Source: Sphaerisporangium siamense (GTDB lineage: Bacteria > Actinomycetota > Actinomycetes > Streptosporangiales > Streptosporangiaceae). Taken from it: a stretch of DNA of 64,000 nt. The stretch spans positions 3,100,001 through 3,164,000 of the forward strand of contig NZ_JACHND010000001.1 in assembly GCF_014205275.1 (NCBI RefSeq), given 5' to 3'. Positions 1 to 64,000 of this stretch are shown here, in pieces (the stretch's first letter is position 1; every line of letters starts with the position of its first letter). The translations under genes and the position numbers were made by a program. Under the pieces are notes generated by a model, which did not search any database, was not told where the DNA came from, and saw only the letters and a program-made list of their open reading frames with translations.

Positions 1-960
1 GCGGCGGTGACCGCCGTCCTGCTGGCCTTCCTGCGCTCCGGCACCCACGTCGTCGCCCCCGCCCCGGTGTACGGCGGCACGTACGCGCTGCTCACGGGCA
101 CGCTGGCCCGCTTCGGCGTCTCGGCCGACTTCGTGGACTACTCCGACCTGCGCCGGGTGCGCGACGCCGTGCGCCCCTCGACCAGGATCATCTACGCGGA
201 GACCCTCGCCGACCCCACGATGGCCGTCGCCGACATCCGCGGGCTGTACCGCATCGCCAGGGACGCGGGCGCGCTGCTCGTGGTGGACTCCACGCTCGCC
301 ACGCCCGTGGTGTGCCGCCCGCTGGAGCACGGCGCCGACCTGGTCGTCCACTCCGCGACCAAGCTCCTCGGCGGGCACGACGACTGCACCGGCGGCGCCG
401 TGGTCGGCCGTCGCGAGCTCATCGCCCAGGTGCGTGAGGTCCGCATCGACACCGGGTCCGCGCTCGCGCCGGACGAGGCGTTCCTGCTGCGCCGCAGCCT
501 GGAGACCCTGCCGCTGCGCGTGCGCCGCATGTGCGCGACCGCCATGGTCTTCGCCGCCGCCGTCGCCAAGCACCCGGCCGTCCGCCGCGTCGACTACCCC
601 GGCCTGCCCGCCCACCCCGGCCACCAGCTCGCGCGCCAGCTCTTCGACGCCGGCCCCGAGGGCACCCGGTTCGGCGCGTCGCTGACCGTCACCCCGCACG
701 GCGGCTACGAGGCGGGCGTGATGCTCGCCGACACGCTGCGCATCGCCCGCATCGCGCCCTCCGTCGGCGGCACGCAGACCAAGGTCGCCCACGTCGCCTC
801 CACCACCCGCGGCCGGCCGGACGAGACGCGGCGGACGGCCGCGGCCGTCGACGCGGGCGCGGTGCGTTTCTCCATCGGCCTGGAGGACGCGGAAGACCTG
901 ATCGCGGACGTCACGGACGCCCTGGACGCGCTGCGATCGAACACCACGACACGTACCTGA
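1..960 (+). CDS. Trans-sulfuration PLP enzyme (cystathionine gamma-synthase/lyase family), 5' end cut off by the window
   Basis: The reading frame is open from base 1, so the N-terminus lies outside the window and the GTG at base 7 is an internal Val codon. The fragment has the Cys/Met-metabolism PLP fold. DSTLATP precedes the HSATKLLGGH segment, whose lysine (codon at 361-363) should form the Schiff base with PLP. The C-terminal half carries the family signatures VGGTQTK and RFSIGLED. Members make or split cystathionine, or degrade methionine or homocysteine, in the cytosol; the sequence alone does not separate these activities. It ends 40 bases before ddl on the same strand. Confidence is high for the family and low for the exact substrate. 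Confidence 0.9.
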   Translation, partial: AAVTAVLLAFLRSGTHVVAPAPVYGGTYALLTGTLARFGVSADFVDYSDLRRVRDAVRPSTRIIYAETLADPTMAVADIRGLYRIARDAGALLVVDSTLATPVVCRPLEHGADLVVHSATKLLGGHDDCTGGAVVGRRELIAQVREVRIDTGSALAPDEAFLLRRSLETLPLRVRRMCATAMVFAAAVAKHPAVRRVDYPGLPAHPGHQLARQLFDAGPEGTRFGASLTVTPHGGYEAGVMLADTLRIARIAPSVGGTQTKVAHVASTTRGRPDETRRTAAAVDAGAVRFSIGLEDAEDLIADVTDALDALRSNTTTRT

Positions 961-1000
961 CAAGCGGTGACGACCAGGGCGCACGGTAGATTCGGAAATC

Positions 1001-2116
1001 ATGAACGACCAGCATGAATCCCGGCCCCGCGTGCGCGTGGCGGTCGTCTTCGGAGGCCGCAACTCCGAGCACGCGGTGTCCCTCATGGGCGCGGGCAGCG
1101 TGCTCGGCGCCATCGACCGGTCGAAATACGAGGTCGTGCCCATCGGCATCGCCCCCGACGGCCGGTGGGTGCTCGCCTCCGACGACCAGAGGTTCGAGAT
1201 CGAGGGCGGCGAACTGCCCTCGGTGGACGGCGGCGGCACCGCGCTCGCCCTCCCCTCCGGCGGCGGCCCGCTCGTCACGCTGGACTCCGGGCGCATCCCC
1301 GGCACGCTCGGCACGGTGGACGTCGTCTTCCCCATGCTGCACGGCGCCTACGGTGAGGACGGCACCATCCAGGGCCTGCTGGAGATGGCGGGCGTGCGCT
1401 ACGTCGGCTCCGGGGTGCTGGCCAGCGCGGTCGGCATGGACAAGGCGTACATGAAGGCGCTGCTGGCCGGCGCCGGCCTGCCCGTGGGCCCCTACGTCGT
1501 GGTGCGCGACCGCGACTGGCGCCTGGACCGGGACCGGGTGCTGAAGGACGTCGAGGCCCTGGGCTGGCCCGTCTTCGTCAAGCCGTCCCGGGCGGGCTCC
1601 AGCCAGGGCATCACGCGCGTGGAGCACTACGGCGAGCTGGAGGCCGCGGTCGAGCACGCCCGCACGCACGACCCGAAGGTGCTGGTGGAGGCGGCCATCG
1701 ACGGCCGCGAGATCGAGTGCGCCGTGCTGGAGTCGCCGGGCGACGAGCCGCCGGCCGCCAGCCGGCCCGGAGAGGTGCTGGTCGCCGAGAACCACGAGTT
1801 CTTCGACTTCTCGGCCAAGTACATCGGGTCGGACATGTCCCTCGCCGTCCCCGCCGACATCCCCGCCGAGGCCGCCGAGGACCTGCGGGGCATGGCCGTG
1901 CGGGCGTTCGAGGCACTCGGCTGCGAGGGGCTGGCCCGGGTGGACTTCTTCTACACGTCCGACGGCGCGCTGATCGTCAACGAGATCAACACGATGCCCG
2001 GGTTCACGGCCATGTCGGTGGCGCCGCAGCTCTGGGCGGCCTCGGGCGTGTCGTACCCGGAGCTGGTCGACCGGCTCATCCAGCTCGCGCTCCAGCGGCC
2101 CGCGGGCCTGCGGTGA
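1001..2116 (+). CDS. ddl: D-alanine--D-alanine ligase
   Basis: This 371-residue ATP-grasp enzyme joins two D-alanines for the peptidoglycan stem peptide. The N-terminal domain opens with VAVVFGGRNSEHAVS (about residues 13-27). The central domain has the HGAYGEDGTIQG segment and the FVKPSRAGSSQG nucleotide-binding stretch. The C-terminus has RVDFF and the metal-binding EINTMPGFT. Length matches the family. I chose the ATG at 1001 because the conserved N-terminal strand starts only 12 residues later; no strong ribosome binding site precedes it. It converges with the DUF3515 gene, leaving 7 bases between the two stops. Confidence 0.96.
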   Translation: MNDQHESRPRVRVAVVFGGRNSEHAVSLMGAGSVLGAIDRSKYEVVPIGIAPDGRWVLASDDQRFEIEGGELPSVDGGGTALALPSGGGPLVTLDSGRIPGTLGTVDVVFPMLHGAYGEDGTIQGLLEMAGVRYVGSGVLASAVGMDKAYMKALLAGAGLPVGPYVVVRDRDWRLDRDRVLKDVEALGWPVFVKPSRAGSSQGITRVEHYGELEAAVEHARTHDPKVLVEAAIDGREIECAVLESPGDEPPAASRPGEVLVAENHEFFDFSAKYIGSDMSLAVPADIPAEAAEDLRGMAVRAFEALGCEGLARVDFFYTSDGALIVNEINTMPGFTAMSVAPQLWAASGVSYPELVDRLIQLALQRPAGLR

Positions 2117-2123
2117 GACGACG

Positions 2124-2597
2124 TCAGCCGGACGGCGTCTCCGCCGGCGGGAAGGCTGCCTTGATCGCGGGGGCGAGGTCGATGAGCACCCCCGAGGGGT
2201 CGTGCGCCCGCGAGATCGTCACCTCGACGTAGCCCCGCGGGTTGACGGCCGTGAACAGCGCCGGCCTGGCCGGGTCGGCGAACCACGGCACGCCGTCGAT
2301 CTCGGGGACCTGCTGCATCGGATCCATCGCGGCGGGCCTCGGCACGCCGCAGCGCAACGCGATCTCCCCGGCCCCCCACACCGCGACGTACGGCGAGGCG
2401 GGCTCGGAGGGGACGCGCTCGGCGCCGTCGAGGGTGCCGGGCAGGCGCTTCACCAGGGCCGCGCAGGCGGCCGCCGTGTCCCCCTGGGGCGCCGGAGGCG
2501 CGATCCGCACGGCGCCGCCGCACGCGGCCGACAGCAGCGCCAGCGCCGACAGGACGGCGGCGGTCCTTCCCGCCGTCAGCGCGGTCGGCACGGTCAC
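2124..2597 (-). CDS. DUF3515 family lipoprotein
   Basis: This is a 157-residue exported protein. A basic N-terminus, a hydrophobic stretch and a lipobox ending LLSAAC make Cys26 the likely lipidated residue, so the mature protein should sit on the outer face of the membrane. The rest resembles the actinobacterial DUF3515 family, with paired cysteines in CAAL and LRCGVP and the segment VPWFAD. No function is established for the family. It lies directly downstream of the Lrp-like gene (15 bases apart), probably in the same transcript, and is often found beside ddl and thiL in actinobacteria. Confidence 0.85.
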   Translation of the reverse strand: MTVPTALTAGRTAAVLSALALLSAACGGAVRIAPPAPQGDTAAACAALVKRLPGTLDGAERVPSEPASPYVAVWGAGEIALRCGVPRPAAMDPMQQVPEIDGVPWFADPARPALFTAVNPRGYVEVTISRAHDPSGVLIDLAPAIKAAFPPAETPSG

Positions 2598-2612
2598 CCC
2601 CGGGAGGTCAGC

Positions 2613-2849
2613 TCAGATATGGACGATCGGACACGTAAGAGTACGCGTGATCCCCTCGACGGCCTGAATCTTCGCGACGACGAGCTTGCCGAGTTCGTCC
2701 ACGTTGTTGGCCTCGGCGCGGACGATCACATCGTACGGGCCGGTGACGTCCTCGGCCTGGGTCACCCCTGGGATGACCTTGATGGCGCCCGCGACGTCGG
2801 CGGCCTTGCCTACTTCTGTCTGGATGAGGATGTAAGCCTGCACCATCAC
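2613..2849 (-). CDS. Stand-alone Lrp/AsnC ligand-binding (RAM) domain protein
   Basis: This 78-residue protein consists only of the alpha/beta RAM domain that binds amino acids and drives oligomerisation in Lrp regulators. The helix-turn-helix is absent. The conserved core VTGPYDVIVRAEANNVDEL is clear. A GGGAGGA ribosome binding site sits 4 bases before the ATG. Such single-domain members may bind amino-acid effectors or mix with full-length Lrp proteins; that is inference. The gene diverges from thiL across an 80-base spacer and precedes the DUF3515 lipoprotein gene. Confidence 0.9.
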   Translation of the reverse strand: MMVQAYILIQTEVGKAADVAGAIKVIPGVTQAEDVTGPYDVIVRAEANNVDELGKLVVAKIQAVEGITRTLTCPIVHI

Positions 2850-2928
2850 GTCCTCCCGGCGGGGGCGAAGCTCGCTGCTGTCATCGTGTCAATGCCGCAT
2901 GTAGATCAGTGCCGAATCGCCACCGTAC

Positions 2929-3894
2929 ATGGAACACACCTGGAGGTGTGCTATCACAGTCGCAGATCTTGGTGAATTCGGGATCATTGCACGTATTGTC
3001 GGACGCTTGCCTCAAACTCCCGCGGTATTGCTCGGTCCGGGCGATGACGCCGCGCTATTGCGTGCTCCCGATGGGCGGGTTGCCGTGACGACGGATCTCC
3101 TCCTTGAGGGTAGGCACTTCCGCCGTGATTGGTCCAGTCCGTACGACATCGGCAGGAAGGCGGCGGCGCAGAACCTCGCCGACATCGCCGCCATGGGCGC
3201 GGTTCCCACCGCCCTCGTCGTCGGCCTCGGCCTGCCCGGGGATCTGCCCACCTCGTGGCTGGACGGGCTCACCGACGGGTTCGGGGACGAGTGCGCGACG
3301 ATCGGCGCGGGCGTGGCCGGGGGCGACATCGTCCGGTCCGAGCGGGTCGTGCTCGGCGTGACCGCGCTCGGTGACCTCGGCGGACGGCCGCCCGTCACCC
3401 GCTCGGGGGCCCGGCCGGGGCAGGTGCTCGCCGTGGCGGGCAAGCTCGGGCACGCCGCGGCGGGGCTGGCGCTGTACGAGGCGGGGCGCGCCGAGGAGTG
3501 GCCCGCGCTGGCCGAGGCGCACCGTCGGCCGAGCCCCCCGTACTCCTGCGGGCCCGCCGCCGCCGCCCTCGGCGCCACCGCGATGCTGGACGTCAGCGAC
3601 GGGCTGCTCCAGGACATCGGCCACATCGCCACGGCGAGCGGCGTCCGCGTGGAGATCGACCCGGCGCTGCTGCCCGTGGACGACGCCCTCACCGCCGCGG
3701 CGGCCGCACTGGGGGAGGATCCGCTGCGGTGGACGCTCACCGGTGGCGAAGATCACGCGCTCGCGGCCGTGTTCCCCCCGGAGGCGGCGCCGCCGGGGGA
3801 GTGGCGGGTCGTGGGCCGTGTCACGGAGGGCGAAGGCGTGCAGGTCAGGGGGCGTGAGGAGGCGTACGGGGGCTGGGACCACTTCCGGGGGTAG
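2929..3894 (+). CDS. thiL: Thiamine-monophosphate kinase
   Basis: ThiL phosphorylates thiamine monophosphate to the active diphosphate coenzyme. The PurM/AIR-synthase fold is shown by LGPGDDAA, TTDLLLEGRHF, NLADIAAMGA, GGDIVRS and a C-terminal LTGGEDHAL. The 321-residue length is normal for the family. The first ATG in frame (2929) adds eight atypical residues and has no ribosome binding site. A strong GGAGG (2942-2946) is correctly spaced for the in-frame ATC codon at 2953, where the family-like N-terminus TVADLGEFG begins. The true start is therefore uncertain and may be non-canonical. thiD lies 3 kb downstream on the same strand. Confidence 0.94.
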   Translation: MEHTWRCAITVADLGEFGIIARIVGRLPQTPAVLLGPGDDAALLRAPDGRVAVTTDLLLEGRHFRRDWSSPYDIGRKAAAQNLADIAAMGAVPTALVVGLGLPGDLPTSWLDGLTDGFGDECATIGAGVAGGDIVRSERVVLGVTALGDLGGRPPVTRSGARPGQVLAVAGKLGHAAAGLALYEAGRAEEWPALAEAHRRPSPPYSCGPAAAALGATAMLDVSDGLLQDIGHIATASGVRVEIDPALLPVDDALTAAAAALGEDPLRWTLTGGEDHALAAVFPPEAAPPGEWRVVGRVTEGEGVQVRGREEAYGGWDHFRG

Positions 3895-4027
3895 CGGTCG
3901 CGGCGGGCGGCCTCGGGTGGCCGGGTGTGGCCAGGGTGAGTCACGCGAACTTGGTGAAAATTGTGACAAAGAAGTGTTAAAGGTGTTATGAAGTGGGGCG
4001 CTGTGCTTTCTACGAGAAGGACGCTTC

Positions 4028-6475
4028 ATGGGACGAGGACGCCACACGCCCCGCCGCGGATCCGGCGGTGACGCTTGGGACGACCACGGCGATCCCGGCT
4101 GGGACGACGAGCGCGGCACCCAGGAATGGCTCAACGACGACGCCACCTGGCACGACGAAACCCCCATCCAGGCCAAAACCGCCCCCCTCCCACCGTCGGC
4201 TCCCCCACCCGGCGCCGCCGTACCCGGCGCACCTGTCTCCGGCGCCCCCGCGCCAGGGTTTCCAGCCTCGGGTCCTTCCACGGCATTCGAGCACGGCACC
4301 CCCACACCAGCGCCCTTCGGCCCTGACGTCCCGCCACCCGCGACTTCCCCGCCCAGCGGCCCCCTGCCCACCCCCTTCTCGCCTCCCGCCCCCACATCAG
4401 GAGCTCCCGCCCCTGGCGCCGCGCCCACAGCCTTCCCGCCCCCTGGCCCCATGCCAGGGGCTCCCGCGTTTGGTGGCCCCGTGCCAGGGGTGTCCGGGTC
4501 TGGCGGTCCCGTGCCCACAGCTTTCCCGCCTCCTGGGCCCATGCCAGGGGCTTCCGCGTTTGGTGGCTCCGTGTCAGGGGCTCCCGCCTCTGATGGTCCC
4601 GCGCCTGGGGTTTTCGGGCTTGGTGGCTCCGCATCCGAGGCTCCGGCTTTCGGGGTTGATGGCTCCCCGTCCGGGGCTTCCGCGCCTGGTGGTCCTGCTG
4701 CCGGGCCTTTCGGGTCCGGTGGTTCCGCGTCGGGGGGGTCAGCGTCTGGTGGTTCCGAGGCCGAGGTATTCGGGCCCGGTGGTCCTGAGTCTGCGGCTGC
4801 GGTCTTCGGTGGGCCTGAGGCCGCGCGGCGTTTGCCTCGGGAGGACACGCCCGTCTGGCCTCGGCCGGGGGAGCGGCAGGCGTACGGCTTTCCCGGCGCG
4901 CCTGAGGACCCCTCGGACCCGTTCGCGCACACCGGCCCGATGGCCGCCGTGCCCCCGTACCCGTCCGAGACCGGGCCCGGCACCGATCCCTTCGCCCAGC
5001 CACGCCCACCCCTGAGCCCGTCCCCCTCCGCCGGAGCCCCGGGCGAGGGTTTCCCGCACACCGGCCAGTTCGCGGCGACGGGCGCCTTCCCCGCCGACGA
5101 CCGCGCACCTGACGAGCCCTTCCCCCACACCGGGCAGTTCGCGGCGGTGGGAAGGTCCGAGGGACCGGACGAAACCCTCCCTCAGGGGCGGACCGACAGG
5201 GCGGGCGAAGCCGTCCCGCACACCGGGCAGTTCGCGGCCGTGGGCCGCCCCGAGGGGCGCGCGGGCGATGAGGCGTTCCCCCACACCGGGCAGTTCGCGG
5301 CTGGGGGGCGGGCGGACGATGAGGCATTTCCCCATACCGGGCAGTTCGCAGCGGTCGGGTCCCTGCCGGGGGAGCGGTCGGGGGATGACGACGCGGTGCC
5401 CCATACCGGCCAGATACGGGCGGTGGGTGCTTTCCCGGCCGACGGGGAGGCGGGCTCCGACGACGCCACGGACTCCTTCCCCCACACGGGCACGATCCTG
5501 CGGGTGGGCGCCGCCCCGGGTCCCTCGGAGGGGCGGGGCCGCGGGCGAGGGGACGGTGAGCGGCGCGGACGGCGCGGCACGCGGCGGGGCGGGGCCCTGG
5601 CGGGCCGCGCGCGCTCCCTCGCGATCGTCTCCGCCGTCGGGGTCGCGATGGCGGTCGCCGCGACCGTCATCGGCGTGAAGCTGTCGTCCAACGAGCTGAC
5701 CATGAACACGCCGACCAAATGCGAGGGCCCCACCTGCGCCGCCGTCGCCGAGCCCACCGGCGTTCCCGCGACGGCCGGCGAGGCGGATGACACCTTCGAG
5801 TCCGAGCCGTCGGAGTCGTCGGCCCCGTCCAGGTCGGCGACGCCCGCGCCGAGCCGCACCGCGCAACGGCAGGTCCCCGCTCCCGAACCCACGATCACCA
5901 CCCCCTCGCCCGAGCGCACGACCGGCAGGCCGACCCCCAAGGCCACGAAGACGCGGAACGCGCCGAGGAACACCCCCGTCCCGACCCAGACCGAGGACGC
6001 CGACCCGCAGAACCCCAGAGCGTCCGGCGCCCCGGTCTCCGCCCCGCCCACGGAGTCGCCGCGGACGGCCGAGCCTTCGCAGTCGCCCCAGAACACCCCG
6101 TTCGACGAGAGCGGGCGGCGCGCCGCGCCCGGCCAGGTGTCGGTGGACTTCGCCCTGTCCGAGGTCGGCGACACCGGGTACACCGGCCGTGTGTCCGTGG
6201 TCAACACCGGTCCCGCGCTGGACGGCTGGACGCTGCGGCTGCCCGTCGGCGGGACCGTCACCGGCGCGGACGGGGCCGTCTGGGACCAGGACGGCGCGAC
6301 CCTCGTGCTCACCTCGCCGGGCCGGCTCGGCGCGGGCGAGCACGCCGTCATCGCCTTCACCGCCGACGGCGACGCCACCGTCCCCGACACCTGCCGCCTC
6401 GCCGAAGGCGTCTGCCATATGGACGACGAACAGACCGCCCGCACAGCCGCGACGGCCCGCCGCAAGACCGCCTAG
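4028..6475 (+). CDS. Large repeat-rich protein with HTGQFAAVG repeats, one membrane segment and a CBM2-like C-terminal domain
   Basis: This 815-residue protein has four parts. First is a charged N-terminus. Next comes a long Pro/Gly/Ala/Ser-rich disordered region (about residues 50-260) with internal duplications such as TAFPPPGPMPGA. Then there are eight degenerate copies of a PHTGQFAAVG motif (about residues 299-495), spaced by acidic linkers. A hydrophobic helix follows the Arg-rich stretch (about residues 535-560), then a Thr/Pro/Ser-rich stalk and a C-terminal beta domain (about 695-795). That domain resembles a cellulose-binding CBM2 fold, with WTLRLPVGGTV and a Cys pair. The topology suggests repeats in the cytoplasm and the beta domain outside. 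A GAGAAGGA site precedes the ATG. I know no experimentally defined function. Confidence 0.75.
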   Translation: MGRGRHTPRRGSGGDAWDDHGDPGWDDERGTQEWLNDDATWHDETPIQAKTAPLPPSAPPPGAAVPGAPVSGAPAPGFPASGPSTAFEHGTPTPAPFGPDVPPPATSPPSGPLPTPFSPPAPTSGAPAPGAAPTAFPPPGPMPGAPAFGGPVPGVSGSGGPVPTAFPPPGPMPGASAFGGSVSGAPASDGPAPGVFGLGGSASEAPAFGVDGSPSGASAPGGPAAGPFGSGGSASGGSASGGSEAEVFGPGGPESAAAVFGGPEAARRLPREDTPVWPRPGERQAYGFPGAPEDPSDPFAHTGPMAAVPPYPSETGPGTDPFAQPRPPLSPSPSAGAPGEGFPHTGQFAATGAFPADDRAPDEPFPHTGQFAAVGRSEGPDETLPQGRTDRAGEAVPHTGQFAAVGRPEGRAGDEAFPHTGQFAAGGRADDEAFPHTGQFAAVGSLPGERSGDDDAVPHTGQIRAVGAFPADGEAGSDDATDSFPHTGTILRVGAAPGPSEGRGRGRGDGERRGRRGTRRGGALAGRARSLAIVSAVGVAMAVAATVIGVKLSSNELTMNTPTKCEGPTCAAVAEPTGVPATAGEADDTFESEPSESSAPSRSATPAPSRTAQRQVPAPEPTITTPSPERTTGRPTPKATKTRNAPRNTPVPTQTEDADPQNPRASGAPVSAPPTESPRTAEPSQSPQNTPFDESGRRAAPGQVSVDFALSEVGDTGYTGRVSVVNTGPALDGWTLRLPVGGTVTGADGAVWDQDGATLVLTSPGRLGAGEHAVIAFTADGDATVPDTCRLAEGVCHMDDEQTARTAATARRKTA

Positions 6476-6481
6476 CGACCC

Positions 6482-6770
6482 CGCCTGCCATAAGGAACGC
6501 CCAACGACCTTCGCCTGCCGTGAAGAGCGCCTGACGACCGCCGCATGTCGTTGAAGGCGGCCCCAGCAACCACAACTGGCCGCGAGGACCGCCCAGCCGA
6601 TCACCGTCTGCCATGAAGGCGGCCCACCGGCCACCGCCCATCCCGGGGCCAGCCCACCGGTCACCGTCTCGGAGGCGGCCCACCGGTCACCGCCCGTGCC
6701 GGAGGGCCCGCGGGACCCCGTCCCGGAGGGGGCCCACCCGGCCACCGCCCGTCCCAGAGGCGGGCGCCGC
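6482..6770. repeat. Degenerate ~30-bp tandem array filling the spacer before thiD
   Basis: The 408-base spacer between the repeat protein and thiD has no convincing gene. Two clear 30-base copies start it (6482 and 6512: CGCCTGCC...GACGACC). More diverged copies follow, built around GCGGCCCACCGG and TCACCG near 6618, 6651, 6674 and 6730. The last 110 bases before thiD are ordinary GC-rich sequence. Confidence 0.6.
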
Positions 6771-6883
6771 CGGTTCCGGTCTTCGGGAAGGTCGTTCGGT
6801 GGTCCGTGTGTGGGGCGGGTCGGGGTGGTGATCAGGGACGCCCGCGTCCTCGGGATGGGGTGGGGGGCTGGTTTGATGGACGG

Positions 6884-7669
6884 ATGACACCTCCCCGTGT
6901 GCTGACGATCGCAGGGTCCGACTCCGGAGGAGGCGCGGGCATCCAGGCCGATCTGAAGACCATGCTCGCGCTGGGCGTCCACGGCATGAGCGTGATCGCC
7001 GCCGTGACCGCGCAGAACTCCCTCGGCGTCCAGGGCTACTGGGAACTGCCCCCCGAGGCCGTGCGCGCCCAGCTCTCCTCGGTGCTCGGCGACATCGGCG
7101 TCCAGGCCGTCAAGACCGGCATGCTGGCGTCCCCGGCGCTGGTCGAGATCGTCGCCGAAATCCTGTCCGGTGTGGCGGCGCCCGTGGTGGTGGATCCGGT
7201 GGGCGTCTCCAAGCACGGCGACTCGCTCCTCGCCCCCGAGGCGGTGGACGTCGTCAAGGGCCGCCTGCTGCCCGTCGCGACCGTGGTCACCCCCAACCTG
7301 TGGGAGGTCGAGCAGCTCACCTCGGTGAAGGTGGAGGACGAGGACGGCCTACGCCCGGCCGCCGAGGCGGTGCTGGCGCTCGGCCCCGCGTGGGCGCTGA
7401 TCAAGGGCGGCCACCTGCCCGGCCCGCCGGTGGACCTGCTCACCGACGGCGTCCGCGAGTACCGCTTCCGCGCCGAGCGCCACGACAACCGGCACACCCA
7501 CGGCACGGGTTGCACGCTGGCCTCGGCCATCGCCTCCCACCTCGCGCTCGGCGAGGACGTCCCGGAGGCCGTGCGCAAGGCGAAGGAGTACGTCACCGGG
7601 GCGATCGCCCACGGTTTCCCCCTGGGCGCGGGCATCGGCCCGGTGGACCACGCCTGGCGGTGGCGCTGA
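6884..7669 (+). CDS. thiD: Bifunctional hydroxymethylpyrimidine / HMP-phosphate kinase
   Basis: This 261-residue ribokinase-fold enzyme phosphorylates 4-amino-5-hydroxymethyl-2-methylpyrimidine twice for thiamine synthesis. The N-terminal [19 protein letters not shown] is the family hallmark. The C-terminal [15 protein letters not shown] contains the anion-hole motif with Cys210. The ATG at 6884 is preferred over upstream GTG codons because the conserved start [14 protein letters not shown] begins there. With thiL upstream, two separate thiamine steps are encoded within 5 kb, although tandem-repeat DNA and an unrelated gene lie between them. Confidence 0.95.
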
Positions 7670-7674
7670 CGCAC

Positions 7675-7880
7675 CCCCGCTCTCAGCGGGACGCAGCCCC
7701 GGTTCACAGCGGGACGCAGCCACAGCTCACAGCAGGACGCAGGCCCCCGCTCACGGCCACAGCAGGCGCTCACGGCCACGCGGGACGCAGGGCTCGCTCA
7801 CGGCCACAGCGGGACGCCTAGGCTCCCCTCACGGCCACAGCGGGATGTACGCCCCGCTCGCGGCCGGCAGGACGTAGGCC
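7675..7880. repeat. Degenerate tandem array after thiD
   Basis: About seven imperfect copies of a unit built on CTCACGGCCACAGCGGGACGCAGG lie in the spacer between thiD and the convergent membrane protein gene. Copies are visible near 7700, 7728, 7753, 7775, 7798 and 7834. Unit length drifts between about 22 and 36 bases. No coding role is apparent. Confidence 0.6.
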
Positions 7881-7884
7881 CCGC

Positions 7885-8526
7885 TCACAGCAGGCGGGCG
7901 ATGGGGTCGTCGGCGAGGCGGCGTAGCAGGGTCGCGGTGCGTGTGGCCTGCGCGGCGTCGGGCTCCGGGCGCGTACCCGAGCCGACCGCGTCGGCCAGCG
8001 CGTTCAGTTCGTGCGGCGGCAGCAGCGTGCGGGCCATGCTGTGCAGGCGCAGCCGCACCTTGCGGCCGGTCGCAGGGTCCTCGGCCATCAGGTGGGGCAC
8101 CCGGCGGCCCGTGGGGATGGTCCCCTCGCCGTGCGGGTTCCTGACGTACTCGGGCTCGGAGTCGATCCACACGCGGGACGTCGCGAGGTCGGCCCTGCGC
8201 GTGCCCAGCAGCCCCCGCACCTCCAGCACGGTGCCGCTGAGGATCGCCTGCCGGCGGTACGTGCCGAGCACCATGGTCACGAGGAAGCCGATCATCAGCA
8301 GGGCCGCCACGGCGAACACCGCGCGGACCGCGAGCGCGGGGAACGCTCCCGCGCCGGACTCGAACGCCGGTAGCGCGCGGAACTCCGGGTCCGACCGGCC
8401 GAGGGCAAGGGCCGCCACCCCGGCGATCCCGGCGAGGACGCCGAGGAAGAGCAGCCCGATGATCGACACGGTGACCTTCTGGCCTGTGGAGGCGTTCACG
8501 CTCAGGCGTATGGGCGGATTCAGCAC
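7885..8526 (-). CDS. Two-helix membrane protein of unknown function
   Basis: This 213-residue protein has two hydrophobic segments (about residues 18-42 and 64-88). Between them is a short extracytoplasmic loop, and after them a soluble C-terminal domain with VLEVRGLLGTRRADLA and VWIDSEPEYV. The topology recalls small PH-domain or DUF3592-like membrane proteins, but I cannot assign it firmly. It is transcribed toward the thiD array and lies downstream of rpmB, from which it is separated by a hairpin at 8588-8614. Codon use is normal for the genome, so it is very likely a real gene. Confidence 0.75.
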   Translation of the reverse strand: MLNPPIRLSVNASTGQKVTVSIIGLLFLGVLAGIAGVAALALGRSDPEFRALPAFESGAGAFPALAVRAVFAVAALLMIGFLVTMVLGTYRRQAILSGTVLEVRGLLGTRRADLATSRVWIDSEPEYVRNPHGEGTIPTGRRVPHLMAEDPATGRKVRLRLHSMARTLLPPHELNALADAVGSGTRPEPDAAQATRTATLLRRLADDPIARLL

Positions 8527-8587
8527 GACGGAGAAGCTACCCAGCCGATCTCACGCCACGCCGCCCATCGCGTCATCGAACGACGAA

Positions 8588-8614
8588 GGCCCGCCGCCTT
8601 CGGAGGCGACGGGC
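8588..8614 (-). terminator. Hairpin downstream of rpmB
   Basis: GGCCCGCCGCC and its near-complement flank a TTCGG loop, with one mismatch. The hairpin lies 20 bases past the rpmB stop, as expected for an intrinsic-type terminator without a T-tract. Confidence 0.55.
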
Positions 8615-8634
8615 CGACGGGGGCGAGGCTCAGG

Positions 8635-8826
8635 TCAGCGGGTGACCTTGCCGGCCTTGATGCAGGAGGTGCACACGTTGAGCCGCTTCGGCGTGCTGCC
8701 CACCATGGCGCGGACGCGCTGGATGTTGGGGTTCCAGCGGCGGCGGGTGCGGCGGTGCGAGTGCGAGATGTTGTTGCCGAAGATCGGCCCCTTGCCGCAA
8801 ACGTCGCAGACGGAAGCCACGGTCAT
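8635..8826 (-). CDS. rpmB: 50S ribosomal protein bL28
   Basis: This 63-residue basic protein is a component of the large ribosomal subunit. The N-terminus MTVASVCDVCGKGP and the segment HSHRRTRRRWNPN are typical of L28. Two CxxC pairs (CDVC and CTSC) mark the zinc-binding form; many actinobacteria also keep zinc-free paralogues used under zinc limitation. A good AAGGAGCG site precedes the ATG. It diverges from the DAK2-domain gene. Confidence 0.97.
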   Translation of the reverse strand: MTVASVCDVCGKGPIFGNNISHSHRRTRRRWNPNIQRVRAMVGSTPKRLNVCTSCIKAGKVTR

Positions 8827-9190
8827 CGCTCCTTAGATCAGTCGATAGGCCCGAACCGAGGTTGGAAGCGGTGGTCGGGCACGCCGGGACAACCGGCTAG
8901 CTACACGAGGGTATCTGATGCCGCCGCCTGCACGCGAAACCGGAGAACCGGCGAACGGGGATAATCTCGTATCACCAACCGTAGCGCATCAGCGGCGGGC
9001 GCGGGGTGCGTGCCGGCTCACGAGCGTACGGCCGGAGACGCGGCTCGCCACGGCCCGGTACGGCATCGGTCCTCACGCTCATGGAACCGACGACGACCGG
9101 CGAACCAGCCCAGCGAACCAGTCGCACGGTACGAACAGCGCGCATGGCGCGTACGGCGCGGAGGGGCGATCGCGCGAGGAAGGAGCCGCA
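8827..9190. other. Divergent spacer between rpmB and the DAK2 gene
   Basis: These 364 bases must hold both promoters. The frame of the DAK2 gene stays open back to 8918, but the extra residues (Arg/Gly/His-rich) look non-coding. I see no tRNA or convincing small gene. Confidence 0.4.
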
Positions 9191-11086
9191 GTGCCTCCAC
9201 AACGCCCCCAGAACCCGCCTGGCGCCGACGAGCCCCCACGAGACCGGCCCTACCCCCCGGTCCAGAAACCCGCCCCTACCAGGCCGTCCCCGCTCACCGA
9301 CAAGCCGTCCGCCCCGCAGGACCCACCTCTCACGCCACGGCCCCCCGCTGCCCAGCAACCTCCTGCCGCGCAGGAGCCGCCGTCCACGCACCGGTTCTCT
9401 GCCGCGCGGGAGTCGCCATTCGCCCACGAGTCCTCTCTCGCGCAGGAGTCGCCGTTCGTGGAGGAGTCCTCTCTTGCGCAACAGCTCTCTTTCGCCCAGG
9501 AGCTTCCTGTCGATCAGAAGCCGCTGCGACTTCTTGATTCCGGGGCCGTTCGGCGTTGGTCGCGGCTGAGTGCCGAGGTGCTCGGTAGGGCGCGGGGCGA
9601 GATCGACGCGTTGAACGTGTTTCCCGTTCCCGACGGTGACACCGGGACGAACCTTCATCTCACGATGCTGTCGGCCGCGGAGGCCCTGGACGGGCTGCCC
9701 GCGGAGGCCGACGCCGCGCGTACCTGGCGCGCGCTGGCCCATGGGGCGCTGCTCGGCGCGCGGGGGAACTCGGGCGTGATCGTGAGCCAGGCCCTGCGCG
9801 GCATGGCCGAGGTGCTGGGCGGCGCGGCGGGCGGGGGCCGTGATCTGCGGCGAGGGCTCGCCAGGGCGGCCGAGACCGCCAGGGAGGCCGTGGCGCGGCC
9901 CGTCGAGGGCACGGTGCTCAGCGTGCTCGCCGCGGTCGCGCACGCCGTCGAGGGGGCCTCGGACGAGCTGGCCGAGGTGGCGCGCGGGGCCGCGTCCGCC
10001 GCCCGCGCCGCCCTGGGGCGCACCACCGGCCAGTTGGAGGCGCTCGCGCGCGGCGGGGTCGTGGACGCGGGGGCCGCGGGGCTCACGCTGATCGTCGAGT
10101 CGCTGGCGGCCGTGGTCACCGGCTCCTACGCCGGGCGGTACGAGGTGCCCGCGCCCGCCGTCAAGGTGCGGCCGGCCCCGGTGGAGGGGCCGGCGTACGA
10201 GGTGATGTACCTGCTGGAGGCCGACGACGCGGCGGTGGCCGCGCTGAGGGAGGAACTGGACCGTCTCGGCGACTCCCTGGTGGTCGTCGGCGGGGACGGC
10301 CTGTGGAACGTGCACGTCCACGTGGACGACGCCGGCGCCGCCGTCGAGGCCGGGACGCGCGCCGGTCGGCCGTACCGGATCAGGGTGACCTATCTGGACG
10401 CGCCCGCGCGGCCCCACCGCGCCGGGCACGGCAGGGGAGTGGTCGCGGTGGCGGCCGGGGACGGCATCGCCCGCCTGTTCGAGGAGGCCGGAGCCGTCGT
10501 GGTGCGCCGCGATCCCGGGACCAGCCCGCCGCTCGCGCCCGTGCTGGAGGCGATCCGCCGCGCGGGCACCGAGGTCGTGGTGCTGCCCAACGACACCGGC
10601 GTCAACGCCGTGGCCCTGGCCGCCGCCGAGACGGCCCGCGAGGACGGCGTCACGGTCAGCGTCGTGCCGACCAGGTCGACCGTGCAGGGGGTGGCGGCGC
10701 TGGCCGTGCACGACCCGCTGCGCCGCTTCGACGACGACGTGGTCGCGATGGCCGACGCCGCCGGGCACACCCGGCACGGGCACGTCTGGGTGGCCGACCG
10801 GGCGGCGATGACCAGCGCCGGGGTGTGCCGGCCCGGGGACGTCCTCGGCGTGATCGACGGCGATGTCGCCCTGATCGGCACGGCCCTGCCGGACGTCGCC
10901 GTCGAGATCACCTCGCGCATGCTGTCGGCGGGCAGCGAGCTGGTCACGCTGATCACGGGCCTGGGCGGCGGGGAGGAGCTGGCGCACGTCGTGGCGGCCC
11001 ACCTCGCCACTGCCCGCCCCGACGTCGAGGTCGCCGTCCACGCGGGCGGCCAGGGCGGCTACCCGCTGCTCATCGGCGTCGAGTGA
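9191..11086 (+). CDS. DAK2-domain (DhaL-like) kinase/phosphatase family protein, FakA-like
   Basis: This is a 631-residue protein. Residues 1-110 are Pro-rich and disordered and include a hexapeptide array (9341-9520). A DhaL-type nucleotide-binding domain follows, with FPVPDGDTGTN and GARGNSGVI (about residues 140-195), then a DegV-like C-terminal region with VVVLPNDTGVN. In Firmicutes the FakA relative phosphorylates fatty acids bound to FakB; the actinobacterial function is not established. I chose the GTG at 9191 because AGGAAGGAG lies 6 bases upstream. The downstream order recG-rsmD-coaD is the usual actinobacterial neighbourhood. Confidence 0.85.
   Translation: MPPQRPQNPPGADEPPRDRPYPPVQKPAPTRPSPLTDKPSAPQDPPLTPRPPAAQQPPAAQEPPSTHRFSAARESPFAHESSLAQESPFVEESSLAQQLSFAQELPVDQKPLRLLDSGAVRRWSRLSAEVLGRARGEIDALNVFPVPDGDTGTNLHLTMLSAAEALDGLPAEADAARTWRALAHGALLGARGNSGVIVSQALRGMAEVLGGAAGGGRDLRRGLARAAETAREAVARPVEGTVLSVLAAVAHAVEGASDELAEVARGAASAARAALGRTTGQLEALARGGVVDAGAAGLTLIVESLAAVVTGSYAGRYEVPAPAVKVRPAPVEGPAYEVMYLLEADDAAVAALREELDRLGDSLVVVGGDGLWNVHVHVDDAGAAVEAGTRAGRPYRIRVTYLDAPARPHRAGHGRGVVAVAAGDGIARLFEEAGAVVVRRDPGTSPPLAPVLEAIRRAGTEVVVLPNDTGVNAVALAAAETAREDGVTVSVVPTRSTVQGVAALAVHDPLRRFDDDVVAMADAAGHTRHGHVWVADRAAMTSAGVCRPGDVLGVIDGDVALIGTALPDVAVEITSRMLSAGSELVTLITGLGGGEELAHVVAAHLATARPDVEVAVHAGGQGGYPLLIGVE
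9341..9520 (+). repeat. In-frame 18-bp (hexapeptide) array, ten units
   Basis: Ten consecutive six-codon units read PPAAQQ, PPAAQE, PPSTHR, FSAARE, SPFAHE, SSLAQE, SPFVEE, SSLAQQ, LSFAQE and LPVDQK. The array sits in the disordered N-terminus of the DAK2 protein, just before the catalytic domain. Confidence 0.75.
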
Positions 11087-11126
11087 CCGTCGCGACCCGC
11101 GCGGGGACCGCCCGTCAGGAGCGGGC

Positions 11127-11224
11127 GTCGAGTGCGGACTGTCGAGGCTGGGCCGTTGAATACGGACCGTTGAGCGCGGACTGTCGAGCGTGGGCCGTTG
11201 AGTACGGGCCGTTGAGGGGGGACG
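11127..11224. repeat. 14-bp tandem repeat, seven copies, upstream of recG
   Basis: Seven head-to-tail units fit GTYGAGNRYGGRCY exactly in length. Units 1-3 resemble units 4-6, so the array is a duplicated 42-base block plus one partial unit. It fills the spacer between the DAK2 stop and recG. Confidence 0.85.
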
Positions 11225-11339
11225 GCCGGGTGTGCGCGGTGGCGCCGAAGTGCCGTTCGCCGCGGGCGAATGGCCGTGGGCGGTCCGTGCGGGCGGGGTC
11301 GGACGTTCCTGTCGGCCCGGAGCGGTAGAACTGGTTGAC

Positions 11340-13535
11340 GTGACGCGTTTCGACGAGCCGCTCATCAAGGCGCTGGACCCGAAGACCGCCAAGCCGCTGG
11401 AGAGCTCGCTCAACATCTCCACGGTCGGCGACCTGCTGCGCCACTACCCCCGGCGCTACGCCGAGCGGGGCGAGCTGACCACGCTCGACGCCCTGGAGGT
11501 CGACGAGCACGTCACCGTGGTGGGCGAGGTCACCCGGCTCATGCGCAAGCCCATGCGCAACCGCTCGGGCACGTGGCTGGAGGTCGAGGTCGCCGACGGC
11601 AGGCGCAACAAGATCTACCTGTCGTTCTTCGGCCGGGTCTCCCACGTCGTCGAGGGCAGGCTCCAGCCGGGCACCCGCGCCATGTTCTCCGGCAAGGTCG
11701 GCCGCTTCGGCCGCGGCGATTCGGGCAAGTGGCAGCTCAACCACCCCGAGTTCGAGCCGTTCGAAGAGGCCGAGGCGTCGGCGGCCGAGTTCGCCGCCGC
11801 GCCGGTCCCGATCTACCCGGCCGCGGGCGGCGTCACCTCGTGGGTGATCCGCCGGGCGGTCGGCGTCGTGCTCGACACGCTCGGCCCCCTGCCCGACCCT
11901 CTGCCGGACGAGGTGCGCGCCCGCCACCGGCTGGCCGGCCTGGCCGACGCGCTGGAGTCCGTCCACCGTCCCCGCGACAAGGACGACGTCGCCCGCGCCC
12001 GCCGCAGGCTGAAGTTCGACGAGGCGTTCGTCCTGCAGGCCGTGCTGGCGCGGCGGCGCATGGCCGCGGCGGCCTGGCCCGCCGCCCCGCGCCCCCGCCG
12101 CGACGACGGTCTGCTCGCCGACTTCGACGCGCGCCTGCCCTTCCAGCTCACCGAGGGGCAGGTCGTGGTGGGGGACGAGATCGCCGCCGAGCTGGCCCGC
12201 GACCATCCCATGCACCGCCTGTTGCAGGGCGAGGTCGGCGCGGGCAAGACCGTCGTGGCCCTGCGCGCGATGCTCCAGGTCGTGGACGCCGGGGGCCAGG
12301 CCGCGCTGCTCGCCCCCACCGAGGTGCTCGCCCAGCAGCACCACCGGTCGATCACCCGCATGCTCGGCGACCTCGGCACGGGCGGGGTCTTCGGCGGCAC
12401 GACGGTGTCGCTGCTCACCGGCTCCATGGGCGCGGCGGCGCGGCGCGCGGCGCTGCTCGACGCCGCCTCGGGGGCGGCCGGCATCGTCGTCGGCACCCAC
12501 GCCCTGCTCCAGGAGCACGTCCAGTTCGCCGACCTCGGCCTCGTCGTCGTGGACGAGCAGCACCGCTTCGGCGTCGAGCAGCGCGACGCCCTGCGCGAGA
12601 AGGCGGGGGGCGGGCGTCCCCACGTGCTGGTCATGACGGCCACCCCGATCCCGCGCACGGTCGCGATGACCGTCTTCGGCGACCTTGAGGTCTCCACGCT
12701 GAACCAGCTCCCGGCGGGCCGCGCGCCGATCAGCTCGCACGTCGTGCCCGCGGCCGACAAGCCCCACTACCTGGACCGCACGTGGGCGCGCATCCGCGAG
12801 GAGGTCGGGCTCGGCCGTCAGGCGTACATCGTGTGCCCGCGCATCGGGGACGCCGAGGGCGACGAGGACGACCTGTTCGGCGAGATGCCCGGCGAGGGGC
12901 GTGGCTCCGACGACGACCGGCGGCCCCCGCTGGCCGTCATGGACGTGGCCCCGATGCTGTCCGGGGGCCCGCTCGCCGGGCTGCGCGTCGAGGCCCTGCA
13001 CGGGCGGCTGGCTCCGGAGGAGAAGGACGCCGTGATGCGGGCCTTCACCCGGGGCGAGATCGACGTCCTGGTCGCCACGACCGTGATCGAGGTCGGCGTC
13101 GACGTCCCGAACTCGTCGGTGATGGTCATCATGGACGCCGACAGATTCGGCGTCTCCCAGCTCCACCAGCTCCGCGGCCGGGTGGGCCGGGGCGGCCTGC
13201 CGGGCCTGTGCCTGCTCGTCACCGACTCCCTGGCCGACACCCCCGCCCGCGCCCGGCTCGACGCGGTGGCGGCCACCCTGGACGGCTTCGAGCTGTCCCG
13301 CGTCGACCTCGAACAGCGCCGCGAGGGCGACGTCCTCGGCGCGGCGCAGTCGGGACGCAAGTCGTCGCTCAAGCTGCTCCAGCTCCTCCGCGACGAAGAG
13401 ATCATCCGTGAGGCGCGTGAGGAGGCCACGGCGCTCTTCGTCGCCGACCCGGAGCTGAAGGACCACGAGGCGCTGGACGCCGAGATCACCCGCCTGCTCG
13501 GCGACGAGCGCGCCGAGTACCTGGAGAAGACCTGA
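11340..13535 (+). CDS. recG: ATP-dependent DNA helicase RecG
   Basis: RecG remodels stalled replication forks and Holliday junctions. The 731-residue product has an N-terminal wedge/OB domain (about residues 60-160). The helicase motor follows: motif I GEVGAGKT (about 297-304), motif II DEQH (about 403) followed by RFGVEQRDAL, motif III TATPIPRT, motif V TTVIEVGVDVPN and motif VI QLRGRVGRGG. A C-terminal region with EQRREGDVLG completes it. I chose the GTG at 11340 because the conserved residues TRFDEPL begin there; the frame is open further upstream, but that stretch is the tandem-repeat spacer. A strong hairpin follows the stop. Confidence 0.96.
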   Translation: MTRFDEPLIKALDPKTAKPLESSLNISTVGDLLRHYPRRYAERGELTTLDALEVDEHVTVVGEVTRLMRKPMRNRSGTWLEVEVADGRRNKIYLSFFGRVSHVVEGRLQPGTRAMFSGKVGRFGRGDSGKWQLNHPEFEPFEEAEASAAEFAAAPVPIYPAAGGVTSWVIRRAVGVVLDTLGPLPDPLPDEVRARHRLAGLADALESVHRPRDKDDVARARRRLKFDEAFVLQAVLARRRMAAAAWPAAPRPRRDDGLLADFDARLPFQLTEGQVVVGDEIAAELARDHPMHRLLQGEVGAGKTVVALRAMLQVVDAGGQAALLAPTEVLAQQHHRSITRMLGDLGTGGVFGGTTVSLLTGSMGAAARRAALLDAASGAAGIVVGTHALLQEHVQFADLGLVVVDEQHRFGVEQRDALREKAGGGRPHVLVMTATPIPRTVAMTVFGDLEVSTLNQLPAGRAPISSHVVPAADKPHYLDRTWARIREEVGLGRQAYIVCPRIGDAEGDEDDLFGEMPGEGRGSDDDRRPPLAVMDVAPMLSGGPLAGLRVEALHGRLAPEEKDAVMRAFTRGEIDVLVATTVIEVGVDVPNSSVMVIMDADRFGVSQLHQLRGRVGRGGLPGLCLLVTDSLADTPARARLDAVAATLDGFELSRVDLEQRREGDVLGAAQSGRKSSLKLLQLLRDEEIIREAREEATALFVADPELKDHEALDAEITRLLGDERAEYLEKT

Positions 13536-13574
13536 TCGCACGGCCGGGCCCGCCGCGGAACGCGGAATGACCCA

Positions 13575-13625
13575 GGGCCCAGCCTTGGGACGGCCTCCCC
13601 CCGAATGCCGTCCCCGGCTGGGCCC
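13575..13625 (+). terminator. Long hairpin after recG
   Basis: GGGCCCAGCC-TT-GGGACGGC pairs with GCCGTCCC-C-GGCTGGGCCC around a 12-base loop, giving an 18-bp stem with a small bulge, 39 bases past the recG stop. The rest of the spacer to 13,833 shows no gene. Confidence 0.75.
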
Positions 13626-13833
13626 ACCCTCGGGTCAGGTGCCGAGGGCACCGGCGCGCGGAAGGGCTCACGATCACGCCGGTCGGCCTTCCCCTGGGTC
13701 ACCATGAAGGCCGCAGAACTCATCATGTGGGCTCGGGCCTCCCGGGGGAACGACCCTTGCGCATTCGTCGCCGACACTTGGGCACTCTTGACCTGGCGGC
13801 AGGGCCGGGGCGGGCGGCGGCGAGAATGGGCGG

Positions 13834-14403
13834 GTGACCCGAGTCATCGCAGGAACCGCCGGCGGCCGGCGCATCTCCGTACCCCCCGGGCGCGGCACCC
13901 GGCCGACCAGCGACCGCGCCAGGGAGGGCCTGTTCTCGACGGTCGGCTCCCTGCTCGGCCCGCTGGACGGCGCCCGGGTGCTGGACCTGTACGCGGGGTC
14001 GGGCGCGGTCGGCCTGGAGGCGCTGTCGCGCGGCGCCGCGCACGCGCTGCTGGTGGAGTCCGACGCCAAGGCGATCCGGACGATCCGCGCGAACATCGCG
14101 TCCCTGGGCCTGGAGGGCGCGGTCGTGGCGGGGGACAAGGTCGAGCGGCTGCTGTCGGGCGCCTGCGCCGAGCCGTACGACTTCGTGTTCGCCGACCCTC
14201 CCTACGCCGTCGCCGACGAGATCGTCCTGGAGATGCTGGCGCGGCTGCGGGACAACGGCTGGCTGGCCGAGGACGCCCTGGTCGCGGTGGAGCGCGAGTC
14301 CCGGGGGAAGGATCTGGTCTGGCCGTCCGGCTTCGAAGAGCAGAGGGTCCGTCGATACGGTGAAGCGTCCGTTTGGTACGGTCGCGCCGCCGGGAACCAG
14401 TGA
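13834..14403 (+). CDS. rsmD: 16S rRNA (guanine966-N2)-methyltransferase
   Basis: This 189-residue enzyme methylates G966 of 16S rRNA in the 30S subunit using S-adenosylmethionine. The start RVIAGTAGGRR is typical. Motif I DLYAGSGAVG (residues 51-60) binds SAM, and FADPPY (119-124) is the N6/N2 amino-methylase catalytic motif. The GTG at 13834 places the conserved N-terminus at residue 1. coaD starts 15 bases after the stop, so the two are almost certainly cotranscribed. Confidence 0.95.
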   Translation: MTRVIAGTAGGRRISVPPGRGTRPTSDRAREGLFSTVGSLLGPLDGARVLDLYAGSGAVGLEALSRGAAHALLVESDAKAIRTIRANIASLGLEGAVVAGDKVERLLSGACAEPYDFVFADPPYAVADEIVLEMLARLRDNGWLAEDALVAVERESRGKDLVWPSGFEEQRVRRYGEASVWYGRAAGNQ

Positions 14404-14418
14404 AACTGGGGGTAAGCC

Positions 14419-14895
14419 TTGCGTCGTGTCGTCTGCCCGGGGTCCTTCGACCCCGTCACCAACGGTCACCTGGACATCATCGGCCGGACGTCCCGGCTCT
14501 ATGACGAGGTCGTCGTCGCCGTCCTGATCAACGTGGAGAAGAAGAGCCTGTTCACCGTCGACGAGCGCATCGAGACGCTGGAGGCGGTCACGCGCGAGTA
14601 CGGCAACGTGCGGGTCGAGAAGTTCTACGGCCTGCTCGTCGACTTCTGCAAGCAGCAGGGCATCCCCACGATCGTCAAGGGCCTGCGCGCGGTCAGCGAC
14701 TTCGACTACGAGCTGCAGATGGCGCAGCTCAACTACCGGATGTCGGGCGTCGAGACCCTGTTCATGTCGACCAATCCCGAATACTCTTTCCTCTCGTCGA
14801 GCAGGCTGAAAGAGATCGCGCGCTATGGTGGCGACGTCTCCGGTCTCGTGCCCGAGCTCGTGCGCCGCATGCTCGTCGAACGGCTCCGCGGCTGA
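14419..14895 (+). CDS. coaD: Phosphopantetheine adenylyltransferase
   Basis: CoaD transfers AMP to 4'-phosphopantetheine in coenzyme A synthesis. The 158-residue protein has the nucleotidyltransferase motif PGSFDPVTNGH (residues 7-17), KGLRAVSDFDYELQMA, and the ISSS-type loop SSSRLKEIA near the C-terminus. It uses a TTG start at 14419, preceded by GGGGGTAA. Starting at the later in-frame GTG would remove the catalytic loop. Confidence 0.96.
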   Translation: MRRVVCPGSFDPVTNGHLDIIGRTSRLYDEVVVAVLINVEKKSLFTVDERIETLEAVTREYGNVRVEKFYGLLVDFCKQQGIPTIVKGLRAVSDFDYELQMAQLNYRMSGVETLFMSTNPEYSFLSSSRLKEIARYGGDVSGLVPELVRRMLVERLRG

Positions 14896-14934
14896 GTCCT
14901 GGTATCCTTTCTAATCGGCCTTGTACGACGGCGG

Positions 14935-15522
14935 GTGTTCGCCATGCCTCAAGAGAGCAGGAAGACGCTGCATAGTCTCGACCCCCGAGCCCCATGGGTG
15001 ATCTCCACCCACGACCTGGGGCGACGACCGGGATCTATGCGCGAGAACTCCCGTGCGCTCCCGGCACCGGCGAACCTTTCCGTCGGCATGATCGGCGTCC
15101 CACAGGGCGCCGAGATCGAGCTGGATCTCCGGCTCGAAGCGGTGATGGAAGGCGTGCTCGTCACGGGCACGGCGAGCGTTCCCCTCGACGGAGAGTGCTC
15201 GCGCTGTCTGGATCCTCTGACCTCGAACGTCGAGGTCGGGTTCCAGGAGCTCTTCTTCTACTCCGCGGAGGACGCCGCCGAGGACGACCCCGTCCTCGAT
15301 GGCGAGCTTCTCGACCTGGAACCGACGTTCCGCGACGCGGTGGTGCTCGCACTGCCGCTGAGCCCGGTGTGCGGCGACGACTGCCCCGGGCTGTGCGTGG
15401 AGTGCGGGGTCAAGCTGGCGGACGCCGGCCCCGACCACGGGCACGAGAAGGTCGACGCCCGCTGGGCGTCGCTGCGGACTTTGCAAAGTCAGAACGAGAA
15501 CACCCAAGACCAGGAGGGTTGA
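14935..15522 (+). CDS. DUF177 (YceD) family protein
   Basis: This 195-residue protein is of the family encoded just before rpmF and linked to 23S rRNA accumulation or 50S maturation in bacteria and plants. LGRRPGSM near residue 28 and the paired cysteines CSRC, CGDDC and CVECG are typical of actinobacterial members. The start could be the GTG at 14935 or the ATG at 14944; neither has a strong ribosome binding site. rpmF begins one base after its stop, so translation is probably coupled. Confidence 0.88.
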
Positions 15523-15523
15523 C

Positions 15524-15703
15524 GTGGCCGTCCCCAAGCGGAAGATGTCGCGGAGCAACACTCGCTCCCGCCGCGCGCAGTGGAAGACCGCCGCGCCCGC
15601 GCTCGTGAGCTGTAACCAGTGCCGGTCGCCGAAGCTGCAGCACGTGGCCTGTCCGACCTGCGGCACCTACAACCGCCGTCAGGTCATCGAACCGTCGGCC
15701 TGA
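15524..15703 (+). CDS. rpmF: 50S ribosomal protein bL32
   Basis: This 59-residue basic protein belongs to the large subunit. It starts [19 protein letters not shown], the standard L32 N-terminus. Four cysteines (CNQC and CPTC) form a zinc ribbon. The GTG start follows an AGGAGG site ending 6 bases upstream, within the end of the DUF177 gene. In many bacteria plsX follows; here rnc comes next and plsX is absent. Confidence 0.97.
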
Positions 15704-15726
15704 TCACGCCTGCGGTGGCCGGTGAT

Positions 15727-15753
15727 CCGGCCGGATGCCCGTCATCCGGCCGG
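15727..15753 (+). terminator. Perfect hairpin between rpmF and rnc
   Basis: CCGGCCGGATG pairs perfectly with CATCCGGCCGG around a five-base loop, 24 bases after the rpmF stop. It has no T-tract. It may end or attenuate the transcript before rnc. Confidence 0.6.
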
Positions 15754-15934
15754 CATGACCGTCCCCCGCGAGAGGCGTGCGGTGGCGGTTCGCCCGCGGC
15801 CGTGGTGGGCGCCGGGGTTGCCGCAATCTCCCGGCGTCCACCACGTTTTCGGGCACTTCCCGCGTTATCCGCCATCGCGACCATGGTCGTGACGTGCTAC
15901 GTGACGGCCGGAGCAACCCGTCCGAGGAGGAGAC

Positions 15935-16681
15935 GTGGCCGCAGGTGGAAAGCCGGTCGCCGTTGAGGTCGCGAGGAACGAGCTGGAGTCCGTCCTCGCC
16001 GTCCGGCTCGAAGATTCGCTTCTGGAGCGGGCGCTGACGCACCGCTCGTACGCCTACGAGAACGGTGGCCTGCCCACCAACGAGCGCCTGGAGTTCCTGG
16101 GCGACTCGGTGCTGGGCCTGGTCGTCACCGACACCCTGTTCCGCGGCCATCCCGACCTGCCCGAGGGGCAGCTCGCGAAGCTGCGGGCCGCGGTGGTCAA
16201 CATGCGCGCGCTCGCCGACGTCGCCCGCACGCTGGACCTGGGCCGTTTCATGCGCCTCGGCCGCGGCGAGGAGGGCACGGGCGGCCGTGACAAGTCCTCG
16301 ATCCTCGCCGACACCCTTGAGGCGCTGATCGGCGCCGTCTACGTCGACAAGGGCCTGGACGAGGCGTTCCGCGTGGTCCACCTGCTGTTCGACCCGCTGA
16401 TCGAACGGTCGGCGTCGCTCGGCGCGGGCCTGGACTGGAAGACCTCGCTGCAGGAGCTGACCGCCTCCGAGATGCTCGGCGTCCCCGAGTACCACGTCGA
16501 GGAGAGCGGCCCCGACCACGCCAAGTCGTTCACGGCGGTCGTCAGGGTCGGCGGGCAGGAGTACGGCTCGGGGGCCGGGCGCAGCAAGAAGGAGGCCGAG
16601 CAGCAGGCCGCGGAGGCCGCGTGGACGGCGATCCGGGCCCGCAGCGAGGCCCGCGAGAAGCTGGAGAAGGCGGCCAGCTAG
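15935..16681 (+). CDS. rnc: Ribonuclease III
   Basis: This double-strand-specific endoribonuclease processes rRNA and structured mRNAs. The 248-residue protein has the catalytic signature [12 protein letters not shown] (about residues 49-60) and a second acidic cluster [13 protein letters not shown] (about 128-140). The C-terminal double-stranded-RNA-binding domain (about 170-240) contains [20 protein letters not shown]. The GTG start follows AGGAGAC. mutM begins two bases after its stop. Confidence 0.96.
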
Positions 16682-16683
16682 CC

Positions 16684-17553
16684 ATGCCCGAGCTGCCGGA
16701 GGTCGAGGTCGTGCGACGGGGCCTGTCGCGCTGGGTCGCGGGCCGCACGATCACCGAGGCCGAGGTGCTGCACGCCCGCGCGATCCGCAGGCACGTCCCC
16801 GGGGCCGCCGAGTTCGCCGGCAGGCTCGCCGGGCGCACCCTGGTGTCGGCGGAGCGCCGCGGCAAGTACCTCTGGATGCCCCTCGGCGACGCCGGAGGCC
16901 CCGTCGCCGACTCCCTGCTCGCCCACCTGGGCATGAGCGGCCAGCTCCTCGTCGTGGACCCGTCCTCGCCGCCGGAGAAGCACCTGCGGGTGCGCCTGAG
17001 CTTCGACGACGGCGGCCCCGAGCTGCGTTTCGTCGACCAGCGCACCTTCGGGCACCTGCTGGTGGCGCCGCTGGTGCCGCTGGCCCGTTCGGTGCCCGAG
17101 CCGATCGTCCACATCGCGGCCGACCCGCTGGAGGACGCCTTCGACGACGAGGCGTTCGCGCGGCGGCTGGCCGTCCGGCAGAGCGAGATCAAGCGGGCGC
17201 TGCTGGACCAGTCGCTGATCAGCGGCGTCGGCAACATCTACGCCGACGAGGCCTTGTGGCGCGCGGGGCTGCACGGGTGCACGCCGACCCGGGCGCTGAG
17301 CGCGCGTAAGGTCGGCGAGCTGCTCGCGGCGGTGCGCGCGGTGATGGGCGAGGCGCTCGGCCAGGGCGGGACGTCCTTCGACAGCCTGTACGTCAACGTG
17401 AACGGCGAGAGCGGCTACTTCGACCGATCGCTGAACGTGTACGGCCGCGAGGGGGAGCCGTGCGGCCGCTGCGGCGCGCCGGTCCTGCGGGAGGCGTTCA
17501 TGAACAGGTCCTCCTACAGTTGCCCGCGTTGTCAACCCCGGAGCCTTCCGTGA
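16684..17553 (+). CDS. mutM: Formamidopyrimidine-DNA glycosylase (Fpg)
   Basis: This bifunctional glycosylase/AP lyase removes 8-oxoguanine and formamidopyrimidines. The N-terminal PELPEVE provides the catalytic proline (Pro2 after Met removal) and Glu3. Also present are the helix-two-turn-helix [16 protein letters not shown] and a C-terminal zinc finger CGRCGAP...CPRC. Its 289 residues match the family. Its stop overlaps the acylphosphatase start (GTGA), which indicates translational coupling. Confidence 0.96.
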
Positions 17554-17840
17554 CGGCGTCCGACTCGGGTCAGGTACGTCTGAACGTGTGGGTGCGCGGT
17601 CACGTGCAGGGGGTCGGGTTCCGTTGGTGGACGCGCGCGCGGGCGCTCGAACTCGGACTTGTGGGCTCGGCGTCGAACCTGGCGGACGGGCGTGTCGAGG
17701 TCGTCGCTGAGGGGCCCCGGGACGCCTGTGAGAAGCTTCTCGCCCTGCTCAGGGGTGACACGACCCCGGGGAGGGTAGATGCAGTGGTGGAGCGGTGGTC
17801 TCCGGTTCGCGGTGGTTTTGGTGGTTTTGTGGAGCGGTAG
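17550..17840 (+). CDS. Acylphosphatase
   Basis: This small 96-residue enzyme hydrolyses acyl-phosphates. The catalytic loop [11 protein letters not shown] carries the phosphate-binding arginine, and [16 protein letters not shown] contains the catalytic asparagine. The GTG at 17550 overlaps the mutM stop. An acylphosphatase between mutM and smc is common in actinobacteria. Confidence 0.93.
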
Positions 17841-18029
17841 CCGCTTCCCTTAAACCCCCTAAATGCGGTATATTTACATGTCGGGAGTGCCCATTGGTGC
17901 ATTCATGGGGAGCGTTCAACTTGACCGCCTCCATCGCCGGTGCGACTCTTGAGAGGAAACACGCGCACCCCTCCCGCGGTTAGAAGTGCGCGACCCAGTT
18001 TGGTCACTCAGCGTGGAGGACCCTTAACC

Positions 18030-18224
18030 ATGGCGAAGGCTCTACTCGGCCACGTCGGCGGTCTCGACCCTCGGATGGTCTCGGAAATGCGCCGTCTCCA
18101 GCAGCGGATCCGGGATCTGGAGGCTGAGCTCACAAGGCTCCAGGCTCAGAACGACGCTCTCGCGGCGCAGTCGCGGGATGAGGAGTTCACCCGTCTGCAG
18201 GATCGCGAGCCGGCCCTCACCTGA
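18030..18224 (+). CDS. Small coiled-coil protein
   Basis: This is a 64-residue hydrophilic protein. Residues 15-50 form a strong heptad pattern (MVSEMRRLQQRIRDLEAE followed by further leucine/glutamine heptads), so it likely makes a short dimeric coiled coil. A GTGGAGGA site lies 7 bases before the ATG. It sits alone between the acylphosphatase and smc and is followed by a perfect terminator, so it is probably its own short transcript. Similar small proteins occur at this position in other actinomycetes; no function is known to me. Confidence 0.8.
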   Translation: MAKALLGHVGGLDPRMVSEMRRLQQRIRDLEAELTRLQAQNDALAAQSRDEEFTRLQDREPALT

Positions 18225-18246
18225 GGATCGGTACGGCAACACCGTC

Positions 18247-18270
18247 AGGGACGCCTCCCAAGGCGTCCCT
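18247..18270 (+). terminator. Perfect intrinsic terminator
   Basis: AGGGACGCCT and AGGCGTCCCT form a 10-bp stem around CCCA, followed by TTGCTGTT, 23 bases after the stop of the small coiled-coil gene. Confidence 0.85.
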
Positions 18271-19108
18271 TTGCTGTTCCTACGGCGCCCTCCTCCCTCG
18301 CGCGGCACCCCGCCGGCGGACCGGAGCGCCCGGCCGGGGCCCCCGCGCTCGACGATCATGAACGCGTCGCGTGCCGGCGTGCTGCCCGGCCGCCGGAGAT
18401 CATTTTCCGGGCACGCCTTCCTGCGCCGTCCGCCCACCTCGAATATCGCCTGCGCGGCCTTTGTCCAATTCCGCGGTGTGGGCACGGGCGTAGCCTGGCG
18501 CTCTGCGCCGAACGGCGGCCCCGGGTGGCGGTGTTCGTGCTGGACCGTAAACCTCTCGACCGCTGATCGATCACGCCAAGATAGTTGAGGGAAGACCCAA
18601 ATCCGGGCTTTCTTGGATGGATTTTCCGAGCATCATGGGCATTCTTCAAGATCTGCGTCCGGGACGGGAACCCCTGGTGGGGTGGCGGATCCGCGTCGCC
18701 GTGACCTGTGCTTCCACGATGATGGGGCGTGGCGGGAGGTGGGGACGGGCGTCGCGGTCAGGTGCTTTGCCTGTCGTTCGCATACCACCTGATGACCCGA
18801 CAGATCCGGCGCGTGCCTGTCTTTCCGATATTCGTCGTACATGGTTAAAGAATGCCTTTCCTGCGCCCTTAGCGGGATACATTACCGGCACCCGCGCAGC
18901 CCGGTGAGCCCACTGATATGACCTCGTCCGCACGACCGGACCCGGCCCCGGTGACGCGCCGCCGGGCGGCACGCCCCTCCGCCGGCGCGCGGCCGTGCCG
19001 GACCGTGAAGCTCTTACGCGCCACCGGAGGATGCGCGAAGGGGTAGGGTGCCCCGCATAGATCGCTCTGACGTGGGCGATCTCGGAATGTCGGGGAGGTC
19101 GGCGGCGG
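18271..19108. other. 840-bp spacer upstream of smc without a supported gene
   Basis: Composition is less biased than in the flanking genes. Open frames of 70-96 codons exist on both strands (for example 18617-18907 plus and 18633-18842 minus). None has family resemblance, consistent third-position GC or a clear ribosome binding site. It presumably holds the smc promoter and may contain a decayed gene. Confidence 0.4.
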
Positions 19109-22100
19109 GTGTATCTCAAGAACCTGACGCTGCGCGGCTTCAAGTCCTTCGCCTCCGCCACGGCGCTGAAGTTCGAGCCCGGGATCACCTGTGTCGTCGG
19201 CCCCAACGGGTCGGGCAAGTCCAACGTCGTCGACGCGCTCGCCTGGGTGATGGGCGAGCACAGCGCCAAGTCGCTGCGCGGCGGCAAGATGGAGGACGTC
19301 ATCTTCGCCGGGACGTCCTCGCGGCCCCCGCTCGGCCGGGCCGAGGTCACGCTGACGATCGACAACACCGACGGCGCCCTGCCCATCGACTACACCGAGG
19401 TGACGATCAGCCGGCTGATGTTCCGGTCGGGTCAGAGCGAGTACGCCATCAACGGCGACACCTGCCGCCTGCTGGACATCCAGGAACTGCTGTCGGACTC
19501 GGGCATCGGGCGCGAGATGCACGTCATCGTGGGCCAGGGCCAGCTCGACACCGTCCTGCACGCCGGCCCCGAGGAGCGCAGGGCGTTCATCGAGGAGGCC
19601 GCGGGCGTCCTGAAGCACCGCAAGCGCAAAGAGAAGGCGCTGCGCAAGCTCGACGCCATGCAGGCCAACCTCACCCGTGTCCAGGACCTGGTCAACGAGC
19701 TGCGCCGCCAGCTCAAGCCGCTGGGCCGCCAGGCGGAGATCGCGCGCAGGGCCGCGGTGATCCAGGCCGACCTGCGCGACGCCCGCCTGCGCCTGCTCGC
19801 CGACGACGTCGTCCGGCTGCGCACCCGCCTGGAGCAGGAGGCCGCCGACGAGGCCGCCGTGCGGGTGCGGCGCGCCGAGGTCGAGGGGCAACTGGAGGCC
19901 GGGCAGGCCAGGGAGGCCGAGCTGGAGGCCGCCGAGGCCGCCGCGCAGCCCCGCCTCGCCTCCGCCCAGGAGACCTACTACCGCCTGGCCGCGCTCAAGG
20001 AGCGGTTCCACAGCGTCGGCACGCTCGCGGGCGAGCGCCAGCGGCACGCCCTGGAGGCGGCCTCGATCGAGCGGCGCGGGCGCGACCCGGAGGACTACGA
20101 GCGCGAGGCCGCCGAGGTCCGCGCGCGTGAAGAGAACCTGAAGGTCGAGCTGGAGCAGGCCGAGGAGGTCCTGGAGCAGGCGGTCTGGCGGCGCACCGAG
20201 GCCGAGGAGGCGCTGGCGGACGAGGAGCGCCGCCTGGCCGCGGCGGCGCGGGCGGCGGCCGACCGCCGCGAGGGCCTGGCCCGGCTGCGGGGCGAGGTCG
20301 CCGCCGTGCGGGGCCGCGCGCGGGCCGCGGAGGAGGAGATCGGGCGTCTCGGCAAGGCCATGTCCGAGGCACGGCAGCGCGCCGAGCGCGCCCGGGAGGA
20401 CCACGACGCCGAGCGCCTCGCGGGCCCCGCCGCCGAGCCTGAGCTGGCCGAGGAGCTGGCCCTGTCCCAGGAGAGCGTGTCGGAGGCCGAGGCCGCGGTC
20501 GAGGCGGCCAGGACGGCCGTGGAGGAGGCCAGAGCCGCCGTGGAGGGCCCGCGGCGGGCGTTGGCCGAGGCCAGGACGGCGGTGGGCGCGGCGCGCGCGG
20601 CCGACCAGGAGGCGCAGCGCGCGGTGGCGGCGCTGGAGGCCCGCCGCGACGCCCTGGAGATGGGCCTGGCCGAGGGCGCGGACGGCGGCGCGGCGCTGCT
20701 GGCGGCCGGGCTGCCCGGCGTGCTCGGGCCGATGGCCACGCTGATGAGCGTGCGGCCCGGGGCCGAGGTCGCCGTGGCCGCCGTGCTGGGGGCCGCCGCC
20801 GAGGCCGTGGCCGTCGAGTCGCACGCGACGGTCGTGGAGGCCCTCGAACTGCTGCGGGCCAAGGGCGCGGGCAAGGCCGGCCTGGTCGTCGCCTCCGACG
20901 CCGTCGTGCCCCGGCCGGCGCCCGCCGACGGCCTGGTGTGGGCGGCCGACCTGGTCACCGTGCCGGAGGCGTTCCGCAGGGCCGCCGACGGCCTGCTGTC
21001 CGGCGTGGTCGTGGTGGACGACCCGCAGGCCGCCACGCGGGTGGTCCGTGAGCGTCCCGAGCTGCGCGCCGTCACCTGGGCGGGTGACCTGGTCGGCGCC
21101 CACTACGCGCACGGCGGGTCGGGCGGCGGCACGTCGGTGCTCCAGATGCGCACCGCGCTGGACCAGGCCGTCGCGGACCTGGCCGAGGTGACGGAGACCG
21201 CCGCGCGCACCGTCGCCGCGCTGGAGGAGGCCGCCGAAGCCGAGCGCACGGCGCAGCAGGCGGTCGAGTCCGCCCAGGCCCGGGTGAGCCAGGCGCAGAC
21301 CGGCGCCGACGCCGCGCAGGCGGGCGTCAAGGCCGCCCGGCGGGCGCTGGACGGCGTGCGGGGCAGGCAGCGGGAGGCCGACCAGCGGCTCGCCGTCGCG
21401 GCCAGGCGGCTGGCCCAGCTCGACGCCGCGGCGGACGCCGCGCGCCAGGAGTGCGACCGGCTGGCCGCCAACGTCGCCGCCGCCGAGGAGGCCCGCGACC
21501 GCGACCTGGCCGGGGTCGTGGAGCTGGAGGAGCGCCTGGCCGAGGCCGAGTACGCCGACGAGCTCGCCGCCGAGCCGACCACCGAGACCCGCGACGAGCT
21601 CGCCGCGACCTGCGCGGTGGCCCGGCAGGCCGAGATGGAGGCACGGCTGTCGGTCCGCACCGCCGAGGAGCGCGTCAAGGGCATCGCGGGCCGCGCCGAC
21701 CACCTGACGCGCGCCGCCCGCCGTGAGCGCGAGGAGCGGGCGGGCGCCGCCGCGCTGCGCGAGCGCCGCCGCGCGCAGGCCGCGGTGGCCGAGGCCGTCG
21801 TGCACGGTGCCGGGCGCGCGCTCGGACTGCTGGAGGCGTCCCTGGCGGCGGCGGCCGGGGAACGCGAGGAGGCCGAGCGGGCGCGGGGCGAGATCGACGC
21901 CGGGCTGAAGGCCGTCCGGGTGCGGGTCCGCGAGCTGTCCGGCGAGCTGGACGGCCTGGTCAACCGCGTCCACGGCACCGAGGTCGCCCGCACCGAGCAG
22001 CGCCTGCGCCTGGAGCAGATGGAGTCCAGGGCCATGGAGGAGTTCGGCGTCGAGGTGGACGCGCTGACCTCCGAGTACGGCCCCGACCAGCCGGTGCCGG

Positions 22101-22789
22101 TCGCCGACGGCGATCCCGCGCCGTACGTCCGCGAGGAGCAGGAGAAGCGGGCGCGGGTGGCCGAGAAGCAGATGGCGCAGCTCGGCAAGGTCAACCCGCT
22201 GGCGCTGGAGGAGTTCGCCGCGCTGGAGGAGCGCCACACCTTCCTGAACTCCCAGCTCGAAGACCTGCGCAAGACCCGGCGCGACCTGCTGCTCGTGGTC
22301 AAGGAGGTCGACGAGCGGGTGGAGCAGGTCTTCACGGCCGCCTACGAGGACGTCGCCCGCGAGTTCGAGGCGATCTTCACGCGCGTGTTCCCCGGCGGCG
22401 AGGGCCGCCTGCTGCTGACCGACCCCGCCGACATGCTGACCACGGGGGTGGACGTCGAGGCGCGGCCACCGGGCAAGAAGGTCAAGCGCCTGTCGCTGTT
22501 GTCGGGCGGCGAGCGGTCGCTGACGGCCGTGGCGTTCCTGATCTCGATCTTCAAGGCGCGCCCGTCGCCGTTCTACGTCATGGACGAGGTCGAGGCAGCG
22601 CTGGACGACACCAACACCCAGCGGCTGCTCACCCTGTTCGAGGAGCTGCGGCAGAGCTCGCAGCTCATCGTGATCACCCACCAGAAGCGCACGATGGAGA
22701 TCGCCGACGCGTTGTACGGGGTGAGCATGCGCGGGGACGGCGTCACGCAGGTCGTCAGCCAGCGTCTGCGCGAGCGGGAGAGCGCCTGA
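19109..22789 (+). CDS. smc: Chromosome segregation protein SMC
   Basis: This is the 1,226-residue condensin ATPase that compacts and segregates the chromosome with ScpA and ScpB. The N-terminal Walker A is GPNGSGKSN (residues 31-39). Two long Ala/Glu/Arg-rich coiled coils flank a hinge (about 525-680, with LPGVLGPMATLMSV). The C-terminal head carries the ABC signature LLSGGERSLTA (about 1130) and Walker B FYVMDEVEAALDD (about 1152). The GTG at 19109 starts the conserved MYLKNLTLRGFKSFA. ftsY follows on the same strand after 114 bases. Confidence 0.97.
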   Translation: MYLKNLTLRGFKSFASATALKFEPGITCVVGPNGSGKSNVVDALAWVMGEHSAKSLRGGKMEDVIFAGTSSRPPLGRAEVTLTIDNTDGALPIDYTEVTISRLMFRSGQSEYAINGDTCRLLDIQELLSDSGIGREMHVIVGQGQLDTVLHAGPEERRAFIEEAAGVLKHRKRKEKALRKLDAMQANLTRVQDLVNELRRQLKPLGRQAEIARRAAVIQADLRDARLRLLADDVVRLRTRLEQEAADEAAVRVRRAEVEGQLEAGQAREAELEAAEAAAQPRLASAQETYYRLAALKERFHSVGTLAGERQRHALEAASIERRGRDPEDYEREAAEVRAREENLKVELEQAEEVLEQAVWRRTEAEEALADEERRLAAAARAAADRREGLARLRGEVAAVRGRARAAEEEIGRLGKAMSEARQRAERAREDHDAERLAGPAAEPELAEELALSQESVSEAEAAVEAARTAVEEARAAVEGPRRALAEARTAVGAARAADQEAQRAVAALEARRDALEMGLAEGADGGAALLAAGLPGVLGPMATLMSVRPGAEVAVAAVLGAAAEAVAVESHATVVEALELLRAKGAGKAGLVVASDAVVPRPAPADGLVWAADLVTVPEAFRRAADGLLSGVVVVDDPQAATRVVRERPELRAVTWAGDLVGAHYAHGGSGGGTSVLQMRTALDQAVADLAEVTETAARTVAALEEAAEAERTAQQAVESAQARVSQAQTGADAAQAGVKAARRALDGVRGRQREADQRLAVAARRLAQLDAAADAARQECDRLAANVAAAEEARDRDLAGVVELEERLAEAEYADELAAEPTTETRDELAATCAVARQAEMEARLSVRTAEERVKGIAGRADHLTRAARREREERAGAAALRERRRAQAAVAEAVVHGAGRALGLLEASLAAAAGEREEAERARGEIDAGLKAVRVRVRELSGELDGLVNRVHGTEVARTEQRLRLEQMESRAMEEFGVEVDALTSEYGPDQPVPVADGDPAPYVREEQEKRARVAEKQMAQLGKVNPLALEEFAALEERHTFLNSQLEDLRKTRRDLLLVVKEVDERVEQVFTAAYEDVAREFEAIFTRVFPGGEGRLLLTDPADMLTTGVDVEARPPGKKVKRLSLLSGGERSLTAVAFLISIFKARPSPFYVMDEVEAALDDTNTQRLLTLFEELRQSSQLIVITHQKRTMEIADALYGVSMRGDGVTQVVSQRLRERESA

Positions 22790-22903
22790 CGCCGTGCCGA
22801 CCTTCCAGGTTCGGCCTAGAAGTCAGGAAATGTCGGTATAACCGCCGCACGAGGGGCGAGCCCGGGCGGCAGCACGCCCGCCCGTCTGGAAAACTGACAT
22901 CTT

Positions 22904-24085
22904 GTGGATGGGTATCTCGGCATCATCGTGATCGTCATCGTCGTCGCGGCGCTCGCGCTGGGCGGCATGTTCCTGCTGTTCCGGCCCAGCCGGCGCCACG
23001 CGCCGCCGGTCCCCCCGCCGCAGGCGCCGACTCTTCCCGAGCGCGAGCAGGCCCCGCCGGCCGGCGTGATCGAGGAAGACACCATCACCACCACCGTGCC
23101 GCCTCCGGCCAGGCCGGTGGAGCCCGTGGTGGTTCCCGAGATCGAGATCCCCCCTCCCTCCGCGGGGCGCATGGTGCGGCTGCGCGCCCGGCTCGCCCGC
23201 TCGCAGACCTCTCTCGGCAAGGGCCTGCTCGAACTGCTGTCCCGCGACCGTCTCGACGACGACGCCTGGGACGAGGTCGAGGACACCCTGATCACCGCCG
23301 ATGTCGGCGTCGCCCCCACCCGCGCCATGGTCGACGAGCTGCGCACCCGCGTGAAGGTCCTCGGCTCCCGCGACGTCGGCCAGGTGCGCGGGCTGCTGCG
23401 CGAGCAGCTCCTCACCCAGATCGGCGCCGACATGGACCGCACGCTGCGCACCGCCCCGCACGGCGAGCGTCCCGCCGTCGTCCTGGTGGTCGGCGTCAAC
23501 GGCACCGGCAAGACCACCACCACCGGCAAGCTCGCCCGCGCGCTGATCGGCGACGGCCGCACGGTCGTCCTCGGCGCCGCCGACACCTTCCGGGCCGCCG
23601 CCGCCGACCAGCTCCAGACCTGGGGCGAGCGCGTCGGCGCCGAGGTGGTCCGCAAGGACGAGGGCGCCGACCCGGCGTCCGTGGCCTTCGACGCGGTCAG
23701 CAAGGGCATCGACGACAAGGTGGACACCGTCATCGTCGACACGGCGGGCCGCCTGCACACCAAGACCGGCCTCATGGACGAGCTCGGCAAGGTCAAGCGG
23801 GTCATCGAGAAGAAGGCGACGGTGGACGAGGTCCTGCTCGTCCTGGACGCCACCACCGGCCAGAACGGCATGCGCCAGGCCCAGGTCTTCGCCGAGGCGG
23901 TCAACGTCACCGGCATCGTGCTGACCAAGCTGGACGGCACGGCCAAGGGCGGCATCGTCATCGCCGTCCAGCGCGAGCTGGGCGTCCCGGTCAAGCTCGT
24001 CGGCCTCGGCGAGGGCCCCGACGACCTGGCCCCCTTCGACCCCGAGGTCTTCGTGGACGCCATCCTCGGCGACAACGGCCGCTGA
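22904..24085 (+). CDS. ftsY: Signal recognition particle receptor FtsY
   Basis: This membrane-associated GTPase docks SRP-ribosome complexes at the translocon. An N-terminal hydrophobic helix (residues 5-28) anchors the 393-residue protein, as in other actinobacterial FtsY. A Pro-rich linker follows, then the NG domain: G1 GVNGTGKTTT (about 196), G2/G3 DTFRAAAADQL and DTAGRLHT (about 278), and G4 TKLDGTAKGG. The GTG at 22904 is the only start giving the membrane helix. A bidirectional hairpin separates it from the convergent PLP gene. Confidence 0.96.
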   Translation: MDGYLGIIVIVIVVAALALGGMFLLFRPSRRHAPPVPPPQAPTLPEREQAPPAGVIEEDTITTTVPPPARPVEPVVVPEIEIPPPSAGRMVRLRARLARSQTSLGKGLLELLSRDRLDDDAWDEVEDTLITADVGVAPTRAMVDELRTRVKVLGSRDVGQVRGLLREQLLTQIGADMDRTLRTAPHGERPAVVLVVGVNGTGKTTTTGKLARALIGDGRTVVLGAADTFRAAAADQLQTWGERVGAEVVRKDEGADPASVAFDAVSKGIDDKVDTVIVDTAGRLHTKTGLMDELGKVKRVIEKKATVDEVLLVLDATTGQNGMRQAQVFAEAVNVTGIVLTKLDGTAKGGIVIAVQRELGVPVKLVGLGEGPDDLAPFDPEVFVDAILGDNGR

Positions 24086-24091
24086 CGGGCG

Positions 24092-24123
24092 CCCGGCCTC
24101 CGCCGCGGATGGCGGAGGCCGGG
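24092..24123. terminator. Bidirectional terminator between ftsY and cds1
   Basis: CCCGGCCTCCGCC and GGCGGAGGCCGGG make a perfect 13-bp stem with a GCGGAT loop. It lies 6 bases after the ftsY stop and 7 bases from the opposing gene's stop. Confidence 0.85.
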
Positions 24124-24130
24124 GGCACGG

Positions 24131-25204
24131 TCAGTCCCGCAGGAAGGCGCGCAGGTCCTCCAGGGGAGGGGCGATGTCGATGCCCTGCTCGGCGAGCCAG
24201 GAGTCGTCGCCGTAGGTGCAGCGGTAGCGTTCGCCGCCGTCGCAGATCAGCGTGACCACGCTCCCGTGCTCGCCGTTCGCGCGCATCTGCTTGATGATCT
24301 CGACGGCGGCGGCGACGTTCGTGCCCGTGGACCCGCCGACGTCCCGCCCGGTGACCTCCCGCACCCAGCGCATGGCCGCGATCGAGGCGGCGTCGGGCAC
24401 CTGGACCATGCGGTCGATGACCGTGGGCAGGAAGGACGGCTCGACCCGCGGGCGGCCGATGCCCTCGATCCGCGACCCGCGGGCCGTCGTGCCCGCCTCG
24501 CCGTCGACCCAGGACGGGTAGAACGCCGAGCCGTCGGGGTCCACGACGGCGAGGCGGGTGGCGTGGCGGCGGTAGCGGATGTACCGGCCGATCGTGGCGG
24601 AGGTGCCGCCGGTGCCGGCGCCGACGACGATCCAGGCGGGCTCGGGGTGCCGCTCCAGGGACATCTGCTGGTAGATGCTCTCGGCGATGTTGTTGTTGCC
24701 CCGCCAGTCGGTGGCGCGCTCGGCGTAGGTGAACTGGTCCATGAAGTGGCCGCCGGTGTCCTCGGCGAGGCGGTGCGACTCCTCGTAGATCGCCTTGGGG
24801 TCCTCGACGAGCCGGCACTTGCCGCCGTAGAACTCGATGAGCGCGATCTTCTCCGGCGAGGTGGAGGCGGGCATGACCGCGACGAACGGCAGGCCCAGCA
24901 TGCGGCAGAAGTAGGCTTCGCTGACGGCGGTGGAGCCGCTGGACGCCTCGATGACGGTCGTGGACGGGCCGATGTTGCCGTTCGCCAGGCCGTACAGGAA
25001 CAACGATCTGGCCAGGCGGTGTTTGAGCGAGCCGGTGGGGTGGACGGACTCGTCCTTCAGGTACAGGTCGACGCCCCAGCGCGGGGGGAGGGGGAACACG
25101 TGCAGGTGGGTGTCGCAGCTGCGGTTGGCGTCGGCCTCGACCGTGCGGATCGCCTCGGCCACCCAGTCCCGCGTCGTACGGTCATGCCGGTCCAGGTACT
25201 TCAT
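24131..25204 (-). CDS. PLP-dependent cysteine synthase-fold enzyme, Cds1-type L-cysteine desulfhydrase
   Basis: This is a 357-residue fold-type II PLP enzyme. The Schiff-base lysine lies in [11 protein letters not shown] (about residue 61), the substrate loop in [10 protein letters not shown], and the phosphate-binding glycines in [14 protein letters not shown]. The protein resembles mycobacterial Rv3684 (Cds1), which degrades cysteine to sulfide, pyruvate and ammonia and affects redox balance, rather than the shorter CysK/CysM synthases; that assignment rests on memory of sequence style. It diverges from the SigR-like gene, a redox-type sigma factor, which makes a shared thiol-stress context plausible but unproven. 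Confidence 0.85.
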
Positions 25205-25474
25205 GGCGCCACCGTACCCGCTACCGTATCTGTGTGAGCCTGACCACAGTTTCTACCGTTTTGGGTAGGGTCTGTTACTATAATGATACTTGTCCGGCAC
25301 CGGGTGTGACGTCGCCACCTCGGGCCATACCGCTTCACGGGCCTCCCTGACCAGCCACAACCCTTAACGTCACACTTATGGGTGAACCATGAGCATGTGA
25401 TCGGCCGTCAGATGGAGTAGCGGTTACCGAACCTGCATGGGTTCATGCCGGATGGGTAACGGGGGTCAGCAGGC
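25205..25474 (+). promoter_or_regulatory. Divergent promoter region with a consensus -10 (TATAAT, 25279-25284)
   Basis: This AT-richer spacer between cds1 and the sigma gene contains a perfect TATAAT reading toward the sigma gene. The same tract read on the other strand gives TATAGT toward cds1. No good -35 is visible for either, and no SigR-type GGAAT...GTT pair was found. A start at 25279+12 would leave a ~180-base leader. Confidence 0.4.
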
Positions 25475-26083
25475 ATGAGGGGGATGAACATGATCTCGAT
25501 GACCGAGCAGCAGCGTCGTGCGTGGTTCGAACGCGACGTCATGCCGGTGACCAGCCAGCTCTTCGCGTCGGCGATGCGACTCACCCGCAACACGGCGGAC
25601 GCCGAGGACCTCGTGCAGGAGACGGTGGCCAAGGCCTACACCTCGTACCACCAGTTCCGGCCGGGGACCAACCTGAAGGCGTGGCTGCACCGGATCCTGA
25701 CGAACAATTTCATCAACGACTACCGCAAGCAGCAGCGGTCGCCGAAGCTGTCCACGGCGGAGGACATCGAGGACTGGCAGCTCGCCGCCGCGGAGTCCCA
25801 CATGTCCACGGGGCTGCGCTCGGCGGAGACCGAGGCGCTTGAGCAGCTTCCCGACAGCGTCGTGATGAACGCGTTGCGCGCCCTTCCGGAGGAGTTCCGC
25901 GTCGCGGTGTACCTCGCGGACGTGGAAGGCTTCGCCTACAAGGAGATCGCCGAGCGCATGGGCACGCCGATCGGCACGGTCATGTCGCGGCTGCACCGCG
26001 GCCGCCGCCAGCTCCGGACGATGCTGGAAGGCTACGCCCACGAAGAGGGCGCGGTGCGGGTCCCGCAGTTCCAGGCCGCCTGA
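25475..26083 (+). CDS. SigR/SigH-like ECF RNA polymerase sigma factor
   Basis: This 202-residue ECF12-type sigma factor closely resembles streptomycete SigR. Region 2 includes [20 protein letters not shown] and [19 protein letters not shown]. The linker [19 protein letters not shown] and region 4 with [36 protein letters not shown] are near-textbook. SigR controls the disulfide-stress response and is normally held by the zinc anti-sigma RsrA encoded just downstream. Here the next gene is convergent and unrelated, so no rsrA partner is present. Several ATG codons (25475, 25484, 25490, 25499) are possible starts. A strong terminator follows. Confidence 0.93.
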
Positions 26084-26114
26084 TCTCGGGCCGCCCTCCC
26101 CTGGGACCTCTTCC

Positions 26115-26145
26115 AAGGCCGGTACGGCGTGTCCGTGCCGGCCTT
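26115..26145. terminator. Terminator between the sigma gene and the EamA gene
   Basis: AAGGCCGGTACGG pairs with CCGTGCCGGCCTT (one G-T pair) around CGTGT. It sits between convergent stops and can serve both strands. Confidence 0.8.
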
Positions 26146-26171
26146 CGTCATGTCCTCGCGGGCCCGCGGAA

Positions 26172-27014
26172 TCACGCGGCGGTGGCGGCGATCAGGGCGA
26201 CGGCGCCGAGGGCGAGGCCGATGCCCGACGCCTGGACGGCGTTGAGCCGCTCCTTCAGCACCCAGCGGGCCAGCACCAGCGTGCTGGCCGGGTACAGCGA
26301 CACGAGCACCGCCACCACGACGAGCAGGCCACGCTGGGCCGCCAGCAGGTAGAGCACGTTGGCCGCCATGTCGAGCACGCCCGCCGTGACGATCGTGGGC
26401 AGCGACCCGCGCCCGGGGCGCAGCGTGCGCCCCGTGAACAGGGCCAGCGCCGCGACCAGGGTGACCGAGGCCAGGCGCGCGCCGAACAGCGGCCACATGC
26501 CGGTGCCCTCGGGCACCTGCTTGAGCAGGACGAAGAACGCGCCGAAGCCCGCCCCCGCCGCCAGGGCCTGGACGACGGGCCCGAACGTCATGCGCGCGCC
26601 GGGGGTGGTGGAGTCGCGGCCGACGAGGATCACCGCGCCGAGCGCGAGCGCCACCCCGCCGAGCGCGAGCGGCTCCGGCCGTTCGCCCATGGTGAGGCCG
26701 ACGAGCACGGGCAGCGCCACCGACATGGTGGCGGTCGTGGGCGCGACCACCGACATCACGCCCCCGGCCAGCGCCCGGTAGAAGAAGATCAGCGCGAGGC
26801 CGCCGCAGAGCCCGGCGGCCATGCCCCAGACCAGCCCTCCGAGGCTCGGCGCGCCCGGCAGGAGCGGGAGCAGCGGCAGCACGAAGAGCAGCCCCGCGAT
26901 CTGGCTGAACAGCACGACGGCGAGGACTCGGGAACGTCTGGTGGCGAGCCCGCCGAAGAAGTCGGCCATGCCGTACACGACGGCACAGATGGTCGCCAGC
27001 AGTACCGCGGCCAT
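26172..27014 (-). CDS. EamA/DMT-family inner-membrane transporter
   Basis: This 280-residue protein consists of ten hydrophobic helices arranged as two EamA repeats, each starting with a small-residue-rich helix (MAAVLLATICAVVYGMADFF and LAAGAGFGAFFVLL). The family exports metabolites such as amino acids or drugs; the substrate is unknown. It faces an XRE-cupin regulator across an 85-base spacer with a perfect TGCACT-N3-AGTGCA palindrome. The regulator probably controls this exporter. Confidence 0.88.
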   Translation of the reverse strand: MAAVLLATICAVVYGMADFFGGLATRRSRVLAVVLFSQIAGLLFVLPLLPLLPGAPSLGGLVWGMAAGLCGGLALIFFYRALAGGVMSVVAPTTATMSVALPVLVGLTMGERPEPLALGGVALALGAVILVGRDSTTPGARMTFGPVVQALAAGAGFGAFFVLLKQVPEGTGMWPLFGARLASVTLVAALALFTGRTLRPGRGSLPTIVTAGVLDMAANVLYLLAAQRGLLVVVAVLVSLYPASTLVLARWVLKERLNAVQASGIGLALGAVALIAATAA

Positions 27015-27036
27015 CGCCGCTCACCCCCCAGTCCAA

Positions 27037-27051
27037 TGCACTCTTAGTGCA
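27037..27051. promoter_or_regulatory. Palindromic operator TGCACT-CTT-AGTGCA
   Basis: A perfect 6-bp inverted repeat lies 22 bases from the EamA start, overlapping the expected transcription start of that gene (TATATT at 27053-27058 on the plus strand also reads as an AT-rich -10 zone). A second TGCACT half-site lies at 27093-27098, directly before the regulator's ATG. This is a good candidate binding site for the XRE-cupin protein. Confidence 0.6.
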
Positions 27052-27087
27052 ATATATTAGGACTAATCCGGTGCACAGAACGGACAC

Positions 27088-27093
27088 TACACT
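27088..27093 (+). promoter_or_regulatory. -10 element TACACT placing the transcript start at the ATG (leaderless)
   Basis: TACACT is separated from the ATG at 27100 by six bases, so transcription should begin at or next to the start codon. No ribosome binding site is present. Confidence 0.5.
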
Positions 27094-27099
27094 GCACTC

Positions 27100-27693
27100 A
27101 TGCCGGATCCGGAAACCGTCACCGCCGCGATCGCCAGCAACGTCCGCGCCCAGCGCGCCCACCGCGGCCTGACGCTGGACGCCCTGGCGGCCCGCTCGGG
27201 CGTGAGCCGTGGCATGCTCGTGCAGATCGAGCAGTGCCGCACCAACCCCAGCGTCTCCACTCTCACGCGCATCGCCGACGCCCTCGGGGTGACGGTCGCC
27301 CGCCTGGTGGAGGTCTCCGACACCCCGGTGGTCCGGGTCGTGCACGCCACCGACGTCGCCACTCTGTGGCGCAGCGACAAGGGCGGCTCCGCGCGGCTTC
27401 TCGTCGGCTCCGACGCCCCCGCGATCCTGGAACTGTGGGACTGGACGCTCGGGCCGGGGGAGCACCACGACGGCGACGCCCACCCCGCGGGCACCCGCGA
27501 GATGCTCACGGTCCTGGAGGGCGAGCTGACCCTGACGGTATACGGCGGCGCCCACGTCGTCGGGCGGGACGAGGCCGTCCTGTTCAGCGCCGACCGGCCG
27601 CACCGCTACGCCAACGAGACCGCGGGCACGCTGCGGTTCATCATGGTCGTCACCGAGCCCCGCCAGGCCCCCGACCACGTGCCCGGCGAGTAG
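27100..27693 (+). CDS. XRE-family regulator with C-terminal cupin domain
   Basis: In this 197-residue protein the N-terminal helix-turn-helix (about residues 10-68, LDALAARSGVSRGMLVQIE) binds DNA. The C-terminal cupin (about 105-190, with HHDGDAHPAGTREMLTVLEGE and the second motif ADRPHRYANE) likely binds a small ligand through metal-coordinating His/Glu. This class often represses a neighbouring transporter or amine-metabolism gene. It is transcribed away from the EamA exporter. The ATG appears to be leaderless. Confidence 0.92.
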   Translation: MPDPETVTAAIASNVRAQRAHRGLTLDALAARSGVSRGMLVQIEQCRTNPSVSTLTRIADALGVTVARLVEVSDTPVVRVVHATDVATLWRSDKGGSARLLVGSDAPAILELWDWTLGPGEHHDGDAHPAGTREMLTVLEGELTLTVYGGAHVVGRDEAVLFSADRPHRYANETAGTLRFIMVVTEPRQAPDHVPGE

Positions 27694-27788
27694 AGCCCTC
27701 CGCCCGTCCCCGTGCCGCGACCTTACGGACACATCACGTCTCGCTCACAACGGTGCGAGGGCATGTCCGATACGGGTACATCATCGGT

Positions 27789-27875
27789 GTGCAGGAGCTG
27801 AAGACTCATCCCCTCGGCCGGCTCCGCGGCCGCGCCCCGGTCCCGCCGATGGTCGCCCGGGGGGTGGACGGGTGA
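27789..27875 (+). CDS. Possible 28-residue upstream small ORF
   Basis: A GTG-started frame of 28 codons (beginning MQELKTHPLGRL) ends in a GTGA overlap with the start of the next gene. That would be a typical coupling arrangement. No ribosome binding site is visible and the peptide has no recognisable family. A partial stem (CGGACA...TGTCCG, 27726-27770) lies just upstream. Low confidence. Confidence 0.3.
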   Translation: MQELKTHPLGRLRGRAPVPPMVARGVDG

Positions 27876-28177
27876 CCGACCCTTGCGCGGCCATGGCCAA
27901 GCTGCGTGTCGAGCTCGCGGGGCTCGGCGTCGACGACGCGTACGCCGTGTGCGAGGAAGCCATGCTTTCTGTCTGGATTGGGCTGGTCGTCACGTACCGT
28001 GATGGCTTTTACCGTTGGCAGGAGGGTGTGGTGAAACGTCGCCATCTGGGTACGGATCCGGGTGGATGCGCCATTCGGGTGGCGCGTCGTTACGCGGAGT
28101 TGCGGGCCGACGTTCCTTCCTGGTGGGAGGAGCTCGCCAAGACTTTGCGGGGGGAAACGGCAGAAAAGTACCCGTAA
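27872..28177 (+). CDS. Small hypothetical protein
   Basis: This is a 101-residue soluble protein with two mostly helical halves. It contains VDDAYAVCEEAMLSVWIGLVV early and a basic C-terminal part with VVKRRHLGTDPGGCAIRVARRY and SWWEELAK. I do not recognise a family. Codon usage and the GTG start overlapping an upstream short ORF support it being real. It lies 29 bases before the deacetylase gene on the same strand and may be cotranscribed with it. Confidence 0.55.
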   Translation: MTDPCAAMAKLRVELAGLGVDDAYAVCEEAMLSVWIGLVVTYRDGFYRWQEGVVKRRHLGTDPGGCAIRVARRYAELRADVPSWWEELAKTLRGETAEKYP

Positions 28178-28206
28178 CCCCTGCCGCTGTCCGGGGGGAG
28201 CTTACG

Positions 28207-29100
28207 GTGGCTGGATTTCGCGCGGGGATACTGTGGCCGCTCCTTCCGCTCTCGCTCTCCCTCACGACGCTGCTCGTCCTGTCAGGCTGCGGCGAGGTGG
28301 CCGCCCCGATCCGGAGGAACCAGAGAGATGACGTCGCCCCCGTCCGCACCTCGCCCCCGGTCCGCCCGGCGGCGGACCCGGCCCTGCTGGCCTTCCGCGT
28401 GATCGCCCAGCAGCCCGGCTGGCCCGGCTCCCGGCCCGTCGTCGCGCCGCGCCGCCGCTCCATCCCCTGCGAGCGGGTCAAGTGCGTGGCGCTGACCTTC
28501 GACGACGGCCCCTTCGACTACACCGGCAGGCTGCTGGACATGCTCGCCGAGCACCACGCCAAGGCCACGTTCTTCGTGGTCGGCCAGATGGTGAACCCCT
28601 TCACCCAGGTCCAGCTGCGCCGCATGGTCTCCGAGGGGCACGAGCTCGGCAACCACTCCTGGGACCATCCGTCGCTGCCGTCGCTGTCCTCCGAGGCCCT
28701 GCTCACCCAGCTCGAACGCACCCAGGCCGCGGTCAGGAACGCCACCGGCGTGACCATGCGGCTCATGCGCCCCCCGTACGGGGCCACCGACGGCAAGGTC
28801 GCCGACGCCACCCGGCGCGCCGATCTCGCCCAGATCCTCTGGGACGTCGACACCCTCGACTGGCGCGACAAGGACAGCGGGGTCATCGCGCGGCGCGCCG
28901 CGGACGCCAAACCCGGCTCGGTGGTGCTCATGCACGACATCCACAAGACCACGGTCGAGGCCGTGCCGAACCTGCTGCGCGACCTCGCGGCCAAGGGCTA
29001 CACGTTCGTGACGGTCTCGGAGCTGTACGGCGACAAGAAGCTCGCCGCGGGCGGGAAGTACGCGGGCGAGGCCGCCGAGCAGGAGAAGAAGCGCCCCTGA
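28207..29100 (+). CDS. Polysaccharide deacetylase (NodB homology) lipoprotein
   Basis: This 297-residue exported protein starts at GTG 28207, which follows a GGGGGGAG site. The N-terminus is a lipoprotein signal with lipobox VLSGC (Cys28). The NodB domain has motif 1 TFDDGP (97-102), motif 2 HSWDH (150-154, metal-binding histidines), motif 3 RPPYG, motif 4 DTLDWRD and motif 5 LMHDIH. It should remove N-acetyl groups from cell-wall or environmental polysaccharide (peptidoglycan or chitin-type) outside the cell. The polymer is not determined by sequence. It converges with typA across a short GC hairpin (29108-29122). Confidence 0.93.
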   Translation: MAGFRAGILWPLLPLSLSLTTLLVLSGCGEVAAPIRRNQRDDVAPVRTSPPVRPAADPALLAFRVIAQQPGWPGSRPVVAPRRRSIPCERVKCVALTFDDGPFDYTGRLLDMLAEHHAKATFFVVGQMVNPFTQVQLRRMVSEGHELGNHSWDHPSLPSLSSEALLTQLERTQAAVRNATGVTMRLMRPPYGATDGKVADATRRADLAQILWDVDTLDWRDKDSGVIARRAADAKPGSVVLMHDIHKTTVEAVPNLLRDLAAKGYTFVTVSELYGDKKLAAGGKYAGEAAEQEKKRP

Positions 29101-29122
29101 CGCCGGCCCCGCCGCAGGCGGG

Positions 29123-30973
<1,851 letters not shown>

Positions 30974-31030
30974 GATGGAGTCTCGCTCTGGTTCGTGGGG
31001 GCCGGCCGCGGACATCGCGGCCCCCACCAT

Positions 31031-31466
31031 TTTAGGCGATCGCCCTTACCGCCACGCGCGCCTCCGTGCAAACGCGGACAATTCCCACAGATTTCACCAA
31101 GTCCGGATCTCGCCGATGAGCAGGCCGAATGCCGGTATCCGGACACCCGGGAAGGCCGTGCGCGGAGTCAAGGAACCCGGCACGCTGGACTAACCCCTCC
31201 CGCCTCGGGAAGACAGCCAGCATGGTGGACGAAGGACTGACGCGATTCGCCGCCACCGAACGGGTAGTGCAGCCGCTGATCCCGTTCGCGTGCAGGCGGC
31301 CCCTCGGACAACGCTGCCGTCTCGCCCTATGGGCGCTGGTGGTGGCCGCTTTCGCGGCCGGGTTCGTCATGCCGATCTCGGCGAAGGCGGACCAGGAGAC
31401 GGCCACACGACCCCTCGCGGGACGGTCGGCCGTCTGCGCCGGGCATGACGCGCATAAGCTCTTGGC
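31031..31466. other. Spacer between typA and the hydrolase gene; weak small membrane ORF
   Basis: A plus-strand frame from ATG 31222 to 31500 would encode about 92 residues with one hydrophobic helix (LALWALVVAAFAAGFVM). It would overlap the hydrolase start by 34 bases. Its Pro/Arg-rich tail and lack of a ribosome binding site make it doubtful. A TAAGCT -10 element (31455-31460) six bases before the hydrolase ATG suggests a leaderless hydrolase mRNA. Confidence 0.3.
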
Positions 31467-32291
31467 ATGCCCCTCGCCGCGACCTTCCCCGCGACCCTGA
31501 TGACCAAGGACGGTGTGCGGATCGACGCGGCGCACACCCCCTCACGCGGCGACGCCGGCCTCGGCATCGTCCTCGCGCACGGCTTCACCGGCTCCTGGCG
31601 CGACGCGACGACCCGGCGCATCGCCCACGTGCTGAGCGGCTACGGCGGCGTCGTCGCCTTCGACTTCCGGGGGCACGGCAGGTCGGGCGGCCTGACCACG
31701 GTCGGCGACGCCGAGGTCCTGGACATCGCCGCCGCCGTCGGCCACGCCCGCTCCATCGGCTACGGCCGGGTCGCGACCCTCGGCTTCTCCATGGGCGCCG
31801 CCGTGGCCGTCCGCCACGCCGCCCTGCACGGCGGGACCGACGGCGTCGTCGCGGTGAGCGGCCCCGCCCGCTGGTACTACCGGGGCACGCGGCCCATGCG
31901 CCAGGTCCACTGGGCCATCGAGAAGGCCCCGGGACGTCTGGCCGCCCGGCTCGTCAAACGCACCCGCATCCGCTCCATCCCCTGGGACCCCGTGCCGCTC
32001 GCCCCGCACGAGGCCGCCGCGCGCGTCTCCCCGGTCCCGTTCCTGATCGTCCACGGCGACGCCGACACCTTCTTCCCCCTGGAGCACGCCCACCAGCTCT
32101 ACGAGGCCGCCCGCGAGCCCAAGGAACTGTGGATCGAGCCCGGGTACGGCCACGCCGAGTCCTCGGCGACACCCGACCTGATCCGGCGCATCGGCCGCTG
32201 GATCTCCCATCTGCCCCGCCTCACGGACCGTCCCCCGTCCCTGGACCGCCGCGACGTTCCCGACGCGGCCGAGCGGACGGTGCCCGAGTGA
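31467..32291 (+). CDS. Alpha/beta-hydrolase family protein
   Basis: This is a 274-residue serine hydrolase. The oxyanion loop is AHGFTGSW. FDFRGHGRS precedes the nucleophile elbow GFSMG (Ser108). The acid is in HGDADTFF and the catalytic histidine in GYGHAE. It resembles esterase/lysophospholipase-like members; the substrate is unknown. Its stop overlaps the ackA start (GTGA), so the two genes are translationally coupled. Confidence 0.88.
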   Translation: MPLAATFPATLMTKDGVRIDAAHTPSRGDAGLGIVLAHGFTGSWRDATTRRIAHVLSGYGGVVAFDFRGHGRSGGLTTVGDAEVLDIAAAVGHARSIGYGRVATLGFSMGAAVAVRHAALHGGTDGVVAVSGPARWYYRGTRPMRQVHWAIEKAPGRLAARLVKRTRIRSIPWDPVPLAPHEAAARVSPVPFLIVHGDADTFFPLEHAHQLYEAAREPKELWIEPGYGHAESSATPDLIRRIGRWISHLPRLTDRPPSLDRRDVPDAAERTVPE

Positions 32292-33418
32292 TCCTCGTAC
32301 TCAACTCCGGGTCGTCGTCGGTGAAATACCAGCTCATCGACCTCGACGGCCCTGCGCGCGTCGTCGTCGGAGGCAAGGTCGAGCGCATCGGCGAGCACGG
32401 CTCCCCCGTCCCCGACCACGAGGCCGCGCTGCGGATCGTGGCCCACGAGGTCTCCCTGGACTCGCCCGAGCTCACCGCGATCGGCCACCGCGTCGTCCAC
32501 GGCGGCCCCCTGTTCACCGGCCCCGTGCTCATCACCGACGACGTGGTCAAGCACATCGCGGAGGCCATCCCGCTCGCCCCCCTCCACAACCCGGCCAACC
32601 TCGCCGGCATCGAGATCACGCGCAGGCTCAGGCCCGACCTCCCGCAGGTCGCCGTCTTCGACACCGCCTTCCACAGCACGATCCCGCCCGCCGCCCGCAC
32701 CTACGCCATCGACCGTGAGATCGCCGAGCGCGACGGCGTGCGCAGGTACGGCTTCCACGGCACCTCCACGGCCTACGTCTCCCGCCTGGCCGCCGAACTC
32801 GTCGGCCGCCCCGGCACCGCCAACGCGATCGTGCTGCACCTCGGCAACGGGGCCAGCGCCTCGGCCGTCTCCGCCGGGCGGTGCGTGGACACCTCCATGG
32901 GCATGACCCCGCTGGAAGGTCTCGTCATGGGCACCCGCTCCGGCGACATCGACCCGGCCGTCATCTTCGTGCTGATCCGGTCGGGCATGTCCCCCGACGA
33001 GGTCGAGGCCATGCTGTACCGGAACAGCGGCCTGCAAGGGCTGTGCGGCGACAACGACATGCGGACGGTCATCGCCCGCGTCGAGGCCGGGGACCCCGAC
33101 GCCGTCCTCGCCTACGACGTCTACTGCCACCGCCTGCGCAAGTACATCGGCGCCTACTGCGCCGTCCTCGGCCGGGTCGACGTGATCGCCTTCACCGGCG
33201 GCGTGGGAGAAAATTCCCCGCTGGTCAGACAGAACGTCCTGTCCGGCCTCCAGCCCCTCGGCATCCGCCTCGACCCCGTGCGCAACACCTTCGCCTCCGG
33301 CAGCCGCCTGATCTCCGCCGCCGACTCCGCCGTCGCGGTGGCCGTCATCCCCACCGACGAGGAACTCGAGATCGCCCTCGAAACTTCCGCCGTAGTGGCG
33401 CGAACCAAACCCCAATAA
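32288..33418 (+). CDS. ackA: Acetate kinase
   Basis: AckA interconverts acetyl-phosphate plus ADP with acetate plus ATP. The 376-residue ASKHA-fold protein has LVLNSGSSSVKY at the N-terminus, GHRVVHGG, the FDTAFHSTIP active-site strand, HLGNGASASAV and the signature TGGVGENSP. In most actinobacteria pta precedes ackA. Here the partner is an alpha/beta hydrolase and no phosphotransacetylase is present in the window. The start is GTG 32288, inside the hydrolase stop. Confidence 0.95.
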   Translation: MILVLNSGSSSVKYQLIDLDGPARVVVGGKVERIGEHGSPVPDHEAALRIVAHEVSLDSPELTAIGHRVVHGGPLFTGPVLITDDVVKHIAEAIPLAPLHNPANLAGIEITRRLRPDLPQVAVFDTAFHSTIPPAARTYAIDREIAERDGVRRYGFHGTSTAYVSRLAAELVGRPGTANAIVLHLGNGASASAVSAGRCVDTSMGMTPLEGLVMGTRSGDIDPAVIFVLIRSGMSPDEVEAMLYRNSGLQGLCGDNDMRTVIARVEAGDPDAVLAYDVYCHRLRKYIGAYCAVLGRVDVIAFTGGVGENSPLVRQNVLSGLQPLGIRLDPVRNTFASGSRLISAADSAVAVAVIPTDEELEIALETSAVVARTKPQ

Positions 33419-33632
33419 ATGTCGTCTACCTCCGCGAGGAGGTACGAGGTCCAGGACGAGGACTCCCCGTTGAGGGCCCCCTCGTCCGCGGGGGCGATCT
33501 CGCCTCCCACCCCCGCGGGCCATCGCCCAGCGGCGCCCAGCGCCCTGGGCGAGGCTCCGCCCGCCCACTAGCGGTGTCTCGATCGGCGGTGCTCGGGTCG
33601 TCGAGGCCGCGCGCGGCCGCGGTGTCTTCGCG

Positions 33633-33650
33633 ATGTGACGCGGGTCATAT
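33633..33650. promoter_or_regulatory. Imperfect palindrome ATGTGAC-N4-GTCATAT
   Basis: Seven-base arms with one mismatch lie nine bases upstream of the predicted ECF41 promoter. It could be an operator for an additional regulator. The surrounding spacer (33419-33738) contains no gene; a weak TACCTCC/GGAGGTA hairpin (33427-33444) follows ackA. Confidence 0.4.
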
Positions 33651-33658
33651 CGGTGCCA

Positions 33659-33686
33659 TGTCACGAACGGAAGGACAGCTTGCGTC
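33659..33686 (+). promoter_or_regulatory. Predicted ECF41-type promoter TGTCACG-N17-CGTC
   Basis: The sequence closely matches the published ECF41 consensus TGTCACA-N16-CGTC, with one base change and one extra spacer base. It reads toward the oxidoreductase-sigma operon, which would make the sigma factor autoregulatory, as is known for this group. Confidence 0.65.
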
Positions 33687-33738
33687 TGGTGGTCGTCCGC
33701 ATGGCGGGGACGACAGACACCAAGGAGATGGCAGAGCG

Positions 33739-34932
33739 ATGAACGTGACAGCGGCGCGGCGGCACGAGGTTCTGGTCCTGGGCGCCGGCTACGCCGGGCT
33801 CTCCGCCGCGATCCAGCTCGCGGCGCGCACCAGGAAGCGTGGGGGCGTGCGGGTGACGCTGGTCAACCCCTACGACACTTTCACCGAGCGGCTCCGGCTG
33901 CACATGACCGCCACCGGCCAGGAGACGGCCGAGATGAACATCCCGGAGCTGCTGGACGGCACCGGTGCCGCCTTCGTCCGCGGCTGGGTCACCGCCCTGG
34001 ACGCCGAGGCGAAGACCGTCCGGATCGACGACCACCGGGTCCTGCGCTATGACTCCCTGGTCTACGGCCTGGGAAGCATCGCGGACACCGGCGCCGTCCC
34101 CGGCGTGGACGACCACGCCTACACCCTCGACGGCCCGGAGGACGCCGCCCTCCTCGCCGACCGGCTGACCCGGCTCGACGGCGGGACCGTCGTGGTCGGA
34201 GGCAGCGGCCTCACCGGCGTCGAGGCCGCCGCCGAAATCGCCGAGCGGCACCCGGAGCTTGAGGTGGTCCTGCTGGGCCGGGGTGAGCCGGGCGCGAGCA
34301 TGCACCCGAAGGCCAAGGCATATCTGGACGCGGCGCTCGCCCGGCTCGGCGTGCGCGTGCGCGGCGGCGTCGAGGTGATCAAGGTGCTGCCGGACGGCGT
34401 CGAGCTCGCGGACGGCTCCAGCGTCCCGGCGGCCGCGGTGCTGTGGACCAGCGGCACCCGTGTCTCGCCGCTGGCCGCCGCCGCGGGCCTGACCGTCGAC
34501 GAGCGCGGCCGGGTGGTCACGGACAGCGCGCTCCGCTCGGTCTCCCATCCGGACGTCTACGCCGTGGGTGACGCGGCGGCGATCCGTCAGGGCTACGGCG
34601 TGATGCACGGGACCTGCCAGGGCGGCATGCCCACCGGCGTGCACGCGGCCCTTTCGATCCTGCGGGTCCTGGCCGGCAAAGAACCCAAGCCGTTCCGCTT
34701 CGGCTACTATCACACACCCGTCAGCCTGGGCCGGAACGACGCCGTCGTGCAGTTCACCCACCCGGACGACAGCCCGCGCCGGATCGTCCTGACCGGGAAG
34801 CGGGCCGCGAAGTACAAGGAGACGGTCACCGCCGCGCCGTGGCCGACCTTCGCCCGCATGAAGAAGATGCCCGCCTCGGGCTCGTTCTGGCCGCACGGCG
34901 GCCGCTACACCCGCATTCGGAGCGCCAAGTGA
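33739..34932 (+). CDS. NAD(P)/FAD-dependent oxidoreductase (NDH-2-like)
   Basis: This 397-residue two-dinucleotide-binding-domain flavoprotein has the FAD motif VLGAGYAGLSAAIQLA (about residues 13-28), a second Rossmann motif VVVGGSGLTGVEAAAEIA, and the ATG-like VYAVGDAAAIRQGYGV. It resembles type II NADH dehydrogenases and ferredoxin-reductase-like proteins and has no clear membrane helix. GGAGATGGCAGAGCG precedes the ATG. Its stop overlaps the ECF41 sigma gene (GTGA). Oxidoreductases of this kind are one of the usual partner genes of ECF41 sigma factors, so it is probably both cotranscribed with and controlled by the sigma factor. Confidence 0.9.
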   Translation: MNVTAARRHEVLVLGAGYAGLSAAIQLAARTRKRGGVRVTLVNPYDTFTERLRLHMTATGQETAEMNIPELLDGTGAAFVRGWVTALDAEAKTVRIDDHRVLRYDSLVYGLGSIADTGAVPGVDDHAYTLDGPEDAALLADRLTRLDGGTVVVGGSGLTGVEAAAEIAERHPELEVVLLGRGEPGASMHPKAKAYLDAALARLGVRVRGGVEVIKVLPDGVELADGSSVPAAAVLWTSGTRVSPLAAAAGLTVDERGRVVTDSALRSVSHPDVYAVGDAAAIRQGYGVMHGTCQGGMPTGVHAALSILRVLAGKEPKPFRFGYYHTPVSLGRNDAVVQFTHPDDSPRRIVLTGKRAAKYKETVTAAPWPTFARMKKMPASGSFWPHGGRYTRIRSAK

Positions 34933-35846
34933 CCCAGCCGCAGCAGGACGGCCCCGACCAGCTCGCCTTCCAGCAGTACCGCACCCTGCTCTTCTCCGTC
35001 GCCTACCGCGTCCTCGGCACCGCCGCCGACGCCGAGGACGTGGTCCAGGACGCCTGGCTCAAGTGGTCGGCGGCCGATCGTTCCCAGGTCGCCGACCCGA
35101 AGGCCTACCTGACCCGGATCATCTCCAACCTGGCGATGGAACGGCTTCGTTCGACCCGCCACCGGCGCGAGACCTACGTCGGGCCATGGCTCCCCGAGCC
35201 GATCCTCACCGGCCCGGACGCCGCCGACGGCGTCGCCACCGCGGATTCGGTCTCCATGGCCCTGCTGGTCGTGCTGGAGACGCTGAGCCCCCTGGAGCGC
35301 GCGGTCTTCGTGCTGAAGGAGGTCTTCGCCTTCAGCCACGCGGAGATCGCGGAGGCGGTGGAACGCTCGGAGACGGCGGTCCGGCAGGCCGCGCACCGCG
35401 CCCGCGAGCACGTCCAGGCCCGCCGCCCCCGTTTCACCGCGGACCGCGCCCGCCAACGCGACGTCACCGAGCGCTTCTTCGCGGCGACGGCGGGCGGTGA
35501 CATCAACACCCTCATGGAGTTGCTCTCCCCGGACGTGACGCTGTGGACGGACGGCGGCGGCAAGGTCCGCCAGGCCCTCAAGCCGGTCGTCGGCCTGGAG
35601 ACCGTGGCCCGCTGGTTCGCCGCCCTGGGCACCATGACCTACCAGGGCATCGAGCCCGGCCAGATGCGGGCAGAGCTCACCTGGATCAACGGCGGCCCCG
35701 GCGTGGTCTTCCACGGCCCGGACCGCGTGGTAGCCACCCTGACCTTCGACTTCGACCCGGAAAGCCGAATCTCCACCATCCACAACGTCGCCAACCCCGA
35801 CAAGCTCCACGCCATCACCAACGGCACCCGGCACGAACTCATGTGA
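34929..35846 (+). CDS. ECF41-group RNA polymerase sigma factor with SnoaL-like C-terminal domain (SigJ-like)
   Basis: In this 305-residue protein, sigma regions 2 and 4 (about residues 12-165) carry DAEDVVQDAWLKW, the linker motif WLPEP (87-91) and FSHAEIAEAVERSETAVRQAAHRAR. A SnoaL/NTF2-like domain (about 180-300) follows and ends with NPDKL (289-293). WLPEP and NPDKL are hallmarks of ECF41, in which the C-terminal domain replaces a separate anti-sigma factor. The GTG start overlaps the oxidoreductase stop. The inducing signal is unknown. Confidence 0.94.
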   Translation: MTQPQQDGPDQLAFQQYRTLLFSVAYRVLGTAADAEDVVQDAWLKWSAADRSQVADPKAYLTRIISNLAMERLRSTRHRRETYVGPWLPEPILTGPDAADGVATADSVSMALLVVLETLSPLERAVFVLKEVFAFSHAEIAEAVERSETAVRQAAHRAREHVQARRPRFTADRARQRDVTERFFAATAGGDINTLMELLSPDVTLWTDGGGKVRQALKPVVGLETVARWFAALGTMTYQGIEPGQMRAELTWINGGPGVVFHGPDRVVATLTFDFDPESRISTIHNVANPDKLHAITNGTRHELM

Positions 35847-36065
35847 ACCGCCTGATCGCGCCGAGCGGCACCGCTGGAAAAGGTCCTCGCCTCCGGCTCG
35901 GGCTGTTCTTCCCAGGGGGGCTCCCGCCCCCTTCGACCCCCAGCGTGCGGGCCGTAATGGACGACGGAGCACAGGCCTCTCCGTGCGGGGCCGCCTGTCT
36001 GATACCCGTGCACGCACGACCCCCGCGCCGTAGCCTGAATGTCCAGGTCTCAGGAGGTCAGGGCG

Positions 36066-37271
36066 ATGAGCAATGACGTAACCATCGGGGCCCGGCTACG
36101 GACGCTACGCCGCTGGCGGGGCATGACCCTCGCGCAGCTCGCCGGGCAGGTCGGACTTTCCCCGTCGTTCCTGAGCATGGCCGAGCGCGGAGAGAGACTT
36201 CTTGACCGGCGGTCGCACATCTCCGCGCTGGCCGCGGCGCTCAACGTGTCGGAGATCGAGCTCACAGGGACGCCCCAGATGGGCCGCGACGCCGCTCAGA
36301 CCGCGCCCCGCAGCGCGATCCCTCTCCTTCGTGCCGCGCTGACTGGTAACAGCCTGGACGATCCGGCGGCCGAGACGGGCCGTCCTCTCCCGGTGCTGGA
36401 CGCCTTCCTCTTCGGCGAGCTGGCCGACATGCGCAACTCCGCCGACTACGAACGACGCGCGCGACTGGTCGCCCCGGTCATCGATGAGCTGCACTGGCAC
36501 GCCGCCACAGGGGACGAGCGGTCCCGCCGCCATGCTCTCCGGCTCCTCGTGGAAGCCTGCAACGCGGCGGGTATGACTCTGAAGCACCTTGGGAATCAGG
36601 ACCTCGCCTATGTGGCCGTGGCCAGGGCGAGCGATGCGGCACTGCTCCTGGACGATCCGGTCGCGACCGCGCACTCGGCCTACCTCAGAGTCATGATCAT
36701 GCCGAAACCTCGTGGCTGGGGGCGCCCGTACAGCATCGCGTCGAAGGCGGCGGACGCGCTGGAGGCGCACGTGAGACCGGGGACCGCCGCCGAGCTCTAC
36801 GGCATGCTGCATCTGACCGCGGCGCTGTCCGCGGCGGCCGTGCACCGGCCCGACCTCGCCGACGACCATCTCGCCGAGGCGCGGGACGTTGCCGCGCGCA
36901 CGGGCGAGAGTCCCAGGGCGTTCGCGGCGTTCGGTCCCGCCAACGTCGGTGTATGGAGTCTGGCGGTGGCCATGGAGTACGGGGACTACCAGCGCGCGAT
37001 CGAGATGTCATCCAACGTGATGCCGGACGTCATGCCCAACCGTGAACGTATCGCCACCTTCCACGCGGACAAGGGACGAGCGCTGGCTCACCTGAAACGA
37101 GGTCTCCCCGCCGTCACCGAACTCAAGGCAGCCGAACGGATCGCCCCCCAGCGCGTCCGCAACAGCACCGCCGTACAGGAGACGGTCCAGCACCTCCTCG
37201 GCCAGCAGTTGCCCACGACTTTGACCCGGGAACTCCGCGGGATGGCCGCACGAATGGGTATCCCGCACTGA
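36066..37271 (+). CDS. XRE-family regulator with C-terminal TPR-like helical repeats
   Basis: In this 401-residue protein the N-terminal helix-turn-helix (about residues 6-65, MTLAQLAGQVGLSPSFLSMAE) is followed by roughly 330 residues of alpha-helical, alanine-rich repeats typical of TPR sensor domains. In Gram-positive bacteria such regulators often bind small peptides or sense cell-cell signals; whether this one does is unknown. GGAGGTCAGGGCG lies before the ATG. Directly downstream are a TTCACA-TC-TGTGAA palindrome, a 47-codon ORF and a very strong terminator, an arrangement that would suit regulator plus small effector. Confidence 0.85.
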   Translation: MSNDVTIGARLRTLRRWRGMTLAQLAGQVGLSPSFLSMAERGERLLDRRSHISALAAALNVSEIELTGTPQMGRDAAQTAPRSAIPLLRAALTGNSLDDPAAETGRPLPVLDAFLFGELADMRNSADYERRARLVAPVIDELHWHAATGDERSRRHALRLLVEACNAAGMTLKHLGNQDLAYVAVARASDAALLLDDPVATAHSAYLRVMIMPKPRGWGRPYSIASKAADALEAHVRPGTAAELYGMLHLTAALSAAAVHRPDLADDHLAEARDVAARTGESPRAFAAFGPANVGVWSLAVAMEYGDYQRAIEMSSNVMPDVMPNRERIATFHADKGRALAHLKRGLPAVTELKAAERIAPQRVRNSTAVQETVQHLLGQQLPTTLTRELRGMAARMGIPH

Positions 37272-37285
37272 CCGGATCCGGTCAC

Positions 37286-37299
37286 TTCACATCTGTGAA
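37286..37299. promoter_or_regulatory. Perfect palindrome TTCACA-TC-TGTGAA
   Basis: The palindrome is 15 bases after the XRE-TPR stop and 35 bases before the small ORF at 37334. It is likely an operator. TAACGT at 37321-37326 could act as the -10 element. Confidence 0.55.
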
Positions 37300-37333
37300 T
37301 CCGTGTGGTCACTGAGCGTTTAACGTCGGCTGC

Positions 37334-37477
37334 GTGGACGTGTGTGATCTCGCCGAGCCCGAGCCGCATGAATGGCCGGCGCATCCCGCTGAAACTTCGG
37401 CATGGCCGCCAGGTCGGTCGCCGAAGTCGTCTGTGGTCGTAGCGGAAGGCGTCCTACTTCGGGAGATCACGCTCTAA
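37334..37477 (+). CDS. Candidate 47-residue peptide gene
   Basis: A GTG-started frame encodes a Pro/Glu/Trp-rich peptide beginning MDVCDLAEPEPHEWPAHPAE, with one Cys and two Trp. TAACGT seven bases before the GTG suggests a leaderless transcript, and a 15-bp-stem terminator starts five bases after the stop. The unit (operator, promoter, short ORF, terminator) is compact and self-contained. No family is recognised. It may be a peptide ligand of the upstream XRE-TPR regulator, a RiPP-like precursor, or a non-coding RNA. Confidence 0.4.
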   Translation: MDVCDLAEPEPHEWPAHPAETSAWPPGRSPKSSVVVAEGVLLREITL

Positions 37478-37481
37478 GTAC

Positions 37482-37517
37482 GGGTCGGCCGGAGCGCGGC
37501 ATCGCTCCGGCCGACCC
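37482..37517 (+). terminator. Very strong terminator hairpin
   Basis: A perfect 15-bp stem, GGGTCGGCCGGAGCG and its complement, encloses CGGCAT and is followed by TTGATC. It is one of the most stable hairpins in the window. Confidence 0.9.
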
Positions 37518-37659
37518 TTGATCAGGAACTGAGGTCCTGACCCGTGAGCAACATTAGAGCCATCAGAATCCAGTGGCATGCCATCTGTCCGCCCAAGCGG
37601 TTCGGATGCCGACGGCGCGACCATGGTCGCCGCGGCGTGCCGGCGAATGGCGGCGCAGC

Positions 37660-37947
37660 GTGAGCCGCACAGCGGGCAGACACCAGGAAGGTACGCCCTT
37701 CACCGAGGTTCGGCCCGTGCGGTGGGACGCGGGCAAGCGAGCCTTGGCCGCCCAGATGGATCGGCTTGAGCCGGGCTGGCATGTCATGTACGGACTGTGG
37801 AGTCGTCGGTTCTACGCCATCGCGACCTGCTGCCCGGTCGCGATGATCGTCGAGGCCCGCACGCCCGAGGAACTGCGCGAGCGGATGCGTGAGGGCGAGC
37901 TTGAGGCGATGACATCGGTGCGTGCGCCCATGACGAAGGTGGCATGA
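37660..37947 (+). CDS. Small hypothetical protein
   Basis: This is a 95-residue protein with a basic N-terminus and a compact C-terminal part containing MDRLEPGWHVMYGLWSRRFY, a CCPVAMI strand and RTPEELRERM. It looks like a small alpha/beta domain. Similar short proteins accompany XRE regulators in Streptosporangiales-type genomes, but I cannot name a family. The start is uncertain: GTG 37660 is used here. Its stop overlaps the next start (ATGA), so the two genes are coupled. Confidence 0.6.
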   Translation: MSRTAGRHQEGTPFTEVRPVRWDAGKRALAAQMDRLEPGWHVMYGLWSRRFYAIATCCPVAMIVEARTPEELRERMREGELEAMTSVRAPMTKVA

Positions 37948-38465
37948 GATCCTTCGGGCAGTACGCCGGTCGTGGCAGGCATGTCCACCCCAGTGCCAGC
38001 GGGTCGGACTTATCCGGGATATCCGCTGAGTGCCAGGTGCCTGACGCGTACGGGATGCGCGATCCGAGAGTCAGCGTCGGCGGATACATGCCCCGGCACG
38101 GCGGAACCGCAGAGGCTCATACGCGCGCGGTGGATCGCGGGTGGGAGGCGGCCCTTGCGGGGGAGTACCGGCTCGCCGCTCTCAACCGCGACTACCCGGC
38201 GTGGCGGATCGCCCGCGTACGACGCAGCGACGGCACCCACGGCGGCTGGTGGGCGTTCCGCCACGCCCCACTCACCCCTGCCGAGCGCACGGCCGGCCTG
38301 TACCCGTCCATCGCCCGCCGCAACGCCGTGGACTTGGTGATGGAACTCACCGCCCAGAACGACATCGCCGCCGAACTCGCCGCCCATCTCCACCCGGCCG
38401 AATCAGAGAGGAACCGTCAATGCTCGCGGTGCGGGAGTTCACCGTCGGCGATGTCACGGCGCTGA
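37944..38465 (+). CDS. Hypothetical protein
   Basis: This 173-residue protein is coupled to the preceding gene. Residues 50-155 look like a folded domain with WEAALAGEYRLAALNRDYPAW, WWAFRHAPLTPAERTAGLYPS and a C-terminal helix. The first 48 residues are low complexity, so an ATG at 38088 (MPRHGGTAEAHT) could be the real start. The last dozen codons run through the ribosome binding site and start of the next small gene. No family is recognised. Confidence 0.55.
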   Translation: MRSFGQYAGRGRHVHPSASGSDLSGISAECQVPDAYGMRDPRVSVGGYMPRHGGTAEAHTRAVDRGWEAALAGEYRLAALNRDYPAWRIARVRRSDGTHGGWWAFRHAPLTPAERTAGLYPSIARRNAVDLVMELTAQNDIAAELAAHLHPAESERNRQCSRCGSSPSAMSRR

Positions 38466-38569
38466 CCATTGTGGGGTTGTTCATCGTGGTGTGCCTGGTG
38501 CTGGCCGTGCTGGAGAACCGAGACGCCCCAGACACCCCTGAGGACGACCGTGACGGACTCGAATGGTAG
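38420..38569 (+). CDS. 49-residue single-pass membrane protein
   Basis: The short protein has one transmembrane helix (about residues 14-30, ALTIVGLFIVVCLVLAV) and a strongly acidic tail rich in Asp/Glu/Pro, so the C-terminus is likely cytoplasmic or a partner-binding tail. AGAGAGGAA precedes the ATG. It overlaps the end of the upstream gene by 46 bases in another frame. Together with the two preceding genes it forms a three-gene small-protein operon. Confidence 0.6.
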   Translation: MLAVREFTVGDVTALTIVGLFIVVCLVLAVLENRDAPDTPEDDRDGLEW

Positions 38570-38603
38570 CTGGAGTCTAGATAGGGCGTGGCACTGGCAG
38601 CCC

Positions 38604-39140
38604 TCAGATGAGACCGTTCTCCGTGGCCCAGGTGACGAACTGGCCTCGCGGAAACGGGAGCCGGTACTCACTGGACAAAAGGTCATCGGCGAGTTCGCTG
38701 ACAAGTGTGGGGGTGAGTAGGCCTTGTCTGATGGCGTCGCAGAGAAGAGCGAGGGTGGGGCGGTTCTTGATCTTGTGGGTCTCGGCCGCCTTGCGTGCGG
38801 CGCGGTCGTCCACGATGGCCACTGCACCCATGGTCGAGGCCAGGGCCAGGACTCCAGCCTCACCCCAGTTTCGATCCTTCTTGACGAGCAAGGCGGAGAA
38901 ACGCCCGAACGCCGCCAGCTCGTCGGTGCTGCACAGTTGGTACTTCTCGATCCAGGGCGCGGTCAGCACCGCCGCGACGCCGCTGTGCCGTACGGCACCG
39001 GTCTGTAACTCCTGGACGACCACGTCGGGTATCAATGCTCTGCGCGTGCCGACTACGGCCTTCAAGGGGCCCAGCCAGTTGTTGATCGCGAAATGACTGA
39101 GGGGGCCCGTGTCGAAGACGAGCACTTCTTCGGCGTTCAT
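38604..39140 (-). CDS. PIN-domain-like ribonuclease, candidate toxin of an XRE-ImmA pair
   Basis: This is a 178-residue protein with PIN-fold acidic residues: Asp10 in VFDTGPLSHF, Glu44 in VVQELQTG, Glu94 in WGEAGVLAL and Asp111/Asp112 in AIVDDRAAR. PIN proteins cut RNA and commonly act as toxins. It starts six bases after the stop of the XRE-ImmA gene and is surely in the same operon. Toxin status is inference. It converges with the small membrane protein gene. Confidence 0.8.
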   Translation of the reverse strand: MNAEEVLVFDTGPLSHFAINNWLGPLKAVVGTRRALIPDVVVQELQTGAVRHSGVAAVLTAPWIEKYQLCSTDELAAFGRFSALLVKKDRNWGEAGVLALASTMGAVAIVDDRAARKAAETHKIKNRPTLALLCDAIRQGLLTPTLVSELADDLLSSEYRLPFPRGQFVTWATENGLI

Positions 39141-39146
39141 CGGGGG

Positions 39147-40265
39147 TCAGGACACGAACTGCCAGATGGCGCTGTCCGGGAGGGGATCGACCACCGGGAG
39201 GTCCTCCTCGTTCCACGCGTCCATGAGAAGGTCCGTCGCGCGGGCGCCGGAAATCGTGGCATTGCGGTAGAGCCGCAGGATCGACGCGATATACGGCTTC
39301 GGGAGATAGGGCGAGGGGCTGATCTCTTCCCAGACCACCAGATTGAACTCGACGATGTCGGACTTGGTGGTACGGACACTGCGGACCTGGTGTGCTTCGG
39401 TGGCATCGACGAGGTTCAGTTCACGCAGGCGCCGCGCCAGAGTGGACATGTCAACCCGGAACACACTGCCGGCTTTGACGGCGGCCGTGCGCAGGTCGGA
39501 ATCACGCCGGAACCGAGTCCAGGCATGCGTGAGCCCTTGAGGAGGAAGAAGCAGGGCTCGAGCGAAGCGGTCGAGCCGTGATTCCCAGATGTCGTCACCC
39601 TCCTGCTCGGCGATGCGCCAGTCGACGGTATAGGCGTCCGCGAAGAGGTAGTGGCCCAGCTCATGGGCGGCGGCGAGGCGGCGCCGGCCGGCGTGAAGGC
39701 CTCCGTTCACGACGGCCACGCCTCCCTGTCCTAGCAAGATCGACGCCGCGTCGGCGGCATCGGCTCCCATGTCGAAACCGAACACGAGAAGGCCCGCCTT
39801 CGCCGCATGACCTGACACGTCCAGAAGGGGAGCGTTCTCCGTCAGCCCCAGCAACTTGCGTGCGTCGGCGGCGGACTTCTCGGCGGCCCGCCCCGACTCC
39901 GGACGCGCCAGATTCGGAGTGTCGAGTGCCAATCTCTCGTCGTGTGCCAAGGCGAACTCGACATGCCGGGCGAGCCGCTCTACCAGGCGGTCGATCGCCG
40001 GGCTCTTGGCTCCGGGTTCCTGAAGGTTGCGGTGCGACACGACCGAGGCGGGAGCCGGCGATACGAACCACTCGATTCGCTCATCGAGCGCCACGGCTAT
40101 GCGGGCCAGTTCCAATGCGGACACTCGGCGGGAACCGCTCTCGATCTTCGCAAGAGCCGAGCGTTCCAGTGAGACCGTCGCCGCGAGTTCGGCCTGGGTC
40201 ATCGCGGCCCGATGGCGTGCCTCGGCGATCCGTTCACCGAGCCGACCGGTCTCCTCGTCGCTCAC
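39147..40265 (-). CDS. XRE DNA-binding protein fused to an ImmA/IrrE metallopeptidase
   Basis: This 372-residue protein has an N-terminal helix-turn-helix (about residues 8-65, MTQAELAATVSLERSALAKIE) and a zinc-peptidase domain with HELGH (201-205). ImmA/IrrE proteins cleave repressors and release phage, mobile-element or stress genes. Xre-COG2856 fusions have been proposed as antitoxin-like partners of various toxins. Here the downstream partner is a PIN protein. The GTG at 40265 lies seven bases after a TAGAAT -10, so the mRNA is probably leaderless. Confidence 0.88.
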   Translation of the reverse strand: MSDEETGRLGERIAEARHRAAMTQAELAATVSLERSALAKIESGSRRVSALELARIAVALDERIEWFVSPAPASVVSHRNLQEPGAKSPAIDRLVERLARHVEFALAHDERLALDTPNLARPESGRAAEKSAADARKLLGLTENAPLLDVSGHAAKAGLLVFGFDMGADAADAASILLGQGGVAVVNGGLHAGRRRLAAAHELGHYLFADAYTVDWRIAEQEGDDIWESRLDRFARALLLPPQGLTHAWTRFRRDSDLRTAAVKAGSVFRVDMSTLARRLRELNLVDATEAHQVRSVRTTKSDIVEFNLVVWEEISPSPYLPKPYIASILRLYRNATISGARATDLLMDAWNEEDLPVVDPLPDSAIWQFVS

Positions 40266-40272
40266 GTGTGCG

Positions 40273-40301
40273 ATTCTAGAACACGCGGTGGGCCCCCTCA
40301 A
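40273..40301 (-). promoter_or_regulatory. Sigma-70-type promoter TTGAGG-N17-TAGAAT
   Basis: On the minus strand a near-consensus -35 and -10 with ideal spacing drive the XRE-ImmA/PIN operon. The GTG start is at the expected +1. Confidence 0.75.
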
Positions 40302-40346
40302 TGGCAATCAGGTAAACGCCATGGTCAGAGGGGGTCCGCCGGTAGA

Positions 40347-41783
40347 TCAGCCGAGGCGGGCGATGGACTTGTATTCCAGGTAGGACGTCAGGCCCTCGGG
40401 GCCGAGTTCGCGGCCTATGCCGCTCGCTTTGAAGCCGCCGAACGGGGTGGAGGGGTCCATGGTGTTCATCAGGTTGACGCCGTAGGTGCCGGTGCGGACG
40501 CGGCGGGCGATGTCCATGCCGTGGTCGGTGTCGGCGGTCCAGACGGAGCCGGACAGGCCGTAGTCGCTGTCGTTGGCGATGCGGACGGCGTCCTCCTCGT
40601 CGCGGTAGGGGATGACGGCCAGCACCGGGCCGAAGATCTCCTCGCGGGCGACGCGCATGTCGTTGGTGACCCCGGCGAAGACGGTGGGGGCGACGTACCA
40701 ACCCTTGTCGCGGGGGCGGTCGAGGCCGCCGACGACGGGCTTGGCGCCCTCCTCGATGCCGGACCTGATGTAGCCCTCGACGCGTTCCTGCTGCCGCTTG
40801 GCGACGAGCGGGCCGATGCCGGTGGCCGGGTCGGACGGGTCGCCCACCTGCTGGCCGGCCACCATGTCCGCGACGGCCTGCACGACCTCCTCGTAGCGGG
40901 AGGCGGACGCGAGGATGCGGGTCTGCGCCACGCACGCCTGGCCGTTGTTCATCAGGGAGGCGATGGACAGGAAGCCCATCGCGGCGGTCAGGTCGCAGTC
41001 GTCCAGGATGATCGCCGCCGACTTGCCGCCCAGTTCGAGGCTGCAGCGCTTGAGCTGCTCGCCGCAGATGGCCCCGATGCGGCGGCCCGCCGCCGTGGAG
41101 CCGGTGAAGGCGACCTTGTCGACGCCCGGGTGCGCCACCAGGTGCTCGCCGGCCTCCCGGCCCGCGGCGACGATGTTGACCACGCCCTCCGGGACGCCGG
41201 CCTCCCGGATCATCTCGGCGAGCGGGTAGGCGTCCAGCGGCGTCTCGGGCGCGGGTTTGATCACGATGGTGCATCCGGCGACGAGCGCGGGCGCGAGCTT
41301 GGTCATGATCACGAACTGGGGGACGTTCCACGGCACGATGGCGGCGACCACGCCGACCGGCTCGCGGCGCACGACGACCGGGCCGAAGACGCCGGGGCGC
41401 TCGTCCTCGACCGCGAACGTCCTGCCGAGCGCGCTGTAGTACTGGAGCATGCCGAGCGGCTGCGGGGCCTGGGCCAGTCGCGAGAACGTGATGGGGGAGC
41501 CCATCTCCCGGGTGATCAGCTCGGCCATCTCGGCCTGGCGCGCGGCGTACAGGTCGGCGAGCCTGCCGACCACCTCGGCGCGCTCGGCCATGGTCATCCG
41601 CGGCCAGGGGCCGTGGTCGAAGGCGCGGCGGGCGGCCTCGACGGCGCGGTCCATGTCGGCGGGGGTGCCGTCGGGGACCCGGCCGACGATCTCCTCGGTG
41701 TGGGGGGAGACGACGTCGATCGTCCCGGTGCCCGCGGGGGCCACCCAGTCGCCTCCGATGAAAAGACGGTCGTGCTGGAGCAT
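40347..41783 (-). CDS. Aldehyde dehydrogenase family protein
   Basis: This 478-residue NAD(P)-dependent enzyme oxidises an aldehyde to an acid. Catalytic residues are Asn154 (PWNVPQF), Glu250 (CSLELGGKS) and Cys284 (NNGQACVAQ). The ATG at 41783 has a GAAGGAGG site nine bases upstream. The protein resembles broad-specificity ALDH members of catabolic pathways; the substrate is not predictable. It stands alone between the XRE-ImmA promoter and the insertion element. Confidence 0.94.
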   Translation of the reverse strand: MLQHDRLFIGGDWVAPAGTGTIDVVSPHTEEIVGRVPDGTPADMDRAVEAARRAFDHGPWPRMTMAERAEVVGRLADLYAARQAEMAELITREMGSPITFSRLAQAPQPLGMLQYYSALGRTFAVEDERPGVFGPVVVRREPVGVVAAIVPWNVPQFVIMTKLAPALVAGCTIVIKPAPETPLDAYPLAEMIREAGVPEGVVNIVAAGREAGEHLVAHPGVDKVAFTGSTAAGRRIGAICGEQLKRCSLELGGKSAAIILDDCDLTAAMGFLSIASLMNNGQACVAQTRILASASRYEEVVQAVADMVAGQQVGDPSDPATGIGPLVAKRQQERVEGYIRSGIEEGAKPVVGGLDRPRDKGWYVAPTVFAGVTNDMRVAREEIFGPVLAVIPYRDEEDAVRIANDSDYGLSGSVWTADTDHGMDIARRVRTGTYGVNLMNTMDPSTPFGGFKASGIGRELGPEGLTSYLEYKSIARLG

Positions 41784-42022
41784 TCGGGCGTGCCTCCTTC
41801 GGGCGGACGGCCGGGGATCGCGAATCCGGCGGCGCGACGGTGGGCCGCGACGCCCGGACCCTAGTGACCGAATCATGTTCTGGCCGCGTTGGCAAGGCGC
41901 GGGGCCGGGGCGGTGCGACGGCGGCGCGGGCGGCGCGATACGGTCGGGCCCGATTCCGGGGAAACCGAGCTCCTGCATCTTCCTAAAGTGGTAGATAGTT
42001 CGCCAATGGTGTGTAGGTTCTT
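41784..42022. other. Spacer upstream of the aldehyde dehydrogenase
   Basis: This should contain the dehydrogenase promoter on the minus strand. No gene is supported. The left limit of the insertion element lies near its end. Confidence 0.35.
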
Positions 42023-42129
42023 CCGATCGTGTGGCGCCCTGCAAGATCGGCTCCTAGAGTCTCGGGGTGTCCGGGAAGTGGGAGGGCCGATCGAACTCTT
42101 GGGCGCAGAGTGCGGTGCCCTGGGTACCG

Positions 42130-42448
42130 CGCGGCGTTCTCGGCGGTCGGATCGAGGAACGCCTGCAGGACCTCGGGGTCGTGAGGTCGTGGACGAGAAA
42201 GGGGCATGGCTATGGAGATGGAGGTCATGCCGGACCCCGTGCATTTCTTGGTCGACGTCGGCGCGCAGTACGGCGTCCATCGGTTGGACAAGGCCATCAA
42301 GGGCCGGTCCTCCGGCGTGCTGCGAGAGGAGTTCCCCCACCTGATGTCGCCGCCTCCACCGTTGTGGACCAAGTCCTTCTTCGTGGCCACGGTCGGCGGC
42401 GCACCCCTGGCCATCGTGAAGCGGCACGTCGAGCGGAAGGGCCGCTGA
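42130..42448 (+). pseudogene. tnpA: Decayed IS200-like TnpA (Y1 HUH transposase)
   Basis: The C-terminal 75-80 residues are intact in the frame from 42206: the MPDPVHFLVDV strand with the second half of the catalytic fold, GVHRLDKAIKGRSS, VLREEFPHL and LWTKSFFVATVGGAPL. The preceding piece RGVLGGRIEERLQDL lies in another frame (from 42130), and the N-terminal HUH part is missing. At least one frameshift plus a 5' loss have inactivated it. It abuts tnpB (TGAATG). Confidence 0.8.
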
Positions 42449-43642
42449 ATGCTGACTGGCCGCCGCTACCTGCTGGCGTTTACGCCCGAGCAGGAGGAGT
42501 TCAGCGAGAAGATCGGCGATGCCTGCCGCGCGGTGTGGAACACCGCGTTGGAGCAGCGGCGCGAGTACCGGCGGCGCGGAGTGTGGATCAACTACGTGGA
42601 GCAGGCCCGGCAGATGGCCGAGGCCAAAAGGGACTTTCCATGGCTGGCCGAAGCCCCTTCGCACACGCTTCAGCAGACGCTTCGCGATCTTGAGCGGGCG
42701 TGCGAAACGCACGGCACCTTCAAGGTCCGGTGGCGGTCCAAGCGCAAGAGCCCGCCGTCGTTCCGGTTTCCCGATCCCAAGCACATCTCCGTCGAGCGCG
42801 TCTCCCGCCGGTGGGGCCGGGTGCGGTTGCCCAAGCTGGGCTGGGTGCGATTCCGCTGGACGCGTCCGCTGGCGGGCGAACTGCGTAACGCCACCGTTCT
42901 CACGGACGGCGGGCGCTGGTTCATCTCGTTCTGCGTGGAGGATGGTCTGGTGGAGTCTGCGCCGAACGGCAAACCGGCCGTGGGCGTGGACCGTGGCGTG
43001 AGGATCGCCGTGGCCGCCTCCGACGGATGGACGCGTGATCGTGAGTTCGTCACCCCGGGCGAGGCGGCCCGATTGAAGCGGCTTCAGCGCAACCTCGACC
43101 GGCAGCGCAAGGGTTCCAATCGGCGCGCAGCCACCCGAAAGAAGATCGGGAAGTTGAACGCCCGCATCCGCTCTCGCCGTACCGACTTCACCGCCTGGAC
43201 CGCCAACCGGCTTACCCGCGACCACGGTGTGGTCGTGGTGGAGGACCTGAGGGTCCGTAACATGACCGCCAGCCCGAAGGGAAGCGTCGAAGCGCCAGGC
43301 AAGAATGTTCGGCAGAAGGCCGCCTTGAACCGGGCGATTCTGGCCAAGGGCTGGGGCGGCCTGCTGAGCACTTTGGAACACAAGGCTCGTTACAACGGCT
43401 CCCGCGTCGTGCGGATGCCCGCCGCCCACACCTCGCAGCGCTGTTCGGCGTGCGGGACGGTGGATGCGAAGTCCCGCGAAAGCCAAGCGGTCTTCGCCTG
43501 CACCTCCTGCGCCTATACCGCCAATGCCGATGTGAACGCGGCCAAGAACATTCTCGGGGCCGGGCTGGCCCTGACAGGGCACGGAGACCTCGGGGTTGCC
43601 CGGTCTGTGAAGTGCCAACCACCCAAGAGTGAGGCAGCGTGA
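42449..43642 (+). CDS. tnpB: RNA-guided endonuclease TnpB
   Basis: This is a 397-residue TnpB/Fanzor-type protein. The RuvC triad is complete: Asp181 (GVDRG), Glu265 (VVVEDL) and Asp361 (NADVNAAKNIL). A zinc finger with Cys332/Cys335 and Cys351/Cys354 lies between the last two. TnpB proteins use an RNA derived from the element's right end to cut the donor-joint DNA next to a target-adjacent motif and so keep the element in place. Nothing in the sequence suggests loss of activity. The guide scaffold should lie across the tnpB 3' end and 43,694. Confidence 0.92.
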   Translation: MLTGRRYLLAFTPEQEEFSEKIGDACRAVWNTALEQRREYRRRGVWINYVEQARQMAEAKRDFPWLAEAPSHTLQQTLRDLERACETHGTFKVRWRSKRKSPPSFRFPDPKHISVERVSRRWGRVRLPKLGWVRFRWTRPLAGELRNATVLTDGGRWFISFCVEDGLVESAPNGKPAVGVDRGVRIAVAASDGWTRDREFVTPGEAARLKRLQRNLDRQRKGSNRRAATRKKIGKLNARIRSRRTDFTAWTANRLTRDHGVVVVEDLRVRNMTASPKGSVEAPGKNVRQKAALNRAILAKGWGGLLSTLEHKARYNGSRVVRMPAAHTSQRCSACGTVDAKSRESQAVFACTSCAYTANADVNAAKNILGAGLALTGHGDLGVARSVKCQPPKSEAA

Positions 43643-44592
43643 ACGCGTCTCAGCCACGGGAGTCTCTCGCCTTCAGGTGTGGGGAGGAAGTCAAGCGTTC
43701 AGGCCGTGTGGCGGGGCTGGCGGCCGTCCTGCTCGCGCTTCTCTCGGTGCTCGCCGTGCCACGGGCCGAGGCCAAGCCCAACCCGCAGGCGCAACTCGAC
43801 AGGCTGACCAAGCAGGCCGCCGACCTCCAGAAGCGCTACCGGGGCGAGATCCAGAGCCTGGAGGACGCCCGCCGCGCCGTGCAGAAGGCCGGCGCCCGCG
43901 TCAAGAAGCTCCGCGCCGACCTCGCCGCCGCCGAGGACCGGGTCGCGCAGTTCTACGCCGGCTCGTACATGACCGGCAACATCGACGGCGCCCGGGTGAT
44001 CAGCTACAACGGTGACCCGGACACGATCCTCAGCCAGGTCGCGACCGTCACCTATATCGCCGAGGAGAAGAACCAGCGGCTGGCCTACATCGGCAGGCTG
44101 ATCGAGGAGCAGAAGGCCGCCAAGAAGCTCGCCGACCGCAAGGTCGCCGACCTCAGGGACGAGATCAAGGACCTCCAGGCCAAGCAGCGCCAGGTCGAGG
44201 AACTGCTGAAGAAGTTCGGCTTCCAGACCCCCGACGCCGGCAGCGGCCTCACCCCCCGCATGATCAGCGTGAGGAACGTGATCATGCAGAAGTTCCCCAT
44301 GCCGTTCAGCGTCGGCTGCCTGCGCGTGGGCGACCCGGGCGAGCACGGCAAGGGCCGCGCCTGCGACTTCATGATGAGCACGGGCGGTCGCATGCCCGAC
44401 GCCGCCTCCCAGGCCAGGGGCGACGCCCTGGCCCAGTGGTGCATCGAGAACGGCCGCCAGATCGGCATCATGTACATCATCTGGCGGCAGCGCTACTACG
44501 ACATCCGCACCGGCGCGGGCTGGCGCCAGATGTCCGACCGCGGCGGCATCACCGCCAACCACTACGACCACGTGCACGTGTCGGTCTTCTGA
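43639..44592 (+). CDS. Secreted coiled-coil protein with ARB-07466-like C-terminal domain; N-terminus rebuilt by the IS right end
   Basis: This 317-residue protein has three parts. The signal-like hydrophobic stretch GLAAVLLALLSVLAVPRAEA (about residues 25-44) directs export. A long coiled coil (about 48-200) follows, with a C-terminal domain (about 210-317, CDFMMSTGG and a final HYDHVHVSVF) resembling the ARB-07466 / D,D-carboxypeptidase-like fold of cell-wall hydrolases. Its GTG start overlaps the tnpB stop, so residues 1-18 are encoded by the insertion element. The native start was probably lost at the insertion, or lies at the in-frame GTG at 43708. The final 148 bases are duplicated downstream. 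Confidence 0.85.
   Translation: MNASQPRESLAFRCGEEVKRSGRVAGLAAVLLALLSVLAVPRAEAKPNPQAQLDRLTKQAADLQKRYRGEIQSLEDARRAVQKAGARVKKLRADLAAAEDRVAQFYAGSYMTGNIDGARVISYNGDPDTILSQVATVTYIAEEKNQRLAYIGRLIEEQKAAKKLADRKVADLRDEIKDLQAKQRQVEELLKKFGFQTPDAGSGLTPRMISVRNVIMQKFPMPFSVGCLRVGDPGEHGKGRACDFMMSTGGRMPDAASQARGDALAQWCIENGRQIGIMYIIWRQRYYDIRTGAGWRQMSDRGGITANHYDHVHVSVF
43643..43694 (+). ncRNA. Right end of the element and likely 3' part of the omegaRNA
   Basis: The sequence contains the imperfect hairpin GGAGTCTCTCGCCTTCAGG...GGGGAGG followed by AAGTCAA. This matches the conserved right-end layout of IS605 elements, where the omegaRNA scaffold ends and the guide begins. The guide would then be read from host DNA at 43,695 onward. 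This assignment is from family layout only. Confidence 0.5.
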
Positions 44593-44593
44593 C
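44446..44593 (+). repeat. 148-bp direct repeat, copy 1 (3' end of the ARB-like gene)
   Basis: Identical base for base to 45746-45893, exactly 1,300 bp away. Homology starts in GAGAACGGCC and ends at the base after the TGA stop. Confidence 0.95.
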
Positions 44594-44830
44594 AAGCACG
44601 CACACCACGTCACCACGCGTGGCCGGCTGGCGGAAGCCGAGCGTGCCGGCTGACACGCCAGTGGCACTGATCCATACGGGAGTAGACCACAGCCTCCAGG
44701 GCGCCATATCGGCGAACGACCGGGCCAATCGAACGTTGGCGGCCGTTCATTCGCCGCAAGACTTTTTGCGTCGACGTGGTGTTGCGAGGGGCACCTGAAT
44801 CCACACAGAGCTCTTCGTCGCTTTCATCGT

Positions 44831-45073
44831 CTACCTGGTAGAGGCCACGGCCGAATCGCCAATACGGTCGGGCAGGTCCTTTCGGTAGTCCTCGAGCCGT
44901 GATACTTCGTCGGCCCCCTTTTTTTCTGATCCAGAAGACTTAAAACGGACGTCCCGCTGCTTCGTGCCGTGCGTGAACTGTTCAGAAGGCATGGGCTTAC
45001 GTGTGACCTGGGCCACAGATTGCTGGCCGACTTCGCTGGTGTCGTATGCGTGCTTTGCGGCCTGAGCTGGCAA
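44831..45073 (-). CDS. Doubtful 80-residue hydrophilic ORF
   Basis: A TTG-started frame encodes a charged, Lys/Asp/Ser-rich protein ending LEDYRKDLPDRIGDSAVAS. It has no ribosome binding site, and the upstream frame closes 50 bases earlier without an ATG. Third-position GC is lower than in host genes. It could be a gene fragment carried in with the low-GC insert. Confidence 0.25.
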   Translation of the reverse strand: MPAQAAKHAYDTSEVGQQSVAQVTRKPMPSEQFTHGTKQRDVRFKSSGSEKKGADEVSRLEDYRKDLPDRIGDSAVASTR

Positions 45074-45101
45074 TATGACAGATAGCGTCGGATGGATTAC
45101 T

Positions 45102-45122
45102 GCGACATAAACTATGTGTCGC
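45102..45122. promoter_or_regulatory. Inverted repeat GCGACA-N9-TGTCGC
   Basis: Six-base perfect arms flank TAAACTATG in the AT-rich spacer. It may be an operator for either flanking frame. Confidence 0.35.
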
Positions 45123-45272
45123 GCGCAAAGTCAAAACCTTTCTTTCGGGCATTGGATGAGGCATTCTTCTGAGTGTGCCGATCGCGGTCGCGGACTATTT
45201 GCAGATGATCTTCACTGCGAAACATTCCCGATCGCCCTATGGTAAATCCCTCGTCGAAAGGTGGAATTCTCA

Positions 45273-45614
45273 ATGTTCAAGCGCGTGGTTCTCGGTGCAA
45301 CCGGTGTCGTGGTCGCTGCTCTGGCGGTTACCGCCTCGCCTGCGGCCGCCGAGGTCGGTGGCCCGGCCCCTGCTCCGTCCAATGGGAACGTCTCCATCTT
45401 GTCCATCCCCCCCGGTTGCAGTGCGTGGATCGACCAGCCCGGCAATCACGGGCGGGGTCACCTGAACTGCGTCGGCAGCGGTCGAGATGTGCGGGTCACC
45501 GTTGCTTGCGGGAGCGGTGGCACGGTCAAGCGGAGCGCCGTCGGTTATGAATACGCCAAGGCGGAGTGTCCGGCCCCGCTCGGGGCCGTCGCTGTGAGCG
45601 GCGACTACGTCTGA
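45273..45614 (+). CDS. Small secreted cysteine-containing protein
   Basis: This is a 113-residue preprotein with a Sec signal peptide (MFKRVVLGATGVVVAALAV, cleavage near ASPAAA-EV). The mature part of about 88 residues has four cysteines (PPGCSAW, LNCVG, VACGS, AECPA), enough for two disulfides, and looks like a small beta-rich secreted domain. No family is recognised. An AAAGGTGG site precedes the ATG. It is the only convincing gene inside the segment bracketed by the 148-bp repeats. Confidence 0.75.
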   Translation: MFKRVVLGATGVVVAALAVTASPAAAEVGGPAPAPSNGNVSILSIPPGCSAWIDQPGNHGRGHLNCVGSGRDVRVTVACGSGGTVKRSAVGYEYAKAECPAPLGAVAVSGDYV

Positions 45615-45745
45615 TCTAGCTGATCATTTCTGGGGCAGGGGCCAGTGACGTGTTCTGCGCGTCCTGGCTCCTTGTCATGCATCAGGGATCTTGCCGGCCA
45701 CTGCGCGTATACCCCGAGACTGGGGCGCCGGTGCTTGGCGTTCAA

Positions 45746-45893
45746 GAGAACGGCCGCCAGATCGGCATCATGTACATCATCTGGCGGCAGCGCTACTACG
45801 ACATCCGCACCGGCGCGGGCTGGCGCCAGATGTCCGACCGCGGCGGCATCACCGCCAACCACTACGACCACGTGCACGTGTCGGTCTTCTGAC
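45746..45893 (+). repeat. 148-bp direct repeat, copy 2 (detached 3' end of the ARB-like gene)
   Basis: An exact copy of 44446-44593. It forms the last 48 codons of a frame with no proper N-terminus, so as a gene it is a fragment. The 3' end of the convergent exporter gene reads 45 bases into it. Confidence 0.95.
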
Positions 45894-47051
45894 CGGCGTC
45901 CCTCCGACCGCCCCGCGGAAGAGCAGGGCGAGGACGAGCGCGACGGCGACCAGGACGCCACCGGCCCAGACGGGCCCCAGTTCGGCCGCCCCGGTGTTCA
46001 GGGCCGCGGCGGCGACGATGGGGCCGATGAAGGCGCCGACGTTGAGAGCGGCGGTGGCGTAGGAGCCCGCCATGGTCGGCGCCCCCGCCGCCTCGTACAG
46101 CGCGCGTGCGATGAGCGTGCCGCCCACGGCGAAGGAGAGCGCGCCCTGGGTGAACGTAAGGATCAGCAGCGCGATCGGGCCGGGCGCGAGCAGGCCGAGG
46201 GCGACCCAGCCGCCGAGGAGCAGCGGACCGCCGGCCGCGACGACGACGCCGGGCCGCCGGTCGGACAGCCGCCCGGCGACGGTGACGCCGGCGAACGAGC
46301 CCAGGCCGAACAGCACCAGCGCGACGGGGACCCACAACGGTTCAAGCCCGGCCACATCGGTGACGATCGGGGCCAGGAACGTGAAGGCGCCGAACGTCGC
46401 CGCGTTGACCAGCGCGCCCAGCAGCAGGACCACGATCAGTCGTGGACTCCGCAGCCGGGCCAGCTCCCCGCGCAGATCCGGGCCCGCCGCCTCCTCCGAC
46501 CGTCCCGCGCCGGCGGGAACGCCCCGTGCCACGCCGAGCGCCGACGGCACGCACAGGAGCGCCACCAGCCAGAAGGTGGCGCGCCAGTCGAGCAGCGTCC
46601 CCAGCAGGGCTCCACCGGGCACCCCCGCGACGGTGGCGGCCGTGGTCCCCGCCAGCAGGACGGCCAGCGCCCGGCCCTTCCGGTCGGCGGGGACCAGGGC
46701 CGCGGCCGTGGTGAGCGCGACGGCGAGGAAACCGGCATAAGCCAGGGCCGCGACGACCCGGCTGACGAGCAGGACCGCGAAACCGCCGGTGACGGCGCCG
46801 ACGACGTGCGTGGCCAGGAACAGCGCGAGGAACACGAGAAGCGCGGACCGCCGCGGCCACCGGCGCGCGACCCCGGCCATCAGCGGGGCGCCGACGGCCA
46901 TCCCGACGGCGAAGGCCGACGTGAGCAGTCCGGCCGTGGCGATCGGAACGCCGAGATCCGCGGCGATGTCCGGCAACAGGCCGGCGAGCATGAACTCCGA
47001 CGTGCCCATGGCGAACACCGCCACGGCCAGCGAATAGAGAGGCAGAGGCAT
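45849..47051 (-). CDS. MFS exporter of the Cmx/CmlR chloramphenicol-efflux type
   Basis: This 400-residue protein has twelve hydrophobic helices. The N-terminus FAMGTSEFMLAGLLP, the TSAFAVGMAVGAP segment and PADRKGRALAVLLAGTTAAT closely match the chloramphenicol exporter Cmx of corynebacteria and its actinomycete relatives. Chloramphenicol or another small drug is the likely substrate, though related carriers have other substrates. CGGAG lies seven bases before the ATG. The last 15 residues are read antisense through the 148-bp repeat, so the C-terminal tail depends on that junction. Confidence 0.9.
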   Translation of the reverse strand: MPLPLYSLAVAVFAMGTSEFMLAGLLPDIAADLGVPIATAGLLTSAFAVGMAVGAPLMAGVARRWPRRSALLVFLALFLATHVVGAVTGGFAVLLVSRVVAALAYAGFLAVALTTAAALVPADRKGRALAVLLAGTTAATVAGVPGGALLGTLLDWRATFWLVALLCVPSALGVARGVPAGAGRSEEAAGPDLRGELARLRSPRLIVVLLLGALVNAATFGAFTFLAPIVTDVAGLEPLWVPVALVLFGLGSFAGVTVAGRLSDRRPGVVVAAGGPLLLGGWVALGLLAPGPIALLILTFTQGALSFAVGGTLIARALYEAAGAPTMAGSYATAALNVGAFIGPIVAAAALNTGAAELGPVWAGGVLVAVALVLALLFRGAVGGTPVRRPTRARGRSGWR

Positions 47052-47337
47052 CGAGAGGCTCCGAGGTGAGGAGAGATCAGAAAAGACGTCTCGTCACCGC
47101 GCTCAGCGGCCCATCTCTCCGTCCTGTCGGCCGCCACCATGTGGCGTGGACAGGCTCACTCAGTGGTTCAGGGGGCTGACGGGTGACCGAAAGCCCCCAC
47201 CTTGTCCGCCTCTGGACTCGACATACCGCCCAACCTACTCACCCACCCCACCCCGCGCATCCCGGTTTCCGCTCGTTCACGGATCCCGGCCGCGCCGGAG
47301 GGCAAAGCTGAGCGCGCCTGGGCTTGGAGATCCGGCC
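47052..47337. other. Spacer between the exporter and the graspetide genes
   Basis: The exporter promoter should lie here on the minus strand. A minus-strand three-codon ORF (ATGGGCCGCTGA) after GGAGAG could act as a leader, as drug-exporter genes sometimes have, but this is weak. Nothing else is recognised. Confidence 0.3.
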
Positions 47338-48498
47338 CTAGACCGGCAGACGCCATCGGGGCCCGTCTGGCGCGCCGAGCCATATCCACTGCGCGGACGG
47401 GCTCACGCTGAGTCCGAACGCCGACTGGTGGGGCGAACCGGCTCTCCGCCATGTCTCGATCGCGTCTTCCACGGCGTCCCAGAGCCGCAGCGGCCCGTGC
47501 TGGCGTACCGTCCAGCCGGCCGCTCCCGCCTTCCTCGTGCTGGCCTGTGAGCCTGTCGCGACGTCCAACAGGATCATCTCGTCGCCTGCTCCCAACTTCT
47601 CCGCCGACGGCGCGGCGAGTTGGGCGACGAAACACCCCGTCCAGTCATCGAGAGTGCTCGGGTCTATTCTGCTCTCCCGCTCGTCGCCGATGCCGAGCAT
47701 GTAGGACGCGCGCGGAGGGCGACCGTGGGGGCGGGCGTTCATGAAGGCGACGTTGTACGGGTGAAAGCGCCCCGAAGCCGTGCCGTCGTCGGCGAGGGTG
47801 AGGTGGGCCAGCGCGTTGCCGTCCATCCAGCCCCACATAGGGGTGGTGATGGTGCCACCGTCGCGGACCTGCCACATCCATGCCGGAGGGATGAAACGCA
47901 CGGAACAGGTGGCGATCAGCCGGTCGTACTCGGCGTTCTTTTCATACCCGTTCAACCCGTCGCCGACGATCAGCGTCGGTGAGTGGTCACATGCCTCGAT
48001 CGCTTTTCGGGCATGGGCCGCGACGCCGGGATCGCATTCGATCGAGGTCACGGCCTCACTTCCCAACCGGTGACACATCAACGCCGTGGAATAGCCCGTT
48101 CCCGTCCCGATCTCCAGCACCTTGTCGCGGTCGCCGATCTGTGCCGCCTCCAGCATGCGAACGACCAGACCGGGAGACGAGGAGGACGACGTCGGATCGC
48201 CGTGTACGGGGGCCCGAGCGTCGGCGGCCATGACGCCGTCGAGCTGTGTGACCCAGGTGTCGTCCGCGTAGGCCAGGCGCAGCCAGTCGGCATTGCTCAT
48301 GTCGCTCCGCCGTACCGGCTCCCATATCGTCCCCTTCTCGTCTCCCTCCGTGGCCTGGTAGACCGCCTCCCCGAGGAACAACTCGCGTGGCACCACCTTG
48401 ATCGCTTGGCACCACCGAGGGTCGGTGAGCGCTCCGGTCTCACCGAGCAGGCCGGCCAGGGCCGACCGCAGTGCGTCAGACTCCGTGGGGATGGTCAT
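47338..48498 (-). CDS. tgmC: PIMT-like methyltransferase of the ATP-grasp (graspetide) peptide maturation system
   Basis: This 386-residue protein is related to protein-L-isoaspartate O-methyltransferase. The SAM motif VLEIGTGTGYSTAL is at residues 127-140, and a family-specific extension of about 170 residues follows. In graspetide loci such enzymes methylate an aspartate, leading to aspartimide or isoaspartate in the modified peptide. The ATG at 48498 overlaps the stop of the ATP-grasp gene (ATGA). The gene itself is intact although its upstream partner is broken. Confidence 0.88.
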   Translation of the reverse strand: MTIPTESDALRSALAGLLGETGALTDPRWCQAIKVVPRELFLGEAVYQATEGDEKGTIWEPVRRSDMSNADWLRLAYADDTWVTQLDGVMAADARAPVHGDPTSSSSSPGLVVRMLEAAQIGDRDKVLEIGTGTGYSTALMCHRLGSEAVTSIECDPGVAAHARKAIEACDHSPTLIVGDGLNGYEKNAEYDRLIATCSVRFIPPAWMWQVRDGGTITTPMWGWMDGNALAHLTLADDGTASGRFHPYNVAFMNARPHGRPPRASYMLGIGDERESRIDPSTLDDWTGCFVAQLAAPSAEKLGAGDEMILLDVATGSQASTRKAGAAGWTVRQHGPLRLWDAVEDAIETWRRAGSPHQSAFGLSVSPSAQWIWLGAPDGPRWRLPV

Positions 48499-49200
48499 GC
48501 GCGATCCTTTGCCAGTTGTAGATGGTCGGCGATGGCGCTGGCGATACGTGCGGGGATCGGTTCGGGAAACCAAGCCCATTGACCGTTCGGATTGCACTCC
48601 AGAAAGATCCATTCATCTTCTCGGGTCAGGGCGAAGTCGAAGGCCCCAAAGATCAACCCAAGACGATCGAGATAGGCGCGAATCGCGCCGGCTATCGGCG
48701 ATGGAGCTTCGATGAGCGAATAAGAGAGCTCAGGGTAATGCCGTCGCCAGTCCAACCCTGACGCGCCGTCGATTCGAACTGGAAAAATCTTGTCCCCGAC
48801 CACGGTGACCCGCACATCCGCGATCTTCTCGACCTGCCGCTGGAAGAGGTGCGCGGCGTGGTTGATGGATGCGCTGATCTCATCCGGTGCGACCGTCTGT
48901 GTCCACACGTTGACAGCCGTGCCGTCCGGTCTGTTCGTCCAAGCGCGGTGAACGCCGATAAGGGGTCGGCTTTCGCCAGTACACCGATCGCACATCGGCA
49001 AGATCCAGACTCCGCGTCGCCGTATGGATCGAGCCGGACATGCCGCGGGTATCGAAATAGGCGCTCATGTGGGAATCGCTGGGAAACTCGGCCCCCGGAT
49101 CGAAGCGCACGACAGGGACGTCGCGGTCGTGCAATTCGGCCGGCACCAGGTCGGCGGTCGGGTCGTCGAGGCAGGTGACCGCCAGCACTGGTGCGTTCAC
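48495..49200 (-). pseudogene. tgmB: ATP-grasp peptide ligase with internal deletion and frameshift
   Basis: The N-terminal part (from GTG 49200) is a normal maturase start: VLAVTCLDDPTADLVPAEL through VYWRKPTPY. The C-terminal part, in a different frame and ending at 48495, has the maturase end VWTQTVAPDE, VEKIADVRVTVVG, FGAFDFALTRED and FLECNPNGQWAW. Family members are about 300-330 residues, whereas the two parts add up to only about 220. Roughly 100 residues of the central ATP-grasp region are missing, and the junction (about 48,925-48,960) is out of frame. The enzyme should be inactive. It sits three bases after the precursor gene and overlaps tgmC. Confidence 0.85.
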
Positions 49201-49203
49201 CGC

Positions 49204-49476
49204 TCAGTCCGGCGTGTAGTCGGTGGTCGAGTCGGGCCTGGCCGGAGGAGGAGGCTTGGCATCTCCGCCGTCGGGTCCGGACGGTTGTGTCGCGGTTGGC
49301 TTGCTCTGGTTGGTCCCATGCTTTCCGGCCTCAAGTGTTCGGCCGGTCGGGTCCACCCATTTACCGGTTTGTGTGGCGGCATCCAGTACGACGCGATAGT
49401 CGGGAATGGTCCCCTGGGATGGTGGGAACGGAGCCATGCGAGAGATGCCCCAGGGCATTACCGGTAAATAGTGCAT
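49204..49476 (-). CDS. tgmA: ATP-grasp-modified RiPP (graspetide) precursor
   Basis: This 90-residue precursor has the leader features of the family: PWGISRMAPFP near residues 9-19, then DYRVVLDAATQTGKWVD with the TQxGxW-type block. The C-terminal core is rich in Thr, Asp, Gly and Pro and ends TTDYTPD, which supplies the Thr/Ser hydroxyls and acidic side chains that the ligase would join as esters. GAGGGGGAA precedes the ATG. The maturase downstream is broken, so the product may no longer be made unless another ligase acts on it. Confidence 0.88.
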   Translation of the reverse strand: MHYLPVMPWGISRMAPFPPSQGTIPDYRVVLDAATQTGKWVDPTGRTLEAGKHGTNQSKPTATQPSGPDGGDAKPPPPARPDSTTDYTPD

Positions 49477-49522
49477 ATCGCTTCCCCCTCTGCGACCGCC
49501 TTACCGTATGCGTCGATGGTAA
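49458..49522. promoter_or_regulatory. TTACC/GGTAA repeats at the tgmA promoter
   Basis: A perfect TTACCGGTAA palindrome (49458-49467) lies in the first codons of tgmA. TTACC-N12-GGTAA (49501-49522) lies 25 bases upstream and overlaps a possible -10, TACGGT. The repeated half-sites suggest an operator. The rest of the spacer to 49,738 contains no gene. Confidence 0.45.
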
Positions 49523-49738
49523 CTCGGCTGCTCCGGCATGGCGAGTCGCTCAATATCAAACCGTGGTTCGGCGCGGCTGATATTGCTGGTTTCGGCGCGA
49601 GAATGGGGTGCTGCTTGCGAAGGCTTTTTCGCTGTTGGTTATCGGTGTCGTCCGGACCGCGCGGCCCTTGTGCCGGGCGGGTACTCACTCGCCTCGCTGA
49701 GCGGGCTCTGGTTCTTCGGCCACGGGTACGTCGTGTGG

Positions 49739-51055
49739 TCATGGGGTGGAGGAGGAGGTGATTCTGTTCTTGAACCAGTGGTAGGAGGCTTTGGGGGTGC
49801 GGGTTTGGGTGGGGAAGTCGACGTGGACGAGGCCGAAGCGTTGGGTGTAGCCCTCGGCCCATTCGAAGTTGTCGAGGAGGGACCAGACGTAGTAGCCGCG
49901 TACGTCGACGCCCTCGGACATGGCGGCGCCGACGGCCTGGATGTGGGCGTCGAGGAAGGCGATGCGGTCCTGGTCGTCGATCACGCCGTCGGGGCCGGGG
50001 GTGTCCGGTTGTGAGCAGCCGTTCTCGGTGACGTAGACGGGGGGCAGGGCGTCGCCGTAGCGGGCCTTGAGGCCGGTGAGGAGTTCGCGCAGGCCGTCGG
50101 GCACCACTGGCCAGCCGAAGGCGGTGGTGGGGTATCCGGTGATCCCGGCGTCGTCGAAGGGGAGGCCGGTGGGCTCGCCGGGGGCGCGGATACGGGTGGG
50201 GTTGTAGTAGTTGACGCCGAGGCCGTCCAGGGGCTGGGCGATCACGGCGAGGTCGCCGTCGCGCACGGCCGGCATGGCGTCGACGCCGAACGCCGACAGG
50301 TCGGGGTAGCGGCCGAGCAGCACGGGGTCGTTGAAGAGCCGGTTGTGCAGGATGTCGTAGGCGTCGGCGGCCCGCAGGTCGTCCGCGGAGGAGGACGCGG
50401 GGCGGACGGGCGTGAGGTTGTTGGTGACCAGCACCCGTTCCGCGCCGTGCGCGCGCAGGGCCTGTGCCGCGAGCCCGTGACCGAGGAGCTGGTGGTGGGC
50501 GACGGGCAGGGCGTCGAGGAAGAGCATGCGGCCGGGGGCGTGGGTGCCGAGGGCGTAGCCGAACACCATGTGGACGAAGGGTTCGTTCAGCGTGATCCAG
50601 ATCGGCACGCGGTCGGCGAGGCGGGCGGCCACGACGCCGGCGTAGTCGGCGAGGCGGCTCGCGGTGTCGCGGGCGAGCCAGCCGCCCTCGTCCTCCAGAG
50701 CCTGGGGGAGGTCCCAGTGGAAGAGCGTGGCCGCCGGGACGATGCCCTGGGCGCACAGGCCGTCGACCAGCCGGTCATAGAAGTCGAGGCCCGCCTGGTT
50801 CACCTCGCCACGCCCGGCTGGGAGGATTCTCGGCCACGAAATGGAGAAACGATAGGAGTTCACCCCCAGGGCGGCCATGAGCATGACATCCTCTGACCAG
50901 CGGTGGTAATGGTCGCACGCCATATCACCGGTGTGGCCGTCCTTCACCTTGCCCGGTTCGTGGGCGAAGGTGTCCCAGATCGACAGGCCGCGGCCGTCGT
51001 CCGCCACGGCCCCCTCGATCTGGTATGACGCGGTTGCGGTGCCCCAGAGGAACAT
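49739..51055 (-). CDS. GH1 family beta-glucosidase
   Basis: This 438-residue TIM-barrel glycosidase has the acid/base Glu158 in ITLNEPF and the nucleophile Glu344 in YVTENGC. It also has the N-terminal GTATASYQIEGA and the C-terminal SLLDNFEWAEGY that lines the glucose site. It has no signal peptide, so it should act in the cytoplasm on imported beta-glucosides. It faces a TetR regulator gene across 133 bases. Confidence 0.95.
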   Translation of the reverse strand: MFLWGTATASYQIEGAVADDGRGLSIWDTFAHEPGKVKDGHTGDMACDHYHRWSEDVMLMAALGVNSYRFSISWPRILPAGRGEVNQAGLDFYDRLVDGLCAQGIVPAATLFHWDLPQALEDEGGWLARDTASRLADYAGVVAARLADRVPIWITLNEPFVHMVFGYALGTHAPGRMLFLDALPVAHHQLLGHGLAAQALRAHGAERVLVTNNLTPVRPASSSADDLRAADAYDILHNRLFNDPVLLGRYPDLSAFGVDAMPAVRDGDLAVIAQPLDGLGVNYYNPTRIRAPGEPTGLPFDDAGITGYPTTAFGWPVVPDGLRELLTGLKARYGDALPPVYVTENGCSQPDTPGPDGVIDDQDRIAFLDAHIQAVGAAMSEGVDVRGYYVWSLLDNFEWAEGYTQRFGLVHVDFPTQTRTPKASYHWFKNRITSSSTP

Positions 51056-51188
51056 GATGGCCTCCTTGTGAGGAGCGTGGGCGAGGGTTCGGGCGGCGCC
51101 CTCACCCGTGCGGCCGAAGACGCGCCCGGCAGTTATGAATACTGCTCATGTTATGCGGGGCACCTCGATACGGAGGGATGATGGGGGA

Positions 51189-51845
51189 ATGACGAACGTC
51201 TCGGCGGGAACGCTCCGCCGGCGCCCGGCTCAGCGCCGCAGCGTGGAGCGGGTCGAGCGCATGCTCGACGAATGCGCGCGCCTGCTCGACGAGGTGGGGT
51301 ACGACGGTCTGACGACCAAGGAGGTCGCCCGCAGGGCGGGGGTGCCGATCGGCACGTTCTACCAGTTCTTTCCCGACAAACAGGGGCTCGTGCGGGCGCT
51401 GGCCCTGCGCAACCTCGACGCCTTCCTCTCCCGCCTCACCTCGCGGCTCGGCGACGCGCAGATCACCGACTGGACCGGCGCCGTCGACCTGGCCGTGGAC
51501 GAGTTCGTGGAGATGAAGCGCACCATACCCGGCTTCGCGATCATGGACTTCGGCGAGATCCTGCCGACCCCGGCGGGGCCGCCGCTCAAGGGCACCGACC
51601 GCCTGCTGGACTCGACGCTGGAGAACAATGTCATCGTCGCCGACCGTCTGCGGTCGCTGACCATCGAGCTGCTCGGCGCCCCGACGGGGCCGGCCCTGGA
51701 CCGCGCGCTCATCGTGGCCGTGGAGGCCGCGGACGCCGTGCTGAAGCTCGCCTTCCGCGCCCACCCCGGCGGGGACCCCGATCTCGTCGCCGAGTGCAAA
51801 CGGCTGGTCCGCAGGTATCTCGCCGACCACCTGCCCGCCCGCTGA
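51189..51845 (+). CDS. TetR-family transcriptional regulator
   Basis: In this 218-residue protein the N-terminal helix-turn-helix (about residues 20-65) contains GYDGLTTKEVARRAGVPIGTFYQFFPDK. The C-terminal ligand domain (about 90-215) is helical. It is transcribed away from the beta-glucosidase and probably controls it or itself. The ATG at 51189 has GGGGGA just upstream. Confidence 0.9.
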   Translation: MTNVSAGTLRRRPAQRRSVERVERMLDECARLLDEVGYDGLTTKEVARRAGVPIGTFYQFFPDKQGLVRALALRNLDAFLSRLTSRLGDAQITDWTGAVDLAVDEFVEMKRTIPGFAIMDFGEILPTPAGPPLKGTDRLLDSTLENNVIVADRLRSLTIELLGAPTGPALDRALIVAVEAADAVLKLAFRAHPGGDPDLVAECKRLVRRYLADHLPAR

Positions 51846-51881
51846 CCAGGAAACCCGGGTGGCGGCCCGGGTACGGCGGCG

Positions 51882-52811
51882 TCAGGCCAGGGACGGCTCG
51901 TCCAGGCGGCCGAGCAGGTGCTCGTCCAGCTTGACCTCGCGCGCCCCGAGCATCTCGTCGAGTTGCGCGAGCGAGCTGACGCCGACGATCGGGACGATGT
52001 CCTGGGCCAGCAGCCAGGCGATCACCACCTGGTTCGGCGTGGCGCCGATCTCGCCGGCCACCTCGCGCAGCGCGGCCAGGCGCCTGGTCGTGCCCGGGTG
52101 GTCGTACTGCGCGGGGATCGGGCGGTCCGCGCGGGTGTAGGCGCCGGACAGCAGCGTGGAGTAGGTCCACAGCCGCAGGCCCTCGGCGCGCACGTAGCCG
52201 AGGGTCTCCTCGCCGGCCTGCACGTGCGCGGACTCGTCCAGCCGCACGCCCGGCCGGGGGCGCAGGTAGGAGTGCCGGAGCTGCACGTGCGTGTAGGGCG
52301 TGAGGCCCGCCGACAGCGCGAGGCCGCGCGCCCGCTCGATCCGCCACGCCGGGTGGTTGGACGCGCCGACGTGCCGCGCCTTGCCCTCGGCGACCAGCTC
52401 GCCGAAGACGCGGGCCTGCTCCTCCAGCGGGGTCGCGTGGTCCTCGACGTGGGCCCAGTAGACGTCCACGTGGTCGGTGCCGAGCCGGCGCAGGCTGCCC
52501 TCGACCGCCGCGCGGACGGTCGAGGGCGACAGCCCCTCGGCCGAGTCCAGGGTGCGGGCGCCGGGCAGGGTGGGACGGGCGCCGCACTTGGTGCTCACGA
52601 CCATGCGGTCGCGGGCGCCGCGGGAGGCGAGCCATCTGCCGATCGTGGTCTCGCTCTCGTCGCCGGTGCCGCCGTCCACCCAGAACGTGTAATTGTTCGC
52701 CGTGTCCAGGACGGTGCCGCCGGCCTCGGCGAACCGGTCGAGGATGGCGAACGACGCGGCCTCGTCGAGGGCCGTGCCGAAGGGGATGGTGCCAAGGGCG
52801 ATGTCGGTCAT
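51882..52811 (-). CDS. Aldo/keto reductase
   Basis: This 309-residue NADPH-dependent oxidoreductase has the catalytic tetrad Asp36 and Tyr41 (LDTANNY), Lys75 (VSTKCG) and His121 (YWAHVED). The substrate is unknown. Its ATG at 52811 lies downstream of one half of a symmetric operator shared with the divergent MerR gene, so it is probably switched on by that regulator. Confidence 0.92.
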   Translation of the reverse strand: MTDIALGTIPFGTALDEAASFAILDRFAEAGGTVLDTANNYTFWVDGGTGDESETTIGRWLASRGARDRMVVSTKCGARPTLPGARTLDSAEGLSPSTVRAAVEGSLRRLGTDHVDVYWAHVEDHATPLEEQARVFGELVAEGKARHVGASNHPAWRIERARGLALSAGLTPYTHVQLRHSYLRPRPGVRLDESAHVQAGEETLGYVRAEGLRLWTYSTLLSGAYTRADRPIPAQYDHPGTTRRLAALREVAGEIGATPNQVVIAWLLAQDIVPIVGVSSLAQLDEMLGAREVKLDEHLLGRLDEPSLA

Positions 52812-52828
52812 GGCGGACACCCTGCACG

Positions 52829-52885
52829 CTGGAGTGGACTCCAGGTCAAACGGCTTGACCTGGAGCGTACTCCAGGTGCGATGCT
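52829..52885. promoter_or_regulatory. Back-to-back MerR-type promoters with two dyads
   Basis: CTCCAGGTCAA and TTGACCTGGAG (52839-52865) form an 11-bp inverted repeat whose TTGACC halves are the -35 boxes of two divergent promoters. Each -35 is followed by its own dyad: CTGGAG-N4-CTCCAG (52829-52844) toward the reductase and ACCTGGAG-N4-CTCCAGGT (52858-52877) toward merR. The merR promoter has a 19-bp spacer to GATGCT (52880-52885), the over-long spacing that MerR proteins correct. Confidence 0.75.
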
Positions 52886-52891
52886 CGACCG

Positions 52892-53305
52892 GTGAGCGTC
52901 TACACACCGGGACAGGTCGCGGAGGAGACCGGCTTCAGTCTGGACACTCTGCGGTACTACGAGCGCATCGGCCTGCTGGAGCCGATCGAGCGGAACTCCG
53001 CGGGGCAGAGGAGGTTCAACGATTCGCACCTGAGCTGGCTGACCATGGTCAGGTGCCTGCGCACCACGGGTATGCCGATCGCCGAGATGGTGCGCTTCGC
53101 CCAGCTCGTCCGTGACGGGGACGAGACGATCAGCGACCGCATCGCGTTGCTGGAGTCCCACGACCGCGAGGTGGAGGCCCAGATCGCCGAGCTGAAGGAG
53201 AAGCAGGCCGCGATCCAGCGGAAGATCGGCTACTACCGCGACGTGCTCGCGCTCGCCTCGAACACGCCCGCCTGCGACGACGCCGCGCCGGCGCCGTCGC
53301 GCTGA
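52892..53305 (+). CDS. MerR-family transcriptional regulator
   Basis: This 137-residue protein has the winged helix (about residues 3-72, YTPGQVAEETGFSLDTLRYYERIGL) followed by a dimerisation coiled coil (about 90-125, DREVEAQIAELKEKQAAIQRK). The C-terminus has a single Cys and no metal-binding pattern, so it is probably of the organic or aldehyde-responsive AdhR-like type; that is inference. The GTG is at the expected +1 of its promoter, indicating a leaderless mRNA. Confidence 0.92.
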   Translation: MSVYTPGQVAEETGFSLDTLRYYERIGLLEPIERNSAGQRRFNDSHLSWLTMVRCLRTTGMPIAEMVRFAQLVRDGDETISDRIALLESHDREVEAQIAELKEKQAAIQRKIGYYRDVLALASNTPACDDAAPAPSR

Positions 53306-53355
53306 GCCGCCGGAGGACGCGCGCCCGAGCGGGGCGGGCGTCCGCGGGGCGCGGA

Positions 53356-55380
53356 TCAGGTGCGGGGCGCGCCGGCGCGGTCGCTGTAGGCGCTGGCCTG
53401 GATGGAGTACAGGTCGGCGTACTGGCCGCCGAGGGCCGTCAACTCCTCGTGGGTGCCCTGCTCGATCACCTTGCCGTGGTCGAGCACGTAGATGCGGTCG
53501 GCGTAGCGCACGCTGGCCAGGCGGTGGGTGATGAGCAGGACGGTACGGCCGTCGGCGTGCCCGCGGATGCGCTCGAACAGGGCGTGCTCGGCACGGGCGT
53601 CGAGCGCGGCCGTCGGCTCGTCGCAGATCAGCAGCGGCGCGTCCCGGTAGAACCCGCGGGCCACGGCGATGCGCTGCCACTGGCCGCCCGAGGGCTCGTG
53701 CCCGTCCTTGAACCGGCGGTCGAGCAGGGTGCGGTAGCCGTGCGGCAGCTCGGCGATGACCTGGTCGGCCCCGGCGACCCTCGCCGACGCGTGCAGGGCC
53801 TCGGCGCCCTTCTCCAGGCCCATGGCGATGTTGTCCTTGGCGGTGAGCGGCCAGCGGGTGTGGTCCTGGGCGATGACGGCGATGTTGCGCCGGAGCTCCT
53901 CGGCGGGCACGTCGGCGAGGTCGGTGTCGTCCCACAGCACGCGCCCGCCACCGGGCTCGTACAGGCCCGCGATGATCTTGGAAAGGGTGGTCTTGCCCGA
54001 GCCGTTCTCGCCGACCAGGGCCACCACCTCGCCCCGCTCGATGTGGACGGAGACCTGGTCGAGGGCGGCCTCCTCCTTGCCGGGGTAATGGAAGGTGACG
54101 TCCTCGACGGCGATGCGGCGGAAGGCCGGGGGAGCGGGGAGCGGGCGCGCCGGGCTCTGGCGGCGGCGTGCCTCGGCGCAGAAGTCGAGGAAGTCGGTGA
54201 AGTAGAGCCCCTCCTCGTACAGGCGGTTGGTGGCGTACATCAGGGTGGACAGGTAGCTCTGCCCGGAGCGGATGGCGAGGACGGCCGTGCCGGCGACGGC
54301 CAGCGGCACGGCGGCGACGGCGAGCAGCAGCCCGAGCGCGACGTAGACGATGGCGGTGCCGAGGCCGCCGAGCGCCTCGCCGACCACGCGCGCGAACGTC
54401 TGGCGCCGGGCCAGCCGCAGCACGACCTCCTGCTCGGCGTCGGCGACCTGGTCGTACAGCCGCATGAGGAACGCGCGCATGGTGAACGAGCGGACCTCCG
54501 CGGCGGTCTCGCGCTCCGCCATGAGGTCGCTGAGGATCCATTTGCGCCGCCGCACGGGCATCAGCGCGTACATGGTGGTGTAGCGCATGCGGGCCGAGCG
54601 GACGGCGGCCCAGGCGTCGGGGATCACCGCGAGGACCAGCAGGGGCAGCAGCACGGGATGCAGGATGCCGAGCACGCCCGCCGCGGCGGCGATGCCGATG
54701 AGCCCGGTGAGGACGTCGATCGCCGAGTCGACCACGGTGTCCACCATGGAGACGCCGCGCGAGCGGGCGCGCTGGAGCGAGTCGTGGAAGTCGGGGTCGT
54801 CGAAGGCGATGAGGTCGACGCGGCTGGTCAGGTCGTAGAGCTGGGTCTCCGCGATACGGCCGACCTGCGGCTCCAGCCTGGACTGGGCCCAGCCGGCCCC
54901 GGCCTGCAGGGCGGTGCGCAGCGTGGCGGCGGCGCCGACGAGCAGCAGGCTGGGCAGGGCGGCCTTGACGCGGTCGGGGGTGGGGCCGGAGGAGAAGAGG
55001 GCCTGCAGCACGCCGGTGGTGGCGAGGAGCCCGAACGCGGTGAACACCCCGCCGAGCGCGCTGAGGGAGATGGTGGCCACGGTGTCGCGGGGGCTGGCCC
55101 GCCACGCCATGCCCACGGCCTGGCCGATGAGGGCGGGCAGCCTGCGGGCCACGGTGAGGAAACCGACGCCGGACATGGTGGCGATGTGGGTGTGCCACTC
55201 GCCGAAGGTCACCTCGCCGAGGTCGATCGCCTCGTCGGCGTCCGGGGAATCGGGACGCGCGCCATTGGGCGGGGCGTCATTCGGCGCGGAGCCGTCGTGG
55301 CCGTGAGGGCGCGCGGACGCCGCGGCGCGCGCCGTGTCGGAGTGGTCCGGACCGGGGGAATCCTGCGGGAGCTCGGCCAT
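53356..55380 (-). CDS. ABC transporter, fused permease and ATP-binding protein (exporter type)
   Basis: This is a 674-residue half-transporter. An acidic, disordered N-terminus (1-50) precedes a six-helix type-IV membrane domain (about 85-390). The nucleotide-binding domain has Walker A GENGSGKTT (457-465), a variant signature PSGGQWQR (about 570), Walker B LLICDEPTAALD and switch His in LLITHRLAS. The family exports peptides, lipids or drugs. Members of this subtype are often found near lanthipeptide or other RiPP genes. A possible 47-residue peptide gene lies 130 bases upstream on the same strand. Confidence 0.92.
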   Translation of the reverse strand: MAELPQDSPGPDHSDTARAAASARPHGHDGSAPNDAPPNGARPDSPDADEAIDLGEVTFGEWHTHIATMSGVGFLTVARRLPALIGQAVGMAWRASPRDTVATISLSALGGVFTAFGLLATTGVLQALFSSGPTPDRVKAALPSLLLVGAAATLRTALQAGAGWAQSRLEPQVGRIAETQLYDLTSRVDLIAFDDPDFHDSLQRARSRGVSMVDTVVDSAIDVLTGLIGIAAAAGVLGILHPVLLPLLVLAVIPDAWAAVRSARMRYTTMYALMPVRRRKWILSDLMAERETAAEVRSFTMRAFLMRLYDQVADAEQEVVLRLARRQTFARVVGEALGGLGTAIVYVALGLLLAVAAVPLAVAGTAVLAIRSGQSYLSTLMYATNRLYEEGLYFTDFLDFCAEARRRQSPARPLPAPPAFRRIAVEDVTFHYPGKEEAALDQVSVHIERGEVVALVGENGSGKTTLSKIIAGLYEPGGGRVLWDDTDLADVPAEELRRNIAVIAQDHTRWPLTAKDNIAMGLEKGAEALHASARVAGADQVIAELPHGYRTLLDRRFKDGHEPSGGQWQRIAVARGFYRDAPLLICDEPTAALDARAEHALFERIRGHADGRTVLLITHRLASVRYADRIYVLDHGKVIEQGTHEELTALGGQYADLYSIQASAYSDRAGAPRT

Positions 55381-55509
55381 GCTGGCAGTGTGACCGGCCC
55401 CACCGACAGTTTAAAGACGCACTGGTAAACCTCGGCGTTTCGGTTGAAAGTCGCAATTACTTTGGCGGGTCCGCTATTCCGGCGGGCCCGCCGGCGCGCG
55501 CGGCCGGGG

Positions 55510-55653
55510 TCAGGACGGCCGGAGGGTGGGGTTCCATTCGAACGCACCGCCCGAGGGCTCGGGAAGACGCGGGACGAGACGCTCGGCCTCCGCGTGCAGG
55601 GCGGCGATCAGGAGGAGTTCGAGGCCCAGGTCTTCGAGGTCGACGGTTTCCAA
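55510..55653 (-). CDS. Candidate 47-residue peptide upstream of the ABC exporter
   Basis: A TTG-started frame with GGGAG six bases upstream encodes a peptide with an acidic amphipathic helix (METVDLEDLGLELLLIAALH) and a C-terminal tail ending GGAFEWNPTLRPS. This leader-plus-tail layout recalls exported peptides. Third-position GC is high. However, the opposite strand also has a plausible short frame (to 55,671), so the coding strand is not certain. No modification enzyme is adjacent. Confidence 0.4.
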   Translation of the reverse strand: METVDLEDLGLELLLIAALHAEAERLVPRLPEPSGGAFEWNPTLRPS

Positions 55654-55680
55654 CTGAGGCTCCCGATGTGAGATGGCTCA

Positions 55681-56450
55681 CCGGCCGGGTTGCTCACCTG
55701 GGTGGCCGGTGCTCGTGGAATCTTACCTTCCGTGACGGCGATCCGCAGCCTTGGCCTGCGTTGTTCACTCTTCGTATAGATCAGAGGTGGTCAATGGTAC
55801 ATCCTGGACATTCGGTGACATAGGGGGTGGACGCCACGAATAGGGGGAGGCGTGACCGTTATCGGGGCACGACCGATCTCCTCCTCACCGGGCGCTCCGC
55901 CTCACTGCCCGCCGGAACGCCCCTTATGCCGAACTGCCGATGGTGCTCGGTGACGGCTCTGCCGGCCGCCCACGTCGCTTGATCAGAGCAGAGTAGCCAA
56001 TGCGACGATAATTGCGGAAGGTGGAATTTCAAGGGAGTTGTAGCAATTTCTTGACACTTAGTGGGGCGGTCCGTGGCTGCGCGGCCACGCTACGCGAGTC
56101 AGGGGCCTGGTCAGGGGTGTGGTTCCCGCAGCCGCCGCTTCGCCCTTCCTGATACATCAACAAAAACACGTCTATATCGTTCTGTCGGGCGGTATGTGAT
56201 GGATTGCAGGCGAATCCGGCATGAGTTGGGCGCGCTCCGTTATTTGATGGAACACTTGCGTAATGGCGCGCCCGCCGTTCCCCGGCCGGGCGCGCTCCGC
56301 CGCCCCACATCCCCGGATGCCTGAGAGCGCCGCGTGGCCCGCCGCACGGGTGAGGTCGCCTTGGAGGGGTGGAGACCGACCCCAGGGTCACGCGGTCGCG
56401 ACCCCGGGCACGGTGCCCTGCGGCCCCTGCCCGGGTTCGCCCTCGCGCGG
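55681..56450. other. AT-richer spacer without a supported gene
   Basis: About 770 bases lie between the exporter region and the pentapeptide gene. A promoter-like TTGGCC-N18-TATAGA (about 55,752-55,781) reads rightward with no gene after it, and an isolated TTGACA occurs near 56,051. Frames on both strands are short and unlike host genes. It could hold a small RNA or decayed sequence. Confidence 0.35.
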
Positions 56451-57071
56451 TCAGTCCTGCCGCACGTCCACGCCGAGCGCGCTCGCGATGAGCACGGCCT
56501 GGTGCAGGTCCACGATCGCGCCCCGCAGGTCCACGGTCAGCGGCTCCAGCGAGGACAGGTCGCTGCCGCGCAGGTCGCACCGCAGGAAGCTCGTCTTCTC
56601 GAGCGACGAGCCGGACAGGTCCACCCCGGTGAGCCGGCCGTCCACGAAACGGGCGCCGTTGAGATCGGCCTCGCGCATGCGCAGGTCCGTGAAGGTGGTG
56701 CCGCTCAGGTTCGCCCCGGCGAGCGCGGTGAACGACCAGTCGCCGCCCTCGGCCCTGAGCAGGTCGAAGGTGCAGCCCTCGAACACGCTGCCGACGAGCT
56801 TGCAGCCGGTGAAGTTCGCGTCGAAGAACGAGCAGCGCGAGAAGTAACAGTTGACGAAGGCGCTGTCGGAGTGCCGTGAGGCGTTGAACCGGGCTCCCCG
56901 GAACACGCATTCGGTGAACACGGCGCCCTGGCCGGTGACTTCGGTCAGGTCGACGTCGATGAAGGCGACGTTGGAGTGGTTCTGCCCGGAGATGTCAAGG
57001 TCATCCCAGTCGTCGGAGATGACGGAGGTGTGGGTCTCCGGGGGCTTGCGCCGGTGTGAACGGTCAGCCAT
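56451..57071 (-). CDS. Pentapeptide-repeat protein
   Basis: This 206-residue protein carries about 25 tandem A(D/N)LXX-type pentads between residues 30 and 190 (for example AVFTECVFRGARFNAS and ADLNGARFVDGRL), which fold into a right-handed quadrilateral beta-helix. Some relatives (Qnr, MfpA) mimic DNA and protect gyrase; most have no known role. The N-terminus is charged and there is no signal peptide. No gyrase or toxin gene is adjacent. Confidence 0.88.
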   Translation of the reverse strand: MADRSHRRKPPETHTSVISDDWDDLDISGQNHSNVAFIDVDLTEVTGQGAVFTECVFRGARFNASRHSDSAFVNCYFSRCSFFDANFTGCKLVGSVFEGCTFDLLRAEGGDWSFTALAGANLSGTTFTDLRMREADLNGARFVDGRLTGVDLSGSSLEKTSFLRCDLRGSDLSSLEPLTVDLRGAIVDLHQAVLIASALGVDVRQD

Positions 57072-57262
57072 CGGCGGACCTCGGGGTCATGGCGGTCATG
57101 GCCCGATACTTCCACGCCGGTCCGACAGGACCGCCGCCCCGTCCGTCCGCGAGCAGTCCTCTGAGGGTTCCACCAGGCCGCACCCGCCTGTACCTGACTA
57201 TATGGAGACGTTACTCGCCTGCCCTTGACGGCCTCGCCCGCCGAATGCGTTGATTGCGTACC

Positions 57263-57276
57263 TGACAACGTTGTCA
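57263..57276. promoter_or_regulatory. LacI-type operator TGACAACGTTGTCA
   Basis: A perfect 14-bp palindrome with the central CG typical of LacI/GalR operators lies 72 bases before the solute-binding protein start. No lacI-family gene is in the window, so the regulator must be elsewhere. Confidence 0.7.
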
Positions 57277-57348
57277 CCGCGCCCCGACACGGCCGGGGCG
57301 TCACACGCTGACAGCGTCCCTCTGACCCCCCGAAGGGACGGCACAGAA

Positions 57349-58638
57349 ATGCGACGACGGTGGATGTCGGCCGTCGCGGTCACCGTGGCGGGCCTCCTCT
57401 CCCTGACCGCCTGCGGCGGCGGTGGCGACGGGAAGAGCGCCGGCGACGGCCAGGCGGCGAAGAAGCAGGTCGAGGTCTTCTCCTGGTGGACGGGCCCCGG
57501 CGAGGCGGACGGCCTGAAGGCCATGCGCGAGATCTTCGAGAAGCGGAACCAGGGCCTGACCTTCTTCGACGCCGCCGTCGCGGGCGGCTCGGGCGACAAG
57601 GCCCGCGCGCTGCTCTCCAGCAAGCTCCAGGCGAACCAGCCGCCCGACACCTTCCAGGGCCACGCCGGCGCCGAGCTCCAGGGCTACATCAAGGCCGGCA
57701 AGCTGGAACCGCTGAACGCGCTCTACGACGAGCTGAAGCTGAAGGAGGTCTTCCCGCAGCAGCTCGTCGACCAGATCACCTACAAGGGCAACGTCTACTC
57801 GGTGCCGGTGAACATCCACCGCTCCAACGTCCTGTGGTTCAACCCCAAGGTGCTGAAGGACGCGGGCGTCGCCGCCCCGCCGAAGACGATCGAGGAGTTC
57901 GTCACGGCCCTGGAGGCGGTGAAGAAGACCAAGAAGATCCCGCTGTCGATCGGCTCGGAGTGGACGGTGGTCCACCTGCTGGAGAGCGTGCTGCTCGGCT
58001 CGCTCGGCACCGACGCCTACAACGCCCTGTGGACCCCGGGAGCCGACTGGTCGGGCCCGGCCGTCACCAAGGCGCTGCGGGACTTCACGACGATCCTGTC
58101 GTACGCGGGCCCCGCCCAGGACGACTGGCAGCCCGCCTCCAAGCAGGTGGCCGACGGCGCGGCGGCGTTCAACGTCATGGGCGACTGGGCCTACGGCTAC
58201 TTCCACAACCCGCCGGACGGCGGGCTCGGCAAGAAGTCCAAGGAGGACTTCGACTGGGTGGCCTCGCCCGGCACGGACGGCACGTTCATGTGGCTGTCGG
58301 ACAGCTTCACGCTGCCCAAGGGCGCGCCGAACCGCGACGGCGCCCTCGCCTGGCTCAAGGTCGCCGCGAGCAAGGAGGGCCAGGACGCCTTCAACCCCAA
58401 GAAGGGGTCCATCCCGGCGCGCAAGGACGCCGACAAGGCCCTCTACACCGACTACCTGGAGTGGGACCTGGCCCAGTGGGCGAACGGCAAGCTCGCCGGG
58501 TCCATCCAGCACGGCGTCGTCGCCAACGACGCGTGGAAGACGGCCATCACCGAGGCGGTCGGGCTGTTCCTGCAGAGCAAGGACGTGGCCAAGCTGCAGC
58601 AGGCGCTGGTCCAGGCCGCGCAGACCAGCAACCAGTGA
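57349..58638 (+). CDS. Sugar ABC transporter, extracellular solute-binding lipoprotein
   Basis: This is a 429-residue family 1 (MalE-like) binding protein. The signal MRRRWMSAVAVTVAGLLSL is followed by the lipobox LTAC (Cys22). The mature part has VEVFSWWTGPGEADGLKAM near its start and FNVMGDWAYGYF, typical of oligosaccharide binders. It captures a sugar outside the membrane and delivers it to the two permeases that follow. The specific sugar is unknown. A LacI-type operator lies upstream. Confidence 0.93.
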   Translation: MRRRWMSAVAVTVAGLLSLTACGGGGDGKSAGDGQAAKKQVEVFSWWTGPGEADGLKAMREIFEKRNQGLTFFDAAVAGGSGDKARALLSSKLQANQPPDTFQGHAGAELQGYIKAGKLEPLNALYDELKLKEVFPQQLVDQITYKGNVYSVPVNIHRSNVLWFNPKVLKDAGVAAPPKTIEEFVTALEAVKKTKKIPLSIGSEWTVVHLLESVLLGSLGTDAYNALWTPGADWSGPAVTKALRDFTTILSYAGPAQDDWQPASKQVADGAAAFNVMGDWAYGYFHNPPDGGLGKKSKEDFDWVASPGTDGTFMWLSDSFTLPKGAPNRDGALAWLKVAASKEGQDAFNPKKGSIPARKDADKALYTDYLEWDLAQWANGKLAGSIQHGVVANDAWKTAITEAVGLFLQSKDVAKLQQALVQAAQTSNQ

Positions 58639-58689
58639 CCACCCGGCCCGTGCCCGCGCGTGGTCGCGGGCACGGGCCGACGCTTGGGG

Positions 58690-59598
58690 GTGTCCGTGTC
58701 ACGGCTCAGAAGGCCGCGCCTCAGAAGATGGCTGCCGGGCCTGCTCCTGGTGACGCCGTCCATCGTCCTGATCGCCGTCTTCGTGTACGGCATGCTGGGC
58801 TGGAACTTCCGGCTGGCCATGACCGATCAGCACGACGAGATCTCCGAGGGGAGGTTCGTCGGGCTGGAGAACTTCGTCGCGCTCTGGGACCAGGAGCGCT
58901 GGGGCCTGTCGGTCAAGCACGCGATCGTCTTCACGGTGGTGTTCGTGGGCGGCGCGCTGGCGCTCGGCTGGCTGCTCGCCTTCCTGATGGAGAAGGGGAT
59001 CAGAGGCGAGGGCGGTTTCCGCACCGTCTACCTGTTCCCGATGGCCATCTCGTTCGTGGCGACGGGCGTCGTGTGGCGGTGGCTGATGAACAGCGGCCAG
59101 GGGGAGCAGGCCGTCGGGCTGAACCGGCTCTTCCAGGCAGTAGGGCTGGGGTTCCTGGAGAACGGCTGGTTCCGCGGGGAGGACTGGGGGATGGCCGCGA
59201 TGGCGATCCCCGCCATCTGGCAGATGTCCGGCTATGTCATGGCATTGTTCCTGGCCGGGTTCCGCGGCGTCCCCGAAGAGCTGCGCGAGGCCGCCCGGGT
59301 GGACGGCTGCCGGGAATGGCAGGTCTACCGGTACGTCGTCTTCCCCTTCCTGCGGCCGGTCACGCTGTCCGCCCTGATCATCCTCGGGCACATCTCGCTC
59401 AAGGTGTTCGACCTCATCGTGTCGGTGTCCGGCAAGCAGATCATCACGGACGTGCCCGCCGTCTTCATGTGGGTCGCGGTGTTCGACGCCCACGATCCGG
59501 CCAAGGGCGCGACGATCGCCGCGTACATCGTGCTCGCCGTCGCCGTCTTCGTCGTCCCGTACCTGATCTGGAACGCCCGCAGGGAGAAGCGCTCATGA
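58690..59598 (+). CDS. Sugar ABC transporter permease (MalF-like)
   Basis: This 302-residue inner-membrane protein has six helices and the cytoplasmic EAA loop EELREAARVDGCREWQVYRYV, which contacts the ATPase. The start is a GTG near 58690 (58696 is also possible). Its stop overlaps the next permease start (ATGA). Confidence 0.92.
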   Translation: MSVSRLRRPRLRRWLPGLLLVTPSIVLIAVFVYGMLGWNFRLAMTDQHDEISEGRFVGLENFVALWDQERWGLSVKHAIVFTVVFVGGALALGWLLAFLMEKGIRGEGGFRTVYLFPMAISFVATGVVWRWLMNSGQGEQAVGLNRLFQAVGLGFLENGWFRGEDWGMAAMAIPAIWQMSGYVMALFLAGFRGVPEELREAARVDGCREWQVYRYVVFPFLRPVTLSALIILGHISLKVFDLIVSVSGKQIITDVPAVFMWVAVFDAHDPAKGATIAAYIVLAVAVFVVPYLIWNARREKRS

Positions 59599-60461
59599 CC
59601 ACCACGGCCGCCGCGCGGCAGCCCCGCACCGCGCCGGTCGCGCGCGCGTCCCGCCGGCCGGTCTATCTGCGGTTCGCCCTGCTGCTCCTCTTCGTCGTGG
59701 TCTTCCTGCTCCCGATCTACGTGCTCCTGGTCACCAGCTTCAAGCCCCTGACCGAGGCGGACCCGAGCCAGGCGTGGAGCCTGCCCCGCGTGTGGACGAC
59801 CGAGGCGTGGCGGGTCGCCTGGGAGAAGCTGCGGCCGGGCATCGCCAACAGCTTCCTGCTGACGATCCCCGGGTCGCTGCTCTCGGCCGCGCTGGGGGCG
59901 ATGAACGGGTTCGTGCTGTCCAAGTGGCGCTTCCCCGGCGCCGACGTGGTGTTCACGCTGTTCCTGTTCGGCATGTTCATCCCGTACCAGGGGGTGATGA
60001 TCCCGCTCGTCCAGCTCATGGTGAACCTCAACGTCTACGGCGGCATCCCCGGCCTCGTCCTCGCCCACGTGGTGTACGGCATTCCGATCTGCACGCTGAT
60101 CTTCCGCAACTACTACGCGACGATCCCGGACGAGCTGATGGAGGCCGCCCGCGTGGACGGCGCCGGCATGCTGCGGACATTCTGGTCGATCGTGATCCCC
60201 GTCTCGGGCCCGGCCTTCGCCGTCGTGGTCATCTGGCAGTTCACCTCGCTGTGGAACGACTTCCTGTTCGCGGTGTTCCTGACCGGCCCCAGTTCGTGGC
60301 CCACGACCGTGATGCTCAACAACATCGCGGGCGCCCAGACCGTGCCCTACAGCCAGCAGATGGCGGCGGCGATCCTGGCCTCGGTCCCGACGATGCTCGT
60401 GTACGTGCTGCTCGGACGCTTCTTCATGCGCGGGCTCATGGCCGGGGCGCTCAAGGGCTGA
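59595..60461 (+). CDS. Sugar ABC transporter permease (MalG-like)
   Basis: This 288-residue partner permease has six helices, the EAA loop DELMEAARVDGAGMLRTFW and a C-terminal FMRGLMAGALKG ending typical of MalG-type subunits. The operon ends here without an ATP-binding protein. In actinomycetes a shared ATPase (MsiK-type) often energises such importers, which would explain the absence. Confidence 0.92.
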   Translation: MTTTAAARQPRTAPVARASRRPVYLRFALLLLFVVVFLLPIYVLLVTSFKPLTEADPSQAWSLPRVWTTEAWRVAWEKLRPGIANSFLLTIPGSLLSAALGAMNGFVLSKWRFPGADVVFTLFLFGMFIPYQGVMIPLVQLMVNLNVYGGIPGLVLAHVVYGIPICTLIFRNYYATIPDELMEAARVDGAGMLRTFWSIVIPVSGPAFAVVVIWQFTSLWNDFLFAVFLTGPSSWPTTVMLNNIAGAQTVPYSQQMAAAILASVPTMLVYVLLGRFFMRGLMAGALKG

Positions 60462-60470
60462 GCGGCGCGG

Positions 60471-61460
60471 TCAGCCGCCGTTCACCAGGGCGTCCCCGAG
60501 CGGCGTGCGGCGGTACAGCACCGAGCGCCCCACCCGCGCGCCGGTGATCAGCCCGGCCTCGCGCAGCGCGGCCACGTGGTCGCCGGCCCCGCCGACGCTG
60601 AGCCCGAGCAGCGCCGCGAGCTGGGTCGTGGTCGCGGGCACCGTGAGCAGGACCTCCGCGCGGGTCCGCCCGATGAGCCGCGCCAGCCCCTTGGCGGGCA
60701 CAGGCTCCGCGGCGATCCCCCGCGCCGTGTAGACCAGCGCGTACGGCCAGACGTGCTCCAGGTACGCGCCGACGCCGTGGCCGAAGACGCTCGGGACGAA
60801 GAGCAGGCCCCGGCCGCCGAGCCGGTGCCGCCGGTCCTCGCCCGCGCTTTCCATGCGCACCCGGATGTGACCGGCCGCCCCTTCGGTATGCCAGCGGACC
60901 TTGGGGCTGAGGTCCTCCAGGGCCGCCGCCCACCCGTACGTGGCCAGGCGGCCCGCTCGCTGCACGACGTCGCGCTCCAGGATGGCCTGGAGGCGCGGCC
61001 ATTCGGGCCGGACGATGCCCTGCCACGCGGCCTCCAGCACGTCGGCGAGCAGCGTCACCACGTCCGGCCGGTCCAGGACGGCCACCAGGTCGGGCGGCGC
61101 GGCCGGCCTGCCGAGCAGGTTCCGCGCGATCTCGTCCCTGGCCTGCGCCAGGGGCGTGGCCCGCATGACGGCCAGCTCGTCCTCGAACGCGACGTTCACG
61201 CCGGACGGCGGGGGAGCGATGAAGTCGGCGCTGTAGTCGCCGCGGCGGAACAGCACGGCCAGCGCGGCGAGCGCCGGCCTCTCGCGCAGCAGCCGCGCGT
61301 ACGGCGCACGCGCGCGCTCGGCCCAGCGCGCGTGGACGCCCGGCTCCTGATGGCCGGACAGGATGCGCAGCGCGTGCATGGTCTCGATCAGCGGCGAGAC
61401 GGCGAACCGGCTGGCCATGACGTCCTGCGGGCCGACCTCGATGATCAGTGCCCTACCCAT
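60471..61460 (-). CDS. DUF5937-type regulator with ArsR-like winged helix
   Basis: This 329-residue protein has a long N-terminal helical domain (DUF5937-like, about residues 1-235). The C-terminal winged helix (about 255-325) contains TTTQLAALLGLSVGGAGDHVAALREAGLI. Related genes are commonly next to MFS transporters, and here one diverges from it across 122 bases. It probably represses that transporter. Confidence 0.85.
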   Translation of the reverse strand: MGRALIIEVGPQDVMASRFAVSPLIETMHALRILSGHQEPGVHARWAERARAPYARLLRERPALAALAVLFRRGDYSADFIAPPPSGVNVAFEDELAVMRATPLAQARDEIARNLLGRPAAPPDLVAVLDRPDVVTLLADVLEAAWQGIVRPEWPRLQAILERDVVQRAGRLATYGWAAALEDLSPKVRWHTEGAAGHIRVRMESAGEDRRHRLGGRGLLFVPSVFGHGVGAYLEHVWPYALVYTARGIAAEPVPAKGLARLIGRTRAEVLLTVPATTTQLAALLGLSVGGAGDHVAALREAGLITGARVGRSVLYRRTPLGDALVNGG

Positions 61461-61582
61461 GGAACACTCCCGACCTTTCGGTCATGGACGAAAGCTTAGC
61501 CAGGCGCGGGGCCGGTGGCCGAGCATCGTCGTCACGTGGCCGTTCAGGTGACGGGGGCCGAAGAGCCAAGAGGAAGGTGCGG

Positions 61583-62836
61583 ATGAGCGAGGGGACGCCC
61601 GGGCGGCGGACGACGTTCGGCGAGGTGTTCGCGGTCGCGGAGTTCCGCGTCCTCTTCGGCGGCTTCACGCTGCTCGTGGCGGGCGACACCGTCAAGATGC
61701 TGGCCTTCTCGGTGCTGATCTACACGCGCACCGGCTCGGCCGGGCTGTCGGCGCTGGCCTACATGAGCGGGTTCATCCCCTACGTCATCGGCGGCGTCTT
61801 CCTGCTCTCGCTGGCCGACCGGATGCGCCCCCGGCGGCTGATGGTGCTCGGCGAGCTGGTCCGGGTCGCCGTCTGCCTGGCTCTGGCCTTCGCCGGGCTG
61901 CCCGTCTGGGCGATGCTGGTGCTGGTCGTGGCGACCGGGGCGCTGAGCCCGGTCTTCGGCGCCGCGCGCACGGCGGCGCTGCCCGAGCTGCTTCCCGGCG
62001 ACGCCTTCGTGCTCGGCAGGTCCGTGCTGACGGTCACCTCGGCGGGCGCGCAGATCGCCGGCCTCGCGGCGGGCGGCGCCGTCCTCAGCGTCACCGGCCC
62101 GTCCGGAGCCCTCGTGATCACCGCTGTGCTGTCCGCGGCGAGCGCCGTGGTGGTGCGGCTCGGCCTGCCCGACCGCCCGCCCCGGGCCGGCGGGCCGGCG
62201 GCGGCGCGCAACCCCGTCCGGGCCACCCTGCGCGTCAACCGCCGCCTCCTGGCCGACCGGCGGGTGCGCGGCGTGCTGCTGTCGTCGTGGCTGCCGGCCC
62301 TGTGCGTCGCCGGCGCGGAGGCCGTCGTCGTGCCCTACCTCAGCGAGCGGGGCGCGCCCTCGCAGGCCGGGCTCGTGCTCGCCGCCTTCGCGGCGGGGAT
62401 GGCGGCCGGGGACTTCGCCGTGGGCCGCTTCGCCGCCCCCGCCCTGCGCGAACGGCTCTCCTTCCCGCTCGCGCTCGCGCTGGGGGTGCCGCTGATGGGG
62501 TTCGCGGCGCGTCCGGGCCTCGGCCTGTGCCTGGCGCTCGCCGTGCTGGCGGGAGGCTGCCTCGCCTACAACCTCGGCCTGCAGCGCAGGTTCGTCGACG
62601 CCGTGCCCGAGGAGACGCGCGGGCAGGCGTTCGGGCTGTTCACCTCGGGACAGATGAGCGGCCAGGGCCTCGGCGCCGCCCTCGCCGGGGCGCTGGCCGA
62701 GCTGGTGCCCGCCCACCTGGCCATCGCCCTGGCCGGAGCGGGGGCCACCCTCGCGGCGCTGGCGCTGGCGCGCCACCTGCGCCCCGAGACGCGGCCCGTC
62801 GCCGGGTCCCTGGCCACGGCGGAAAGCATAGAGTAG
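61583..62836 (+). CDS. MFS transporter (drug-exporter-like)
   Basis: This 417-residue protein has twelve predicted helices, with the motif-A-like loop SLADRMRPRRLM between helices 2 and 3. It resembles macrolide- or multidrug-type MFS exporters, but no substrate can be named. AGAGGAAGGTGCGG lies before the ATG. It is divergent from the DUF5937 regulator. Confidence 0.9.
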   Translation: MSEGTPGRRTTFGEVFAVAEFRVLFGGFTLLVAGDTVKMLAFSVLIYTRTGSAGLSALAYMSGFIPYVIGGVFLLSLADRMRPRRLMVLGELVRVAVCLALAFAGLPVWAMLVLVVATGALSPVFGAARTAALPELLPGDAFVLGRSVLTVTSAGAQIAGLAAGGAVLSVTGPSGALVITAVLSAASAVVVRLGLPDRPPRAGGPAAARNPVRATLRVNRRLLADRRVRGVLLSSWLPALCVAGAEAVVVPYLSERGAPSQAGLVLAAFAAGMAAGDFAVGRFAAPALRERLSFPLALALGVPLMGFAARPGLGLCLALAVLAGGCLAYNLGLQRRFVDAVPEETRGQAFGLFTSGQMSGQGLGAALAGALAELVPAHLAIALAGAGATLAALALARHLRPETRPVAGSLATAESIE

Positions 62837-62915
62837 CCGACTGACTACTGTAAGTGATGTAGGGGTGCGGGCACGATCGGAGCCCACGACTCCGAGCGGA
62901 ACGGAAGATCCTCAG

Positions 62916-63284
62916 ATGCGCCTACGCACCCGTCTGGCCATCATCGCCGGCGCCGGCGCCGCCGGTGTCGCCATGGCGCCCCCGTTCACCGTCCACGCCC
63001 CGCCCGCGGGCGCCAAGGCGTCCAACTGCCACGCGGCGACCCGGGGCACGGTGACGAAGTACGGCAGGACCGTCCTTCCCGGCCTCCCGGGTCGCCCGGC
63101 GAGCGTGTCCTTCGTGGGCGCCGGCACCTTCGCCAGCGCCTGCCTGCCGCACTGGCGCGCCTACCACGCCGGGCGTCTCTACGAGGCCGGCGGTGACTGG
63201 AGGACCGGCGCGTGGGCCGCGGCCAAGTACTTCTACGACTACGGCGGCTTCTGGCTGGATGGCGAGGACCTGAGCCGGCGGTGA
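62916..63284 (+). CDS. Small secreted protein
   Basis: This is a 122-residue preprotein. The signal peptide MRLRTRLAIIAGAGAAGVAM ends near VHA/AGAKA. The mature part has two cysteines (ASNCHAA and ASACLPH) that could pair, and is rich in Tyr/Trp/Gly toward the end (YFYDYGGFWLDGED). No family is recognised. A GGAAGATCCTCAG spacer with a weak ribosome binding site precedes the ATG. Confidence 0.7.
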   Translation: MRLRTRLAIIAGAGAAGVAMAPPFTVHAPPAGAKASNCHAATRGTVTKYGRTVLPGLPGRPASVSFVGAGTFASACLPHWRAYHAGRLYEAGGDWRTGAWAAAKYFYDYGGFWLDGEDLSRR

Positions 63285-63369
63285 GCCCCGGCGGACGCGA
63301 TGGCCCTGCGCCGCCGCCACGTGCCTGGGCCCGGCAGCGCACGGCCTGGAACTGCCGACCCCCCTCGCG

Positions 63370-64000
63370 TCAGATCACCAGCAGGGCCTTGCCGAGCACG
63401 GCGCGGGACTCGATCGCCGCGTGCGCGTCCGCGGCGCCGGCGAGGGGGAAGGTGCGCCCGATCACCGGCTCCAGGCGGCCCGCCGCCGCCTCCGCCAGGG
63501 CCCGCCCGGCCAGCCTCCTGCGTTCGGGCGCTTCCAGCTGCACGTCCTGGATGCCCCGCACCGTGATCCCGCGCCGCCGCGCCTCGTCCGGGTCGATCGC
63601 GCCGAACCCGCCGCTCGGCGCCCCGTGCGCGGAGATCCTCCCCCCGGACTGCATGATCCCGAACGCCTCCCGCCCGATCTCGCCGCCGGCCCCGTCGAAC
63701 ACCACCGACGGGCCCGTGCCGATCGCCGCGCGGACGCGGCCGGCCCAGCCGGGCTCGGTGTAGTCGGCGGTGATCTCGGCGCCGAGGCCGCGGACCAGGT
63801 CGAGCTTCCGCTCGCCCCGGGCCGCCGCCGCCACGCGCGCCCCCGCGGCGCGCGCCAGCTGGACGAGCAGGACGCCCATGCCGCCGGCCGCGGCCGTGAC
63901 CAGCACCCACTCGCCCGCCTCGACCTTCGCCGCCTCGAACACCGACAGCGCCGTGACGCCGTCGTGCAGCAGCGCCGCCGCCTCCCACGTGCCCAGCCCG
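63370..64000 (-). CDS. Zinc-type alcohol dehydrogenase / quinone oxidoreductase, N-terminus outside the window
   Basis: The frame is open to the window edge, so only the C-terminal ~210 residues are seen. The NADPH-binding Rossmann motif VTAAAGGMGVLLVQLA and the segment GAEITADYTEPGW are typical of medium-chain quinone oxidoreductases. The C-terminus has FPLAGAADAHAAIESRAVLGKALL. It likely reduces quinones or enones using NADPH. It converges with the small secreted protein gene. Confidence 0.9.
   Translation of the reverse strand, partial: GLGTWEAAALLHDGVTALSVFEAAKVEAGEWVLVTAAAGGMGVLLVQLARAAGARVAAAARGERKLDLVRGLGAEITADYTEPGWAGRVRAAIGTGPSVVFDGAGGEIGREAFGIMQSGGRISAHGAPSGGFGAIDPDEARRRGITVRGIQDVQLEAPERRRLAGRALAEAAAGRLEPVIGRTFPLAGAADAHAAIESRAVLGKALLVI

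Follow-up and report, generated by a model that had tools for sequence, protein, structure and literature searches.

The window analysed here, a 64,000-nucleotide stretch of Sphaerisporangium siamense contig NZ_JACHND010000001.1 (positions 3,100,001 to 3,164,000 of the forward strand), contains an ARB-like gene whose 3′ end occurs twice, on either side of a segment that carries a small secreted-protein gene. The downstream occurrence runs into the 3′ end of a convergent exporter gene, and a TnpB element overlaps the start of the ARB-like gene. The features, numbered from the first base of the window, are as follows.

About 42092-43694: TnpB-only (IS200/IS605-type) element, TnpB assigned by NF040570 at 245 bits.
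43639..44592, plus strand: ARB-like gene (open reading frame), host of the duplicated 3′ end.
44446..44593, plus strand: direct repeat copy 1, comprising the last 48 codons of the ARB-like gene, its stop codon and 1 bp.
44594..45745, no strand: inserted segment, 1,152 bp, 60.9% GC, unmatched in the congener G007 and in 9 other genomes of the genus.
45273..45614, plus strand: small secreted-protein gene (open reading frame), 113 aa, with an alternative GTG start at 45261.
45745..45746, no strand: new, illegitimate joint at which insert DNA meets sequence from within the coding 3′ end of ARB.
45746..45893, plus strand: direct repeat copy 2, the displaced ARB 3′ end, in which the final 45 nt of the exporter gene also lie.
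45849..47051, minus strand: MFS exporter of the Cmx/CmrA family (NCBIfam NF033135 at 491 bits, cut-off 400; Pfam MFS_1).

The two copies, spaced 1,300 bp apart exactly where a sequence-only reading of this DNA had placed them, match at 148 of 148 positions, which rules out a chance repeat. Across 464 kb of the chromosome (the window and 400 kb around it), six exact direct pairs of at least 60 bp spaced no more than 30 kb apart were found; five fall together at 2.918-2.923 Mb, in a cluster whose sequences resemble one another, and the sixth is the 148-bp pair. When the genome, comprising an 8.49-Mb contig and one small contig, was searched with the 1,300-bp unit, the only other match among the best 40 of 67 candidates was the 3′ end of an ARB paralogue (C1:3880236, 77% identity). 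Transfer from elsewhere in the genome was rejected, as the same candidates included no further copy of the unit. Tandem gene duplication was likewise set aside, since the downstream copy is a 3′ fragment only and the intervening segment is unrelated.

The ARB-like protein has a signal-like N terminus, a middle that reads as coiled-coil-like and a conserved C-terminal domain. Its residues 201-316 match PDB 9flh, annotated as a ‘LysM domain-containing protein’, with an E value of 7.9e-20, and the protein has no Pfam match at E ≤ 0.001. Orthologues with 72-97% protein identity are present in 9 of the 10 other genomes of the genus, and G005 contains a 36% match only. At the nucleotide level, each of nine other genomes has one ARB 3′ end together with a paralogue, and G005 has the paralogue only.

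Comparison with G007, a member of the same genus with 95.6-96.3% nucleotide identity in three neighbouring blocks, revealed an unoccupied form of the site. There the order is ARB-like gene, a single 148-bp copy and exporter, with no insert. The sequence-only reading had proposed an ancestral convergence of the ARB gene and the exporter, split by an insertion, and had advised looking for it in relatives; G007 has just such an arrangement. Joining the outer flanks of the insert in silico produced a sequence that aligns to G007 across the junction gap-free, indicating that the two genomes differ here by addition only. Correspondingly, the sequence to the right of copy 2 continues as in G007, and the overlap of the downstream copy with the exporter 3′ end, already recognised from the sequence, amounts to 45 bases in both genomes. 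The 148 bp are strongly conserved, with 1 mismatch to G007 in 148 positions compared with 24 in the 745 upstream. A search of 11 genus genomes with positions 44300-45893 matched the insert in its own genome only, suggesting that the insert is new within the genus as sampled. The 1,300-bp unit, which the sequence-only reading had also advised looking for at the same gene end elsewhere, was not found again in its own genome (among the best 40 of 67 candidates) or in 10 others of the genus.

The polarity of this difference could also run the other way, as an ancestor of G007 could have lost the insert by recombination between the copies, recreating the empty site exactly. The same consideration tempers the earlier description of the integration as recent. 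Identity of the copies points weakly in that direction, but dating by zero differences is weak because the stretch is very conserved and conversion could keep the copies alike, and recombination in the G007 line would restore an empty site.

The two edges of the insert differ in character. Homology of the genus relatives to copy 1 ends within the ARB stop codon or one base beyond it, and the left edge of the insert lies one base past that stop, about where this homology ends; the left edge therefore needs no cutting event, because alleles of the locus already part there. The right junction (45745/45746) does not coincide with a boundary already variable among relatives. In six relatives (G006, G008, G002, G003, G010 and G009), ARB is followed, ~20-750 bp on as judged from the edges of aligned blocks, by the conserved gene that lies at window position 49738 and that reads as a putative GH1 beta-glucosidase. 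Accessory DNA immediately behind the ARB-like gene thus differs from one species of the genus to another. In two further relatives, the draft contigs end 11 bases (G004:C22) and 74 bases (G001:C73) past the ARB stop (L059 and L060), and these breaks may reflect repeats or hard-to-sequence DNA behind ARB there too.

We then characterized the inserted segment. Its measured length of 1,152 bp accords with the ~1.15 kb first estimated. The segment had been called low in GC, and this holds clearly for its first 679 bp (57.1%), but less so for the whole (60.9%) or for the small gene (68.1%); the flanks have 65-76%. As previously read, it contains one good gene, encoding one convincing protein of 113 aa that, by its sequence, has a signal peptide and a mature part with four cysteines. 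Homologues of this protein are sparse, occurring in 6 of 297 family genomes with our own included and 15 candidates scored per genome; three of the six are weak, and one of these three contains stops. Identity is 62% in G183 and 44% in G115. A scan of genome contigs gave at least one locus, that in Streptomyces sp. NRRL S-340 (66% over residues 44-113), and plasmid pSTRVI01 of Streptomyces violaceusniger carries one (62% over residues 48-113) ~2.4 kb from its parA-parB genes. The protein has no Pfam or NCBIfam family match and no counterpart in phage records, and its comparison with solved structures yielded nothing better than E 0.2.

With the whole insert as query and the best two candidates per genome retained, 11 of 200 family genomes, our own included, matched at E ≤ 0.001. 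G183 aligned at 68% over about 340 bases, and the remaining family matches extended over 26-63 bases at E above 1e-4. The same approach applied to 394 class genomes at E ≤ 1e-6 returned our own genome and G183 only, and every match in other family or class genomes, again among the best two candidates per genome, fell within the small gene. Plasmid records gave one partial match at E ≤ 1e-5, covering 17% of the insert, and phage records contained no similar DNA. Consistent with the remark in the sequence-only reading that no recombinase lies between the copies, Pfam and PHROGs searches of 10 of the 23 insert open frames of at least 40 aa recognised no recombinase or phage family; in the PHROGs search, the small protein was used in place of one of the ten frames. 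The best matches in these frames were weak (DUF1656 at E 0.014 and an AcrF1-type family at E 0.067 in Pfam; E 0.031, 0.057 and 0.087 in PHROGs) and lay below curated cut-offs where these exist. A phage origin was rejected, as phage records were unmatched and the PHROGs matches were weak only. The 51-aa protein-like open frame at 44930-45082 had no plasmid match and, among the 394 class genomes, matched only itself.

Neither an exact 10-bp repeat nor an exact 10-bp inverted repeat links the two ends of the insert. An insertion sequence or transposon was discarded on the grounds that no terminal repeats link the ends and that the duplication is 148 bp, not short. The possibility that the site holds a tRNA gene or another known RNA was also discounted; the window contains no tRNA, and positions 41500-50000 have no Rfam match at the gathering score.

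These features suggest that the insert probably arose by additive, Campbell-type integration of a foreign or strain-variant fragment through one crossover. Campbell-type recombination was among the possibilities raised by the sequence-only reading, and it is the best supported of the mechanisms considered, with a precedent in PMC3240628. A fragment that started within the 3′ part of an ARB allele and extended through ~1.15 kb of downstream DNA with the small gene would have entered the cell, and illegitimate joining of its two ends would have generated a 1.3-kb circle. One homologous crossover within the shared 148 bp would then have inserted the circle additively, leaving a whole ARB gene, the new gene and a displaced 148-bp ARB remnant still supplying the last codons of the exporter. 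The observed order of ARB, new gene, joint, ARB remnant and exporter is what one crossover would produce if the incoming fragment carried the small gene. Relatives lose homology at the left edge, so that edge is expected from a donor allele followed by different downstream DNA; the asymmetry of the two edges is predicted by an additive crossover and also by a gene-end integrase, but not by a random staggered break. A donor with ARB followed by insert DNA was not seen among the 11 genus genomes, and the identity of the two copies prevents us from placing the crossover. The genome encodes Ku, an end-joining protein. The event's direction, its circular intermediate, its donor and the enzymes that joined the ends are all inferred here.

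The closest experimental parallel comes from E. coli conjugation with DNA homologous to the recipient at one end. According to PMC3240628, 56 of 60 clones duplicated part of the homologous end, the 14 duplications that were sequenced measured 109-950 bp, and the authors favour partial degradation of the homologous end followed by re-circularisation and a single crossover. The present locus has the structure of the majority class in that experiment, being additive, with a partial gene-end duplication of 148 bp and no deletion. Unlike that plasmid in E. coli, the case described here is natural, occurs in an actinomycete and has a donor and an intermediate that are inferred. A broader comparison is offered by small variable segments of bacterial genomes, 10-18% of which are flanked by direct repeats in the species examined in PMC2884548, with 66-94% of these repeats under 30 bp. 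The present insert resembles the segments covered there in being small, present in one genome and not its relative, and bounded at its base by direct repeats, but differs in that a repeat of 148 bp is long.

On this evidence, the locus records a known kind of event, a clean insertion with a long direct duplication, and not a new element; ordinary recombination is the most likely explanation, rather than a new kind of mobile element. The undescribed non-autonomous element also entertained by the sequence-only reading, one that rebuilds the gene end it enters, was not borne out, as a second unit was not found among the best 40 of 67 candidates in the genome and the insert is unmatched in the other 10 members of the genus. 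The value of the locus lies in its being a clean natural example of an accessory gene added behind a conserved gene, with its neighbours unharmed and no recognisable mobile element, and for which an empty site is available in a sister genome.

We weighed the additive crossover against several other explanations. The one that survives best, although unlikely, is site-specific integration into the gene 3′ end, in which the insert would be a remnant or satellite whose attachment site includes the ARB 3′ end and whose integrase has been lost or acts in trans. Elements that integrate at gene ends keep both gene ends whole, and CIMEs, or integrase-less genomic islands, are stretches of foreign DNA set between direct repeats of the 3′ end of a gene that stays whole. 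The locus shares with CIMEs the gene-3′-end repeats around foreign DNA and the whole gene; identity of the 148 bp stops one base past the stop codon, both gene ends are whole and the copies are identical. It departs from them in that no integrase remnant was recognised and neither a related element nor a second use of the target was found, the 10 of 23 insert open frames being free of recognisable recombinases. Nor does the genome contain another near-identical ARB 3′ end among the best 40 of 67 candidates. In 150 family genomes (own included, five candidates per genome), a second ARB copy within 20 kb was seen among the matches listed only in G036, which has two full-length tandem paralogues. 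The six genus relatives leave no room for such an element, because the next conserved gene follows so closely behind ARB.

The distribution of the 148 bp on mobile DNA bears on this integration in both directions. Plasmid records yielded 35 matches, 23 of them typed conjugative, which places related domain sequence on mobile plasmids; these matches are too diverged for an identical attachment site, save perhaps for 3 records in the 90-95% band that lie outside the rows shown. In the rows shown, they are mostly Rhodococcus M23 peptidase genes at 71-75%, and the top plasmid-record match is an 11.85-Mb, chromosome-sized Nonomuraea record at 86%. Phage records gave 3 matches at 74-83%, and searches of viral contigs with peptide patterns and with one exact pattern of 39 bases found none with the ARB end. 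The phage and plasmid matches fit a common protein domain and provide no evidence for an attachment site, although they do show that the domain at the ARB end travels on plasmids. Among the matches listed for its own genome, the genus, the family, phages, plasmids and viral contigs, no related element was found at the same attachment site, and an attachment-site element with its integrase in trans was ranked lower solely because no second example appeared among them.

Quite unlikely, in our assessment, is capture of a foreign fragment in a double-strand break with ends staggered by ~148 nt, the overhangs being filled in and sealed by Ku-type end joining. The Ku gene is present, and such a break would account for an additive insertion with exact duplication and no loss. 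It would, however, be luck for the edge to fall one base past the stop codon, where homology of the relatives ends, and the 464 kb scanned contain no other isolated exact duplication of at least 60 bp within 30 kb. To our knowledge, the targeted insertions so far described duplicate stretches far shorter than 148 bp, which also speaks against a staggered break.

Improbable as well is a late arrival of the exporter side, with the 1,152 bp already resident behind ARB when a G007-like fragment, reaching from the last 148 bp of ARB through the exporter, was joined in. The exporter, convergent with ARB and adjoining it in G007 too, is absent from the fetched stretch behind ARB in the same six relatives (this comparison omits G001 and G004, whose contigs end, and G005, which is without an ARB orthologue); the exporter thus came to occupy this place in the lineage that comprises the present genome and G007. 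Its divergence from G007 is 8.0%, whereas three flanking blocks differ by 3.7-4.4%; a later exchange is therefore possible, and the exporter side may have a history of its own. This late-arrival account nevertheless calls for a pair of illegitimate joints without any crossover. Had the exporter come in by a single crossover, the gene order would be the reverse of that observed. In none of the 10 other genus genomes searched does the insert lie beside ARB. Exporter homologues with 69-80% identity are found on other contigs in the three relatives searched for them (G001, G004 and G005).

One-sided homologous recombination (homology-facilitated illegitimate recombination, HFIR) without a circle, in which a strand would invade the upstream part of ARB and the other end would be closed illegitimately inside the gene, would end in the same product, and we give it little probability. 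PMC5361080 proposes a similar model for displaced gene ends in Vibrio effector arrays, with a conserved upstream region of T6SS loci as the suggested anchor for incoming downstream genes. The T6SS effector/immunity arrays ascribed to HFIR in that paper resemble the present locus in having a conserved upstream anchor, a new gene behind it and an older part displaced; here, in contrast, all resident DNA is kept, and what has been displaced is a gene fragment instead of an immunity gene. As PMC3240628 states, HFIR products have generally lost resident DNA, whereas no such deletion is seen at this locus. HFIR was also the rarer outcome described there, with the other 4 of 60 clones in the E. coli experiment appearing to be HFIR events with deletions. 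An assembly artefact is very improbable for a two-contig genome with a unique 1,152-bp insert and a repeat of just 148 bp.

The TnpB element upstream raises a further, speculative variant of the additive crossover. This element is absent from G007 and G006, and a second copy was not found in its own genome among the best 40 of 169 candidates. G006 has GGGCTGATGCGTTCAGG at the position of the element, which places the insertion of the element at the ARB start codon as read there; today the longest ARB frame begins with a GTG that shares bases with the tnpB stop. TnpB guide RNAs direct cutting at unoccupied insertion sites, and a guide RNA from an element at the ARB start would be expected to correspond to the beginning of ARB alleles that lack the element. 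As a speculation of low probability, TnpB might have cut an incoming ARB allele and so freed a fragment of ARB and downstream DNA, which was then joined and recombined into the occupied copy. If true, TnpB would drive gene capture behind its own insertion site, linking guided nucleases to gene capture.

Two further stretches of the window were noted in the comparisons with relatives. About 6.8 kb at 33583-40346 is unaligned to the fetched stretches of G007 and of the 8 further members of the genus that were compared. It reads as containing an XRE-type regulator (36039-37271) and, at 39147-40307, a helix-turn-helix/peptidase-like protein with sub-cut-off family matches only, beside which lies a small partner gene without a family match (38604-39140). 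Beyond the exporter, about 2.4 kb at 47299-49737, absent from G007, encodes a graspetide-type RiPP cluster with a precursor (TIGR04186), a methyltransferase (TIGR04188) and an ATP-grasp maturase (TIGR04187) that is split over two frames.
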